Positions 1 to 64,000 of a stretch of DNA of 64,000 bases are shown piece by piece. Source of the DNA: Siphonodentalium dalli. Taxonomy: Eukaryota; Mollusca; Scaphopoda; Gadilida; Siphonodentaliidae. The DNA lies in NCBI GenBank assembly GCA_032622095.1, contig CP136068.1, forward strand, positions 158,861,465 to 158,925,464, given 5' to 3'. Made by a program: the position numbers and the translations under genes. How positions within the stretch are numbered: the stretch's first letter is position 1; each line of letters starts with the position of its first letter. The notes under the pieces were generated by a model. That model had not been told where the DNA came from. It made no database searches and worked only from the letters and a program-made list of their open reading frames with translations.

Positions 1-919
1 TTAAAAAGCAAAAATGAGCAATAAAGAGCGTTCCTTTAAACATATGTAGCAAAATTGGACAAAAGTAAAACTAGTAATGCATGGTTAATATTTTGGATAG
101 GTGCTGTGGGCATCAAATTATTTATAAATGGGCTACTAATCAGCAATAAAGAGCTTTATTATATTCTTAAAACATAGATGTAACTTTGTCAGGAGTTATA
201 TTTCAGCTGCTGTTTATCCCAGATACTTAATTATTTAAATGACTTGAAGGGTCGCAAATAACGCATTCTTAACATGAGCACTGATGCTACCCAGCTAAGG
301 TTGTGCATAAAAAATTGCCCTAGGTCAAGTTTTTTTTGGTTGCTCATATTAGAGTCAATCCGGTTTACCAAGAATCAATAAATTTATGTATATATAAAAA
401 AAATGGAAGAACTAAGTGCCATAACTCTGGTAGAAAAGATATCTGACAATCCCTACTTTTGAACTCAAATGAGATATTGTTGTGAAAGATCCATATAACC
501 AATATGAATGGAATTTGTTGAAGTTTGTTCATGTTATCATGCCAAAGGTCATATATAACATTACAAAACTGACATACTAAGGGCTATAATTCAGGTAAAA
601 TAAATCTTCAAACTCAATTGATATTTTCATGTGAAAGGTCCGCATAAAAAATTCCTGGTCTTTCACTGGGTCTCTACTTTATTCCAAAAAATCACGTATT
701 GGGACGTTTTTATCTATTTTAGAGATTTTTATTTGTTCAAACATATTTATATATATTAAAAATATTCACTTTGTGGGCTTTGCAATACTAATGGGAGTGC
801 ATGAACTAATGGTTGTGTTGTTTATATGCAGTTGTGGACTACACAAGAGTCGATAAATAATTCCAAAGAACATAACATGTTCATGTTCAAAATATTGTTT
901 TATAGCTTTAACCAATAAT
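1..919. other. AT-rich non-coding stretch
   Basis: No gene, repeat array or hairpin is evident. Frames are short on both strands and base composition is strongly AT-rich. Confidence 0.5.
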
Positions 920-1056
920 AAAAAAGACGGAAGCACCCTTCAAACATGATATCAGTCTTCAACCCAGAGAACATTACGGGCATGGATTAGTATCCCTCGT
1001 CACAACTGGGCGGAGCCACTCTCCCGTATCATTCATTACGAGCATCGAGACACCAG
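920..1056 (+). other. possible exon ending at a strong splice donor
   Basis: An open + frame of about 45 codons runs from a TAA near 918 to the donor-like CCAG|GTGAGT at 1053-1062. It includes the stretch REHYGHGLVSLVTTGRSH and is richer in GC than its surroundings. No convincing acceptor or start was found upstream. An acceptor-like tract ends at about 1103, which would make an implausibly short intron and leads to a stop. I do not recognise the peptide; it may be chance. Confidence 0.15.
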
Positions 1057-1348
1057 GTGAGTGGCATCCGAAATAGTATTGTAGCCTCTTTCATACCATT
1101 TCAGTCGAGTAGAGTCACAACAGCCCTCGCACCTCGCATAGCCATTAGCCAAAAGATAATTTTATAATTTTGTGTAGTCCACTGGAGGTAAAACACACCA
1201 CTCTAGTTGTTATATGCAATGAAAAAAATATTATTTACCAAATTGCCTTAATGTTTACAAGGAAAACATACTTTTTTGCCAACAATTGCACAGAGGCTGA
1301 CATAATTTCATTATGATATTTAAAATTTGGCAATGGATAAAAATAATA

Positions 1349-1495
1349 CCCATATAGTTTAACGAGATACAAGGCTTATTTTCACTCGTATATATAATTC
1401 ACCAAATGGGGACCTTGCTAAAGCTTGGTTCCCCATTTGGCATTTGCTGAATCATACTCGCGAAACAAACCTTGTATCTCATAAAACTGTATGGA
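1349..1495. repeat. foldback hairpin
   Basis: Imperfect inverted repeat: the left arm (about 1349-1414, containing GAGATACAAGG and CAAATGGGGACC) pairs with the right arm (about 1425-1495). The loop is about 10 bases around GCTAAAGC. The arms also contain ACTCG in the same orientation on both sides (near 1384 and 1457), a trait shared with other hairpins in this window. It looks like a small non-autonomous foldback element; no target duplication is clear. Confidence 0.7.
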
Positions 1496-2290
1496 TATTC
1501 TATATTTAACCATTCAACCAACTCACCGATGCGCTGCCCGGGAGTGACAACAGTCGTACCTCTCTTCCCTTGTGTCGCTATTCTCTGGGGATGAATTACG
1601 CAGGGTAAAGATTCGCCAACAAGTAAATGTATAAGGGCAATTGAACATCATCACCAATCACCATTATCAAAAGAAAACTGTTTCCACATAAATGGGGCCG
1701 ACCTAACCAGCAAGCGACTCAATTGTTGTCAGTGATCTGACATCTGATAGTAGAGCGAGATCTCTTGGAGATCCCATTATTGTGGACAACAGCTGCAAAC
1801 GAGGTAATTGGTCCAGGTAGAGGACACCTTTAGTACCATATTGGTCAATGACATGGTACCACACGTCATTCCGAAAATTTAACAATGACTGGCAGTCTAA
1901 ATATATGATTAGATGTGTTTTAATTCATGCTAGGGACAATGATGACATAGCCATGTCGTTTTCACTAGCCATGTATATTTCACTCTAACCAAGTAACCAA
2001 GCTTGTGTGGGTATCGTGCTTTGCTTTTCCAGTATATACCAAAATCATCAAATAAAATCATAAATGTGACATCAGATTTCTCCCCTGATGTACCGTTATG
2101 AAACTACTGAAATGTGCCAAAATTGGGTATAAGACAAAACATTGAGTATGTGGCTCTTGGGTTTGGGAGAAAAATAATCCATGACCTGGGATGTGGGCAT
2201 AGAAAAATCTCATCTTCCGGACCAGCTATTGGGTCCGGACAATCGGCCGAAATATCTTGCCTCTCGGGGTGAGATCTTTCCATCCCCACA
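1399..2290 (-). pseudogene. possible decayed coding region, unrecognised
   Basis: Several open frames follow one another on the minus strand: 2289-2104, an open run about 2100-1930, 1940-1703 (with NDVWYHVIDQYGTKGVLYLD), and 1647-1399 (with VIHPQRIATQGKRGTTVV). Stops or frame changes separate them. A donor-like CG|GTGAGT lies at 1527-1521, inside the last frame. The third frame has a vague laminin-G/concanavalin look (WYHV...GTKGVLYLD), which is too weak to call. Either exons of a host gene or an old transposon protein; chance cannot be excluded. Confidence 0.22.
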
Positions 2291-3999
2291 CCTCAGGTCA
2301 GGATGAATAATATTATTTTTATCTCAATCTAACTTCAGCTGAACATGCACTGCGCCCATAATGTTTTGCATTCAGAATTTTTTATTTCTGGTATAGTTAC
2401 AAAGAGCTTATAAAGTCAATGAAAATGTCCCTGATTCTAATCAGATGTTCATGACATGCATGTGCTATCAACTGATACAGATGACAATCAGCCATGACAT
2501 GAGGATACACCTGTTGCGTTTTGTCAATACAAAAGAACGATCAAATTTTACATGTGTATATCACCTGGATACACATGTGTATAATCAGTTCTCATTAAAA
2601 TTAGGCTCTCAGGCTGGAATAAGCTACACATAACAGTCCTAATGAATATACACATGTAACTATAAGTCACATAACCGCCACTATAAATAGTTTATGCATG
2701 CAATTCCTGTTGTATAACATCAAAGCGCAGTTTTACGATTGACAGAATGTTATCTCCTGTTACTTGAATTTTGGCGAATAAGAAAAACGGGTGCTAACTG
2801 TTGAAATTCTTGGAAATACTTAATTCTATTCTCCTTGATGGCTATTATTGATAATTTCTGGACTCTTCAAATGGACACACATTAGTGTTAAATTAGTTGT
2901 AATCACAAATTTGTGAACACTGAAATAAGCATTGTGACCAGATATGACAGGAAACTTATTATGCTATTTTAGCTATGTGTCGAGAAACTCTGGAGCCGAT
3001 GAAAATCGTCAATATACTGATTGGCTTCATCACTTTACTGTTAAATGTTGTGATTGACTGACATTGATGTAAAGATTCTTGGGGATAATGGAAATACCAG
3101 ATATTTTCTTCATGAATCTTTAATGCATATATAGCTTGTTCAAGAGTGTAATTTAGTTAGAACTGTTGTATTTATGTAATACACACGCTTCACACATCTC
3201 GATGATACTGAAATTAATATATGAAATAATAGAAAAAAACTCTTCAAGGTGACATGCAACAGTTTTAGAGTGATCTGGGCCCCCACATCTGATCCCAAAA
3301 AGTGGAAAAGTGTAGGTTGTGTTTGTGTAACTACCACACTTTTCAGTTAGATGAAAATCCATCCCATATTTTATGAGTTCAAGGAATACTATTTCACATG
3401 CGGAATATCCGTGTCGCACAATAGGCCCATAGCCCCATAGGGGATAGCCCCAAAATTGTCTATTTGATCATATCAGATTTTGAAAACAATTTTGAGACAG
3501 TCCGTAAACTCTTCCTTTTCTGGTCAAATCGTATCATTGGCTCTGTATTCAATTAGAATTATAAGATATACTTTGTAAAAGAATGAATACATGTATCACT
3601 TGACTTTTCATGTTGCAGAAATATGCTATGTGTTGGTAGAAATCAACAGCGAAGGCTTTATCCTCAATCGGTGATGTGACAAAATATGGGGAGATAGCTA
3701 GGTCATTAATTTTTCGCTCAAAATGCGAAACATATCTCAAAACATTGAAATGTTACACCAAACATCACTAGATAGGAGCATTTCTAAAATATCGCATCTG
3801 ACCGAAGTGGCAACCAATTAAATTCATTATTTAGCCAAACCGGTTGCATATGTCACCTTTAACTGTAGATTAAAGATCCAAACATTTTCAACGTATTGTT
3901 CAGGTTTCTAAATCTGAGATAAATTGAACACATTGTATGCATTCAATATGTGATTACATGTTATTTTGAAAACTTTCCTGTATTAATATAAGTTTAGTT
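2291..3999. other. AT-rich non-coding stretch
   Basis: Only short overlapping frames of poor codon quality are present on both strands. No repeat array or hairpin was noticed. Confidence 0.45.
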
Positions 4000-4130
4000 G
4001 TGGTGTATTGATGGTAACATGGCGTGACATTGACAACTTCGGGTTTATGTTCAACCGATTCACAAAGCGACAAGGTTGAACACAGGCTAAAAGTGGTCAA
4101 TGTCATGACATGTTACCATCAATCCACCAC
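4000..4130. repeat. foldback hairpin
   Basis: The left arm starting GTGGTGTATTGATGGTAACA (4000) pairs with the right arm ending TGTTACCATCAATCCACCAC (4130), continuing inward through TGACATTGAC and GTTCAAC. The arms are about 55-60 bp with mismatches around a short loop near 4060. The first codons of a 151-codon + frame (4024-4479) lie inside it, so that frame's start is not trustworthy. Confidence 0.75.
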
Positions 4131-4288
4131 AATGGCGTACATGTATTTGTTCTGCCAACAGTCCTGGTCATTCACATTAATTTGGCACTTATTCCGCATA
4201 ATGATCAGCAGAAAATGTCAAAATCTCCTAAACCTCTCTCCAACATATGACATGAAACGGCCATCGAGAGACGATGAAGCGGTCTTGG

Positions 4289-4853
4289 TTTCCGTTATGC
4301 TAATGGCTCCAGACGTAAACATGGGATATGTTGCACGACTGTCTGACCAATCAAAGATGCAGTTTCTTACTGGAAGCAGAACATTGTATGATTTTCATCC
4401 TGGTCAGCACATAAGAAAATTTCCTTCAGTATATACACATGTACATACTCGTAGATGCAACCTGTGGGTACGATGCTGAACATTTTATTCTTAGTACGAA
4501 CATCAAACTCAAGCTCAGGATCACATTAGGCGTTTGCGCTGAATTTCTTCTCTGTAGTTCCAAACATGTTTCCGTTATTTTGATGGCTCCAGGCGTAAAC
4601 ATGGGATATGCTGCGCGACTCTCCGATCAATAAAAGATGCGGTTTCTTACTGGAAGCGGAACATTGTATGAATTTCATCCTGGTCACCACGTTAGAGAAT
4701 TTCCTGCTGTACATACACAGGTACATGCACATAGATGCAACCTGTGGGTATGATTCTTAGTACGAACATCGAACTACACTACCTGAAGCTCAGATCGGGA
4801 TCATATTATGAATTATTCTCTGTAGTTCCAATGTAGTTCCAAACATGTTCCTG
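4289..4853 (+). repeat. 280-bp tandem duplication with a conserved frame
   Basis: Two diverged copies begin at TCCGTTAT (4291 and 4571), a period of 280 bp. Both carry the same + frame: copy 1 reads MAPDVNMGYVARLSDQSKMQ and copy 2 MAPGVNMGYAARLSDQ, then a TAA where copy 1 has Ser. The frames stay aligned through FLTGS-TLY-FHPG and RCNLWV. Conservation of frame between diverged copies hints at past coding, such as a duplicated exon or a repeated domain, but copy 2 is broken. The product is not recognised. Confidence 0.5.
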
Positions 4854-6165
4854 CACTGTACCTGCAAATAACGGGCCAAAAGAGATGATATAGATTAATA
4901 AAAGTGTTAAGGCCAGCGAAAAAATTAGGGTAGGTAAGGAATTTTTATTTTTATTTTATTTCGATATTTTTTAGCCAACTGCAGAAATACCTCGACTGAT
5001 GTTGCCCAGTTGAGGGTCAGCAAGATATGGATATATGACGATCCACATCATGCTGACTCCCAAATGGGGTGCACTCAGCCTGGTGTAGGCATAACCTCGT
5101 ACGTGGCTGTCTTCCTGCTGACCCCATCATAATATGTATTTTGTCAACTCCGGTTACATAAAATGCTAACCCATGCTGTGGGAAAAGTATTACTTGATTA
5201 ACAGTGGAAATATACATTATAAGATTAAACTTACTTCATATTAAGTAAGTTTTTTATCATTCACATACCACATTTTTTTTATAAATTTTGCTATAAACTT
5301 GGTACAAAATTCATGTCACTAACTTTTTATAAGAATTTTACCAATAATACTGCCATTATACCGTACTTGTATTGTGACAACTACATCCCTTTTTCTGGGG
5401 GTAGCCAGTATGCCCACCGAGCATGCCTGGTTTGTTAAAACAGTAGCTATACCCCTAACATATGTGGTGATAACCTATATACATGTATATATACAGATAC
5501 ACACCCACCATGTCTGTTGATAGTGTTCCAGAAGTCCCAAAACAATACATAAAGCAGGCAGGAGATCAACTCTCAGGAAATTAAAATTGCAAAATGTATG
5601 CCCATTAATCCACAACCCAACACACACCTGGGGCTTTTGAGACAGTTGTCACTTCGTGGTCACTTTTCACAGGGATATGTTAGAAAACATGTGTTTTGCA
5701 CACTAAAGATCATCAATATTTATGAGCATTAAATTTTGACTTTTTCTCAAAATATCAATAAAAAGTTTAGGATCGGCGGGTTATTTTTATGTTCGGTCGA
5801 TGTATGGAAACATAGTATCTCTTTTTTGGCCTAATGTAGCTCAGCATGGACATGAGATATAATTCTCACAGAAGTTCATGGAATGATGGAGGAAAGATGG
5901 AAATTTCCAGTGATGGAAGTATACCCTCTGTTAAGCGGATTCATGATATATCACACACGGTTCTAGGCCTTATGCCGACCCGTTATAATAAGTTTGGGTG
6001 CCCGGAGCCTGGGTTCCCAAAATTAAGTAAACCGAACCGTAATATTCAGAATTTGTCATGCTTTTGTACATTAATTTTATTTGGGAAAACACTGAAAGAT
6101 CTAATTAAATGCGAAAAAAGCATTGGACGTAACAATAAACAGTGCCATTGTAGCTATATATAACA
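4854..6165. other. AT-rich non-coding stretch
   Basis: No supported gene. A short perfect-arm hairpin (AAACTTACTT / AAGTAAGTTT) lies near 5227-5252. A 105-codon frame at 5846-6163 runs into the next element and has no recognisable content. Confidence 0.4.
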
Positions 6166-6782
6166 CTAGCAGGTGGACCCGACTTCGTCCGGGCTGTTTC
6201 CCCTCTGCTTTTTGGCGAATTGCGCGATTTGACCTTGAATTGTCCATTTTGAAGGTCAGGTGGGGTCACGATTTGACCCGTCCAAAACACTGGCCGGACA
6301 AAAGTACCCCACAAAAGTACCCGTTGAAATCCATCCGGTTTTACCCGATTTGACATTGAATTGATCATTTTGAAGGTCAAGGTCAGGGTCACAATTTGAC
6401 CCGTCCAAATCAGTGGACAAAAGTAACCCTATGTATAAAATTTCGTCGAAATCCCATCAATATTCGCGATTTGACCTTGAATTGACCCGATTTCAAGGTC
6501 AAGGTCATGTCGCACGGGCAAACGAATAGGCTTACGACACTCCCCATACTAAAGTATCCCCAGACACTAATTTTCATCGAAATCCTGTGATACTCGGGCG
6601 ATTGACCTTGAAATGACCCGATTTCAAGGTCAAGGTCATTTCACACGGGCAAATTAATAGGCCCATGCCACTCCCCGGCTGAAAGTACCCCCACATACCA
6701 AGTTTCATCGAAATCGGTTCGGTCGTTTTCGAGTCCATCGCGAACACACAGACAGACAGATTTCCCAAAATATATAATAGAC
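6166..6782 (+). mobile_element. SINE/RTE-tail-type repeat with AAGGTCA motifs
   Basis: Starts with CTAGCAGGTGGACCCGACTT and ends with a classic dispersed non-LTR tail: AAATCGGTTCGGTCGTTTTC, then CGCGAACACACAGACAGACA and an AT-rich end. Internally it is built of three diverged subunits of about 120 bp, each carrying GATTTGACCTTGAAT followed by TCAAGGTCA-type motifs and ACCCGTCC or CACGGGCAAA. The tail style matches repeats mobilised by RTE-like LINEs in many invertebrates (family knowledge). No protein is encoded. Confidence 0.6.
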
Positions 6783-7165
6783 TAGCCGATGAGCCCGACG
6801 TTGCCCAGGCTATTCAAAAAACAAATTTCAAGTCGATAGCTCCACCCGTTTACGAGATCTGGTAACCAAATTTCAAGTCGATAGCTCCACCCGTTTCCGA
6901 GATCTGGTCTGCGCATGCGCGAAGCTGGCGTCGCACGGGCTCGGCGACCCGATAAAATTCGTATCCGGGGCAAGATACATTCACATAGCAAATTTCAAGT
7001 CGATAGCTCCACCCGTTTCCGAGATCTCGTCTGCGCATGCGCGAAGCGGGCGCCGCATGGGCTCGCCAATACGACAACGACGACCGCCTGGTCAAAATAC
7101 ACACACGTACCAAGTTTCGTCCCGATCGGTCGAGCATTGTAGATTTGTATAAATGACATACATAC
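6783..7165 (+). mobile_element. second SINE/RTE-tail-type repeat, abutting the first
   Basis: Begins CTAGCCGATGAGCCCGACGT, the same style of head as the preceding element. It contains three copies of a unit with TCAAGTCGATAGCTCCACCC and CGTTTCCGAGATCT, two of them followed by CTGCGCATGCGCGAAGC. It ends with CAAGTTTCGTCCCGATCGGT and an AT-rich tail with ATACATACATA. The GC-rich unit around TGCGCATGCGCGAAG stands out sharply from the flanks. The frames across it on both strands are artefacts of the tandem units. Confidence 0.55.
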
Positions 7166-8563
7166 ATATGGGTTATTACAAGTCACTGACGTGGGATATG
7201 AATCGATGAATTTACTGATCATTTTTTTTTTTAAATTGCATCTTGTCGTGTCTTAATCACGAGGAGATATCTCTTAGCCACGAGAAGATATTTGCAAATA
7301 GTGGATAAATATGCCCAAAGTCGAGGTAGAACAAAGGAGCTAGATTTTAACAATTGAATAATTATTAATCAATAATTATATTGATATCTGTTTGGTTTAT
7401 AAAGCACAATTGTTTGAGCATTCACATACTAATATAATAGAAGTAATGTGCCACACACATATGTGAAATGATCAAGAACTTTTGACATAAAACATAGTAA
7501 ATAACTCATTAAACATTGCCATTAGCAATTATTTTATGTTCTGCCCTGCCAGTGTGAACCATTTTACATCAGCGTGAATTAAATTAAATAAATTAATCAA
7601 ATAAAAATGAAATTTAGAGACATTATTTATCGGAAATTTGAGTCTATATATATACTCCTTAATATTACCAACTTAACTGTGAAGTTATTTTTTTTTTTTT
7701 TGTAAGTATCATTGTTAATTGATATATTGAAAGCCATTGATAATAAATCAAATTTTGGGAAAATGAACAATTTGATGATACAACTTGAGTATAATATTAT
7801 GACATACTGAAAAGAATAATAAAAGATACTTTAGTAAATATGTGACAGAATTGTTTGGGTCTTGTTAATTGAGAGTACCACTTATCATAATTACGCAATG
7901 ACTAACAATGCGCATCAATGACATTGCAAATCAAATGGTGTTATTTCTTTGTGTGTCAAAATGACGCTGCAAGAAATTATGGCTAAACGTTGGCTGGAGG
8001 GAATAACTTTGGTCATATGTGCATTGGGTTTTGGGTTAAGAATTTGCTATCTAAAATATGACAATCTACCAACATAATAGCACAATATACTTTAAGGCTT
8101 TTGAACATACACAGATTCACCCCCCTCCCCCAACCACAAGCCATCACCATTTCTGGCCATAGGACTGTGGCCATCGGGACAGTACCTAAATGGTGCCCAA
8201 ACATGAAACCTGGATCATTGCCTATATATCCAAAAATGTTTTTCAATTTTAATGACGATATATTCTTCGAGAATAAGTTGTATATAGTTTCCAGGGCATA
8301 AAGTAATAAACATTGAATCAAAAACATGACAACATATCCGACCACTAAGCATCTGTAACTTATAATATGGGTAGAATAATACATCAATAATTATGTTTTG
8401 TAGTTACTAATTATATTGTTGAACATCATTATTCGGACAAAGTGATAGCTACAAAGATATCTGTTGTCGACATAAATTTAATAGCTATTCTGACAGTACA
8501 ATGTGACCACACACACTCTGAATATAAGGGAACTTAACCCTTTCATGACGGGAGCTGCGGTGG
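7166..8563. other. AT-rich non-coding stretch
   Basis: Very AT-rich with poly-T and poly-A tracts. The 124-codon minus frame at 8013-8387 is hydrophobic and low-complexity in style and has no recognisable motif. Confidence 0.45.
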
Positions 8564-8671
8564 TACAGTAATGCTCTAATTAATCGACTCCTTAAACACA
8601 GCAGAATTATGGGTAACGTTTCAGGATTTAGTCGGAAATATGGCTTGTTGCCATTCATCGGAAAGCTCTCA
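8564..8671 (+). mobile_element. solo arm of a foldback MITE
   Basis: From TACAGTAATGCTCTAATTAA to GGAAAGCTCTC this matches the left arm of the complete foldback at 14050-14270 over its whole length, with a few substitutions. The right arm is absent, so it is a half element. Confidence 0.8.
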
Positions 8672-11264
8672 GGCATATATTTGCTCCATTGCTAGTAGAC
8701 CAAGAATTTGTTGATGATTTTGGGATTTGACATGAAAGTCAGTTGTTAGTTGTTACTCAGTATTATTTGCAGAGCATTAACCCTTTCTATACTAATGTCT
8801 TTTCCCTAATCAGTTATGAAAGTATACATTGGAATTCCTTGTTATTAATCTGGAGGGGTGTTCATGAATAATCATCACATAATAACAGATAATATCAGTG
8901 CCAAAATAGTTATTTAATAGAAGGAAATGTTCAGATAATAAGTTACAACAAACCAGATGTTGTTTATTGACCTTATTATCTGTATATTTTCTAAGGGAAC
9001 TATTCATCAATGAGTATTTAGTATAAAAAGAGGTAAAGCTGCCGGTGGTGTGCCTGTCCCAATGGTAAAGTATAAATGTATACTTACTGTATGAAAACTC
9101 AAAAACAAGTCTACAATCCTTTGATCACATTCTTTAAAATGCATGCAGCTTCAATTTTGGAACAACTAGGGATATAGCACATGTGTCCTTTCTCCTGGAA
9201 ATAACAAAGGTCAAACATTTCGCACTCTTCAAATTCCCCCTTCAATTCAACACCATAGAAACTACTCTATTTTTTCATTTTCACTTCCTACTATTTCTCA
9301 CTATAAATTGAAAATACTCAAACCTGATTGAATGAGGGTATGTGTTTGCCATCTTGACACAAATTCATGCCATATAATTTGATTCTTGACTGGGGAGGTA
9401 AGCATGTACCATTTGGCACCCAACTCATCTACTTCTTTGTAATTTTAAAAACTCCAAATTGTTGAATTTTTTTTTAAACATAATATGAGGAAACTACTAC
9501 TAGTAGCTAGTGAATATTTAGTATAGAAAGAGCTGAATTAAAATGGTTTCAAGTATGACTATGAGGAGAATAATTATGTGTGTTGTAGTTAATGAGTGAT
9601 GAGGGATGTGGCTTGTTGGGTGTGCCAATGAATTTAGTCATGAAAAGAGTAAAATCCAAGATGGCCACTGGCGACCATATTCTTTAACAAATTTCGGAAG
9701 CTATCATTCGCTCCCAACTAGAGATAATGCCCAGGAGATCCTTATGATGTTGGTGCAAAATATCTCAGATCGAAGTACTTAATACATGTGCCGATCAGTC
9801 ATCATCTATATTATTTACTCTGACAGTCAGTGTTTTAATTACAGTGGTTCCATACTGATAGGCCTGGTTCAATCTGAGGTTGATTAAAAATAATAGGTTT
9901 CATTTATTCCTCCCAATACATGTGCGATATGCCCATTCAGCCCAATTGTGTCCCGTTATATACTTTGTGCTGCCATGGGCATATTTTTCAGAATGAATAT
10001 ATTCCACAATCCACATATGATCTTATTGTGGTCGTTTCCAAAAAACAATGAAACAATTGAATTCCACCTGCCCTACTTTTCTACCATATGTTACCGGAAA
10101 CAATTTTGTTTTGTTTTAGGCCTATGTTGCTATACTTACACTTCGGCAACTTTTCGCAATTTGGGCTATGATTGTCATTTTCTTGTTATATTTTATGCTC
10201 TCAAGTCAATATTCCACCTTCTCTCTTAGAATCTTACTCAGCCCCAAAACTTCAACTTAATCCTTTGAAGATACATGTACCTTGATGGAATGAAAGAATG
10301 AAAGAATTATATAATTTTTTTATGCAAATGACCTGTGGTCAGATGCCCGTAGCCTGTTTATATATAACTATGGGTATATGCCAGATTTTACCGTTAAAAA
10401 AAATGCTGTGCTTTTGACAGTGTATTTATCCATGGTGTATGTTGCTGTGGTTGGCCGTGTTATCTTATATTTTGAAGGGTTATCTTGTTTGACTGGTAAT
10501 TAGTTTAGCGGTTTCTATGTTTTGTCTGGTCAGATGTTACCGGTATGTTTGAGCTTTGTCTGAAATAGAAAACACTTTTTATATTAGAATTTGCGCAACA
10601 GGAGCGCAAGGACATTGCATGTCCAGTGTGTTTAAAGACATATTATGTACTTGTTCGGGTGTGTGAAACTGATAAGTTAGTATGCAGGTGCTACACCAAC
10701 TGGAGGAATGTAACATTCTACTAACATCGAAAATCTCAAGCAAATCTACCGTACCACTCCATTGAAAACATCGTCTGAACTGGGCTTTTAGAGACCGAAT
10801 ATATATTATATAGAGATAATGAAATTATATATGTACCGGTATATAGTATTTGAGTTGATTGTGATGACTTTCATGTAGTTTTGTGGTTATGAGAGCACAT
10901 TCTTATTGTCCCCTTGATTTCTGTATGTTTTCTACTTTTAAAATATATCTTTTCCAATATGGGTGGCACCAGGATATCTCCCAATTATATCTACCGGGCA
11001 GATTACTGCAGATCTCCCCGATGGACAAGCTAGGGGTTGTGGTCCCATCCTGTTTTCCAACAAAATCTAATATTGATGATTTCTCATCATCAGTGAATGC
11101 AAGACCACACCTTTGTTATGGGGTGCCAGACAGGGGCGTGATGACAAGGGCTGGTTATGCAGGGGTCTTACCCCCCCCTATAGCCAAACCTCACACAACA
11201 TTTAGTTGGAAATTATACCAAAATTAGGTTTGATTTTCCAATGTTCAATTTATTAGTGACATAT
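8672..11264. other. AT-rich non-coding stretch
   Basis: No supported gene. CCCTTTCTATACTAA near 8780 and TTAGTATAAAAAGAGG near 9016 are inverted and may bound a small AT-rich MITE. Frames at 9948-10229 and 10883-11227 lack recognisable motifs. A dispersed repeat lies at 10628-10737. Confidence 0.4.
10628..10737 (+). repeat. dispersed repeat, mate of 41522-41620
   Basis: TTTAAAGACATATTATGTAC, then CTTGTTCGGGTGTGTG and GATAAGTTAGTA, matches the reverse complement of 41522-41620 over about 100 bp. Family unknown; no frame. Confidence 0.65.
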
Positions 11265-12000
11265 TTGTTTATTTTAGAACATTTGCATATATTCCTTTCA
11301 TTTGCAAAACTTTGGACTCAAATGGCCATTAGTTGGCAATTTTCCAACATTTGGGTGGGTATCAGGTTGGAAATTTCCCCCAATTTGAACATCTTGAGGC
11401 CAGTCTAGATGCTAAGAATGAACAATTTTCATATTCAGAACCACCGGGCCGTCCGACCTATTTGTCTTGTGATGTTCTCAGTGGCCAGTTAAAGCTGTTA
11501 ATTAATTTTTTAAAACACAATAAATTGGGGTGCGAATTTTCCTGGCATTCATCAATATCACAGACAATTAGGTGTTGTAATTTTCAGGTTCAGATCTAAA
11601 TAAATTCGCATACTGGGCCGAACCATCCTTTTCATCCCCTGCAAGGATAGTGGCCACAAGACTACTGATCCATTTAGAATATGCTACCATTTACAGTAAT
11701 GCCCTAATTAATCGACTCCGTAGCCACAGCAGAATTATTGGTAACTTTCAGGATTTAGTCGGAATGTGGCCATATTTCCGACTAAATCCTGCTGTGGTTA
11801 TGGAGTCCATTAATTAGGGCATTACTGTAGTAGTCTGTGATGGAAAAGTTCAGAAAAATCAAGCCCCATGGGGTTTTGCAAATTGAATTACGCAAACTTA
11901 GTTTGTGTCGTTCAAGGGGTTGGGGGGGGGGGATGGGGGGGGGGCTTCAGTTGGAAGTACCAAGATGTCGACCCCCCCCCCACCAAACCATCTAGCCACG
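11265..12000 (+). repeat. dispersed repeat with TTGGAAATTTCC units and a poly-G end
   Basis: Contains GGCCATTAGTTGG, CAATTTTCCAACATTTGGG, GAGGCCAGTCTAGATGCTA and a terminal G-run (about 11915-11944) followed by GTTGGAAGTACCAAG and a CCATCTAGC tail. The same ordered blocks occur at 47081-48080 and, as the terminal part only, at 61505-61665. A foldback MITE is inserted at 11692-11829. The frame at 11333-11599 is not thought to be a gene. Confidence 0.6.
11692..11829. mobile_element. internally deleted foldback MITE
   Basis: TACAGTAATGCCCTAATTAA at the left and the inverted TTAATTAGGGCATTACTGTA at the right; the arms meet near 11767. It is the same family as 14050-14270 but lacks the inner half of each arm (ATCGGAAAGCTCTC is missing). 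Confidence 0.85.
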
Positions 12001-12929
12001 TTCTAAGTGCCAAATATCCCAGACTCAACCATTAGGTGCCCCTCGCTTAGTTTTTGCTTTGGGTATATTTATTCTATCCGAGAATACTCTACACCCACAG
12101 CAAAATATGGACATATATATATGTACTCTTAAAAAAAATGTTCTGTGGCGATCACACATTAAAATTGTGTAGCCAAGTAAATATAAGGTGATAATTGTGT
12201 TGTAGAAATGATACGGACAACCGATCATCAAAAAACTAAATTGTCTCAATGACTTTACTGTACAACCCTTCCATGAATGGAGCTTCTTGAAATTTTACAA
12301 AAAACCCTGTGCCAATGCATTATCTTATATATGCGAGTCTCCCATAGGGAGCAATGACAAACATTTTCCAGACTTGTTTTTGATAATGGCAAAAATTCAA
12401 ATGAAGCGACATTTAGAAGAAAGTTAGAAAATCAAATTGGATAATTTACTCACTCCATGTACTGGATTTACCACATACATGTATGTTCAAAATGTTAACC
12501 CAAATCGGGCACATATCGTAGGAGATACAGGGTATTATTACTTTTATATGAGATGTACTAATGGTTATATGGACTTTTATATTATTGGCAAATTTATTCA
12601 TCATTTGTTTCTCGAGCCCCTTTGAGCATTGACTGAAATCTAGAAGGGGCTAATTAGTAATATGTGCCATGTGGATACATTTTGAATGGCTGACCACATA
12701 AACTCACTGTGCAATGTTATGTGATAGTTAAACATTTTTTCAAAAGTGTTGCTCAAGTTATCTCAGGCGATTTAGACTTGGTCGTGGCAATTCCAACAAA
12801 TGGCATATCCCTGGTGAAAATTGGTGGTCAAAACCCAAATATTTAAACTTGACTTGTATTTTTGGGCTAGAGAGATGAAAATTTATTGCGAATTTGAACA
12901 AAAAGGGACTTACCTGCGTTAAAATTTGT
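12001..12929. other. AT-rich non-coding stretch
   Basis: No supported gene; short frames only. The right part grades into a non-LTR-type tail. Confidence 0.4.
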
Positions 12930-13165
12930 GGACACAACCCACATACCAAATTTCATTCCCTTCAGTTGAGACTATCTAATGTTATCAACCAAAAGCGAAC
13001 ATATGGACGGATGAACCAACATTTGGGGACATTCTTTATTCCAAGGTTTGCTATTCTGAAAGTTCACTATTTCAAAGGTTCTCTAGCTATTATGAATGTT
13101 CGCTATTCCAAAGGTTCACTATTCTGAAGGTTCACTGTTCCGAAGATTCGCTATTCCGAAGGTTT
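12930..13165 (+). repeat. non-LTR-type tail plus 16-bp minisatellite
   Basis: 12930-13015 reads like a dispersed retroelement tail (ACCAAATTTCATTCCCTTCA ... GGACGGATGAACC). It is followed by about eight diverged copies of a 16-bp unit, GGTTCACTATTCTGAA, to about 13165. The frame at 12894-13127 is created by the repeat. Confidence 0.65.
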
Positions 13166-14049
13166 TTGTTATTTTAAAAGTTAATTCTATATTCTAAACT
13201 AGTATTGAGAGGATCTTTATCACAAAGTCCTTTTATGAAGGAAATAACTTAATACATTAAAACAAAAAATTAGATTTTTATTGGTTTTCGCAATTACATT
13301 ATGATGTTATTTCTCAATAGATATTCACGTCACGCAGCCCATAAATTACTGTTTCCATGCAATTTAATGTCATTATGGGTTATAACAGTTGTGATATATA
13401 ATGAATACTGGAGTGCCATAACATCCTGATTAGCAGAATATACCGGTAGCTGAATAGACCGGTATGAGATGAACAGCAATTGTGACATTGTGACTTTAAA
13501 GGTCCATCTAATTTTGGAGCCACTAATTATTTTATTTTTTTTATAGAGCCTTCATATACGGTTAATAACAATCTATGCCATAACATATGATTAAAACACT
13601 ATAATATCACCATTTGAAAAAATCTATGTCTCAGAAGATGCCAACAGAGAAATAAAAAACAACTGAAATCATAGATAGGTGGTATTTTACCTCAAATTTT
13701 TTTATAGTGATGGTGCCATATAATAGTGATGGCATGGGGTGATAGTCTGAGGGTACAATTTAGATAATCTCATGCAACAGAATGTTCGTATTCTTAGTAC
13801 CATAAAATAGAACCAGATATAAGTATACAGTGTGTTAAATGCACCACAACCCTGAATATTATATACATACTACTATCATTACTATATGGAATGGTAGTGA
13901 TGAATCGATTCGAGGTAGGCCCATTACCAGTTATGACTACTAAGTAATATGTGACAACACAATATTCGAAGACATGAATGCAATTATAATTTATGTCGCA
14001 ACAAGTGAAAAGAAAAAGATGTATTTGTAGGGCTGAAATGGTTAGGGCC
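13166..14049. other. AT-rich non-coding stretch
   Basis: No gene, array or hairpin seen. Confidence 0.45.
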
Positions 14050-14270
14050 TACAGTACTTAATGCCCTAATTAATCGACTCCATAACCACAGCAGAATTAT
14101 GGGTAACTTTTCAGGATTTAGTCGGAAATATGGCTTGCGGCCATTCATCGGAAAGCTCTCGGCGAAAGCTTTCCGATGAATGGCAGCAAGCCATATTTCC
14201 GACTTAATCCTGAAAAGTTACCCATAATTCTGCTGTGATTATGGAGTCGATTAATTAGGGCATTACTGTA
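14050..14270. mobile_element. complete foldback MITE
   Basis: Near-perfect inverted repeat of about 110-bp arms with almost no loop. The left arm runs from TACAGTA and GCCCTAATTAATCGACTCC to GGAAAGCTCTC, and the right arm mirrors it to CATTACTGTA. Only a few mismatches separate the arms, so it is young or was recently homogenised. The termini suggest a TA-type target, but the duplication is not certain. It is the reference copy for the pieces at 8564-8671 and 11692-11829. Confidence 0.9.
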
Positions 14271-14330
14271 CGGTACGTACGGGATATTCATGACCGGTTA
14301 TATGGGAGGCCAAATTCACATTTATTATTA

Positions 14331-14645
14331 ATTGCGCTGAAGCGCAATTCAATTGCGCTAAGTTTAGTCGGTGCGACTCTCGATAGCATTACTGGTACCT
14401 TATGTTTTAGTTGGGCTGATTGCTGAAGCGCAATTCAATTGCGCTGTCAAAGTGCAATCCAATTGCACTGAAGCACAATCCAATTGCGCTGAAGTGCAAT
14501 TCAATTGCGCTTCAGCGCAATCCAGCTTGATTCATGTCAATTGCGCTTCAGCGCAATTCTTTTACAAGCTTACACCCCTGAATAGATAGGTTATTCCATT
14601 ATCAATTCATATGGGATAACCACCAATTGCGCTTCAGCGCAATTA
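14331..14645. repeat. palindromic GCGCAATT short-unit array
   Basis: Many copies of AATTGCGCT and its complement AGCGCAATT alternate with a 21-24 bp spacing, including the palindromes AATTGCGCTGAAGCGCAATT and AATTGCGCTTCAGCGCAATT. It sits inside the 37-bp minisatellite that resumes at about 14880. A frame over it (14371-14589) begins with a hydrophobic run resembling a signal peptide, but it starts at GTG and is built from the repeats, so it is not called a gene. Confidence 0.75.
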
Positions 14646-14879
14646 TTATTATTATTATTAAAGTTAGGTTGAATAGGTGCATGGAGAAAATTAACTGGTA
14701 TCGCATCGCAATTTGCTACCAAAATTTAGATAATAGCTATGCAATTTGGTATGAATTTTATATGATTTCAGAACAATGCTATCTAATTATGTTATTATGA
14801 GGTTATTTGCTAATCAAAATTTCAAATGTAATATTTGCTCCCTGAATAGGTGGGTTATTCCATTATCATAAATTCACCA

Positions 14880-15560
14880 CATAATAGCATTCCCTTCAGG
14901 GCGACTCACAAAACATTTCCTTCTGGTTTAGTCAGTGCGACTCTCGATATAGCATTACCTGATGTATTATTCGGGGCGAAAGCAGTACCTTCTGTTTTAG
15001 TCGGGGCTTCTCATGATAGCATTAATTTTTATAATCTGTATGAATCGGGCCGACTCAGTATGGCATTGCCTTCTGTATTAATCAGGAGGTCTCACAATAA
15101 CATATTTCCTTCTGTTTTAGTCTGTGCTATTCGTGATAGCATTACATTCTCTATTAATCGTGAAGACTCGCAATAGAATTTAATAGCTTCTGTTTTAGTC
15201 AGGGCTACTCATAATAGCATTATCTTCTGTTTTAGTTGGGCTGACTCGCGATAGCATTATCTTCTGTATTATATGGGGTGATTCAGTTTTGGATTATCTT
15301 CTTTATTTGTTTGTGCTACTGTCGATGGGATTGATTAGTCATGGCGACTTGCAATAGCATTATGTTCTGTTTTAATCAGGGCCCCTCGCGATAGCATTAC
15401 CTTCTGTATTAGTCGGGTGGCTTGCGATACCAATTCAGGGGGAGGGGGTGATACCATCGTATTAGTCGGGGTGACTTGCAATACCTGTACCGTCTCATGT
15501 ACTTCTGTTTTGTCCTGGACGGAAATTGCATTGGCTATTAAGCACCTGAGCGCTGACACT
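14880..15560 (+). repeat. 37-bp degenerate minisatellite
   Basis: About 15 diverged units of roughly 37 bp with the consensus TTCTGTTTTAGTCGGGG followed by CGACTCGCGATAGCATTACC. One more unit lies upstream of the GCGCAATT array (14360-14420), showing that the array interrupts it. Frames at 14850-15176, 15335-15598 and 15417-15668 are by-products. Confidence 0.75.
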
Positions 15561-16629
15561 GTATATTCAATATTGCCATTATTATTTCCCCGACACAAAT
15601 CTGAATACGCTGGTCGTGATGCTCATCTGTTATATTTGAACAGTTTTTATATGTGGTTGTTTGGGTAGCCTTTATTGTCGTGTTGAGCGACTTCTTTTTG
15701 CAAGAATACCGGCACTATAAATCGAAATTATTTTTCTGTGTGGGTGCTGCGTTTCCCGGCGATAAAAATAATATCTGGAAAAAACAGTAGTTTTAAAAAC
15801 CGGAATATGGCGGAAGGTAAAAGATATTTTTGGATCGGGGGTTAATGTCGTGGCATTGTCTGAAAATCTTATCAAATGAATTTTGTTGCGTAAAACTTGT
15901 GTTTATCAGCCATAGGTGTAGTAATTTTCTTCATTCCTCAGTGGATCGTGAGACTAAAAACAGACAGTGTTGTACGATGTAGGTTTTGGAAATTCCGGTA
16001 ATGCTGTCAGATGTCAGCATTGTGCTTGTTGTCATGTCGAAATAATTGACAGATTTCTTCAGTTCTGTTCACACAAAAATTACAGAAGATAGCACTGATA
16101 ATACAGACGTACCAAACAAGATTTTTTCCATGTAAATCGGATGATATTGGGTGCGCAAAAAATAGTACTCTTGGGTACCAAATAAACGTGCTGGCACGCT
16201 TATTAATTTTGGAAGAATATGCTGGCCATCACTATTATTTGGTCATGATATATATAAAAGTGAATGATCTGGTTGTTTATTATCTCATGAATGTAGTGGG
16301 TTATTATTAACCAAGCCTGAGTATAATTTGTCTGGCATTTTCAGAATGAGATTCTCATAGGGTGAATTTAGTAATGATTCTTTTAAGACTGTTATACATG
16401 TAAATGTTTTCTACAGTCAATGCAATGGTTGTATTGTGTATACGCTTTATTAAAGCGTGCATATTGCGCTTTGATATAACAGATTTATTATTTTGGCAAT
16501 CGATTTGATTGCGAGTAACGATTAATATTCGATGGGCTATTATCGACCATTGGCAGCCGATTCCAATTATCGGAACATGGCTTAATTGACAGATTGAGAA
16601 TGTTGTGCAATTTTTGACCACACGACTCA
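15561..16629. other. non-coding stretch
   Basis: No supported gene; AT-rich with short frames on both strands. Confidence 0.4.
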
Positions 16630-16872
16630 CAAACGGTACCCCATATGTTTAAAGTCGAAAAAGGGGGATAACTCCACCAAAAAAGTCTGACAGACGCCAT
16701 AATCGCAGGTGCTCAGGTTCCCATGGTGGTTGATGTCTCTGCCAAGTTTCACGGAAATTGATAAAAAAAACGACTGTCTGAGAAAAACTCCGGACAAATT
16801 TGTGTCCACACACGAACGATGGACGAGCTGATTTCACTATACCACCCCAACATTGTTGCAGGGGGTATAATG
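16630..16872. mobile_element. SINE-like tail repeat
   Basis: Contains AAGGGGGATAACTCC, AAGTTTCACGGAAATTGAT, GAGAAAAACTCCGGACAAAT, ACGAACGATGGACGAG and CACCCCAACATTGTTGCAGG before GGGGTATAAT. This order is typical of dispersed retroelement tails in bivalves and gastropods (from memory, not searched). The 172-codon minus frame over it (16649-17167) reads through the antisense of the repeat and is rejected as a gene. Confidence 0.5.
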
Positions 16873-17194
16873 AGCACAATGTATTGAATACCATTAGCAT
16901 CACAGTTCTCAGCAATGTTATGGTTATAATATTTGTGAGTTCATTAGAATGAACATAGCGATTAATTTCAGTGTTATGAATAGCCAAATATATACAAACA
17001 ATATAAAAGTAGGAATGTACGATGGACCGCCGGTGGTTCCTAAATAAAGGAATCGAATCGGAAATTAAAAGTTTCATCAAACTACCAGATAGTGGTTTAT
17101 AACAATTACAATGGACTATAGTTTTGTGTATAATGCAAAGTAAATCGTGCATATAAAAAAATTGCATGCAACGTCTCGGTCAGGGCATGATAAT

Positions 17195-18310
17195 TGATAT
17201 TTCAACTTAGATTCAACGTACAGCATGTATTAACATTCAGTGTTAGGTTTCCCACATTAAAGGTACTCAATCCGAATTAACACTCACGAATAACAATATC
17301 ATTGGCTTCGGGGGTACAAAATATTAAACTTGAGTCGAGGAACCCACCCATCAAGGTACAGTAGGAGTAATCAGATATCGATATTTTAAATCTAGTATTT
17401 TATTTATCAGTGGCCCAGTAAACTGTCGGCGAGAAGAACTTATCTGACAAGATAGCGGATGAAGATCGATAACTCTCAAATCGAGTGGCTTTTTGTGTCA
17501 GATATTTGACAACCAATAAAATTTTGTTGAAAAAAACTTTGATAAATAACAGGTTTTGTGCAATTTTATAGTTGACTGTGGTTCTAAAGCATTGTTTTGG
17601 GCAATTAATCTTTTCTGATAACTGAAATGGCATTTAAAAAAATGGTGTTGTTGTTGGAATCTGATGATATGGGGACCGTCGAATCGGATTGAGTACCTTT
17701 AATTCAACATTAGATAACATCTCGATATTCAACATTAGGTTTCCAACTTTATTTCAACATTGATTCATTGTTGAACGATTGTCCAAATTTAAACTGTTAG
17801 ATTTCTAACATTATTTCAATGTTGATCGAACATCACAAAACTTGACAAAAGTGAACATTAGCTTTCAAACGTAATCCCAATGTCGATTCAACGCTAAATT
17901 AATGTCCAGAAATTAAACATTAGGCTTCCAGCGTTATTTCAACGCTGAGCGAACATAAAACAAAATCAACATTAGGATTCCAATGCTATTTCAAAATCGA
18001 GTGATCGTCCCAATATTCAACATTAGTTTTCCAAAATTATCCCATTTTCAATTCAATGTTGTTGATCATATCGAGCGAACATAACAAAAAAAATACTTTT
18101 TTTTATTCCAATATTATTTTAACGTTGAGCGAATGTCAAAAAATTCAACGTTAGCGTCCCAATATTATTCCAATGTTCAAAGTTAGTTTTTCAATGTTGT
18201 CTCAAATGTATATTCTAATATTTCTATGTTCACTTCAACGAGCAAACTGGACCAATCGCCAACGTTATTTCAAATTCAACGTTGAAACAAAATTTGAGAC
18301 AACCGTTTAC
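17195..18310. repeat. diffuse AACATTAG / TTCAACGTTGA repeat field
   Basis: A long field of degenerate units combining AACATTAGGTTTCCAAC, TTATTTCAACGTTGA and GCGAACGTCA, with a loose period near 60 bp. It is interrupted by the MITE at 17261-17698, and the field continues on both sides of it. No coding potential. Confidence 0.6.
17261..17698 (+). mobile_element. TTAA-flanked MITE (piggyBac-type), copy 1
   Basis: A perfect 15-bp terminal inverted repeat, AGGTACTCAATCCGA / TCGGATTGAGTACCT, flanked on both sides by TTAA (17257-17260 and 17699-17702). The 438-bp body carries no transposase. A duplicated TTAA target is the hallmark of the piggyBac superfamily, so this is probably a non-autonomous passenger. 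Copies: 21310-21597 (right part only) and 36502-36942 (inverted). Confidence 0.85.
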
Positions 18311-18472
18311 TTTAGTCTTTACATTGGATCAACATAGGGATGCTATCTGGCCTGGTGAGGCCATTTGGCATGATTTTGGGAAACATTGGGACATAAATAT
18401 TATACAGACTGGAATCAGTAGGCCCTATAGCTGATTTCACCTATTGTCGCGGATTTTGTATACAACTACTTG

Positions 18473-19798
18473 AACAGGTCTGGCAAATGTGAGAATACAG
18501 CTACAATAGCTGTATTCAGCTAACCTAGCTGTATTCAGCTATATATTATACTCTCAAACCGGTAATAAACTAGAAGCGCTAATTTGCGCATCAAAATTAG
18601 GCTACCATATTCTCCGGTCACCCTCAACCAAATCAAAATCGTCGCTTGTGTTCTGACAAAGTGTTGCCTTTTGTCGACACGGCAATTCTGATTTTGTGTG
18701 AAAACTTACTACGGTGGTCGATGTCAGTAAATATTCTGGGGACTATTTTCTGCAAATGCATTCATTAACTAACTTATAAAATAAAGATCAAATTCATCCC
18801 AAACACTCGTTTACTTCTTCCCGATGCTAAACCGGTAGGGGGCGTTAGAATGGTGTACCTATATCAAGCATTTAGAATTACATACCACTAGCGGTTTGTG
18901 AGCGATACTGGTAACTATTGGTGTAAACAATATTTATTCCCAATACAAAACAAGATGAATATTTTACAAAAATGCTAATGGATGAGTATGGGTGATTGGA
19001 AAGGGATGAGACAACAAGCCTATTGTGGCTTTTTTGTAAGTCCTCTCCCAGTAACTATTCATAACTGTATATACAGATAGTGTGCGGCATATTGCAAATG
19101 TATGGCACCACATAGGGACAACGGAAATGAAAATGCGACTTATATAATTTCTGAAGTATTTCAAACATGAAGTCCTGGTCGTTAGCGAGTCAGAACTATT
19201 CAATCTGTTTTGGCGGGAAAATATATAATGTGTGAAAACTTACTAAACATAACATTGGTATTTGTATTTTCACGATTCGACATACAAGTATGCGTTTCCG
19301 TATTTTTGGAGAGAATCAACTCAAGCAGTGAGTGGAATTCGTTCGGTTAAACTCTGGCTAGAGATGTTCCCCTTTTTACCTGTTTTAACGCACCAACCAA
19401 ACTGCGTTTTAGCAGCATCATATTGATACTTCCGGGAATGATTAAGATGTTCCATCTTCGGTGATAAATATTGTATTTAATGTATTTTTCAAGGTATTCC
19501 GCATTGCATAAGAGAGTTATTAACCGTTATGACCGACATCGACCGCCGTAGTAAGTTTTCACACATAATCACCATCGCCGTGCCGACAAAAGGCAATACT
19601 TTGTCAGAACACACGCGACGATTTTGATTTCGTTGAGGGTGGCCGGAGAATAGGGTAGCCTAATTTTGATGCGCAAATTAGCGCTTCTAGTTTATTATCG
19701 AAAAACAGCCCGTTTGAGAGTATAATATATAGCTGAATACAGCTAGGTTAGCTGAATACAGCTATTGTAGCTGTATTCTCACATTTGCCAGACCTGTT
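18473..19798. mobile_element. 1.3-kb element with long terminal inverted repeats
   Basis: Left TIR about 18473-18739 and right TIR about 19531-19798 are inverted copies of some 265 bp. Shared landmarks are AACAGGTCTGGCAAATGTGA at the tip, then repeats of TAGCTGTATTCAGC, AGCGCTAATTTGCGCATC, GGCAATACTTTGTC and GTGAAAACTTACTACGG toward the inside. The tandem TAGCTGTATTCAGC motifs just inside each end resemble subterminal transposase-binding repeats. No transposase lies inside and no clear target duplication was found; superfamily undecided. Confidence 0.85.
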
Positions 19799-20842
19799 GA
19801 ACTAGTGAAATTATGTTTATATGATTACAGTTACCAGTAGGCTACAATGTGAACACAGAACATATAGATATACGTCAATATAGAAACAAAAGCGACATGA
19901 GCGCAAATATATTACCTCTCCTTGTCACAGATTCAAATTTCAAAAATAAACTATTCTGAATCTGAATTGGGAATTTGGATCAATTTGGTGACGTCTAAAT
20001 GTCGTATCAATAATTGGTAAATTCGTTACCGGATGTCCTGCATGTACCTAAGATTATAAATAACCATGACTTGTCACACAGAAGTTATACATTTTACGCC
20101 TTTCAAATTTTAGTCTAGCTGGATTGACAGAAACAGTAATTGTGCCTTTTCTCGACTCGACTGGGAAGCCGCCATTATTTTGAATAGGTTGTCACGTGCA
20201 GTTATAGAACCAATCACGAATAGACATCGCTTAACTATCCCCGATCCGTCTTGTAACTACTTGTCAAGTAGCAAAAATAGCATATTTAAGTAGCTTATAA
20301 TGCTATAAACGTTGTTGGAATATTCTAACCACCCAAATTTAGCTACTCGAGATTTAGTGTGGAGCAATATACGATATATGTATATTCGATAAGATGATTC
20401 AGTTTCATTGTCGCATAACGGTCTACTCGAGTGGGAACGAGTCATAAAGTCTGTACAATAAACATGATGATAACAAATCGTTGATACGCCGTGTCGTGCG
20501 GCATGTGTGGTCTGTATACAAACTATGTATACAAGCATGTTAATACTAAACGAATATCCGATTAGCTGCATGCATGCGAACGGCAGCATTCACGTGCGTG
20601 TGATCAAGGCATCGCGTTATCATTCATTCACGTTCTTGAGATCGCAAATCTGAATGCTGAGATGGATGTTCAATTAATTTCAATTGAAACATATTCATAA
20701 TATATATGCACACACTATTTCGAATATCTTATGGATTCATATTTCCGATGTCATTCGCAGTCCAATTGATCAGTCTCAGATAAACATACACACTCGAAAA
20801 CTCATCAGAGCTCCTTAAGTAATACGCATATTTACTGCACAG
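19799..20842. other. non-coding stretch
   Basis: No repeat array seen. The 110-codon minus frame at 20257-20589 has no recognisable features. The stretch ends at an acceptor-like TTTACTGCACAG. Confidence 0.4.
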
Positions 20843-21061
20843 AAACTCGGCGTTTGGTCGGATCTTCATCTGTGCCTTTCGGATCTTTCTGGACCGACAG
20901 TGGTCACTTCATATCGCGCGGATATTGAGAACGACACGGATTTTTTAAATTCTGTCAAATCCTATGCTTCATTGACAGATTCAACTATATACCGGCATAT
21001 TATTTTGGAAGCGTGGAAGTCCAGGAACTATACTAGTGAATGGATGTTCTCGAAAATATGA
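20843..21061 (+). CDS. possible terminal coding exon, unrecognised
   Basis: A 72-codon open frame starts right after an acceptor-like TTTACTGCAC-AG (20841-20842) and ends at TGA 21059-21061. It has no ATG near its start, so it would have to be an internal or terminal exon in phase 0. The codon choice looks coding (GTTTGGTCGGATCTTCATCT, then CTTTCGGATC). Residues include KLGVWSDLHLCLSDLSGPTV, DIENDTDF and IILEAWKSR. The spacing of WSDL ... LNSV ... LEAWKSR loosely recalls a Death-fold C-terminal half, but this is only an impression. No partner exon was identified and no AATAAA is obvious downstream. It lies about 1 kb upstream of the secreted-peptide promoter on the same strand and would be a separate gene. 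Confidence 0.35.
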   Translation, partial: KLGVWSDLHLCLSDLSGPTVVTSYRADIENDTDFLNSVKSYASLTDSTIYRHIILEAWKSRNYTSEWMFSKI

Positions 21062-21309
21062 GTGAGCAGAAGTAAAAACACCATTGAAAAAATTCGCCAA
21101 AACAAAATTAATGGTCTGATCTGGGAAAACTGATTGTCAACTGGTGGATAAATACTTCTGCTTCGTGTGGTCATACGCATACGATGCTCGATGTCTGTTT
21201 TACAATGAGAAACAAACATATCCCCATATCATATACGTGAAAATGACTTTCCCATTTCCTCGACTTTGGCCGTATCCTCGGCTTTGGCCGTACCACGTAC
21301 ACGGGGGTG

Positions 21310-21597
21310 AGTAAACTGTCGACGAGAAGAACTTATCTAACCAGATAGCGGATGAAGATCGATAACACTAACATAGAGTGGCTTTTTGTGTCAGATATTT
21401 GGCAACCAGCAAAATTTCGTTGAACAAAATGTTGATAAATAACAGGTTTTGGGCAATTTTATACTATAGTTGACTGTGGTTAACATTATTTTTGGGCAAT
21501 TAATCGATTCTGATAACTGAAGCGGCATTTCAAAAAATGTTGTTGTTGTTGGAATCTGAGGATATGGGGACCGTCGAATCGGATTGTGTACCTTTAA
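21310..21597 (+). mobile_element. TTAA-flanked MITE, copy 2, left end lost
   Basis: AGTAAACTGTCGACGAGAAG through CGGATTGTGTACCT-TTAA matches the right two thirds of the element at 17261-17698 with scattered changes. The left terminal repeat is missing. Confidence 0.8.
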
Positions 21598-22025
21598 TCA
21601 GGAGAGATCCACCCTATGTCGTCACATCACTGAATGGCGAATTATAGTCACACGTGGAGCTACCACTCACGAAATCGACCAATACACTCTCTCCATTTAG
21701 ACTGAGTACCATCCAACTTCTGTGCAGTATCCGACATCGGGACCCGCCTCACTTGACGACGTAACACACTGGATGAAGTGGTTTCTCCAAAGGCAAACTG
21801 GCAGTGTTTAGTGAAACGAAAACAAAAGCGCCACAACAGAAGGCTACCGAACGATTTGAAAGCGGCAGTTCAAAACTCTTCAACGCCGAAACAAGTCCTC
21901 TCCACAGATAGACACTCCAAATGTTGTAGGATTTTAAGTTGAGTGAACAGCCATGACGTGGTACCCCTGACACTTGTACACAGGCTGTTACCATTCCCTT
22001 CAGCAACGTGTAGGCGCCGGTGCGC
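21598..22025. other. upstream region of the secreted-peptide gene
   Basis: More GC-rich than the surroundings, especially 21940-22025 (GTGTAGGCGCCGGTGCGC). It contains overlapping minus frames (21749-22006, 21870-22058) with no recognisable domain. It presumably holds upstream control sequence; no specific site can be supported. Confidence 0.35.
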
Positions 22026-22060
22026 TATAAATTTATGATCTGTTTTATCGTTATTCATTC
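22026..22060 (+). promoter_or_regulatory. core promoter: TATA box and initiator
   Basis: TATAAAT at 22026-22032 and an initiator match TCATTC at 22055-22060, whose A (22057) lies 31 bp after the first T of the TATA box, the canonical spacing. The ATG follows 42 bp later at 22099. Together with the signal-peptide exon and donor this makes a coherent RNA polymerase II promoter. The start position is inferred, not shown. Confidence 0.7.
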
Positions 22061-22098
22061 GTTTCTTATCAGAGCGTTAATTCTACACGGCAGCGAAT

Positions 22099-22186
22099 AT
22101 GAATAAAGCAATTCTGGTCATAGCTTTGGTTCTTTGTCTCATGGGATCCATTTCGGCGGGACGACCAGATGATAACGGTCCACAAG
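22099..22186 (+). CDS. secreted cysteine-rich peptide, exon 1 (signal peptide)
   Basis: ATG at 22099 opens 29 codons plus one base, ending at a consensus donor CAAG|GTAAGT (22187). The peptide starts MNKAILVIALVLCLMGSISA, a textbook signal sequence: one Lys at position 3, a hydrophobic core of about 12 residues, then the small-residue site SISA|G. It continues with an acidic GRPDDNGPQ. The start is supported by the TATA box and initiator upstream, and no upstream ATG lies in the short 5' UTR. The exon leaves phase 1, matching the exons at 31839 and 38037. The 9.6-kb intron that follows contains two 31-bp arrays, element A, the 54-bp array and the 24-bp array. I do not recognise the family. 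The signal exon is strong; its joining to the later exons is inferred from phase and splice sites. Confidence 0.7.
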
Positions 22187-22518
22187 GTAAGTCTGTCTAA
22201 TTATCACACCCAACAGTTACAAACAATTATTTTCCAAAGGAGAGAGTGTTAACGACGGGACAAGCCTATTTGAACTTCAAGTGGTCAATGTTCCCTTAGA
22301 ACGTCATCTGATACACCAGTCGGTGACAATTAACAAACGCGTCCTGATCGGTATATTTTTTTCAAACGATAATCCTGCATTTCCACAACTACCCCATTTA
22401 CTGCACAAACATCAGCAGCATGGATTATAAGTAGTAGTTCGTCTTGTCGGAGTGATTGTCATTTTGTTTATTGCGATTAATTCGTCCCATCAGTAAAGAA
22501 GTATTTATTCATTTACAA

Positions 22519-22715
22519 CATACTGCGTGTACGTCGGACGTTATCATTTACAACATACTGCGCGTACGTCAGGCGTTATCATTTACAATATACTGCGCGT
22601 ACGTCAGACGTTATCATTTACAACATACTGCGCGTACGTCAGACGTTATCATTTCATACTGCCCGTACGTCATACGTTACCATTTCATACTGCGCATACA
22701 TCAGACGTTATCATT
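22519..22715 (+). repeat. 31/35-bp minisatellite, array 1
   Basis: Six units: four of about 35 bp (with an extra ACAA) and two of 31 bp, consensus CATACTGCGCGTACGTCAGA then CGTTATCATTT. Each carries TACGTCA, a CREB/ATF-type half site. A unit length not divisible by 3 makes each frame cycle through all three readings, which explains the two overlapping repetitive frames at 22456-22802. It lies in intron 1 of the small secreted-peptide gene, about 330 bp after exon 1. Confidence 0.85.
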
Positions 22716-23717
22716 ACGTGCGCTCGCGCAACAGTATGGCGACCAGACAGATTCGTTCGTAGCTTGGTGTCACACCCCATGACGTCACCAAAAACGACGT
22801 AAAACCTCGTGGCGTTCTGACATTTTTACTGTGCTATTTTTGCTATGTTTATTTTATGTGTTGTTTTCGATTATTTGTTTGTCGCCGATATCGCCATATT
22901 TGTCAGGATTCCCTGTTTCTATATTTAAAACTGGCATGCTCGTAGTGAGCCTCGATTTCGATTTTTTCTCCCAGGTCAAAATACGTCAGAGTTAAGACAA
23001 AAATAGATCGACCTACATTTTCTCCATCAGAACTCTACATTAAAGAGTCTATAGACTCCTTCTGGACCTACATAGACTCCTTCATTTGGGTATTTTTACT
23101 TATAATTGGGAAGTTTTGTCATTTTTGGTTCGTGCGAAGACCTCTTTTTATCGTGCGGGAAAAGAGAGACATTCAAAACGCGATTTCGTAATTCGACGCA
23201 ATAGGCTGAATAGCCTAACCTTCAGGCGAGTTCCGGGTCAAATATGACGAATGACGTAACACAAAACAAAACGCATTTGTTGACACAAACACCGTTTGAA
23301 GAGTTTATTATTACATAAAATGATCGTTACTGATTAATTATTGATTAATTATTGATATTTATTGTTGCATATTGGCTGCTATCAATATTTACACAAATAG
23401 TATTAATTATTTCGTATAATTGCTCCTTTTGTCAACTTTGACTATCGGAAAATGAAAATGAAAATATTCCGCTGAAAAAAATGTAATCGATATTAAAGTC
23501 TCATCCTTTTGGCAACATGGTATTGGTTTTAATTACTTAAATGATTAATATAGTAATTTGCCTTTTATCTGTGATGAAATGAGAAATTGTAATTGTCTTT
23601 TTTTGCTAACATTAAATTAAATTAAATAAATTAAGTAAAATACAGTGAAATTATTTTTTAAATTATTGTTTATTCCATTTTTGCGCACGTTGGCATCTCT
23701 CTGAGTGCATTCTAGTT
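22716..23717. other. unique stretch between the two 31-bp arrays
   Basis: Intron 1 sequence: GACGTCACC and ACGTCAGAG motifs near 22780-22990, then AT-rich DNA with TTGATTAATTATT repeats near 23330. No gene seen. Confidence 0.4.
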
Positions 23718-24000
23718 TCATACTGCGTGTACGTCAAACGTTACCATTTCATACTGCGTGTACGTCAAACGTTACCATTTCATACTGCGTGTACGTCAGA
23801 CGTTACCATTTCTTACTGCGTGTACGTCAGACGTTATCATTTCATACTGCGTGTACGTCAGACGTTATCATTTACAACTTACTGCGTGTACGTCAGACGT
23901 TATCATTTCATACTGCGTGTACGTCATACGTTATCATTTCTTACTGTGTGTACGTCAGACGTTATCAGTTTTACTGCGTGTACGTCAGACGTTATCATTT
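23718..24000 (+). repeat. 31-bp minisatellite, array 2
   Basis: About nine units of 31 bp (one with the 4-bp ACAA insertion), consensus CATACTGCGTGTACGTCAGA then CGTTATCATTT. It is the same family as array 1 but with GTGT instead of GCGT before TACGTCA in nearly all units, so the arrays were homogenised separately. Three overlapping frames here (23705-24059) are repeat artefacts. Confidence 0.85.
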
Positions 24001-24177
24001 TAAATCCAATAGTCGACGTGGCTGGAATTGATGTTGGGTTTTTTGTTTTTTTGTTTTAAATAGTTTTATTGGTATCAAAACATGAACATCATAAACACAT
24101 TATTTCCCGAAAATAAAGACGACAATTTGGTTTTACACAGAGAATTAGAGATTTATAAATCAAGCTAGTGGGTTAGA

Positions 24178-24815
24178 CTAAGATTTTGAGGACACCTGGT
24201 TATCATATCTCCATGAAGATGCAGGATGTTTAAAAACATGTCCAGGTGCTCCGCTGTTCATGGTGTTATATATATACTGGCTAATTGTTCTCAGTTTAAA
24301 AGAGATGTTGGTGTAATCGTGTGCCCCACATGTGCCCAACACAGAGCGAGATTGTAAGTTGTTTATGTTAGGATGTGAAACTGTTCTAATAAAATGAAAT
24401 ATAATCCTCTGCAATGGGCAAATGTACCCTTATCAGATGCCAGTATTGTAGGATTTTGAAAAAGTCATGTTAATGACTGTTTCCTTTTATCTCAGAAGAA
24501 ACTATATCTTATTGCAAACTGTCACCACTATTTTTGAACAGGCCTTCTATATTTCCATCTCCATTGGCAATTTGTATCTGTTTGTGGAATATCTTGAATG
24601 GGATTGTGTTGTAATACATGAACCAATCCAATGTGCCATCCCCTGACGGTTCAAGATCCCTCATTTTGAATATACTTCTAATGATTTCTTCTATGGATCT
24701 GTTTTTGCTATAGCTCACTATATGAATGCCTGATTCCCGTCCCTATATAAATATAACTGTTGAGAAGATATACGTGTTCAGGTGACTTAATTCGGTCACC
24801 ATTTGTCGATGTTGT
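24178..24815 (-). pseudogene. decayed unknown protein of element A
   Basis: On the minus strand, frames include SPEHVYLLNSYIYIG, then SYSKNRSIEEIIRSIFKM with GDGTLDWFMYYNTIPFKIF, and finally INNLQSRSVLGTCG with TMNSGAPGHVFK, SSWRYDNQVSSKS and a stop. Frame changes separate the blocks; a CATTGCAG acceptor-like site near 24415 could instead mark an intron. Element B encodes the aligned SLEQVYLLNSHIYMG, INNSKSRSVSGIC and TMNRGAPGNLFE...SSWRYDSQMSSRS with a stop at the same place. Conservation of amino acids and of the stop across two diverged copies is evidence of real past coding. I do not recognise the family. Confidence 0.6.
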
Positions 24816-25722
24816 GAACGCCAAAAACTAATTAGAACGAATTATGGAGATGACTATATTTAACTTTGGTGGATATTGGCGACTAAAATATTTCTATTAA
24901 TGTTAGTGCCCCTCCTCTCTCCATCCCTGACCCAGCGGCACCAACTGTGGCATCTTTATCCCACATAATTTGATTCCTCGTATCATCTGAGAAGAACCTA
25001 TGCGCGAGTTTAGTTTCAATTATATAGTGCTAAATATATATTTGTAACAGCTTTGTTGCCCTTCCCCTCCACATTCATGACTCGAACGGTGCCACTTTTG
25101 ACATATCTAAACCACGTCCAATAGACTCCTGATATCGTGGAGATAAGTATGTGTACGTTTGGTGATAATCGGCAACTAATCAAATTTGTATCAAATTTAG
25201 TGCCACATCTCTCAGCCAAACGACACCAATTTGACATTTTGAAATCACTCGATTATATACCTCGTACCATTGAGAAGAATATGTATCAATTTGATGGAAA
25301 TATTTTTTGTATCAATATTTGGTGCCCCTCTCCACCCCGTGCACCCCTTACTCTGCACCATATTATGGAGATTTTTATGTAAAAGTAAAAACACCGACAG
25401 TCTCACTTTAGAAAATTTAAACGCACACCATTATCTTCCTTGTAAAAAGTTACACATGTTAGGCCCCTTTGGCGCCATCTAGATGGTCCCCTGTGAAGTT
25501 ATATAGATCACAGACACTCGCAAATATGGGCACCGAATGTGGCGTCTATATAACCCACACGCTTTGATTCCTCGTATCGTTGGAGAAGAACATGTATGAA
25601 TTTGGTGGAAATCGGCGCTAAACATATTTCTTTTATCAGTGTTGGTGACCCTCTCCTCCTAATCCTTATCTTTTGACATCTTTAAATTTACAAAATTAGA
25701 ACCATTACGAAGAGATACATGT

Positions 25723-26516
25723 AGAGGATATCCAACGAGTTATGTTGGGATATATAGAGTGATCTCCCCTACATATAGAAGATTTCCAACGAGTTATGTT
25801 GGGATATATAGAGTGATCTCCCCTACATATAGAAGATCTGCAACGAGTTATGTTGGGATATATAGAGTGATCTCCCCTACATATAGAAGATCTCCAACGA
25901 GTTATGTTGGGATATATAGAGTGATCTCCCCTATATATAGAAGATCTCCAACGAGTTATGTTGGGATATATAGAGTGATCTCCTCTATATATAGAAGATC
26001 TCCAACGAGTTATGTTGGGATATATAGAGTGATCTCCCCAATATATAGAAGATCTCCAACGAGTTATGTTGGGGATATATAGAGTGATCTCCTCTATATA
26101 TAGAAGATCTCCAACGAGTTATGTTGGGATATATAGAGTGATCTCCTCTATATATAGAAGATCTCCAACGAGTTATGTTGGGATATATAGAGTGATCTCC
26201 TCTATATATAGAAGATCTCCAACGAGTTATGTTGGGATATATAGAGTGATCTCCTCTATATATAGAAGATCTCCAACGAGTTATGTTGGGATATATAGAG
26301 TGATCTCGTCTATATATAGAAGATCTCCAACGAGTTATTGTTGGGATATATAGAGTGATCTCCCCTATATATAGAAGATCTCCAACGAGTTTTGTTGGGA
26401 TATATAGAGTGATCTCCCCTATATATAGAAGATCTCCAACGAGTTATGTTGGGATATATAGAGTGATCTCCCCTACATATAGAAGATCTCCAACGAGTTT
26501 TGTTGGGATATAAGAT
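25723..26516. repeat. 54-bp minisatellite, about 15 copies
   Basis: Fifteen near-identical units with CCAACGAGTTATGTTGGGAT, ATATAGAGTGATCTCC and CTATATATAGAAGATCT. Because 54 is divisible by 3, all frames stay open, giving repetitive 18-residue frames on both strands (25759-26353 plus, 26310-26642 minus). Single-base insertions at about 26070 and 26334 change frame without any selection against it, arguing that it is not coding. The unit is nearly the outer arm of the hairpin that ends the array. Confidence 0.9.
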
Positions 26517-26639
26517 GTTATGAAACGAGTTTGATAAATTTGATTCACAACGAGTCGTAAACGAGTTGTGAATCAAATTGATCAAACGAGTTTCATAAAA
26601 TCTTATATCCCAACATATCGAGTTGAAGATCTTGTATAT
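26477..26639. repeat. foldback hairpin with a CTCG-type apex, copy I
   Basis: The left arm (GATCTCCAACGAGTTTTGTT ... TTGATTCACA) pairs with the right arm (TGTGAATCAA ... GAAGATCTTGTATAT). The apex holds a direct repeat, ACGAGT-CGTAA-ACGAGT. The left arm overlaps the last 54-bp unit, so the minisatellite appears to have grown from this arm. About 150 bp of unique DNA following it is shared with copy II. Confidence 0.85.
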
Positions 26640-26835
26640 CACATGAAAAAAACTAAAGCCTTATGCCTTTTTAACAACATCAGCTCTGTAGAGAACACGC
26701 AAACAGTATACAAGTCTCGTGTTGGCTCAGACGCTTCACCACTATACGTCAGTACTGCGCAACGAAATATAGTCCCTTTTAGTTTCGCCTCTATTTGACG
26801 TCTATTGGGTTATTTATTGGTAACATTTGTCAATA

Positions 26836-27000
26836 ATATATAGAGGATCTCCAACGAGTTTTGTTGGGATATAAGATTTTATGAAACGAGTTTGATAAAT
26901 TTGATTCACAACGAGTCGTAGACGAGTTGTGAATCAAATTTATGAAACCAGTTTCATAAAATCTTATATCGCAACATAATGAGTTGAAGATCTTGTATAT
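26836..27000. repeat. foldback hairpin with a CTCG-type apex, copy II
   Basis: Nearly the same hairpin as copy I (apex ACGAGT-CGTAG-ACGAGT), followed by the same flank (27001-27165 matches 26640-26790: CATGAAAAAAACTAAAGC ... CACTATACGTCAGTAC). So hairpin plus flank, about 330 bp, was duplicated in tandem. Confidence 0.85.
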
Positions 27001-27240
27001 CACATGAAAAAAACTAAAGCTTTCTGCCTTTTTAACAACATCAGCTCTGTAGAGAACACGCAGACTGTATACAAGTATTGTGTTGGCTCAGACGCTTCAC
27101 CACTATACGTCAGTACGGCGCTACACGCGCAAAGAAATATAGTCCCTTTTAGTTTCGTCTTTATTTGTAATATTTGTCAATAATATAATTTTAATCAAAA
27201 CAAATAATCAGTTTTCAATAGTAATTCACAGTTTCTCGTT

Positions 27241-27535
27241 ATAATGTCAGTCGCGCAGGTATACAATGAAAGTGATTACCGCTTGGACTATTAGCTATTA
27301 GCCACTAGTGACAGATAAGAAAATATGTAATTGAGTTTTCAATGATATTATAGGGGTTTGATGTGATATATTATAATTTGTTGATCTTTTGGTACGGAAG
27401 CAAAATTACATCACGCGCGCAGGTATACAATGAAAGTGATTACCGCTTGGACTATTAGCCACTAGTGACAGATAAGAAAATACGTAATGGATTTCTCAAT
27501 GATATTATAGGGGTTTCATGTGATATAACTATATA
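27241..27535 (+). repeat. direct repeat pair about 170 bp apart
   Basis: GCGCAGGTATACAATGAAAG, then GATTACCGCTTGGACTATTA and AATGATATTATAGGGGTTT, occur at 27254-27365 and again at 27418-27520 with few differences. No frame of interest. Confidence 0.75.
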
Positions 27536-29525
27536 TAACATTGGTGGCAATCGGCGACAAATTTATTGTCCCCACCTCTCACACAAACGGCACCAATTTG
27601 ACATCTTTAACTCATACAATCAGATTCGTCGTATCATGGAGAAGAATGTATGTATTGGTGGAAATGGGCGCTAAAATATTTTTAATTGTGTTGCCCCTCT
27701 CGCCGAACGGCGCCACTTTTGACATATTTAAAACACAGCATTAGATTCCATGTATCATGGAGAAGAATGTGTATCAATTTGGTGGAAATCGGCGGTATAA
27801 ATATTGTTATCAATTTTGGCGGTCCTCTCCCCTTCCGTGCATCAATGACTCGAATAGCACCAAGTTTGCCCTCCTTAAATCACACCATTATATTCCTCAT
27901 ATCATGGAGACGATTATGTTAAGTTTGGTGGAAATCGGCGACGAAAATATGTTCTGCCCCTCCCCTCTTCTACCCCTGACAAAACAGCGTCACTTTTAGA
28001 AAATTCTAACCCCCACCATTATCTTCCTCGTCAAAGGTTACCCCTGTTCACCCCATTGGTTCCATCTAGATGGTCCCTCGTTAATGTATATAGAACACAG
28101 ACAGACAGACATTCGCAAATATAGATATATATATTTCATCTCAATTGATGAGTGTTGACCATATAATCTGAGATTCTGGTCATTAAGTTTCCCAAAAATA
28201 AGTGAAATCAATAAATTCATTTCCGACCTTAACGTCTGAATAGAGGAGATACATTAAATTACCCGAAACGGCATATATTTGGACGCTTTTAATAACACGA
28301 TTAGATTCGTTTTATGGTGGAGAAGAAAATGTATCAATTTGGTGGAAATCGGCGGTAAAAATAGTTTTCTTTTATAAATGTGAGTGCCCTTCTACCCCTC
28401 TGTGCATCCCTGACCGAACGGCGCCATATGGATATGATTATGTATAAGTTTGGAAATTGACGACAAAATATATTTAATCATCTTTGATGCCCCATACACT
28501 TTCTTCCCTGATACCAACAGCGTCACTTTAGACAATTTTAACCCGAACCATTATCTTCCTCGTAAAAAACGCCTGTTTGACCCCTTTGTCGTCTAGATGG
28601 TCCACATTGAAGAACACAGACAGACAGCCGTTCACAAATATAGTCACCAAATATGGCGACTTTAACACACACGATCTGATTCCTCGTATGATTGGATAAT
28701 TTTGTGGAAATTGACGCTAAAATTACTTTTTTATCAGTTGTGGTGACCATCCCCTCCATACCCCTCAACAAATGGCAAAACTTTGATATCTTTAAACAAC
28801 ACAATTAGAATCTTTATGAAATTGACTATTTATAAAATTGGTGGACATCGGCGACTAAACAAATTGATATCAAATATGGTGCCCTCATCTCTCACCCAAA
28901 ATGACACCAATTTGACACATTTAAACCACGAATCACGGAGAATAATATATACCAATGTGGTAGATGTCGGTGCTAAAAACACTTCTATACATTTTGGTTG
29001 ACTCGAACTATTGACAACATTAAGCCACACAATTAGACTCCTGATATCATGGAGATAATTGTGTATACGTTTGGTGGTAATCGGCGACTTTTTTTTTTTT
29101 TTATAAAATTTAGTACCCCCCCCCCCACATCTCTCATCCAAACAGCACCAATTTGGCGTCTTAAATCACACGAATAGTTCCTTGTATCATGAAGAAGAAC
29201 GTTTATCAAATTGTTGGAAATCGGCGCTAAACATATCTTTTTATCTCCCCTTAAGTGCACCCCTGACTCGACTGGTGCCACTTTTGAGATACTTAAACCA
29301 CAACTTTAAATTCAGGAAGATGATTATGTATAAATTTGGTGGTATTCGGCGACTAAAAATATTCTGACAACAATAGCGTCACTTTAGAAAATTCTAATCC
29401 GCACAATTATCTTTCGCGTAAAACGTTACCCCAGTTAGGTCCCATTGGTGCCGTCTACATGACCCCCTGTGAATTTCGATAGAACACAGACAGACAGACA
29501 TACATTAGCAAATATAGATATAGAT

Positions 29526-31176
29526 AATCGGACAACGTGCTAATTTCATGTCAACTGTTAATGGCGAATTCATTTTGTAATTAGGTAATGTGATCTTTAC
29601 AAACGAAGAAGGCCTCCGTGGAAGCAACCGTCTCTGGGTTTTATTAAAATTGGTAATTATTTTCAAATGACGTCCAGAAGGCTCATGTCTTGACGGTTAT
29701 ACAGATATATTTGGTAATTAAACACGTAGATATATCCACAGAACATTAATTGTAATACGACCTTACCTAAACCCACATACAAGGCTCGTCCTGACTGGTC
29801 GGTATCATGTATTCCACATACAAGGCTCGTCCTGATTGGTCAGTAGCCTGTATTCCCATGGAGAAACGACCGTCGTTTTGTGGTACAATTCTAGATATTC
29901 TGAATTGTACCACAACAAAATGTGGTACACTCAGTGAAATTCTGCCAATGCCTCAAACTAGGAGAAGTCAAGTCACACGGGCATTGCTTAAATGTCATGC
30001 TATAGACTGAAGAAAGAGACATAATATGACCATACGCTAGCGTAATTAACGAACCACAACTAAAACACACGCATGCATAAGCTAGGATATATATGTGTCT
30101 TTTTAATCCTATAAAATAACTTCATAGATGCGTATTCGCATCAAATATGATTAACTTAGGCCTTATACCGTGGTGTGGTTATGATATATTACACTCAAGA
30201 CATGCACAAGAGTTCATCGACAGAGTGGGTCCTATAACAATTTGTTGTATAAATTAGGTCAATCATATCATACATCAAGGCATGTGAGAAATCAGAGATT
30301 CACAATGCAAACAGACTACGAGCTCATCGACCCAGACTTAAAACCTATATAAAAAAGTTTGTCCTTTTGAACAAATTATTATATTTTACCGAAATTAACC
30401 ATTATATTATTGAGATGTATACTATACGAAGAAGCTTGTCGATTTCATCATGTTCATTTCATTCATAAAATGTCATCAAGGAAACTCGACGAGCAACGTT
30501 ATCATGTAGCTTTCACCATCGACCGAATTTGCTATAATCTGAATGTATCTTCTGTTTTGTTCATAAGTATGTGTTTCTTGTCGATTCATGAAAATAGAAG
30601 GATATCTGAGGATTTTATATTTTAGGCCACTCCATTGCAAATATTTGACAGTCCATAATATGTTATAATTATGTTCTCAATAAAATGTAAACCGCGGCTA
30701 CGAATGAACTTCACTGTGCATAATTCCGATAGTAACTCGCCTCATTTTGAAACGGCGGCCATTGAAAGATGCACACGTTAATTTCAGATTATATTATTAT
30801 TACGACATTAATGCGTTAAGCCCACAGATCTACTGTACGACAAAGCGCTCGCAAAATTTCAAAAAAGCAGTGTCGTATTAGATAATAATTGGCGACGTCA
30901 CAAAATCAGATATAGTCTAAATACGACCCAAAGCGTCCGGATTTGGTTCGTTATAATGACTACCTACTGTACTGTACTGATTTTATTTAAGATAGAACAA
31001 AAATAAGTCTTAACTGAATTTTGTTTTGCCGAAAAAGGCAATGAAAAGGGGTCGCCGTTCAATAGTGACGTCATGTTTGACGTTACAGTTCTATGAGAAG
31101 AACTGTCTGGTGAAAATCATACCACGCAGGGCTAGAAACTGTGCTATTATATAGCAGGTTGAACGTGTGTCACTAA
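29526..31176. other. intronic stretch with small repeats
   Basis: No gene supported. It contains a two-unit, 41-bp tandem duplication (ACATACAAGGCTCGTCCTGA at 29777 and 29818) and a short hairpin at 29875-29921 (TTTTGTGGTACAATTC / GAATTGTACCACAACAAAA). Frames are short. Confidence 0.5.
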
Positions 31177-31250
31177 AATTTGACCACATAAACTGATTGT
31201 AGGACTCCGCTTCGCGTCGTCCTGCAATCAATTTCTTTGTGGTAAAATTC
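31177..31250. repeat. short foldback hairpin
   Basis: AATTTGACCACATAAACTGA pairs with the right arm ending TTGTGGTAAAATT. The apex is AGGACTCCGCTTCGCGTCGT, richer in GC than the arms. It resembles the CTCG-apex hairpins but the apex repeat is imperfect (CTCCG / CGTCG). Confidence 0.7.
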
Positions 31251-31475
31251 TACTATAAACGCCGATGCGCAGTGTATTTATTTCTTGAATAAACGTTCGC
31301 TACACTAATGCGCGGACTGTCGAATTTAAATTTATAAGTAATTTCAACATTGCGGGCCGTAATGAGACAAACGCTCTTTATGGTCATTGTTACTCCAAAA
31401 TGTACACATATGCTACTGTTAATGTAAAATCAACAAATTTCCCACTAATTACTGGTTAGAATATCAAGCAATGAG

Positions 31476-31735
31476 GACAAAATTCCACCTATCTGTGATG
31501 TAAAATGTCCACCTATCTGTGATGTAAAATGTCCACCTATCTGTGATGTAAAATGTCCACCTATCTGTGATGTAAAATGTCCAACTATCTGTGATGTAAA
31601 ATGTCCACCTATCTGTGATGTAAAATGTCCACCTATATGTGATGTAAAATGTCCACCTATCTGTGATGTAAAATGTCCACCTATCTGTGATGTAAAATGT
31701 CCACCTATCTGTGATGTAAAATGTCCAACTAGTTT
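31476..31735. repeat. 24-bp minisatellite, about 10-11 copies
   Basis: Near-identical units TGATGTAAAATGTCCACCTA-TCTG. The length is a multiple of 3, so repetitive open frames appear on the minus strand (31445-31747, 31464-31799); they are by-products. The array ends about 100 bp before the acceptor of exon 2 of the small secreted-peptide gene. Confidence 0.9.
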
Positions 31736-31838
31736 TGTGCCCGGCAAAAACTTCCCAACAGTTGAAACAAAGGGGTTGGGGTGAAAACCCTGCCGCCACG
31801 TCCCTGATTGTACATTCTAGTCTCTTGTTTTATTTTAG

Positions 31839-31916
31839 ATAAATCATGTGGTTGTGGTGATATGCCTGATGGCGTTGTAACGAAAGACAGGGGCCAGGAT
31901 GAGTGCCGATGTTACG
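31839..31916 (+). CDS. secreted cysteine-rich peptide, exon 2 (CxC...CxC)
   Basis: A 78-bp exon with strong sites: acceptor TCTCTTGTTTTATTTTAG (31838) and donor TACG|GTAAGTG (31917). Both sides are phase 1, matching the donor phase of the signal exon at 22186. The joined frame is open and contributes 26 residues: SCGCGDMPDG early and GQDECRCY at the end, giving four cysteines as C-x-C, a gap of about 17, then C-x-C. Charged and small residues dominate between them. A 1-1 symmetric exon of this kind is typical of secreted cysteine-rich modules. I know no family with this exact spacing. The exon sits in otherwise repeat-filled DNA, just after the 24-bp array. Another skipped or included phase-1 exon elsewhere in the intron cannot be excluded. 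Confidence 0.7.
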
Positions 31917-32353
31917 GTAAGTGAGACAAACAATCCAGGGCCGGGAACCTACGTCATGATTTGGTCGAAAATGGCGGCAAAAACGGGTGGTGGTGGTGGT
32001 GGGGGTGCATGTCTGGTATAATAATTGAAGCAACATTGAAACGATCGCGAGATTTGTTTGTTATGAGTGACGCGTGTCGAACAATGGGATATCACTGAAA
32101 TATTAGTTTGGCAACCTTGGGCGAACGGAAGGGGGTGGCAATAGTAACACATACATTGGTTGAATTATTTATTAACTAGTAGAATAATTACATTTATCAC
32201 ATAATTAACCCACAAAACCAGCTTCATAATTATTGGTAAGACACACGTGTAATATTAGCGCGTGCGACGACGTCACGCCATTATTTAAATGACTTGTTTA
32301 TGATTGTTGTTTTCGATGAATACTTCGCGTTGCTTCGCGCTTATTTGATCATG
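31917..32353. other. start of intron 2 of the small secreted-peptide gene
   Basis: Contains a GGTGGTGGTGGTGGGGG tract near 31988 and a GACGTCACG motif near 32270. No gene seen. Confidence 0.4.
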
Positions 32354-32518
32354 TAATAAAAGTTATCTCAAACTCGTTCTATCTTATACGTAATTTATCA
32401 ACCTCGTCCACTAAATTCTGTTTGAGCCTCGGTAAACCTCGGCTCAAATCGAATTTAGTGAACTCGGTTGATAAATTCCGTATAAAATAGAAACTCATGT
32501 GAGATCCTCTATTTATTA
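32354..32518. repeat. CTCG-apex foldback element with TAATAAA ends
   Basis: Begins TAATAAAAG (32354) and ends with the inverse TTTATTA (32518). The arms of about 70 bp (CTCGTTCTATCTTATACG ... CTAAATTCTGTTTGAGC) enclose an apex CTCG-GTAAAC-CTCG, a direct repeat. The same ends and apex logic occur at 53938-54120 although the arm sequences differ. Confidence 0.8.
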
Positions 32519-33211
32519 TAATTATTCCACAAAACTAATCCAGTTCCGAAAATATTCACAGGTACTCTGGACCACTAATATAATCCAACGATGAAACTAA
32601 ACGAATTAACATTTACATTTAGAACCACTAAATGGTGATATATCCACTTCACTATATAGAGCTCCACATATCCGATATAACTAACAACAGAACTTGTTTC
32701 TGGAGAATCTGGAGGAACCAATGGACTATTAATAGTAATTTAGGAACAGTTTTCTTGTAAAGGCGACACGTTTGTCACATAATAATAATGTGCGGCAAAA
32801 AGTAAGTTGGTTGTTGGTTACATGTCCAAATTCCATGTCATAATTCTGGCAGACAGACTTCTTCTGAATTCATGATCCACTTATACATTGTATATAATAT
32901 AATAGTAAGACACAATCATGCGACTGCCACATTTGACTTTCCAAACACATCTGCGAGTGACTTCGTTTGTGAAAACGGGTCACCCGTTAATCACGTGCAT
33001 GGGACCAGTCCGTGTCGTTTCGGACATATTTATTCACATTCAACGGCGACCATTGCATGGTTAATCGGATTGTTAGGCGTGGCTAACGGGCTATATATAT
33101 TGTGTTGAATCTCGGCGAGCGCACGGATTTCGCGTCGTGGTCAACACACGCTCAACGGTGCATTTCCTGTTAATTGCATTATGTGGGGTCAATTGTGCTC
33201 TAAGTCGGTCA
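32519..33211. other. intronic stretch
   Basis: No array or hairpin seen. The 78-codon frame at 32872-33108 has no recognisable motif and no signal of being a gene. Confidence 0.4.
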
Positions 33212-33290
33212 GAGCACGTGAATAGTTCTTTACCAGAATAAATCTCGTCTTCGACTCGATTGATTCTGGTAAAGAACTATTCTTGTGTTC
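33212..33290. repeat. CTCG-apex foldback hairpin, short
   Basis: A perfect 20-bp arm GAATAGTTCTTTACCAGAAT (33220-33239) pairs with ATTCTGGTAAAGAACTATTC (33263-33282); a few more bases pair outside. The apex reads CTCG-TCTTCGA-CTCG, a direct repeat inside inverted arms. Confidence 0.85.
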
Positions 33291-34619
33291 TAACCATTAC
33301 ATAGAACATTAATTCTGCATCGGTCAACATTGATTTTGAATCTAAATCTGTTAAGACGGAATTGTCTGTTATTGAATCCAAGAACGACTGTTGGTTTGAA
33401 AATGGAAACTATTGGTTTGAAATAATTATATTGCTATTGAATGTGCGATACATATAATTGTTTTCACAAACCACCATTAACTTTTATTTCATGTAATTTC
33501 CGATCGAATGGCCGCCCATAGCCCAGCTATTGTTCACATCTAAATATCGACAGCAATTAACGCGGTCATACAAGTTACATACTCCAACATTCACTGTGTA
33601 TATCCGACACCGAATATTATGCAGGAAAATTTCATTTGTTTACTTAATATGCCTACATTTTTTTTTATCAAATAATCGTGATTGTTAAAAACCAGGACAC
33701 ACCAGGAGGATATAATCCCGCTGAATAATAGTAGAGTATATCATACTTCTAAGATATACTATCTATACATTCTGGTTATAATGTAAGTTCTCAGAAATCA
33801 CGATTATTAGGTTAAATTATACCGATCGTCTGCAACTTGGTCTGATAAACACCGATTTTCTCATATCTAAAACGACTGTATGTTTACATATTGATATGCA
33901 CATTGCGTAAGAAAGGTCCACAGTGACTTACATACCACCAAACATGAGTTTGTCGGCTGTTTGTTAATATTATTGTCAAAAGACATAATTATTTTTTGTA
34001 CGGCGAATTGCAGGAGTTCTGTCATGCAAATTGCAATTCGCATGTTTTATTGCTGTACGGCATATTGCAAGCCCAAAACAATATCTGCCTATTGTAGGCA
34101 AATATGTTGGCCAAAATGGAGGTCATGTCATTACACATCATCACGGTGACGATTTCGTAATTTTGTTGCTTTCAAGCTCATTGCGACACCACGTGTATGC
34201 CAATTCAATAGTGACTTATTTTTTAGCTTCAAAATCACATCAGAGGGGGCTATCTATCAGAACTCTAGTTGACATTGTAAATTTGAAGGTCATCTTTGAA
34301 ATTTAACACAAACTATCATATTTGGCGATGGTTATGGTACAGATTTTCCCGAAACGCCAAACATTGAATTGAGCATTAATGGTTATACACCTCCCATTTA
34401 CTAATGTTCGAAGTCAATCTTAGTTTACACAAAGCCTGACTTCACACACCAGCACTGCATGGTTAGTAACTGCACGCCAACAATGGTTTTATAAATAAAA
34501 AATAAATATGCTGCGACTATGTGAATTATGTCTTTGTGTGCAAAAACATATTTATTTGTGATAAAACCTCACTTTCAAGATTATTTATCCCCCCCCCCCC
34601 ACCTGATATTTTGGTAAAA
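33291..34619. other. intronic stretch
   Basis: AT-rich; a poly-C run near 34588-34600. The 91-codon frame at 34031-34306 is not recognised. No repeats apart from short runs. Confidence 0.4.
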
Positions 34620-35060
34620 CTATTGTAATCGTGCGTCCGTTCGTATGTCCGTCCGATTTCTTGTCAGGCTGTTAATGCCAGTTCAAATTATCCGATCTAA
34701 ACGACACTTCGTATGAGGAACGACAAATACATTATTGAGGTCAATTTCAATTATGGTTCTAGTCCGATGATCTTTTTACTATGTGTTATGACTTTTTTTT
34801 TAATTAGAAATTGCCATTTTCATGTTGTCCGGATAATATTAACTCCGGTGAAAAATATCCGATCGGAACGAAACTGTGTACGAGTAATAAACATTACATT
34901 ATTGAGGACCGGTTCCAATATCCTTCCGGTCAGATGATTTTTACTAGAGCTAAAGTCCTTTTTAGACCTATAAATTGCCATTTTCGTGTTGTCCGAATTA
35001 TTCCAGTTAATATCAACTAATCCCAACTAAACTTGACTCAGGATTATCAATCACATTGTT
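34620..35060 (+). repeat. diverged repeat of about 150 bp in tandem
   Basis: Starts with CGTGCGTCCGTTCGTATGTC. Two to three diverged units share AATTGCCATTTTCATGTTGT, CCGATCGGAACGAAACT and ACATTATTGAGG. Frames here (34713-35026) follow the units and are not called as genes. Confidence 0.5.
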
Positions 35061-35414
35061 CAAGTCAACTTTGAGCGTGGTTAAGATCTGCTGAATTTTG
35101 ACGGAGCTTTTTCTTTTATAAAAATATAAACTGATTCCACTTAGAATCTGACGATTATTATTCCACCATGTGCAAATTCCACACATTGTGTTTTTCTGAG
35201 CTTGTGTCTCATATGGTTGTTGTAGCACACTTGGCGACATGGTGTCATGACCGTCTTGATTTATGTATATCTTCAGGTTATACTTGTATATAGTTTGAAA
35301 TCCGCATATCTCACATGTTGTTTCGATGTCCACCTGAAAAGACTCCACTACGGGTGCGATATAAAATGATGACAAATTGGACAGAATTAATACCTTGATC
35401 GCAATTTGTGCCAT
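35013..35414 (-). CDS. unrecognised 133-codon open frame
   Basis: Starts at an ATG (35414), MAQIAIKVLILSNLSSFYIA, and continues with CEICGFQTIYKYNLKIYINQ and MCGICTWWNNN before a TGA at 35013. It has four cysteines arranged as two C-x-x-C pairs (CEIC and CGIC) and mixed hydrophobic/charged composition rather than a repeat pattern. Two CxxC pairs could bind zinc, but no named domain can be supported. It overlaps the tandem repeat below and a plus-strand frame above, so it may be a transposon fragment or chance. No splice sites or promoter were identified. Confidence 0.3.
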   Translation of the reverse strand: MAQIAIKVLILSNLSSFYIAPVVESFQVDIETTCEICGFQTIYKYNLKIYINQDGHDTMSPSVLQQPYETQAQKNTMCGICTWWNNNRQILSGISLYFYKRKSSVKIQQILTTLKVDLNNVIDNPESSLVGIS

Positions 35415-35597
35415 TTATACATGTACGCAGTACATGTAACCGGCGCTTTGAACGGATATAGTGTGGTCGTGGGAGAGTTGAACCCGGACGAAATTGGATA
35501 CAAGCTGATGTTGGTGTCATTCGATGCGGAAAAACACCAGGAACAATATATCCAAAATCCGCAAAAATCCTCTCATGTGAAAATTCAGGATCGCTAA
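35406..35597 (+). CDS. unrecognised 63-codon frame with coding-like codon use
   Basis: The stretch VTGALNGYSVVVGELNPDEI followed by GYKLMLVSFDAEKHQEQYIQ is encoded with GC-rich third positions unlike the AT-rich flanks, ending at TAA 35597. The start is uncertain because the listed start is not ATG; an ATG lies a few codons in (MYAVHV). No family is recognised. It lies in intron 2 of the small secreted-peptide gene and may be a transposon remnant or an exon of an overlapping gene. It conflicts with the 104-codon minus frame at 35311-35625; this strand looks the better of the two. Confidence 0.3.
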   Translation: MCHLYMYAVHVTGALNGYSVVVGELNPDEIGYKLMLVSFDAEKHQEQYIQNPQKSSHVKIQDR

Positions 35598-35785
35598 ATA
35601 CTGAATTTCTGCGTAGGTGCTTCAATTAATGCCAAATTCGTAATAAATTGAAATATACACAAACAATGCTTCTAAAGTCGTAAACCATATCTGTAGACTG
35701 TTTTTCCCAAAATGGCCGCCAAAATGGACAAAATCGAATGAAACTTGCATTTTGTGCAAAATTGAATAGCTAGTCCAATACGAGT

Positions 35786-36355
35786 AAACCATGACCACAC
35801 TAATATCACGCTGTGGACATGGTGTCACTAATATCACGCTGTGGACATGGTGTTATCTGATTACTGACCCGAATCATGACCACACTAATATCACGCTGTG
35901 GACATGGTGTCACTAATATCACGCTGTGGACATGGTGTTATCTGATTACTGACCCGAATCATGACCACACTAATATCACGCTGTGGACATGGTGTTATCT
36001 GATTACTGACCCGAATCATGACCACACTAATATCACGCTGTGGACATGGTGTCACTAATATCACGCTGTGGACATGGTGTTATCTGATTACTGACCCGAA
36101 TCATGACCACACTAATATCACGCTGTGGACATGGTGTCACTAATATCACGCTGTGGACATGGTGTTATCTGATTACTGACCCGAATCATGACCACACTAA
36201 TATCACGCTGTGGACATGGTGTCACTAATATCACGCTGTGGACATGGTGTTATCTGATTACTGACCCGAATCATGACCACACTAATATCACGATGTGGAC
36301 ATGGTGTCACTAATATCACGCTGTGGACATGGTGTTATCTGATTACTGACCCGAA
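35786..36355. repeat. higher-order satellite of 28- and 57-bp units
   Basis: The basic unit CACTAATATCACGCTGTGGA-CATGGTGT (28 bp) alternates with a longer 57-bp form that adds TATCTGATTACTGACCCGAA and TCATGACCA. Repeat starts (CCACACTAAT) fall 85, 85, 57, 85, 85 and 85 bp apart, so 28+57 is the main higher-order unit, with one bare 57. Copies are almost identical, implying recent expansion. The open frame 35876-36058 is a by-product. Confidence 0.9.
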
Positions 36356-36501
36356 CTTCAAATGTGAAGGCTATTATAACCCCGGTGCATGAATAATGTG
36401 GTAAGGTCATTGCTGGTGAAATTATTGGCATTTAACAAAATACAAAATTAGAGTGTTGACATGAACATATACACATGGAAAGCCATAAACATATATGTGC
36501 C

Positions 36502-36942
36502 GCATTACTCAATCCGATCAGAGGGTCCCCATATCATCAAGATACAACAACAAAATTTCTTCAAAATACGCTTTAGTTATCAGAATCGATTAATTACAAC
36601 AATATAATGCTAACCATAGTGACTGTCAATTATGGTATCAAATTTCCCAAACGTGTTATTTATCAACATTTTGGTCAACGAAATATCTTCGTATTATCAC
36701 GGAACTTTACCGTATTACTACTTGTTGTAGAGTTATCCATCTTCCGCAATTTTGACCGACACCATCCTTCTGATGGCGTGTTTCTGGGCCACAAACAATT
36801 GAAATAACAAACTTCAAACATCGATATCTGATCACTCTGAGCCTTGATGGGTAGGTACATCGACTCCAATCAAATATAGTTTTACCACCGAAGCCAAAGA
36901 AATAGTAATTTAGGGGTGTTTGATCGGATTGAGCACCTTTAA
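36502..36942 (-). mobile_element. TTAA-flanked MITE, copy 3 (inverted)
   Basis: The right end GATCGGATTGAGCACCT-TTAA (36922-36942) and left end ACTCAATCCGATC (36507) match the terminal repeat of 17261-17698. The inside (GGGTCCCCATATCAT ... CCACCGAAGCCA) matches it in reverse. The left TTAA is eroded. The two minus frames of 64 and 131 codons crossing it are not genes. Confidence 0.8.
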
Positions 36943-37734
36943 GTAAGGTGCGCGTGGGACAAATGGCAAGCCTGCAGACACTGCGGTTCTGAGATATTAT
37001 AGACCCTTCTACTACATGTGTAGCTGAATTGCTGTATAGGTCTCTAGTGTGAAATTGTATATATTTAAAGGTATGTGGTACGGGCTCAGTGGAATAAATC
37101 ACTTCTTTCTTTCATTGTCCTTCAAGTTGGTGAACATTAAATGTGAGACACCCTTGCGTGGCGTGCGTGCTTGCCTTGAGGGCTGATTGAAATGCTACGC
37201 TGAGGAGTTATTTAAGCATACCGATGCTGGTAAATAAATTAAGATATTGCCATTAAATAAATTAACAAAGGTTAAACAAACTTTCAATTCAATTCAAATA
37301 ATTTATTATCTTAATACTCATATTGTGCAATTTCATGAGTATTGAGATTAAACATATTTACAAATGAGAATATGAGAACCGCAATGTCAGCAATTGCGGT
37401 GGTCTGGACGGTGGGACGGTGGCCCTATTCTCTATGTCGGGGTAGCAGCGGACAGAAACATTATACAAACACTACCTTTCATATATGGGCTTATTTTATA
37501 ATCAAATATGTCGAATATGAACTCAATTAAATGTGTATCCCTTGAAGAAGTCCAGTGCGTTGAATTTGTTGTTTGCGCGTGTTGCCAAGAACACGTCACG
37601 ATTTTCCTGGTAAAAATCAAACATTATTGATCGCTCCGATGTGCACGCGGCCTTGTCGTGAGCATGCATAGTGGGTGCTCCGCCCCACCAGTGATTTCAC
37701 CACCTACGTTTTAAAAGTCGCACTAACACGCAGA
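36943..37734. other. intronic stretch
   Basis: No gene or larger repeat seen; AT-rich around 37200-37350 with a run of TTCAATTCAATTCAA near 37286. Confidence 0.45.
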
Positions 37735-37804
37735 CGATTCAATCACTGTACTGAATCAATCACTGTAATGATTCAATCACTGTAATGATTCAATCACTGT
37801 AATG
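37735..37804 (+). repeat. 18-bp tandem repeat, four copies
   Basis: Four units of AATGATTCAATCACTGTA, the first slightly diverged. About 230 bp upstream of exon 3 of the small secreted-peptide gene. Confidence 0.8.
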
Positions 37805-38036
37805 GCGCCCGTTGAGTCATATACAATACACTTTACATGGGGTGGAATAACAAGAAGGACTCGGTCACTATAGTCACGCGCTTGCTAAGACACCGCCTCG
37901 GAAAAATAGTAATCAGTGTAACTATTTCCAGAGGTGTATTTTGAACAACACACATGACTATTGACCGATGATGCCCGCAGGACGCGACAGAGCTGATAAT
38001 AAACACTCACTGATACCATTTATTTCAATTCTACAG

Positions 38037-38074
38037 ACACAGTCAAGGATGCATTTTGGTACTATCTGGTTTAA
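38037..38074 (+). CDS. secreted cysteine-rich peptide, terminal exon
   Basis: The acceptor TTTATTTCAATTCTACAG (38036) opens a phase-1 exon that continues the frame from 31916 and adds DTVKDAFWYYLV before TAA (38072-38074). No further cysteine is added. The three exons total 204 coding bases, 67 residues, of which about 46 would remain after signal removal. A polyadenylation signal lies 53 bp past the stop, which favours this as the true last exon. The aromatic, hydrophobic C-terminus (FWYYLV) is unusual for a soluble peptide and could be a membrane- or receptor-contacting tail; that is inference. RNA evidence would settle the joining. Confidence 0.55.
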
Positions 38075-38126
38075 GGATGTCAATGATGTCGAGTTCGAGA
38101 TGGACTCCACAAGAAAACTACATATG

Positions 38127-38155
38127 AATAAAATGTAAGAACCCACACCGTGTTG
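38127..38155 (+). terminator. polyadenylation signal of the small secreted-peptide gene
   Basis: AATAAA at 38127-38132, followed by a GT-rich element (GTGTTGTTTTGTTATTCTTG, 38149 on) at a suitable distance for cleavage. Confidence 0.6.
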
Positions 38156-38582
38156 TTTTGTTATTCTTGTAACACGCTGGTCATCCTACACGTATAATCC
38201 CCGGTGCGGGCAGTAATCCCCGAGCCCCCACCATCATGACCAAGTTCCAACCATATTATCGGGCGAGGACTACTCCCTTTAGTTCCCCGCTGTAATAATT
38301 GGGGACGAATCTCCCACATAATTAGTCATTTTTCCAATTTCTCTGTTGAAAATTATCAAAAAGGCGCATGCGTTGTGATCATATCGGCGGACGAGCTCCT
38401 TCCAATCACACAAAATTGTGTACCTTTATGTTATGAAATATTTTGCATTGTCATATATCATCATGTTTAATGTATATAATGTGTGGACTGTATATTATGT
38501 ATATGGTATATTGTGTTGGGAGAAGACGACCCAGCGTTACGTTTGTATTTCTTAACACTGTATGTTATACAGTTTAGAAGAA
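38156..38582. other. spacer between the small secreted-peptide gene and element B
   Basis: Contains a GC-rich island near 38195-38290 (CCCCGGTGCGGGCAGTAATC). No gene seen. Confidence 0.4.
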
Positions 38583-40915
38583 TCTAGATCTATATTTGCG
38601 AATGTCTGTCTGTCTGTCTGTGTTCTATAGAAATTCACAGGTGACCATCTAGATGATGCCAAAGGGGTCTACTAGGAGTAGATTTTTACGAGAAAGATAA
38701 TGGTCGGGGTTAGAATTTTCTAAAGTGACGCCGTTGTTGTAAGGGGCAGAAAAGGGGAGGGGCAAAAAACAAATTTGTCGCCGATTGCCACCAAACTTAT
38801 ATATAATCATCCCCATAATATGAGGAATCTAATGGCGTGGTTTAAATATGCCAACAAGTCGCGCCGTTGGCGTCAGGGGTGCCCGGAAGGGGGGGGGGGG
38901 GGCGGCAGATTTTTTTCTGTCGCCGATTGCCACGAAACTTACATATAATTATCCCCATGATATGAAGAATCCAACGGTGTGGTTAAAATATGTCAAAAGT
39001 GTTGTCGTTTGAGTCAGGGATGAACGGAAGGGGAGAGGGGAACCAAAATTGATAAAACTAATTTTAGCGCCGATTTCCACCAAATTGATATATATTCTTC
39101 TTCATGATACAAGGAATCTAATTGTGCGATTTAACAACGCCATATTGTTGTTTTTGGATGAGAGATTGGGAGGGGGTGGGCACTAAATTTGATAATATGT
39201 CGCCGATTGCCACCACACTTATACAAAATCATCCCCATGGTATGAGGAGTCTAATGGTGTGGCATTTATCTGTCAAATGTGGCTTCATTCGAGTCAGTGT
39301 TGCATTGAAAGGGACAGGGGCACCAAAATTGATGCACAATTTTTTTAGCGCCAATTTCCACCAAATGTATACACGTTCTTATCCATGATACGAGGAATCT
39401 AATCGTGATTTAAAGACGCCATAGTGGTCCTGTTTGGGTGAGAGATGGAGAGGGGAGGGATTGGCACCAAATTTGATAAAAAAAATTGTTTAGTCGCCGA
39501 TTATCACCAAACTTATAAACAATCATCCCCATGATATCAGGAGTGTAATCGTGTGATTTAAGGATGTCACAAGTGGGGCCATTCGAGTCAGTGGTGTATA
39601 GAGATGAGAGGGACACAAATTTTTTTATCTATATGTTTAGTGCCGATTTCCACCAGATTGATACATATTCTTCTCCGTTATACGAGGAATCTTATCGTGT
39701 GGTTTAGATACACCAAATTGGTGCCCTATGGGTGAGAGATATGGGGACCTTAAATTTGATACGAATTTGTATACTCGCCAATTTTCACCAATTTCATATA
39801 TATGCATCTCTGATCTCTAATGAGTCTTAGTGTGTGCAGCTTGAGTCCGAAATAGGGACGGGAGGGTCACCAAAACTTATACAAAATATTTTTAGTACCA
39901 ATTACCATCAAATTCAGACACGTCCTTCTCAAATGATACAAGAAATAAAATCGTGCTGTCGGTCTGTCTTTTTGTCTGTCTGTGTGCGTTCTATATATAA
40001 CTTCACGCAGTACAATCGAGATGGCACCAAGGCGTTCTAAGAGGGGTAACTTTTTACAAGGAAGATAATGGTGCGGGCTAAAATTTTCTAAAATGACGCT
40101 GTTGGTGGGAAGGGAAATGAAACAAATATGGTGAAAGAGTTTTGTCGCTGATTACCACCAAACGAATACATAATCACCTTCGCAATATGGCGTTGTTCGA
40201 GTCAGCGTTGCATCAACAATTGATTTAATAAACCAAATTCCACCAAATTCATACACGTTTTTCTCTAATGATATACCATGAATTAAATCACATTTGGTGT
40301 CGTTTGCGTCACGGATGGCGAGCGGATATGCACTATCATTGATAAGATTGCTATTCGCCGATATCGACATATAAGTTATATACAGTCACCAGGCCATCTC
40401 CATATCATTTTAAGTAGTTGGGCGTTCACATTTCACAATACCGACATATGGTGACCCACATAAGTCACTTGAACAAGTATATCTTCTTAACAGTCATATT
40501 TATATGGGAATGGCAATCAAGGCATTCGCACAATGAGCTAGCAAAAAGAAATAACTAGAAGAAGCATTAAACGTATATTTATCAATCTATTGAAGAGATA
40601 CATATACATAAACAACTCAAAATCTCGCTCTGTATCTGGCATATGTAGCTGATATATGTGCGCAGCAACATTTCGTTTAAACTAAGAATATTTAGCCAAT
40701 ATATAGCACCATGAACAGAGGAGCACCTGGAAATTTATTTGAAACATCTGTATCTTCATGGAGATATGATAGCCAGATGTCCTCGAGATCTTAGTCCAAC
40801 CCACTAGATTGATTGATACATCTCAATATGAAAAACCCAATTATCATCTTTTATCGAACTAATGTGTTTATGATGTTCATGTATCATATTATAACGTCTA
40901 ATGTAGTTGTAAATA
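38583..40915 (+). mobile_element. element B: 2.3-kb repeat, inverted partner of element A
   Basis: Begins ATATTTGCGAATGTCTGTCT then GTCTGTGTTCTATAGAAATT, CCATCTAGATGATGCCAAAG and AAAGATAATGGT. It continues through about ten diverged units of 120-130 bp (CGCCGATTGCCACCA, ATCCCCATGATATGAGGAAT, GGGTGAGAGAT) and ends with the decayed coding stretch and GTAAATAAATAAATAC near 40915. It has the same order as element A on the other strand and lacks A's minisatellite insertion, so it is closer to the basic unit. Short frames in it are not genes. Confidence 0.7.
40461..40797 (+). pseudogene. decayed unknown protein of element B
   Basis: Frames align with element A: SLEQVYLLNSHIYMG (about 40465), TRRSIKRIF after an in-frame TAG, then a deletion relative to A, INNSKSRSVSGIC, and TMNRGAPGNLFE leading to SSWRYDSQMSSRS and TAG. 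Several stops and frame shifts remain. See 24178-24815 for the better copy. Confidence 0.55.
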
Positions 40916-41888
40916 AATAAATACTTCATTATTGGTGGAACGGATTAATCGCGATAAACAGAATGACAAATGACAAGGTGAGCCACTACTTGTATTCCAT
41001 GACTGTAATAATCATGTATTGTGATGGCAGTGATGCTATTTCAATATACAATTTATGAGAAAACGTATAACACTTTAAGCAAGAGCATTCTCAATTCCCA
41101 ACAAATACCCACAGCATACATTAACCTGGGCAACGCCGGGTAACCCTCCTAGTAAACAATATAACCCGATGCGGGCGTCTGTAAACCGCACATCGGGCTA
41201 TTACAGTTAAGAGTTCTTCATTCCAGGGCTAGTCTAATTAGTTAAAGTGATGTGATACACTCCGGTTTGGCGATCAAAGAGAAATGGAGAATAATCTTGC
41301 TCAAAGTTGTTATTTATACGAATATTAATCCAATCGACAACGCACACACATCAATCATAAACTTAATGCAATGACTCTAAATGTCGAAATCATTTGTGTG
41401 AGTTTATCGCCGATAGTTGCGTCCCGAATCGTGATGTAAATATTCACAATTGAGCGTACTTCGGACGATGTTTTATAGGCAGTGGTATGGTCGATTTCTT
41501 TGAAATTTTCGGCGATGTCAGTAGACTGCTACAGTCCCCAGGTTGACATAGCGCCTGATTACTAACTTATCAATTCCACGCACCCGAACAAGTCCATAAT
41601 ATGTCTTTAAAAGTAGTCAATTTATAAGTTGCAACAACCAATGGAAGACAAATATGATAGGCAATGCCTATTTATGCTGTGACGGGAGTTCAGAGAAAAT
41701 TCAGATATCAGTTCTCGAGAAAAACACAATCTTAGTCAAGCGCATTCGGAATTTCGGGGTAAATGTAAGTTTCATTCAGCAAAACTTTCACTGCAAACAA
41801 TTCTCGAGATTATTTTTTGAAAATGTGGAACAAGCTATGGAGGGGGTTGTTGGGAGAAGAGAAGTTTCCACTACATGTATATAGTTAC
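40916..41888. other. spacer with small repeats
   Basis: Holds a fragment with CTGGGCAACGCCGGGTAACC (41126-41155), a head typical of dispersed SINE/LINE-tail repeats, a short hairpin near 41161-41210, and the repeat at 41522-41620. The frame at 41654-41884 is not recognised. Confidence 0.45.
41522..41620 (-). repeat. dispersed repeat, mate of 10628-10737
   Basis: The reverse complement contains GACATATTATGGACTTGTTC, GGGTGCGTGG and TTGATAAGTTAGTA, aligned with the copy near 10.6 kb. Confidence 0.65.
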
Positions 41889-42190
41889 CTACACCGACGA
41901 TGGGTAGAATGAAGCTTGAGAGTCACTAACGTCAGAGTACCTATTGTCTCTTGTGTATCCACGACCTCGGCCTCTGTACCAGCCTCCTCTCTTTCCACGT
42001 TGCATTCGGCGGTTCGCATAACCTCGTGTGGGTGCTCTCCCTTCGCGGTTGTTGGCACACCTGAATGGGGGTGGGTTCTCCGGGGTCACAAGTTTGTTAT
42101 CCACGTAGTGTCTGTCTCCATGCAGCTATGTTGGCTTTCAGTCCGTTATCACGTGCTTGCTGGGCTAGTGGCTTTAATGTGGATTAGTGT
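41889..42190 (-). pseudogene. fragment of an RGG-rich protein, frameshifted
   Basis: On the minus strand one frame gives TLKPLAQQARDNGLKANIAA-WRQTLRG and stops. One base later the next frame continues YVDNKLVTPENPPPFRC, then GYANRRMQRGKRGGWYRGRG-RGY and ends SDSQASFYPSSV with a stop at 41889. The joined reading looks like one protein with an arginine-glycine-rich, nucleic-acid-binding tail. The codons are GC-rich compared with the flanks. It lies 3' of the neighbouring LINE and on the same strand but is not part of that ORF. An acceptor-like ACTAATCCACATTAAAG precedes it. It could be the end of a transposon gag-like protein or of a host RNA-binding protein; undecided. Confidence 0.4.
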
Positions 42191-42516
42191 AAACAATATT
42201 TTATTCTCAAGAATAGCACATATAATACATAATATAAGGACGATAACAATTTAACATTAGAGAAAAGGATTTGGCAGTAAACCAAAGGCTTATAGGTGGC
42301 CATTTCCTTAGTATATATATTGCATCATGGTTTGATTGGGTCTCAATGATGAATTGCCTGTTCCACAAGCACCCGCACCCTATCCCGTTGCCAATCGCTG
42401 CGAGTCCACCCCTCACACAGAATCACACCTCTGGCGTGCTTGGGTATACGAGAGCACAATATTTTTGTTTTATGTAGGCTTTTGGTTCACGCTTTACAGG
42501 TCATAACCATATTATG

Positions 42517-45500
42517 TCAGTTAAATCGTTTGGTATCGTCGATGAACTTTTGGACGGAAATGAATATGTCGGCATTTTTGGTATTAGATATATCTACGGA
42601 CCCATACAGTAATATTTTGACTTCCAAGTTCACGTTCAGATTGGCTAAATAACGGACTCTTTCACGCTCGAATATTGGACAGTGGAGTAAGAAGTGCTCA
42701 GCAGTTTCTAATTCTCCACAGTCGCAAAATGGACTATTATTCAAATGATTGCAAAACAGGTCATATTTCAAGTTACTGCAGTTTGTTCGCAGGCGACAGT
42801 GATAAATTTGGCTTGGTCTTCGGTACGCTATATAATAATATGACGGTATGATAATTCGATCGGTTAAAAAAAAAATTCTTAAAGTCAGAGACAGATTCAC
42901 ATTCTTTCGCCTTTGGCGGAAGGTTGTTCCATAATTTGACGGTAGCTGGAAGAAATGAATTTTCGTATCTTGTCGCGTAAACTCTGGGAGTCCTGAGACC
43001 CTTTTGTCTGAAATTATAATTGGTTAGACTTCCAGATTCAATAGGAACTAGAGTATATAAGTAAGGGGGCGTGGCTTTCCTAATCATTTAAAAAAATTGC
43101 ACAAGTTTAGTTTTTTCTCTCCTGCTAGATAGTGAGTCCCAACCGGTTTCCCGTAATAGTGATTGTTTGCTGCAGCTTCTAGTTGCTCCCGTGACTAATC
43201 TAGCAGCCTCGTATTGAATATCTTCCAGAGAGGTTGAATTTTCAACTGAGCAATTACCCCATACCGAGGAGGCATATTCCAACACTGGACGGATGTATGA
43301 CAAGTATATGGTCTCAAGGGTTCTCCTGTCCAGAATGAATTTATATTTCCTCAGTATATACATTCGACTTGCGGCTCGATTTTCAATATCAGTGACATGA
43401 TCTTTCCACGTACCGTCTCTGTTAAAAGTAAGACCTAAATGTTTGTGTGTTTCGACTTCTACAATATCCTTGTCCGACATCTGAAGGGGAGGGTGGACGA
43501 TTATGTTATTTTTCCATGATACTAAAAGTGATTCTGTTTTCATGGGATTAAATTTCACTAGCCATTTTTGAGACCATTCGAAAATCAGACTAATATCGTT
43601 GTTGATTACCTCTGCGGCAATAACTGGGTCTTCAATGGATAGAAATAAAGAGGTATCATCAGCAAAAAAGCCATACATTGCACGTAACATTGTCTACAAT
43701 ATCATTAATGTAAATTAAAAAAAGAAGAGGGCCGAGTATGGATCCCTGGGGCACACCAGCTGAGACACAGCTCCAGCAGGAGTTCGAGTTTGAAACAATT
43801 ACTCGCTGGTGCCGATTGTCCAAATAATTTTGTAATAGGTCATATGTTGGGCCGACAATTCCCATTCTTTTCAACTTAAATAGTAAGCCCCGATGCCACA
43901 CCTTATCGAATGCCTTGCTGATATCACAGAAAAGGCACCTAATTTCGTTGCCATTATCAAGAGAAGATATTATATAATGGTAAACATCTGTTAACTGAAA
44001 TACTGTGCTATCTTGCGGAGTGAATCCCGATTGAAGGTTTGTTAGAAGCATACTATCTCTTAAATATTCATTCATGTGAAGGTATATACACTTTTCGAAA
44101 ATTTTGGACAGGCAACAGAGAAGAGAAACTGGGCGATAATTACTTGGGTCGGTGGCGTCGTCTTTTTTGTATATGGGACATACATTTGCCACTTTCCATT
44201 CAGGCGGGAAGAAAGATTTTTCAAGAAATTTCTTGAAAGCAAATTCTAGTGGACCAGCTAGGGAGGATGCACAAAGTTTCAATATTCTTGGACTAATTCC
44301 GTCAGGGCCACTGGCTTTTGCCGTTTGAACACTTTTCAGTGATTTATATATTTCTTCGCGTGTGATAACGAATGTATCTAGTCTTGATTGAGTTTTGTAT
44401 TCAAATGGCGGTAATTCTACTCTGTCTTCATTCGGGAGGGCAGAAATCGAGCAAAAGTATTTATTAAAAATCTCAGCTTTTGATTCATTGTTGGTTGTAA
44501 TCGAATCCCCATTTTTTAATGCCGGTATGTTTTTTCTGTCAGGGCCCATGAGTCGATTCATAGTTTTCCACCAAAGTGAAGATTCTGTGAAGCAATTTCC
44601 CAGTACTGACTGTGTTTTATCGATTAGTCTCTGCTTGGCACTCTTTATGCAAGAGGTGACCTCGTTTCTTTTGGATTTATATCGGACCCAGGCATGATCG
44701 GTTTTCTTGCGCTTAGCGTTTGAATAAAGTCGCCTTCTTTGTCTAATTAGTCTGCGAATTTGGCAAGTCATCCAACTAGGTTCGTCTTGTCGTATGGAAG
44801 CTATTTTATTTGGTATGTATTTTGAGGCTAAGTGATTTATTTTGTCTGTTAACGTACTCGCTATACGTGTATACTCTATCTCAGATAATTCTGAATTATA
44901 ATTCCATTGTTGGAGATCATTGTTCATTGCAGTAAAATCAGCTGCATCATAGTTCCAAACTCTTCGCTTGATGACGCGATTCGATTTCACTACGTTTAGA
45001 CTTAATTTCACTAATATTGGACAGTGATATCGAACCAGGTCAGCAAAAAAAGGGTCCATAATTTCATATGATTCGACAAGAAGTGGTTTATTGGTCATAC
45101 ATAAGTCGAGAATTGACAGTGAGCTCTCGGTAAAATATGTCGGTTCTTTGATAATTTGTGTCAGTCCAATTTTCTGTCGAATGTATCTTATTGGCGTTGT
45201 TTCGGTTTCTAGAACATTTGAACTAAAATCCCCAATGACCACGACATGAGAACAATGGCTATTGTCCATTGCCATATCGATCGAAGAATATATTTTCTCC
45301 CATAGTTGAACTGGCGAATCCGGTGGTCGATAAAAAGTTCCAAGCAGAAAGCGCGATGTTGGAGTTACAATTTCAAGCCATACGCATTCTACACCGAATG
45401 TTTCCAATTCTCGGTGTCTTTTGGAGTTTAATGAATTAGCGACATATACTGCGATACCACCACCATGCGATGAGCGATTAAATCTCTCCGGATTATGGAA

Positions 45501-45641
45501 TCCATGAATAGCAATTTCCGAATCTGATGTATCATTGGAAAGCCATGTTTCTGAGAATGCTGCGATGTCATAGTCTACTATTTCAGCAGACAATGTATCC
45601 AGTTTGGGTTTTATGCTCTGAATATTTAGGCACATCAATGA
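42517..45641 (-). pseudogene. LINE endonuclease-reverse transcriptase, broken
   Basis: Endonuclease motifs: SETWL (catalytic Glu), GTFYRPPDS, VVIGDFSSN (usual GDFN changed to GDFS) and RYHCPI (usual SDH changed to RYH), so the endonuclease is probably dead. Reverse transcriptase motifs: NYRPVSLL, FCDISKAFDKVWH, GVPQGSILGPLLFLIYINDI, then FADDT in a shifted frame, KFNPMKTE and HLGLTF. The C-terminal part has FLPATVKLWNNLP and a C-x-C-x7-H-x4-C segment (CDCGELETAEHFLLHC). Lesions: an extra T in a T-run (43664-43669) just before the YADD-type motif, TAA at 43088-43090, and a shift at a 10-base T-run (42866-42875). The intact protein would be about 1,000 residues. It nicks DNA and copies LINE RNA into the target site in active relatives. 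Confidence 0.92.
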
Positions 45642-45674
45642 TCATTTTCTATCAGTTTTTGTATCGGACAAAGA

Positions 45675-45698
45675 GGGACCCGGGTTCAAATGTACGTC
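45675..45698 (-). other. 2A-like motif between LINE ORF1p and endonuclease
   Basis: Encodes DVHLNPGP, a variant of the D(V/I)ExNPGP ribosome-skipping motif, with His for Glu as seen in other retroelement copies (from memory). It lies about 60 residues after the ORF1p core and about 15 before the endonuclease, in the same frame; a TGA (45642-45644) now separates it from the endonuclease. Confidence 0.7.
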
Positions 45699-46330
45699 AT
45701 ATGCTTGCATCAAGATTGATTTAAGTGTTTCTATTATAGCTCGCATTATATTGGATATAGAATATTGTATCACTCTTGAAATGTATGTTTTCACATTTTT
45801 GAGAACATTGAGATGGCGAGAACGCCTATTTCGAGTAATCTTTCTTAACTGCAGTCCAATTCTGATTGTGGATTGACGGTATGAATTGATCACCTTTGGT
45901 AAGTTTTCAATTATATAAAAATGAGTACCACGAAGTATACCACTTGATTTCTTCACTGTGTCCCTATCGTCCTGTCTCGTCCTGTCTCTTCACTGTGTCC
46001 CTATCGTCCTGTCTCGTGAATTTCGCCAGAATCGGTCTCGGGGTCCCATATGCATCTCTACCATCGCGGTTTCCTATTCTCACAAATTGGAATTCAATTT
46101 CCTTGTTCAGTTTCAACACATAATTAATTTATTCTTTCAATTATTTTCTGTAGATATAGCAAATTCATCTGATTGATCCTCGTCTATTCCCTATATTATT
46201 AATTCGTCGCGCATTACTCTGGTCTCCAAGTCCGTTACTGTTTCTAGGACGTGCTTGATCCTTTGTCTATTTTTGCCGATTTTTAAAGAATAATCATGAC
46301 CTGTTCTGTAATGTTGGTTTTAATAGTAAA
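45699..46330 (-). pseudogene. LINE ORF1p-type RNA-binding protein, broken
   Basis: Upstream of the 2A-like motif the minus strand encodes, in pieces, RQRIKHVLETVTDLETRVMR (coiled-coil pattern), KLNKEIEFQFVRIGNR, then TPRPILAKFTRQDDRDTV and ILRGTHFYIIENLPKVI. The order EIEF..VRIG - RPI..KF - DRDTV - LRGT.FYI.E.LP is that of LINE ORF1 proteins (RRM plus C-terminal domain), which bind LINE RNA as trimers and act as chaperones (family knowledge). Two stops lie between the coiled coil and the core, and a 37-bp insertion (31-bp repeat) breaks the frame at DRDTV. The 5' end is uncertain. Confidence 0.75.
45950..46017. repeat. 31-bp direct repeat interrupting LINE ORF1
   Basis: TCTTCACTGTGTCCCTATCG-TCCTGTCTCGT occurs at 45950-45980 and 45987-46017, a 37-bp offset. 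It shifts the ORF1p frame by one base; removing one copy restores it, so the duplication arose after insertion. Confidence 0.85.
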
Positions 46331-46340
46331 GGGCAAAATC

Positions 46341-47080
46341 AACATTGGGCGGCAAAGTAAAGGGCATTTTCCCCAATGTTTCGCCCAGACAGAGGACCGT
46401 CCTTTATAAGGGACGCTAGGCATACGCGTGGTAAATTTATGTTCATTTCAACTATTTTAATTAGATAACGCAGGATCATCCAATTTGGTCTTATCGGGAA
46501 CTATGATATAGATGACCGCGAACTGGCATTTGTGGTATTGTGTGTACATGTTATAACACACACAATAGCTGCTAATACTACTTTGGACTTCTGCAGTGAA
46601 TGAGTACAAGTGAAAGTGTTTATTACAGGGGGGCCGGGGTGTGGAATGAAATATGTCAACGATAAATCTCTGTAATGGGTTAATCCAACTTGACCCTCGC
46701 TTAAAATATACGCATGCAATCTGAAAAGTGTTATACTATATTATTCAGTGATGTAAAATAAATACAGAATAAAAAAGTTATGCGAAAGATGCTGATCTCT
46801 AGCGAACCCGTGTGCTACGCCGCAATATAAGTTACAACGAGGATGCAGTAATATATCCATATAGCAGTAGATTTCATAGACATCATCCCATAAAATCCAT
46901 CCATCCAGGAAAAATCATCCAGTTAAACAGACTTACACCACAATATGTTGATATACTTCTCAACTGACCAGTGTTGGAATCAGTGTTTTAGGAAATTTAA
47001 TGATGGTTGTTCTGCTTCCAATTCGGTGCTTGATTCTGGATAACAGGGACGTGGCGATAGGGGGGTTGGGGTGTCTTTGG
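46341..47080. other. spacer
   Basis: AACATTGGG...CCCAATGTT near 46340-46380 is a short inverted pair, and TCCTTTATAAGGGACGCTAG (46402) has a relative near 55380. No gene seen. Confidence 0.4.
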
Positions 47081-48080
47081 TAAAAATGACACAACATTAG
47101 TTGGAAATTTCACACCTATAGGTTGAAATTGTTCTTGTAGTTTGATTTTCCAACAATTTATTAGGGGTATTTGTTGTTTCAGACCAACATTTGCATACTT
47201 ACCCACTGTACGTAAATTTTTTGGACTGAAATAGCCATCAGTTGGAAATTTTCCGGGGGGCGGGGGGGGGGGGGGGGTGTCAGGTTGGAATTTTCCAACA
47301 GTTGGGAGGCTTGTGTCCCGGTCTGTCCCCCGTGGCCAGTCAAAACTGCTAGTTAATTTAAGAGAATTTTATTTGATAAAAAATGTGGTCATCAGTTGGA
47401 AATTTTACAACCTAGGTGGGGGTGTGAGGTTTGAAATTTCAAACACTAGGAAAGCCCGATGCCAGTCTAGATGCTAGGATTTCGCGATGTTTTTGTTGAG
47501 ATTTCAAAATTTTCTCACACCTGGCCGTACCATTGTCGACCCTGTGTGTCCTGAATTTTCCTCATGGCCAATAAAACAGCTAATTAGATTAAGACAACCT
47601 TATTCTTTCAAAAAATTGGACTGAAATGGTCATTAGTTGGGAATTGTCCAACCTAAGGGGGTATCATGTTTGAAATTTACAACACGAGGAAAACTTGAGG
47701 CCAGTCAAGATGCTAGGATTTTGTGATTTTCTTGTTCAGATTTCAAAATTTTATCACACCGGGCCCAACCATGGTCGACCCGGTATGCCCTGGGCTCTGG
47801 CCCATGGTCATGTCAATTTGTCTGCAATTAGACCACTAAATGTTAGGGTTTGTGCAATTTTCAAATTCAGATCTCTAAATGTTCTGATACTTGGTATTTT
47901 GCACAACAAAGCTGTTCATTCAGGCGTGTAACGGAGCAGTCGATGTGCAATGGGGGGGGGGGGGGGGGGTGGGGGTGGAAATGGAATTCCGAAAAAAATG
48001 TGTTTATTCTAATTTAATGGGGGTGCAGTTGGAATTACCAAGGTGGACACCCCCAACGGAGACCGTCTAGCTGGATAATA
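47081..48080 (+). repeat. dispersed repeat with TTGGAAATTTCC units, three tandem parts
   Basis: About three diverged units of roughly 250-300 bp with ATTAGTTGGAAATTT, GAGGCCAGTCTAGATGCTAG, TTTCAAAATTTTATCACACC and GACCCGGTATGCCCTG, each near a G-run (47255-47278, 47952-47971). It ends GTTGGAATTACCAAGGTGGA and ACCGTCTAGCTGG. Same family as 11265-12000 and 61505-61665. Confidence 0.6.
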
Positions 48081-48483
48081 TAGCATCTGGCTGAGTATCA
48101 CAATTGTGTGCATAAAATTTCACAACTTACATTTTCATTTCCCAGTGACTAAGAAAAGACGGTCAAAATGACTGAATCCAATGGCCCAATTAGTCGTTTT
48201 GACTTACCGAAGATACCGTTTCTTAGTCGTTGTAACTAACATCACTTTAGTGATTGTGACTAATTTTCTACCTTAGTCATCATGTGGACAAACGTTTGAC
48301 TAAGCTAAGTTATTGACTATTTTTTGTCTTCAGTGTACAACTGTGACTTTAGTCCAGGAGATATTGGTCGACCTCTGCACCCCCACAGGACTCAACTTCA
48401 CCCAACTAATTTTCTTCCTTAAGGTCTCCTATAAATATTTTCACTTGTTAAAAAGAAAAAAAAGTGGCCGCAGAGACTCCAGA

Positions 48484-49560
48484 CAAGATGGCGTCCATCA
48501 TGGCGGCCATTTTTTTTAAATGCACCATGTCTCTTTGATCGCCGTTATAGTAAATATGATATCACATGCGGTCTTGTTTTCCGCTCGATTCGTTATGCTA
48601 ATATACAACCCTTATACATTAGCCAAAGATACGACACCACAATCCGATATGGCGGCCAAGATGGCCGCCGAAATGTGAAAATATGCTATTTTTCTGACAT
48701 GTTACCACCTTTCGTTTGTCTCTGTGCGAAAATGTTGGCATATTTGCGCCATATTATACATTTATCATATAGAGGAGTCATTTTCGACCACATGGGGACC
48801 ATAATATACATTCATTGCGGGATATTTTTGTCAGATATCACGTTTTCCCCAAATGCCGGTATAATAGGTAAAAGCCGAATCTACGTTAATAACGCGATGT
48901 AATGTTTCGAATGAATGAATGTTATTGCTATTATAACAACATCCATGCATATATATGTGCAGGAGATACTCGAGCTAGGATTCTTCTTATATCTGAGTTG
49001 AGGAATATTTACCCAAATCCAAGATGGCGGCCAAAATGGCCACCAGAAATAAAAAATTGCCGAAAATCGCCGATTTTAACATCAGTGAGCATTATTGTCA
49101 TGAAAACTCCACACCTGCTTACTATTGTGAGTGGGAACACTTAGGCGAAGAACTTTCCTTGTACCGTATCGAAATAAAAGTACCCCAAATCCAAAATGGC
49201 GCCCACAATGGCGGACAGATTTTGAAAAATCACCGAAATTCCCTCATATTCACATCATTGGGCATTATTGTCGAGACAACTCCATCCATGCGTACAGTTG
49301 AGTTGGAAATACTGAGGTGATGTAATTACCTTACATCTCATGTTTTCCAAATTGAAGATGGCGGCCAAAATGGCGACCGAAATTTGAAAATACGCCTACA
49401 TTCCTTTACTTTCTTAGGATGTGCGTTATTGTTTCGCGATTTCTACCCACCATTACATGTTGATATGTATGAATTATTTATTAGGGTTTGTGGCATGTGA
49501 TACTCACAGTCAATATGGCGACCAAACTGGCGGCCAGAAATTGAAAAGAAGCCGATATTA
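48484..49560 (+). promoter_or_regulatory. array of ATGGCGGC (YY1-type) motifs in the left arm
   Basis: Paired motifs such as AAGATGGCGGCCAAAATGGC occur near 48484, 48648, 49020, 49193, 49357 and 49514. From 49020 on they recur about every 165 bp, each followed by CAGAAAT or GAAATTTGAAAA. AAnATGGCGGC is the consensus for the zinc-finger factor YY1 (established). The right arm (52200-53270) carries the inverted set. Binding is not shown. Confidence 0.5.
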
Positions 49561-51159
49561 TCACATACTAATTTCAATTTTTTGTCATAATATATATAAT
49601 GTATAGACGGAACAGTACATAATATAAACCATATATTAGTTCCAATGTAAGTCGTAGCCTTTTGGAACGATGACAACCCACAATCGCGATGTGGCATTTA
49701 AAAATCCATTCTCCACTAAGGGCTCATACTGGCCGTAACCGTATATAGGTGCGCCGAATAGTCATATTATTACTTCCAAGAATCAAAACAACAGTACCTG
49801 AGCTTATTCTGAATTGCCACAACCAGCATTATCTAGACCCGTTTTCGTCTCTTCGTCAGATTAATCTATCTCACTCACAACAACAGTTTACTACACTTCT
49901 TTGTTGAAGGGTGCCACTAATCGGAATGTTTCAAACAATACATATGCCGGTGTCCAGCTCACGTGTTTGTTTCGAAAGCTTGGAATTCTTAGCGAGCTTC
50001 ATTCGTGTATAGCTTATGGTATAATGCAGATGCTACATATGTGGTATAGGCATCATATTGTGCGATACACTAGAAAGGTATTCGGTCGATGCGTATTCTA
50101 GCTTTCAGAAGGACCTATCTATCTGCGTATTGTCAGCATTGGTGACCCAATGGGGATAACAACGTGTACACCTGGTGATCTTCCCAAACAGCCACTTCCC
50201 AATATATGGTTCATCAATTCGCATACTCATCTAATGCACTGACGTACCCGGACAACTTCTGAATATGGCTTCGAATGTTGAAAGTCCGACATTTGACGGT
50301 TGCATTTCTGCTAAGGCGTAGAAGACCATAATGCATGATATACCCAAGCTTCTTGACAACGATCCTAAGGACAATCTTATTGGCGTCCAGCAATCGTCTC
50401 ACCGAACATATCCAAGCAGATGATAACAATACACACGGTGCTAGTTTGTGGGTATGTCTCATTATAGTGGAGATGGAATTGGACCATGACTGCACCGCCC
50501 CTTATTTTGTTATGTTTTAGATTCAAACAGGATCTCATGTGTGGCTTTGCTTTCCTTGTATATGCTAAGATTGTATGTTCCCATCCGTTTGGAAGCCGTT
50601 CCTAAACAGCTGGAACAGGCGTGTGCTATTGGCAACTGCTGTATAAGCCCCATCAAGACTGGAGTGTAGTCTAAAAGGCGATACCTTTGATAGTTGGTTG
50701 ATATGTCATACTCACGCTGGGTGGTATGGTTCAAGAAAGTACAAATGCCATCAACAAAAGGGTGAAATGTTCAACGCGAAGAACATCCGGAGGAATGTTA
50801 CGTTGGTGAGCTCTTGCAATCAGTTCATCAAACGTTGGTACACCAAGTGATTTCTTGGTAACATCACCATTGCGATCATGTTCCTGCATGAGGCATTAAC
50901 TGCTATAATCTAAAGTTATATATATAAAGCTATATGACCATAACGTCCACAGCCATTGCCATCGAGACTGTAAATTGTTCTTTAAATACATATTGAAATA
51001 AATGCACCACAGTTCCTGACATTTTCTTGAATAATACCGCCAACATACTGACTGTACTGACACTAACCCTGAAAGAGGATAACAAAAACGTATACATTCA
51101 TGCTATAAAGACATTAACCTTCAGTCCATCGGACTGTTTTGAGGGAGGCTAGTATAGTA

Positions 51160-51585
51160 TTATACAGACATAAATGTACGTAGTTCAATCAGAAAGGCTT
51201 CGAAATGGATGTGGAAATACAATCTTACCACACCAAATAAAACCGACACGCATGACATTCTATATCTTAAACATGCACCAGGTGTAGGGGTGGTGTATAC
51301 CGTGGCCCATGTCATTTCCACTATCATGGCGCATGTCCATAATCTAGCACCGCGAGCATTGTTCCTCTCTGCTGGGAGATATTCGACGAGACAAATGCGG
51401 GGCGTCACACAGTTTTTTTTCTTCGGATCATGGTCAAGAAGTGTGGGCAGTCTGTACACTATGGTCTTCTCCTTAGCAGATAGACATCTGTCCAAGGGAA
51501 TGAGACAGCTAGCAACCTTCGAAACACTGTCCAACTTGTCCACATATGCCAATACGTTCGCTGAGTTTGTGAGTTGACGATCCAT
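51160..51585 (-). CDS. unrecognised 141-codon frame in the palindrome
   Basis: The minus frame contains LTNSANVLAYVDKLDSVSKV, CLSAKEKTIVYRLPTLLDHD and ARGARLWTCAMIVEM. The mirrored left arm (about 50214-50520, plus) has a decayed relative: CISAKA, stop, KTIMHDIPKLLDNDPKDN, and in another frame HGASLWVCLIIVEME. So a protein-coding segment was shared by both arms, better kept on the right. The first residue and extent are uncertain. No transposase signature can be named. It may be the remains of the element's own protein, which would make it the key to the superfamily. Confidence 0.4.
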   Translation of the reverse strand: MDRQLTNSANVLAYVDKLDSVSKVASCLIPLDRCLSAKEKTIVYRLPTLLDHDPKKKNCVTPRICLVEYLPAERNNARGARLWTCAMIVEMTWATVYTTPTPGACLRYRMSCVSVLFGVVRLYFHIHFEAFLIELRTFMSV

Positions 51586-53406
51586 CTAATGAGAAGTGAC
51601 TAACTAACTGGTTCGCCAGGTGTGCATGTAGTTATATCCCCATGGATATGAGACACATACATAGAGATGACCTTCTGTAAGCTTGTATACTCATCGGTCA
51701 TATGCCTTCATAGTTCAGGATGACGCACACATATCATATTTAGCAAATATTTAAAATCGTAAGCTAGACACCGGAAAATGAATTGTTTTAAACGTTATGA
51801 TTAGAGGGACCCTACTCTCAGGAAGGGCTAAATACTTTGTCGGTGTGAGCGACCTAGATTTATCAGACAAAGAAATGGAAGCTGGTCCAGATAATTATGG
51901 ACGTGACGTTGCAAATCAGAATCTGTTATCAGGTAATTATTCTGATATAACTATTCGGCGCACCTACGCTTACGGCCATTATCGGCGCTAAGTGGAGAAT
52001 GGATTTAGAAATGCCACATCGCGATATTAATTGTGGTTTTCATCTTTCCAGAAGGATACGAGCTATGTTATGATGGTATGCGTTTTGATACCTTCAAGTT
52101 GAACTAGAATAGATGGTGTATGTACAGTTTCGTCCATACATACCGATATTATGACAAAAAGTTGAAATTAATATGTGAAAATATCGATTTCTTTTCAATT
52201 TCTAGCCGCCAATGTAGCAGCGATCTTGGCTGTGAGTATCAATTTCCAAACCCTAGTGAATACTTGATGTCACTATTCCATATCAACATGTAATGGTGGA
52301 TCGAAATCGCGAAACAATAACGCCCATCGTAAGAAAGTAAAGGAATGTAGACTTGTTTTCAAATTTCGATCGCCATTTTGGCCGGCATCTACGATTTGGA
52401 AAACAATTTCTTGCATGAGATGTAAGGTAATTACTTCACCTCAGTATTTCCTATGGGTGGATTTGTCTCGACAATAATGCCCAATGATGTGAATATGAGG
52501 GAATTTCGGTGATTTTTCAAAATCTGTCCGCCATTGTGGGCGCCATTTTGGATTTGGGGTACTTTTATTTGGATATGGTACCAGGAAAGTTCTTCGCCTA
52601 AGTGTTTCCAACTCACAATAGTAAGCAGGTGTGGAGTTTTCACGACAATAATGCTCACTGATGTTAAAATCGGCGATTTTCGGCAATTTTTTATTTCTGG
52701 TGGCCATTTTGGCCGCCATCTTGGATTTGGGTAAATATTCCTCAACTCAGATATAAGAAGAATCCTAGCTCGAATATCTCCTGCACATATATATGCATGT
52801 GTGCTGTTATAATAGCAATAACATTCATTCATTCGAAATATTACATCGCGTTATTAATTATATTCGGCTTTGACCTATTATACCGGCATTTGGGAAAACG
52901 TGATATCGGACAAAAATATCCCGCAATGAATGTATATTATGGTCCCCATGTGGTCGCCAATGAATCCTCTATATGATAAATGTATAACATGACGCAAATA
53001 TGCCAACATTTTCCCACAGAGACAAACGAAAGGTGGTAACATGTCAGAAAAATAGCATATTTTCACATTTCGGCAGCCATTTTGGCCGCCATATTGGATT
53101 GTGGTGTCGGATTGTTGGCTAATTTGTAAGGGTTGTATATTAGCATAACGAATCGAGCGGAAAACAAGACAGCATGTGATATCATCTTTACTATAACGGC
53201 GATCAAAGAGACATGGTGCATTAAAATAAAATGGCCGCCATGATGGACGCCATCTTGTCTGGAGTCTCTGCGGCCACTTTTTTTTCTTGTTAATAAGTGA
53301 AAAAAATTATAGGAGACCTTAAGGAAGAAAATTAGTGGGGTGAAGTTGAGTCCTGGGGGGGGGGGGGGGGGGGGTTGCAGAGGTCGACCAATATCTCCTG
53401 GACTAC

Positions 53407-53937
53407 TTAGATAGATTGTCAACCAGTCTTTTGTGATGTAATGGTTTATTATATGCTTCCCCATTAAATAGTGGGAAATTGCCGTGGCGTAGAGCGTTAT
53501 ATCCATCGCCTGGACCGACTCGATGGATAACACTGACCGACTCGATGGATAACACAATAGTATTACTTTTTCGGAGATTACTTCCGGTTTATAGCGGCGA
53601 ATCACATTAAGTTTCAAAGCGTATCAATAACAGCCGGACTATAGTTTTAATTATTGATTTTCACGGTTCATAAACTGTTATTTAATTGTTATAATGTTAA
53701 CTCATTTGTTTTAATATATTCTTATCACTAAATTATGTATACATTAATTTTCTCGCATCATTTCAGAATAAAACAATGGGGACTATTTCTTATGGCGGCT
53801 ATGCTCGATATTTGCCATTCAGTGGTGAGAAAATCAATTGATGGAATGTAAACAAAATGCAAATGTCGAAGCTTTCTAACAATTTGAAGTGAACTGTAGG
53901 ACAAAACTAGCAGTTTTGGTGCGGTTTATAGCGCATA
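53407..53937. other. spacer
   Basis: A short direct repeat (GACTCGATGGATAACAC twice, 53517-53552). At 53767-53824 there is a short frame between an acceptor-like TCGCATCATTTCAG and a GTGAGAAAA donor-like site, which I do not trust as an exon. Confidence 0.35.
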
Positions 53938-54120
53938 TAATAAAAAGAACACCTACGGGTTTTGGTTGAATACCCGGATTATCTCATTCGTGGGTACAAG
54001 GAAATACAGAATTTCCACTCGCGGCTTGCAGCCGCTCGTGGAAATATTGTATTTCCTTGTACCCACTCAAGAGATAATCCGGGTATTCAACCAAAACCCG
54101 TAGGTATTCTCTATTTATTA
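53938..54120. repeat. CTCG-apex foldback element with TAATAAA ends
   Basis: Begins TAATAAAAAG (53938) and ends CTATTTATTA (54120). The arms of about 80 bp (CCTACGGGTTTTGGTTGAAT ... GGAAATACAGAATTTCCA) enclose CTCG-CGGCTTGCAGCCG-CTCG. The arms are almost perfect. The frame 53962-54168 crosses it and is not a gene. Confidence 0.9.
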
Positions 54121-54224
54121 CTCAAACACACTATGTGTAACATGAGAAGTCGATACATATGTATATAACATGAGTTAACTAAACATTATAAACAATATCA
54201 ACCCCATCAGCATATCACTAGTCA

Positions 54225-54353
54225 CTAATATCCTCCGCTCTCCTCATCACCACTATCTTCATCTGAACAGTCGCCATCGGGAGGAGTGATGTAGACTATG
54301 GCCTCACAAAAGTCGCCTTGTTCTGTCATTCCACATCGCGGACCGTATATCTC
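54225..54353 (-). pseudogene. piggyBac-like transposase N-terminal fragment
   Basis: Minus frame after an acceptor-like TTTTTTCACTCCAG: EIYGPRCGMTEQGDFCEAIV then YITPPDGDCSDEDSGDEESG and a stop at 54225. An acidic YI-PP....SDEDSGDE block near the N-terminus is characteristic of piggyBac-derived transposases (family knowledge, judged by eye). The catalytic domain is not present nearby on this strand. It is consistent with the TTAA-flanked MITEs elsewhere in the window. Nothing upstream fixes the start. Confidence 0.45.
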
Positions 54354-54554
54354 CTGGAGTGAAAAAATAATGCAGAACTTTATATCAAATTGAAGAGCGT
54401 TTATAGAATCTATTCTTGATATTGTACGAATAAAGAGCGTTCATTTCAGTTGTGGAAAGATAATATAGTGAAAACAAATTCCATGGCATACATGTATATG
54501 CATCAAATATATGCATAGAACAACACCTTGTATTATCGCTTAAGTATAGAACGA

Positions 54555-54937
54555 GTAGCGTAGCCTCAAGTTATATCCTTCCGCGATGGCACAAGTGCCG
54601 TATTAACAAACCCATTACATCACGTGTCGTTCTATTGTTATTACACACCACCCGACCTATAATCCGTAACAAACAGACTTACAAGGTTTATTCGGGCACA
54701 CACAGGGCTTGTTTTTTGGCATGTATGGCGATGCTTTGTTTTATAGTTCCGGTTTCATTGTTGATGCGAATGTCATTTGCGACATTGACGTGATGCGTAT
54801 GAAACGTATGTTCCATACAAATTTGTAAATATGGAACAGCAATAACACTGCAATTCTTGGAACAAGCATGTAATAAATACAAAGAACGACACAAGTGTGT
54901 GAATGGGTTTGTTGATATGGCACGAGTGCTAGCGCGA
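54555..54937. mobile_element. foldback MITE, copy 1
   Basis: The left part CCTTCCGCGATGGCACAAGT ... ACAAACCCATTAC ... GTGTCGTTCTA is mirrored at the right (GAACGACACAAGTGTG ... AATGGGTTTGTTGATATGGC ... AGTGCTAGCGC). About 380 bp. Both halves of the centre carry GTATGTTCCATAC-type palindromes. Confidence 0.75.
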
Positions 54938-54949
54938 ATGATATAATGA

Positions 54950-55333
54950 GGGCGTAGCCTCGAGTTCTATCCTTCCGCGATGGCGTAAGTGCCGTATCGA
55001 CAAACCCATTAACACGTGGGTCGTTCTATGTTTATTACACGCACCCGTCCTAAAACCGTGACACAACAGCCAATGTTTATTCAGGTACAAAAAGTCATAG
55101 AGGGTTTGCTTGACGTTCTTATTTTATTGTTCCGGTTTCGTGGTTGAGAGGAACGTCATTTACGTCATCTGACGTCAACGGGATGCGTATGGAACGTATG
55201 TTCCATACGGATTTGTAGACATGGAACAACATGAACACTGTAATTTCTGGGTTTAAGTGTGTAATAAAGATGTGTATGTCAAGCATTGTTTGACACATAT
55301 TGACCACCATACCACGCATATGCCTAGTGTACG
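54950..55333. mobile_element. foldback MITE, copy 2, right end lost
   Basis: A tandem neighbour of copy 1: GGCGTAGCCTCGAGTTCTAT, CCATTAACACGTGGGTCGTT, then GGATGCGTATGGAACGTATG-TTCCATACGGATTTGTA, all aligned with copy 1 at about 395-bp offset. It carries a full CRE, TGACGTCA, near 55160. Minus frames 54688-54923 and 55119-55319 align with each other but are probably repeat by-products. Confidence 0.7.
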
Positions 55334-56579
55334 GTATGGATCGGGAATGGATATCTTCAGGCCCCCAGCCATGCCTAGCGTCCTTTATAAAGTACGCTGA
55401 ATCAAGGCGATATTTTCGCTAGAGATATCCACAATTTGCCATAAATTTATCACATATTCATTTAAAAACATTATTGCGATCATATTGAAATAAGTTATAC
55501 CATGGGGTTAAATATATTTATTATTTATTATATGTGAACTTACCAACAAACAAAACCCGACTTACAGACAAAAACAATGCTGAAATTGATATTTGAATTT
55601 AGTATCATGCGTAACTTTCAAGGATGTTCTATATTTATTCATTTTGGAACGATCCATAGTGGAATTTCCCACTGCCTACCATCGATCAATGCAGGAATGG
55701 TAGCGTCATTTGACGCTTGGCATAAATGGGTTAAGATAATTTAGCAGAGTTTGGTCCACATGTGTACCTTTATTAATCACGGTTGGTACCTTGGTAGACT
55801 GCTTGTGAGACTTCGTTGTTTACCTTATGCATGTCCGAGACATCGACCGCTGAGGTGTTGTCGCCAATGTCAGCAAACTTTGCCGCCATTACTGGTTTCA
55901 AAGTTGAACGGGAACCTACCGCTTTGTATGAAAAGTGTCCAATATCTCCTACGAATCCACATGAAACCACACGGTCGTCGGGTCTCGCACTATATATCCA
56001 ATGATAAGTGTCATATGGTGTAATTGAACGAGTGAACATTAAAATATCACCAGTTTATGAGTTTTTAGCGACTATTTCTCTAAAAAATTATCTCTAACCG
56101 TTACGTGTTTTGATACTAAAACAGTAACTCGAATAGAGACATCTTTCCGAACTAACCGTACATCGATAAAGTAAAACGAAATGCGAGCAGGAGTAAACTG
56201 GGATGCGGGCAAAATCGTGCCAGCTTTGGAGTTTACTCTGACACAGTGGAGCGTTACATGCAATTGTTAATAATTTCCTACCTAAAAGGAGCAATTTCCA
56301 ATGTCAATGTAGATTTAGTTTCCTAACATATCTATAACAATTTAACGTTGACAACGATGTCCAAATTTATCACCACGCACTCATCTTGAGCTGAAAACAC
56401 ACAAATATGAAAAATGGAAGCTAATTATCACAATTCATAGATTCATTTCGTCACTTTATGGAGCTTTATTCATAGAACTGTTGACATTTGGCTCAAGATG
56501 GATTTATTAAGCACCTCGAGGATCCGGAGTTGTGTCCGAAGAATAACAGTTAATAAAATAAAAGGTCGGCCGACCACAG
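55334..56579. other. spacer with one coding-like stretch
   Basis: At 55773-56039 both strands are open with balanced codons: minus DDRVVSCGFVGDIGHFSYKA then MAAKFADIGDNTSAVDVSDM, plus MSETSTAEVLSPMSANFAAI. One of them may be an exon or transposon fragment; neither is recognised. A TGGATATC...GATATCCA pair near 55348-55432 may mark a small foldback. The rest is AT-rich. Confidence 0.3.
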
Positions 56580-57416
56580 TGTCCCCCGACAACGTGGCAA
56601 GTCGATGGCCGCTTTGTTAAAGAATTTAAAAAAAATGTCGATGGCCGCTTTGTTAAAGAAATTAAAACAGAGTTTCAAATCTCTACATTTAAAACTGTAG
56701 GAGGAGTTGATTACACCATGAAGGTACCCAATCTCATCCAAAAGGCAAAAATGTTCCAAATTTTCTAAGTAAAAAACCCCCCGAAAATATGGAAAAAAAT
56801 ATGTTTTATTAGCTATATAGATGTTGCAAATCACCAACATGTTAGGAACAATATCCCAGAGTTTCAAATCTCTACATTTAAAACTGTAGGAGGAGTTGAT
56901 TACACCATAAAGGTACCCAATCTCATCCAAAAGGCAAAAATGTTCCAAATTTTTAAGTCGAAAACCCCCCCCAAAAAATATGGAAAAAATTATATGTTTG
57001 ATTAGCTATATAGATGTTGCAAATCACCAACATGTTAGGAACAATATCCCAGAGTTTCAAATCTCTACATTTAAAACTGTAGGAGGAGTTGATTACACCA
57101 TGAAGGTACCCAATCTCATTCAAAAGGCAAAAATGTTCCAAATTTTTAAGTCGAAAACCCCCCCAAAAATATGGAAACAATTATATTTTTGATTAGCTAT
57201 ATAGATGTTGCAAATCATCAACATGTTAGGAACAATATCCCAGAGTTTCAAATCTCTACGTTTAAAACTGTAGGAGGAGTTGATTACACCATGAAGATAC
57301 CCAATCTCGGACACACGGACGCACGGACGCACGGACGCACCGACGGACATACGGACGGACGGACGGACGGACGAGGGTCATTTCTAGAGTCCTCCGACGG
57401 AAACGTCGGGGGACAA
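56580..57416. repeat. 190-bp tandem array bounded by TGTCCCCCGAC inverted ends
   Basis: Units start at AGTTTCAAATCTCTAC at 56671, 56860, 57053 and 57244 (spacing 189, 193, 191). Each contains AAAACTGTAGGAGGAGTTGA, ACACCATGAAGGTACCCAAT and GATGTTGCAAATCACCAACA. The last unit leads into GGACGCACGGACGCACGG and (GGAC)n. TGTCCCCCGAC near 56579 and GTCGGGGGACA near 57403 are inverted and may be the element ends. The frames on both strands (56550-57465) merely follow the units. Confidence 0.8.
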
Positions 57417-57879
57417 ACATTTCCCTCAAAACAAACCAACCTGTAGTCTTCACTCGTGCCCTCAACGGGGTTTACTCAACTTTTGCCCGCAAACTGGTAT
57501 TGGATGACCAGCGTGTGTAATTTAAAGATCATTAGTCTAGGCGGTGCTGGGGTGACCGTCGCACATCGGGGTAATTTATGCGACCATCATTTTCTTATGG
57601 GAAAATTACTCTTTTTTTCGAATTCAGAGGGCGCCGAGCCGAAATAGGTGACAAAATATAACTTTTCACTATGTATCATAGGGTACCTTACCTAAAAAAT
57701 TACATATTTTCAGAGGTTAACAGGAAGTAGCCAACTGGTTGACAGGGCATCAAAATCTGAAAGATTGTAAAGATATTTGTAAATTATGGAACGAAGGTAG
57801 ACACTTAATCAGATTCAACATCGTTTTGCTGCTTTCGTTCTGATTTGGTGACTTCATGGTAAAGAATGTAACGAGGCGC
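57417..57879. other. spacer
   Basis: No gene or repeat recognised. Confidence 0.4.
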
Positions 57880-59219
57880 GTCAAAAATGCATGGCGATTC
57901 AGACAAAGTGTCGTACCTCAATGATCTGGAAGATTATCTAATCAGTAAAAATGTTCCTAATCTGAAATTAATAGAGAACGACGTGCAGAAGGAACCAGGT
58001 GTCTATTTGAAATTAATAATCTTATTGTATATATGCTGACGATACCGTCATTTTCGCTGAAACTGCAAAAGACATGCGCGTGGCAATGACAACCTTTTCT
58101 GAATACTGCTCCTTTTGGAAACTTCAGGTTAATGTCAATAAAACAAAACTGGTGGTTTTCGGTGGCAAAAGGATTCCAAAATCTCGTATCATGTTTAACG
58201 GACAACCTTTGGAAATTGTTTCTCATTTCACGTACCTTGGAATAAACTTTAACAGATCCAGTTCTTATTCCAAAACGATTAAGCAACTCTTAAACAAAGC
58301 AAACAGAGAGCTATGTATGGCCTGCTAAATAAAGCGCGAAAGATGAATATTCCCTCGGATCTGCAAATTGAACTATTTGCAAAAACTGTAAAACCGATTC
58401 TGGTGTATGGGTGCGAAATATGGGGCTTCCAGCACCACGAAGATCTTGAGCAACTACAGCTAAAAAAAAATAAAATATGTCCTAGGGCTGAAACCAAGCA
58501 CACCAATTGTTATGGTATATGGTTAAACAGGTGTATACCCACTTGTGATTGATATTAAATGTAGAATGTTAAACTATTGGGCTAATCTTGTTTTTAATAA
58601 TAATAATATGAAGATTAACAAGATACTGTACGAATACTCCCTGCATAAGTCAATAGGACAACAACCTTATGACCCATGGATTAGCCATATTGAACATCTT
58701 TTATCGGAATTAAGTTTGTCAGATATATGGATGAATCAATTTTCAGAAAGTAGCAATCCCCGCTGGTTTAAAGAACCCATCAAGACCACATTTGAGAACC
58801 AATTTAAGATAAAATGGAAAAATGATATTAAAAACATGAATAAATGTAGAACGTATAGGCTTTTTAAGATAAGATTTGGCAGAGAAAAATACCTCTCAGT
58901 ATTAAACCAAAGAACAGCGCAAACATTGTCAAAATTTCGATGTTCCAACCATTGGCTCCCAATAGAAACCGGATCGTGGCACAATATAGACATAGATAAA
59001 GAGTTTGCACATTATGCGACAGTAAACCGATTGGAGTACCACTATCTATTAGAGTGTCCGGAAATTAGCTCGCTCAGAAGACGTTTCCTCCCATCATCAT
59101 TAACTGAACTTAATAATTTGTTTGGCTTTGAAAAAATAATGAATCCGAAAGATATAGTACCATTAAATAAATTATGTTGTTTTATCAGACAACTTACCAG
59201 AAAATTGGATCACCGCTGA
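57880..59219 (+). pseudogene. 5'-truncated LINE reverse transcriptase, second family
   Basis: Plus frames in order: DLEDYLISKNVPNLKLIEND and VYLKLIILLY (57921-58029), YADDTVIFAET (58032 on), FWKLQVNVNKTKLVVFGGKR, SHFTYLGINF, then MYGLLNKARKMNIPSDL and VKPILVYGCEIWGF, LGLKPSTP, and from 58545 KCRMLNYWANLVF to EYHYLLECPE and the stop at 59219. This is the palm end, thumb and C-terminal tail of a LINE of the type common in marine invertebrates, different from the LINE at 42-46 kb. Lesions: a 4-base ATAT expansion before YADD, a 2-base insertion near 58305, an A-run shift near 58462 and a TAA near 58520. The cysteines expected before EYHYLLEC are lost. Confidence 0.88.
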
Positions 59220-59510
59220 GCTGAGCACATGTACGATTCTTGTTAAGGGTCAGATGCACGTTTGCCCAATATATGGCTGAAATCATTGAAAACATCACTG
59301 TTGTATGAGCCAAAAACAACAATGGAAAAATGCAAAATGCATAGCAACCAGGTTTCATATTGCTCAGCTTTATACATAGAATGTGTTGGTGAATTGTTAT
59401 AGTATGCTGGACATGTGGTTTCCTTTAAAAAGCACTTTGGTTTGACAAATGTGGGAAATATTTGGGGAAAATAGCATGTCTTTAGGTACCGAGAACTTTT
59501 AAATAACTAA
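59220..59510 (+). mobile_element. 3' UTR of the second LINE
   Basis: Starts CTGAGCACATGTACGATTCT, includes TGCACGTTTGCCCAATATAT and ends near AGGTACCGAGAACTTTTAAA. The end blocks reappear inverted at 63650-64000, marking the limits of a shared UTR. Confidence 0.65.
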
Positions 59511-61504
59511 CAATATTGGACCAAAGAATGGACCATGGTGTGCTATGGTATCTGGTTTACATGAGAGGAGCCATATTTTGTTCATTAAATGAGCTGCTTC
59601 GCCATCCGAGACGGATTCCAAGATGACGACAATCTGCTCTATCAATGGCCGGATTGGCCGCCATTGGAAAACGTAAGTCAAAATTTATTCTGTACGTTTG
59701 CGGACTAAAAAAATTAAATATCACAATATTCGTACCCGATCAGCACCCGATCTCCAAGGGGTTATCTGTATAACTATCAGGAGAAGTTATATTGACATTA
59801 CTGACTTCCAATTTAGCTACTTTTGTTGAAAAAAAAAGAAGAAAACATTTGATGGAAATTTAAAAGTAAAATATTAACTTTCGCACATCTATCGAAAATA
59901 AGCTTGATATCATTGCGACAATATCAAAAAGATATAATTCATCTCTTAAAAGTATCAAAATTGCACATAGTTAGTAATTTTTATGTTTAGTTACATCAGT
60001 TTTCCCACATAATAAGAAAATATACGTTTTCTGTGTATAATACGGGGAACTATATATTGCGGCATACTAAAGTGAGTTATGAAACCATTTCCGGTAATTG
60101 GATAATTCGTAAAACCGAAAGTTGATTTTCTCTTCAAATTTGTGAAATTACGCATTGCATAATGTCCGATCGCTCTCAATGACGACCCATATTTAAGGAA
60201 GAGTAATTGGGAACGTGTCGGTACTGGTGGTTCCAACGATCGCATGAATGATTTTATACTTTGGCGTAAGTTTGATAAATTTTCGACGACTTGAAATATT
60301 GTTTACAAAATGGCTGACCGACATCAATTTCACACGCTCTTATATTTTTTAACAAAAAAACGTACAACACACAAAGTTTGAAACGCTAGTCATATATATG
60401 TTATTTTTATCATAATAATCATGGTTGACATGTATTTTTTCTTGGGCTATTTCTCATAAAAAAAATTAATCATGTTGCCAAGTTCTGGTCACATGCTATT
60501 TTGTATAGCTGACCAGTGGACACACCACAATTATTATATTTTTTTTTACAATTTGGAGGCGTAAACGTCGAGAAATTTTGTCCTATTTTGGTTGTAATCA
60601 ATTATAAGAGTTGATTTTATAATACTAGCAAGTGCCTAATAATCGTGTCTTTAGTGTACTTTAGTAATCGATGGGGTTCAGGCTGAAGTGAAAGTTAAAT
60701 AATAATTATAATATTAATAGTGTCAGTTCACATGGCAATTTCACTCTGTCTCAATGCCAAATAATACAAGTGATCATTGAGAATTTTTTCCAAATTAATA
60801 ATCATGTTGACACTATACCAGGCACCCGAATTACCTGATAGTTATTCAACTATACAAGTTGAATATGTATATGTATTACGGTTTCATGGATCTTCAAATA
60901 AAAACAAGGGAAATAATTCAATAACAAATACCATATATATGACTTACTAGATCATGCCATGAATCGCTACGTATGGGCATAGCCAGATTAGAGATTCATG
61001 GCATGATCTATTAGTAACACCACACAAATGATGCATGTGGAATGAATCAAATTTTATCCGAAGCCTGTTCATTTACCGGTATTATAATAATATTATTACA
61101 CTTCAATGTCACATTGTGGCTGCATTTTCAAGGATCTCATAACTTGTGCATATATGGGAAGAAAAATGGTTTGATATCATCATATTTAACTATTTATATT
61201 TAGTCAAATGTAGGATGTTCCAAACCTGGTTATCATGTTACAGGTACAGGTACTCAGCTTGTGTACATGATCAGCATGTTAGGAACATGTAATGAAAGAG
61301 CTACAATTCATTGTCTGGTATATATAATGCTGGAGTATTTTTTACCCCCTCCCTTACAAAACAAATGGTCCATTTGACAGTTGGAAATAAATGTATCAAG
61401 TCTCACGAAATATTAATAATAATAATTTATGTAGAAATTGTTCTTTTAAATTTTATTTTGCAGCCAGTAATTAGTGGGGGATTTGAAACTTTGAGATAAC
61501 AAAT
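59511..61504. other. AT-rich non-coding stretch
   Basis: No supported gene. It contains a hairpin at 60948-61010. The 84-codon minus frame at 59991-60245 is not recognised. Confidence 0.45.
60948..61010. repeat. short foldback hairpin
   Basis: TAGATCATGCCATGAATC (60948-60965) pairs perfectly with GATTCATGGCATGATCTA (60993-61010); the loop is 27 bp. Confidence 0.8.
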
Positions 61505-61665
61505 TAGAACATTATAACCCAATGTAGAGGGGTGCAATTGATATTTTGCAAACTTGGGACTGGAAGGGCGTTAACCTGGTCTGGATCAAGGGCCGGTTGC
61601 TTTTGGAAATTTTAGACAGTGGACACCCCACCCTCAACAGAGATCATCTAGCTGGGTGTACGTGT
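61505..61665 (+). repeat. terminal part of the TTGGAAATTTCC dispersed repeat
   Basis: AGAGGGGTGCAATTGATATT, GTGGACACCCCACCCTCAAC and GATCATCTAGCTGG match the 3' part of the repeat at 47081-48080. Confidence 0.5.
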
Positions 61666-63649
61666 TACATGGTACTAATTAATTACATCTGTGCATTAAT
61701 ATGTTATTAATTAATATGCAGCAATCTTATTTTCCACAACATCTGGAATATATATTACGGTATAACATTGTGCAACTTAACCCTCAAGCAATATTTTAAC
61801 CCACTCATTGTTATCTTTATAGTTTTCATAAAATATTACTTTTGGGTTTGTTAACCTGCAAAATGTTTTGTCTTTATTACAGTTGCCTGAACACTAACAC
61901 ATTAGATTGCCATGAGGCTGTCCTGTACCCGATAGGAGAAGAGCAATGAGAGGTTGGGGTTGTCCTGTACCTGGTAGAAGAAGGGTAATGAGAGGTTAAT
62001 TCCTAATTACCTGTAACTGTCAACATTTAAAGGTAAGTTGATATAGATAATTTCAATTCATTAAAGGCGGCTACCACAATTAGCTGGAAACAAATGTTTT
62101 GAACATCCCATCATGTGTTAATAACATTAAATAACAGTTGGGATTGTGTGCCCCCTCTGTACCTGTAGTATATAGCACCAGAGTTAATTAACCACATGAG
62201 TTGTCGTGTGAACTGGGGTCTTTGTTAAGTTCAATCTAAAATACATGTGTATTATCAAAATATTTTATGTTTTATTTTATCCTGTCGCTGCCATCCAATA
62301 GCAAAGACACATTCAGGATCTCTGACATGTTATATGAATTTTATAATAGTGAAATTGAATTGAGCTTAGTTATATGTTAGTTTTTATCCAAATATTTCAA
62401 TTAGTACCAGTATAGGGCAATTCGGATCAACATGAAACTATCAAGTAATTAAATGAAACCTCCAACAGTTGCTGGAACCCATTTGAGGTGTTCGTTAAAT
62501 CTAATTTGTAGTCTCTCCCAATAAAACATTTTACAAGGCATTGAGATTGACCACTCAACGCTTCATCTACAATTGTACATACGTTTTAAATGAAAATAGT
62601 TTGTGTTATTTCATTTGTGTAATATGGGGTGTCTAATGCGAATTTACCCCGAGAGAGCTTTTTTTTATTTTGTAAACGTGGTGTCGGTGGCAACACACCA
62701 GAAAGCTAATGCTGTTATACATTGCTGGTACGAAATTGAAAGTTAAGAAAATAAAAATTTGTCTGCCTCTTATAGGTGATTGAAATAACTTGGAATCAAA
62801 GAAAATGAATCCTTGCCATTTGTAATCATTGACAATGCCGACTAACTGTGAGGTTGCCTTGCTGATAACAATGAGCAGATGAGCAGGTATGTAATTTAAT
62901 TTAGCGTCAATACTGCACAACAGTTATGTGCGATTTTTGGTATAACCCATTACCCATGGTCCATAATATGACAAATACAATACCTTAAAGAAAGTGACAT
63001 CTTTGAGGTCATTATAAACTGTATTTCAACAGACTTATTACCAATATTCAATGGCATAGTGAGATTGCTTACTTTGATATAGTGGGAATACTTTGCATCA
63101 TTGGGATACCTTAGTCCTGGTGTAAAACCACAGAATGTCAGAAGCAAAATGTATGATTTATTTATGTGCATTTATTTGGCCAGTTCAGTTAAGCATGATA
63201 TCAATGACAATCTATCATATATTGAGAGATATTTTGCATTGAACAGCTGAATGAGAGATTGAGAGTACTATCTTTTGAGAGGTCAGAATTTTATTTTTTT
63301 TAATTTAAAATTAAATTATAACTAATAATTAATTATTAAATTATTTAGTAATTAATAACTATACATTGATATTTATATCATTGTATTATGATTATTTACA
63401 TTTCAGATCCAAATATACTGACTGTTAGCTTTTTTTTACAAGGTCAATTGGATTTGTTATTTGTCCATCCTGTCCTCCATACATTTCCAAATAGTCCCAA
63501 TTGCAAATGTCTGGCTTATTATTGCATTTTTCAGAATAGGGTACTCATAATTTGACTTCATTTATAAGAATGGTGTTCCTTTTTCTGCAGAAAGACGGCT
63601 CCTCTCATGGAAACAGATATGATGCTACATCTGTCACAACAGTATAATG
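61666..63649. other. AT-rich non-coding stretch
   Basis: A 41-bp duplication (TGTCCTGTACC...AATGAGAGGTT) lies at about 61918-61996, and an A/T-only tract near 63285-63365. Minus frames of 73-95 codons (62633-63171) are not recognised. Confidence 0.45.
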
Positions 63650-64000
63650 AAGAAAGTGGTAGTAAATAAAAGTTCTCGGTACCTAAAGGAAACTTATTAT
63701 AAAATGTTACAAATCTCTCTTGATTACTTTTATGATGTTCATATTTCAGAAACATTAATACATGGTATGTATTCCTCAATATGTGTTCTACATCCCTGTG
63801 AAGTTCCATTGCGTACAGTTGTGGATTTATCAAGATATTGCCAAATTACCTGACCCACCCAAAAATGATGTTTGTTTGGGCAAACGTGCGTCTCCCCCTT
63901 AATTCGGCGCTGGTGGGTGTGGGAGACGGACCTGTGTCTCGTGGGTTTCCCCACACCGAGCCCCGGTCAGTCACCCTCACACACACAGCGCTGAATTGAC
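63650..64000 (-). mobile_element. 3' UTR of a second-family LINE entering from the right edge
   Basis: On the minus strand, GTCAATTCAGCGCTGTGTGT at the edge leads to GAATTAAGGGGGAGACGCAC-GTTTGCCC and, further in, AGGTACCGAGAACTTTTATT near 63665. The last two blocks match 59220-59510. The coding part would lie beyond 64000. Frames 63558-63954 here are UTR by-products. Confidence 0.6.

What the first reader, a model, noticed from the sequence alone, without database searches (positions are those of the whole stretch)
22026..38155. A complete small gene for an unknown four-cysteine secreted peptide
TATA box, correctly spaced initiator, signal-peptide exon, two phase-1 introns with consensus sites, a C-x-C...C-x-C exon, a terminal exon with stop, and AATAAA with a GT-rich element all line up on one strand across 16 kb of repeats. 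The product has 67 residues, about 46 mature, with an aromatic C-terminus (FWYYLV). The cysteine spacing matches no family I know. Each site is visible in the sequence; their joining is inference.
Basis: partly seen in the sequence, partly recalled or inferred. Interest (0 to 1): 0.82.

Follow-up and report, generated by a model that had tools for sequence, protein, structure and literature searches.

The report
Probable small secreted-peptide gene, end uncertain
The first two exons look like a real gene for a small exported peptide with four cysteines in an animal genome, but the proposed last exon is no better than chance and nothing here shows that the gene is used.

Summary
They are not equally credible. 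Exon 1 (TATA box, initiator, start codon, signal sequence, perfect donor) is the only such exon in 184 kb on both strands; 0.002 per 184 kb are expected at random. Exon 2 (symmetric, C-x-C...C-x-C) is the only strict phase-1 internal exon downstream in the window; 0.5% of random 42-kb stretches give one with four cysteines. Exon 3 is one of 31 comparable terminal exons in 32 kb, against a random mean of 26.6 per 30 kb, so the tail DTVKDAFWYYLV and the length of 67 are guesses. No Pfam family, significant PDB sequence match or paralogue in the 2.23-Gb genome (sensitivity control) was found. Animal relatives could not be searched, so 'orphan' is untested. Best reading: a real, apparently single-copy gene for an acidic secreted peptide, ordinary in kind and of modest interest.

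The parts
22026..22031 (+). TATA box TATAAA
   Evidence: one of 5 TATAAA + TCAKTY pairs (27-34 bases from first T to A) on both strands of 184 kb
22055..22060 (+). initiator TCATTC, A(+1) at 22057, 31 bases from the first T of the TATA box
   Evidence: function inferred from consensus
22057..22186 (+). exon 1: about 42-nt 5' UTR, ATG 22099, signal peptide, phase-1 donor AAG|GTAAGT
   Evidence: only its own place matched in the 2.23-Gb genome (that search skips very common words)
22099..22158 (+). signal peptide coding part, if cleaved after A20 (G21 is also possible)
   Evidence: hand-made rule, core hydropathy 3.8; the script's own first allowed cut was after residue 16, A20/G21 is by eye; no trained predictor run
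31839..31916 (+). exon 2: 78 nt, phase 1-1, C-x-C-x16-C-x-C, donor ACG|GTAAGT
   Evidence: the exon matches only itself in the genome. A weaker in-frame acceptor at 31821 would add six residues and a fifth Cys
38037..38132 (+). proposed terminal exon (DTVKDAFWYYLV, stop 38072-38074, AATAAA 38127-38132): uncertain
   Evidence: acceptor in the top 1% of AG sites, but the exon as a whole is at chance level

Best explanation
A real RNA polymerase II gene of an animal, apparently single-copy, transcribed on the + strand from a TATA/initiator promoter at about 22057. Exon 1 encodes a cleavable signal peptide plus a short acidic linker. A 9.65-kb phase-1 intron is removed and exon 2 adds the C-x-C-x16-C-x-C module. 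The precursor enters the secretory pathway, loses about 20 residues, and the four remaining cysteines most likely form two disulfides joining the first C-x-C to the second, giving a small, acidic, stable extracellular peptide. With exon 3 as drawn it would be 46-47 residues, pI 4.3, without dibasic sites, so it does not look like an ordinary neuropeptide precursor or a cationic antimicrobial peptide. I think it most likely acts outside the cell as a tissue-specific secreted effector or regulatory peptide. Shown by sequence: promoter elements, exon 1, exon 2, phases. Inferred: transcription, splicing, cleavage, disulfides, role. Terminal exon unresolved; exon 3 as drawn about 40%. The confidence given is for a real gene of which exons 1 and 2 are correctly read, not for the disulfide pattern or the role.
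For: Exact sites and open joined frame. The only signal-peptide + strong-donor exon in 184 kb on both strands, against 0.002 per 184 kb expected for the full set of features. TATA/initiator pair in place, one of 5 in 184 kb. The only strict phase-1 internal exon downstream in the window, with 4 Cys. The three exon regions lie outside the 42% of the window that is repeated within the 184 kb, and each exon region matched as a whole only its own place in the genome.
Against: No transcript, no conservation test and no homologue. Criteria of the chance test were set after seeing the candidate. Introns of 9.65 and 6.12 kb, rich in repeats, are crossed by inference only. The terminal exon is at chance level. 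The single-sequence model of the exon-2 frame is weak (mean pLDDT 77.7, the other four models 71.4 to 61.5, pTM 0.33) and its hairpin pairs GVVTKD with QDECRC; the first C-x-C lies in isolated bridges, so the model does not show the two C-x-C stretches as the two paired strands. Foldseek with that model gave nothing at E up to 0.001.
Confidence: 0.72

Rival explanations
1. Exons 1 and 2 are the start of a longer secreted protein whose later exons lie elsewhere in or beyond the window, so the 67-residue peptide is a truncated or wrong reading. (This overlaps with the best explanation as far as exons 1 and 2 go.)
For: Exon 3 is at chance level; other terminal candidates have acceptors as good or better (exon 3 ranks 14 of 184 by acceptor score in the 92 kb downstream that I held). 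A relaxed internal exon also exists between exons 1 and 2 (27511-27647, 2 Cys).
Against: After exon 2 the relaxed + strand phase-1 internal candidates in the window hold 0 to 3 Cys (9 rows), several of them in the region of the retrotransposon that lies on the other strand.
Confidence: 0.2
2. A decayed or no longer expressed gene: exons 1 and 2 keep intact sites but the 3' end is lost.
For: Terminal exon not above chance; no second copy found in the genome; a dispersed repeat is matched from 12 nt inside intron 2 on.
Against: Promoter, start, frame and both donors are intact, which is unlikely after long neutral decay.
Confidence: 0.1
3. Chance alignment of consensus sites in 64 kb of mostly non-coding DNA; no gene.
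Against: The joint features of exon 1 are expected 0.002 times per 184 kb; exon 2 adds 0.5% per 42 kb.
Confidence: 0.07

Closest known systems
Lineage-restricted small secreted cysteine-rich peptides of animals (general class, recalled)
   Same: Signal peptide on its own first exon, phase-1 intron soon after it, short cysteine-bearing module on the next exon.
   Different: No named family matched; C-x-C-x16-C-x-C spacing and acidic charge.
Disulfide-laddered beta-hairpin peptides (tachyplesin, protegrin and theta-defensin type; recalled)
   Same: Cysteines i and i+2 on two strands could in principle face each other in a ladder (inference from spacing).
   Different: Net charge about -4 where those are, as recalled, cationic; 16-residue loop; the weak model puts only the second C-x-C in its hairpin; no sequence match.
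CS-alpha-beta defensins (Foldseek's top but insignificant hit was plant Ah-AMP1, 1bk8)
   Same: A C-x-C on a beta strand.
   Different: Foldseek E 7.4; only four cysteines after cleavage, no helix in the model.

Membership tests
Small secreted cysteine-rich peptide (descriptive class) | N-terminal signal peptide | tested here: met
   Hand-made rule; no trained predictor available
Small secreted cysteine-rich peptide (descriptive class) | Short mature chain with an even number of cysteines | tested here: met
   Four Cys after cleavage (33, 35, 52, 54), 46-47 residues if exon 3 is right; length depends on the unproven exon 3
Small secreted cysteine-rich peptide (descriptive class) | Expressed and secreted | not testable with these tools
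   No RNA or protein data
CS-alpha-beta defensin | Six or more cysteines with a C-x3-C helix and a C-x-C strand (recalled) | tested here: not met
   Four Cys after cleavage, none at i/i+4; 0 Pfam families
Neuropeptide precursor | Dibasic cleavage sites (usual, recalled) | tested here: not met
   No two adjacent K/R in the 67 residues
Cationic laddered hairpin antimicrobial peptide | Positive net charge | tested here: not met
   pI 4.3, charge -4.3 at pH 7 with exon 3; pI 4.4, -3.3 without it
Cationic laddered hairpin antimicrobial peptide | Parallel disulfides between two strands | tested here: inconclusive
   Spacing compatible, but in the weak model the hairpin is GVVTKD/QDECRC and only the second C-x-C is in it; cysteine distances were not read

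The most novel reading that the evidence does not exclude
Founding member of an undescribed family of acidic, two-disulfide secreted peptides (C-x-C-x16-C-x-C, aromatic C-terminus), restricted to this animal's lineage, with a new fold or role.
Probability: 0.2. Interest if true: 0.45.

Novelty: new member of a known kind. Interest (0 to 1): 0.27.

Why it matters
If transcribed, it is one more gene of a kind that automatic annotation can easily miss (my judgement): tiny exons spread over 16 kb of repeat-rich DNA, no domain, no paralogue found. It would be a concrete test case for how many such peptides are overlooked in large invertebrate genomes. By itself it overturns nothing.

Tried and rejected
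Paralogues: none found in the genome at E up to 10. A deliberately diverged copy of the peptide still found both larger exons (64% identity over exon 2, E 1e-7; 44% over the exon-1 hit, E 1.4e-6), so relatives down to about that identity should have been seen; more distant ones may be missed. No processed copy joining the exons appeared. In the 184 kb held, a six-frame look for C-x-C...C-x-C between an acceptor and a donor kept only exon 2 (1 of 19 open stretches); tblastn of exons 1 and 2 on the same DNA gave nothing else below E 0.49.

Microbial and viral collections: 2 stretches of viral contigs and 50 of prokaryote genomes matched a short pattern, none was confirmed as a relative, as expected for an animal gene. 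Rfam: no match at gathering score in the window; no tRNA.

I rejected it because the arthropod cuticle domain PF00379 and haemocyanin PF00372 gave no match, while the homeodomain, of similar length to PF00379, gave 150 (150 scored of 505 candidates). Neither of those two families rang in the control genomes, so the rejection is likely but not proven. Molluscan haemocyanin PF14830 (controls silent too) and haemerythrin PF01814 (controls rang in 7 of 14) gave no match either; the phylum stays unknown. A venom reading was therefore not pursued.

The 24-base minisatellite before exon 2 (31479-31731) is open in several frames, but by eye I see no good donor at its end; rejected as an exon.

Literature: species searches (1 paper; 0; 10 listed, none judged fitting from the listing); peptide fragments (2 listed, unrelated by listing) and theme (0). 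No paper on this peptide was listed by these.

Full report
Observation. The window lies in a 2.23-Gb, nine-contig genome at C8:158861465-158925464.

Exon 1 is well above chance. I scanned the window plus 60 kb on each side, both strands, for a start codon, an open frame, a signal-peptide-like beginning and a donor matching at least 8 of 9 consensus positions. One exon was found in 184 kb: this one, with a 9/9 donor. In 1466 random sequences of the same length (order-4 Markov from the same DNA) the mean number was 0.31 for a donor of at least 8, 0.013 for 9/9, 0.0055 with a TATA box added and 0.002 with phase 1 added. The criteria were chosen after seeing the candidate, so these are not clean probabilities. 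Five TATAAA + TCAKTY pairs at 27-34 bases exist in the 184 kb on both strands; one is this promoter.

Exon 2 is above chance. It is the only internal exon downstream in the window that accepts phase 1 with a good acceptor and donor. In 5907 random 42-kb stretches, 41% held any such exon, 15% a symmetric one, 0.5% a symmetric one with at least four cysteines and none one with C-x-C...C-x-C. The acceptor stands in the top 3% of all AG sites of the + strand. With relaxed limits a weaker in-frame acceptor at 31821 and a few other internal candidates appear, one of them between exons 1 and 2 (27511-27647).

Exon 3 is not above chance. Downstream of exon 2 the window has 31 terminal exons with an acceptor, a stop and AATAAA within 250 nt, against a mean of 26.6 per 30 kb at random. 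Its acceptor is good (top 1% of AG sites, full score on the branch-point rule), yet by acceptor score it ranks 14 of 184 candidates (AATAAA within 400 nt) in the 92 kb that I held downstream. Among the 25 best that one search printed, it is the nearest to exon 2 that combines a full branch-point score with AATAAA within 100 nt, so I give it about 40%. The aromatic tail should not be built upon.

Copies and relatives. Exon regions 1 and 3 match only their own places in the genome (at E up to 0.001, at E up to 1; these searches skip very common words). The exon-2 region matches itself, and its intronic flank from 31928 on matches four other listed places over 35-43 bases, a dispersed repeat whose count is a lower bound. 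The peptide finds only its own two larger exons; a diverged control copy still finds them. Pfam: 0 families at E up to 10. PDB sequences: one hit, PFE0790c (2kdn; a Plasmodium protein as I recall), E 0.75, not significant. Prokaryote genomes and viral contigs: no confirmed relative. The tools hold no animal relatives, so conservation, the most telling test, could not be made.

Product. With exon 3 as drawn the mature chain is 46-47 residues, pI 4.3, charge about -4, no dibasic sites, four cysteines (the fifth, Cys13, lies in the signal peptide). The contiguous 30-residue frame around exon 2 was folded alone: mean pLDDT 77.7 for the best of five models, pTM 0.33, two strands forming a hairpin (residues 14-19 and 22-27, GVVTKD and QDECRC). 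The first C-x-C is only in isolated bridges there, so the model gives no support for a ladder of two C-x-C strands, which the spacing alone would allow. Foldseek against the PDB gave 3 matches at E 7.4 to 9.6, none significant.

Species. The size and nine contigs resemble the scorpion Hadrurus arizonensis (PMC11126328, abstract and passages), but arthropod cuticle and haemocyanin domains gave no match while the homeodomain control gave 150 matches. The animal is unidentified.

Verdict. Very probably the real first part of a small secreted-peptide gene, with an unproven 3' end and untested expression. Genes of this kind are, as I know the field, common in animals; interest is modest.

Noticed in passing
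window 1-5133, continuing upstream to about 21.6 kb before the window start (L007-L009): A tandem array of five 5,336-bp units, about 99.8% identical, ends at 5133. No tRNA or Rfam match in the part inside the window, no Pfam match for its one frame tested (4018-4476): a young macrosatellite or repeated segment.
   Followed up: partly
window 31479-31731: A 24-bp minisatellite (10.6 copies, 97% matches) 107 nt before exon 2, open in several frames on both strands (+ frame repeats PPICDVKC).
   Followed up: partly
window 25722-26512: A 54-bp minisatellite of 14.6 copies in intron 1, open in long frames on both strands.
   Followed up: no
window 43088-45641 (perhaps 42517-45989), - strand: A LINE-type retrotransposon with endonuclease and reverse transcriptase domains, split over more than one frame.
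   Followed up: no
about 24.9 to 30.6 kb past the window end (L012-L013): A satellite array of about 5.8 kb with a period of about 42 bp.
   Followed up: no
L013:6761-7459: An open frame with a full von Willebrand factor A domain (E 1.7e-41), probably an exon of a neighbouring gene.
   Followed up: no
L010:2427-6399: Two long + frames of 604 and 510 aa without a significant Pfam match; nature unknown.
   Followed up: no
G000:C7:76.98-79.08 Mb: Thirteen homeodomain matches by my count of the list, 11 on the + strand, spread over 2 Mb: possibly one expanded Hox cluster.
   Followed up: no
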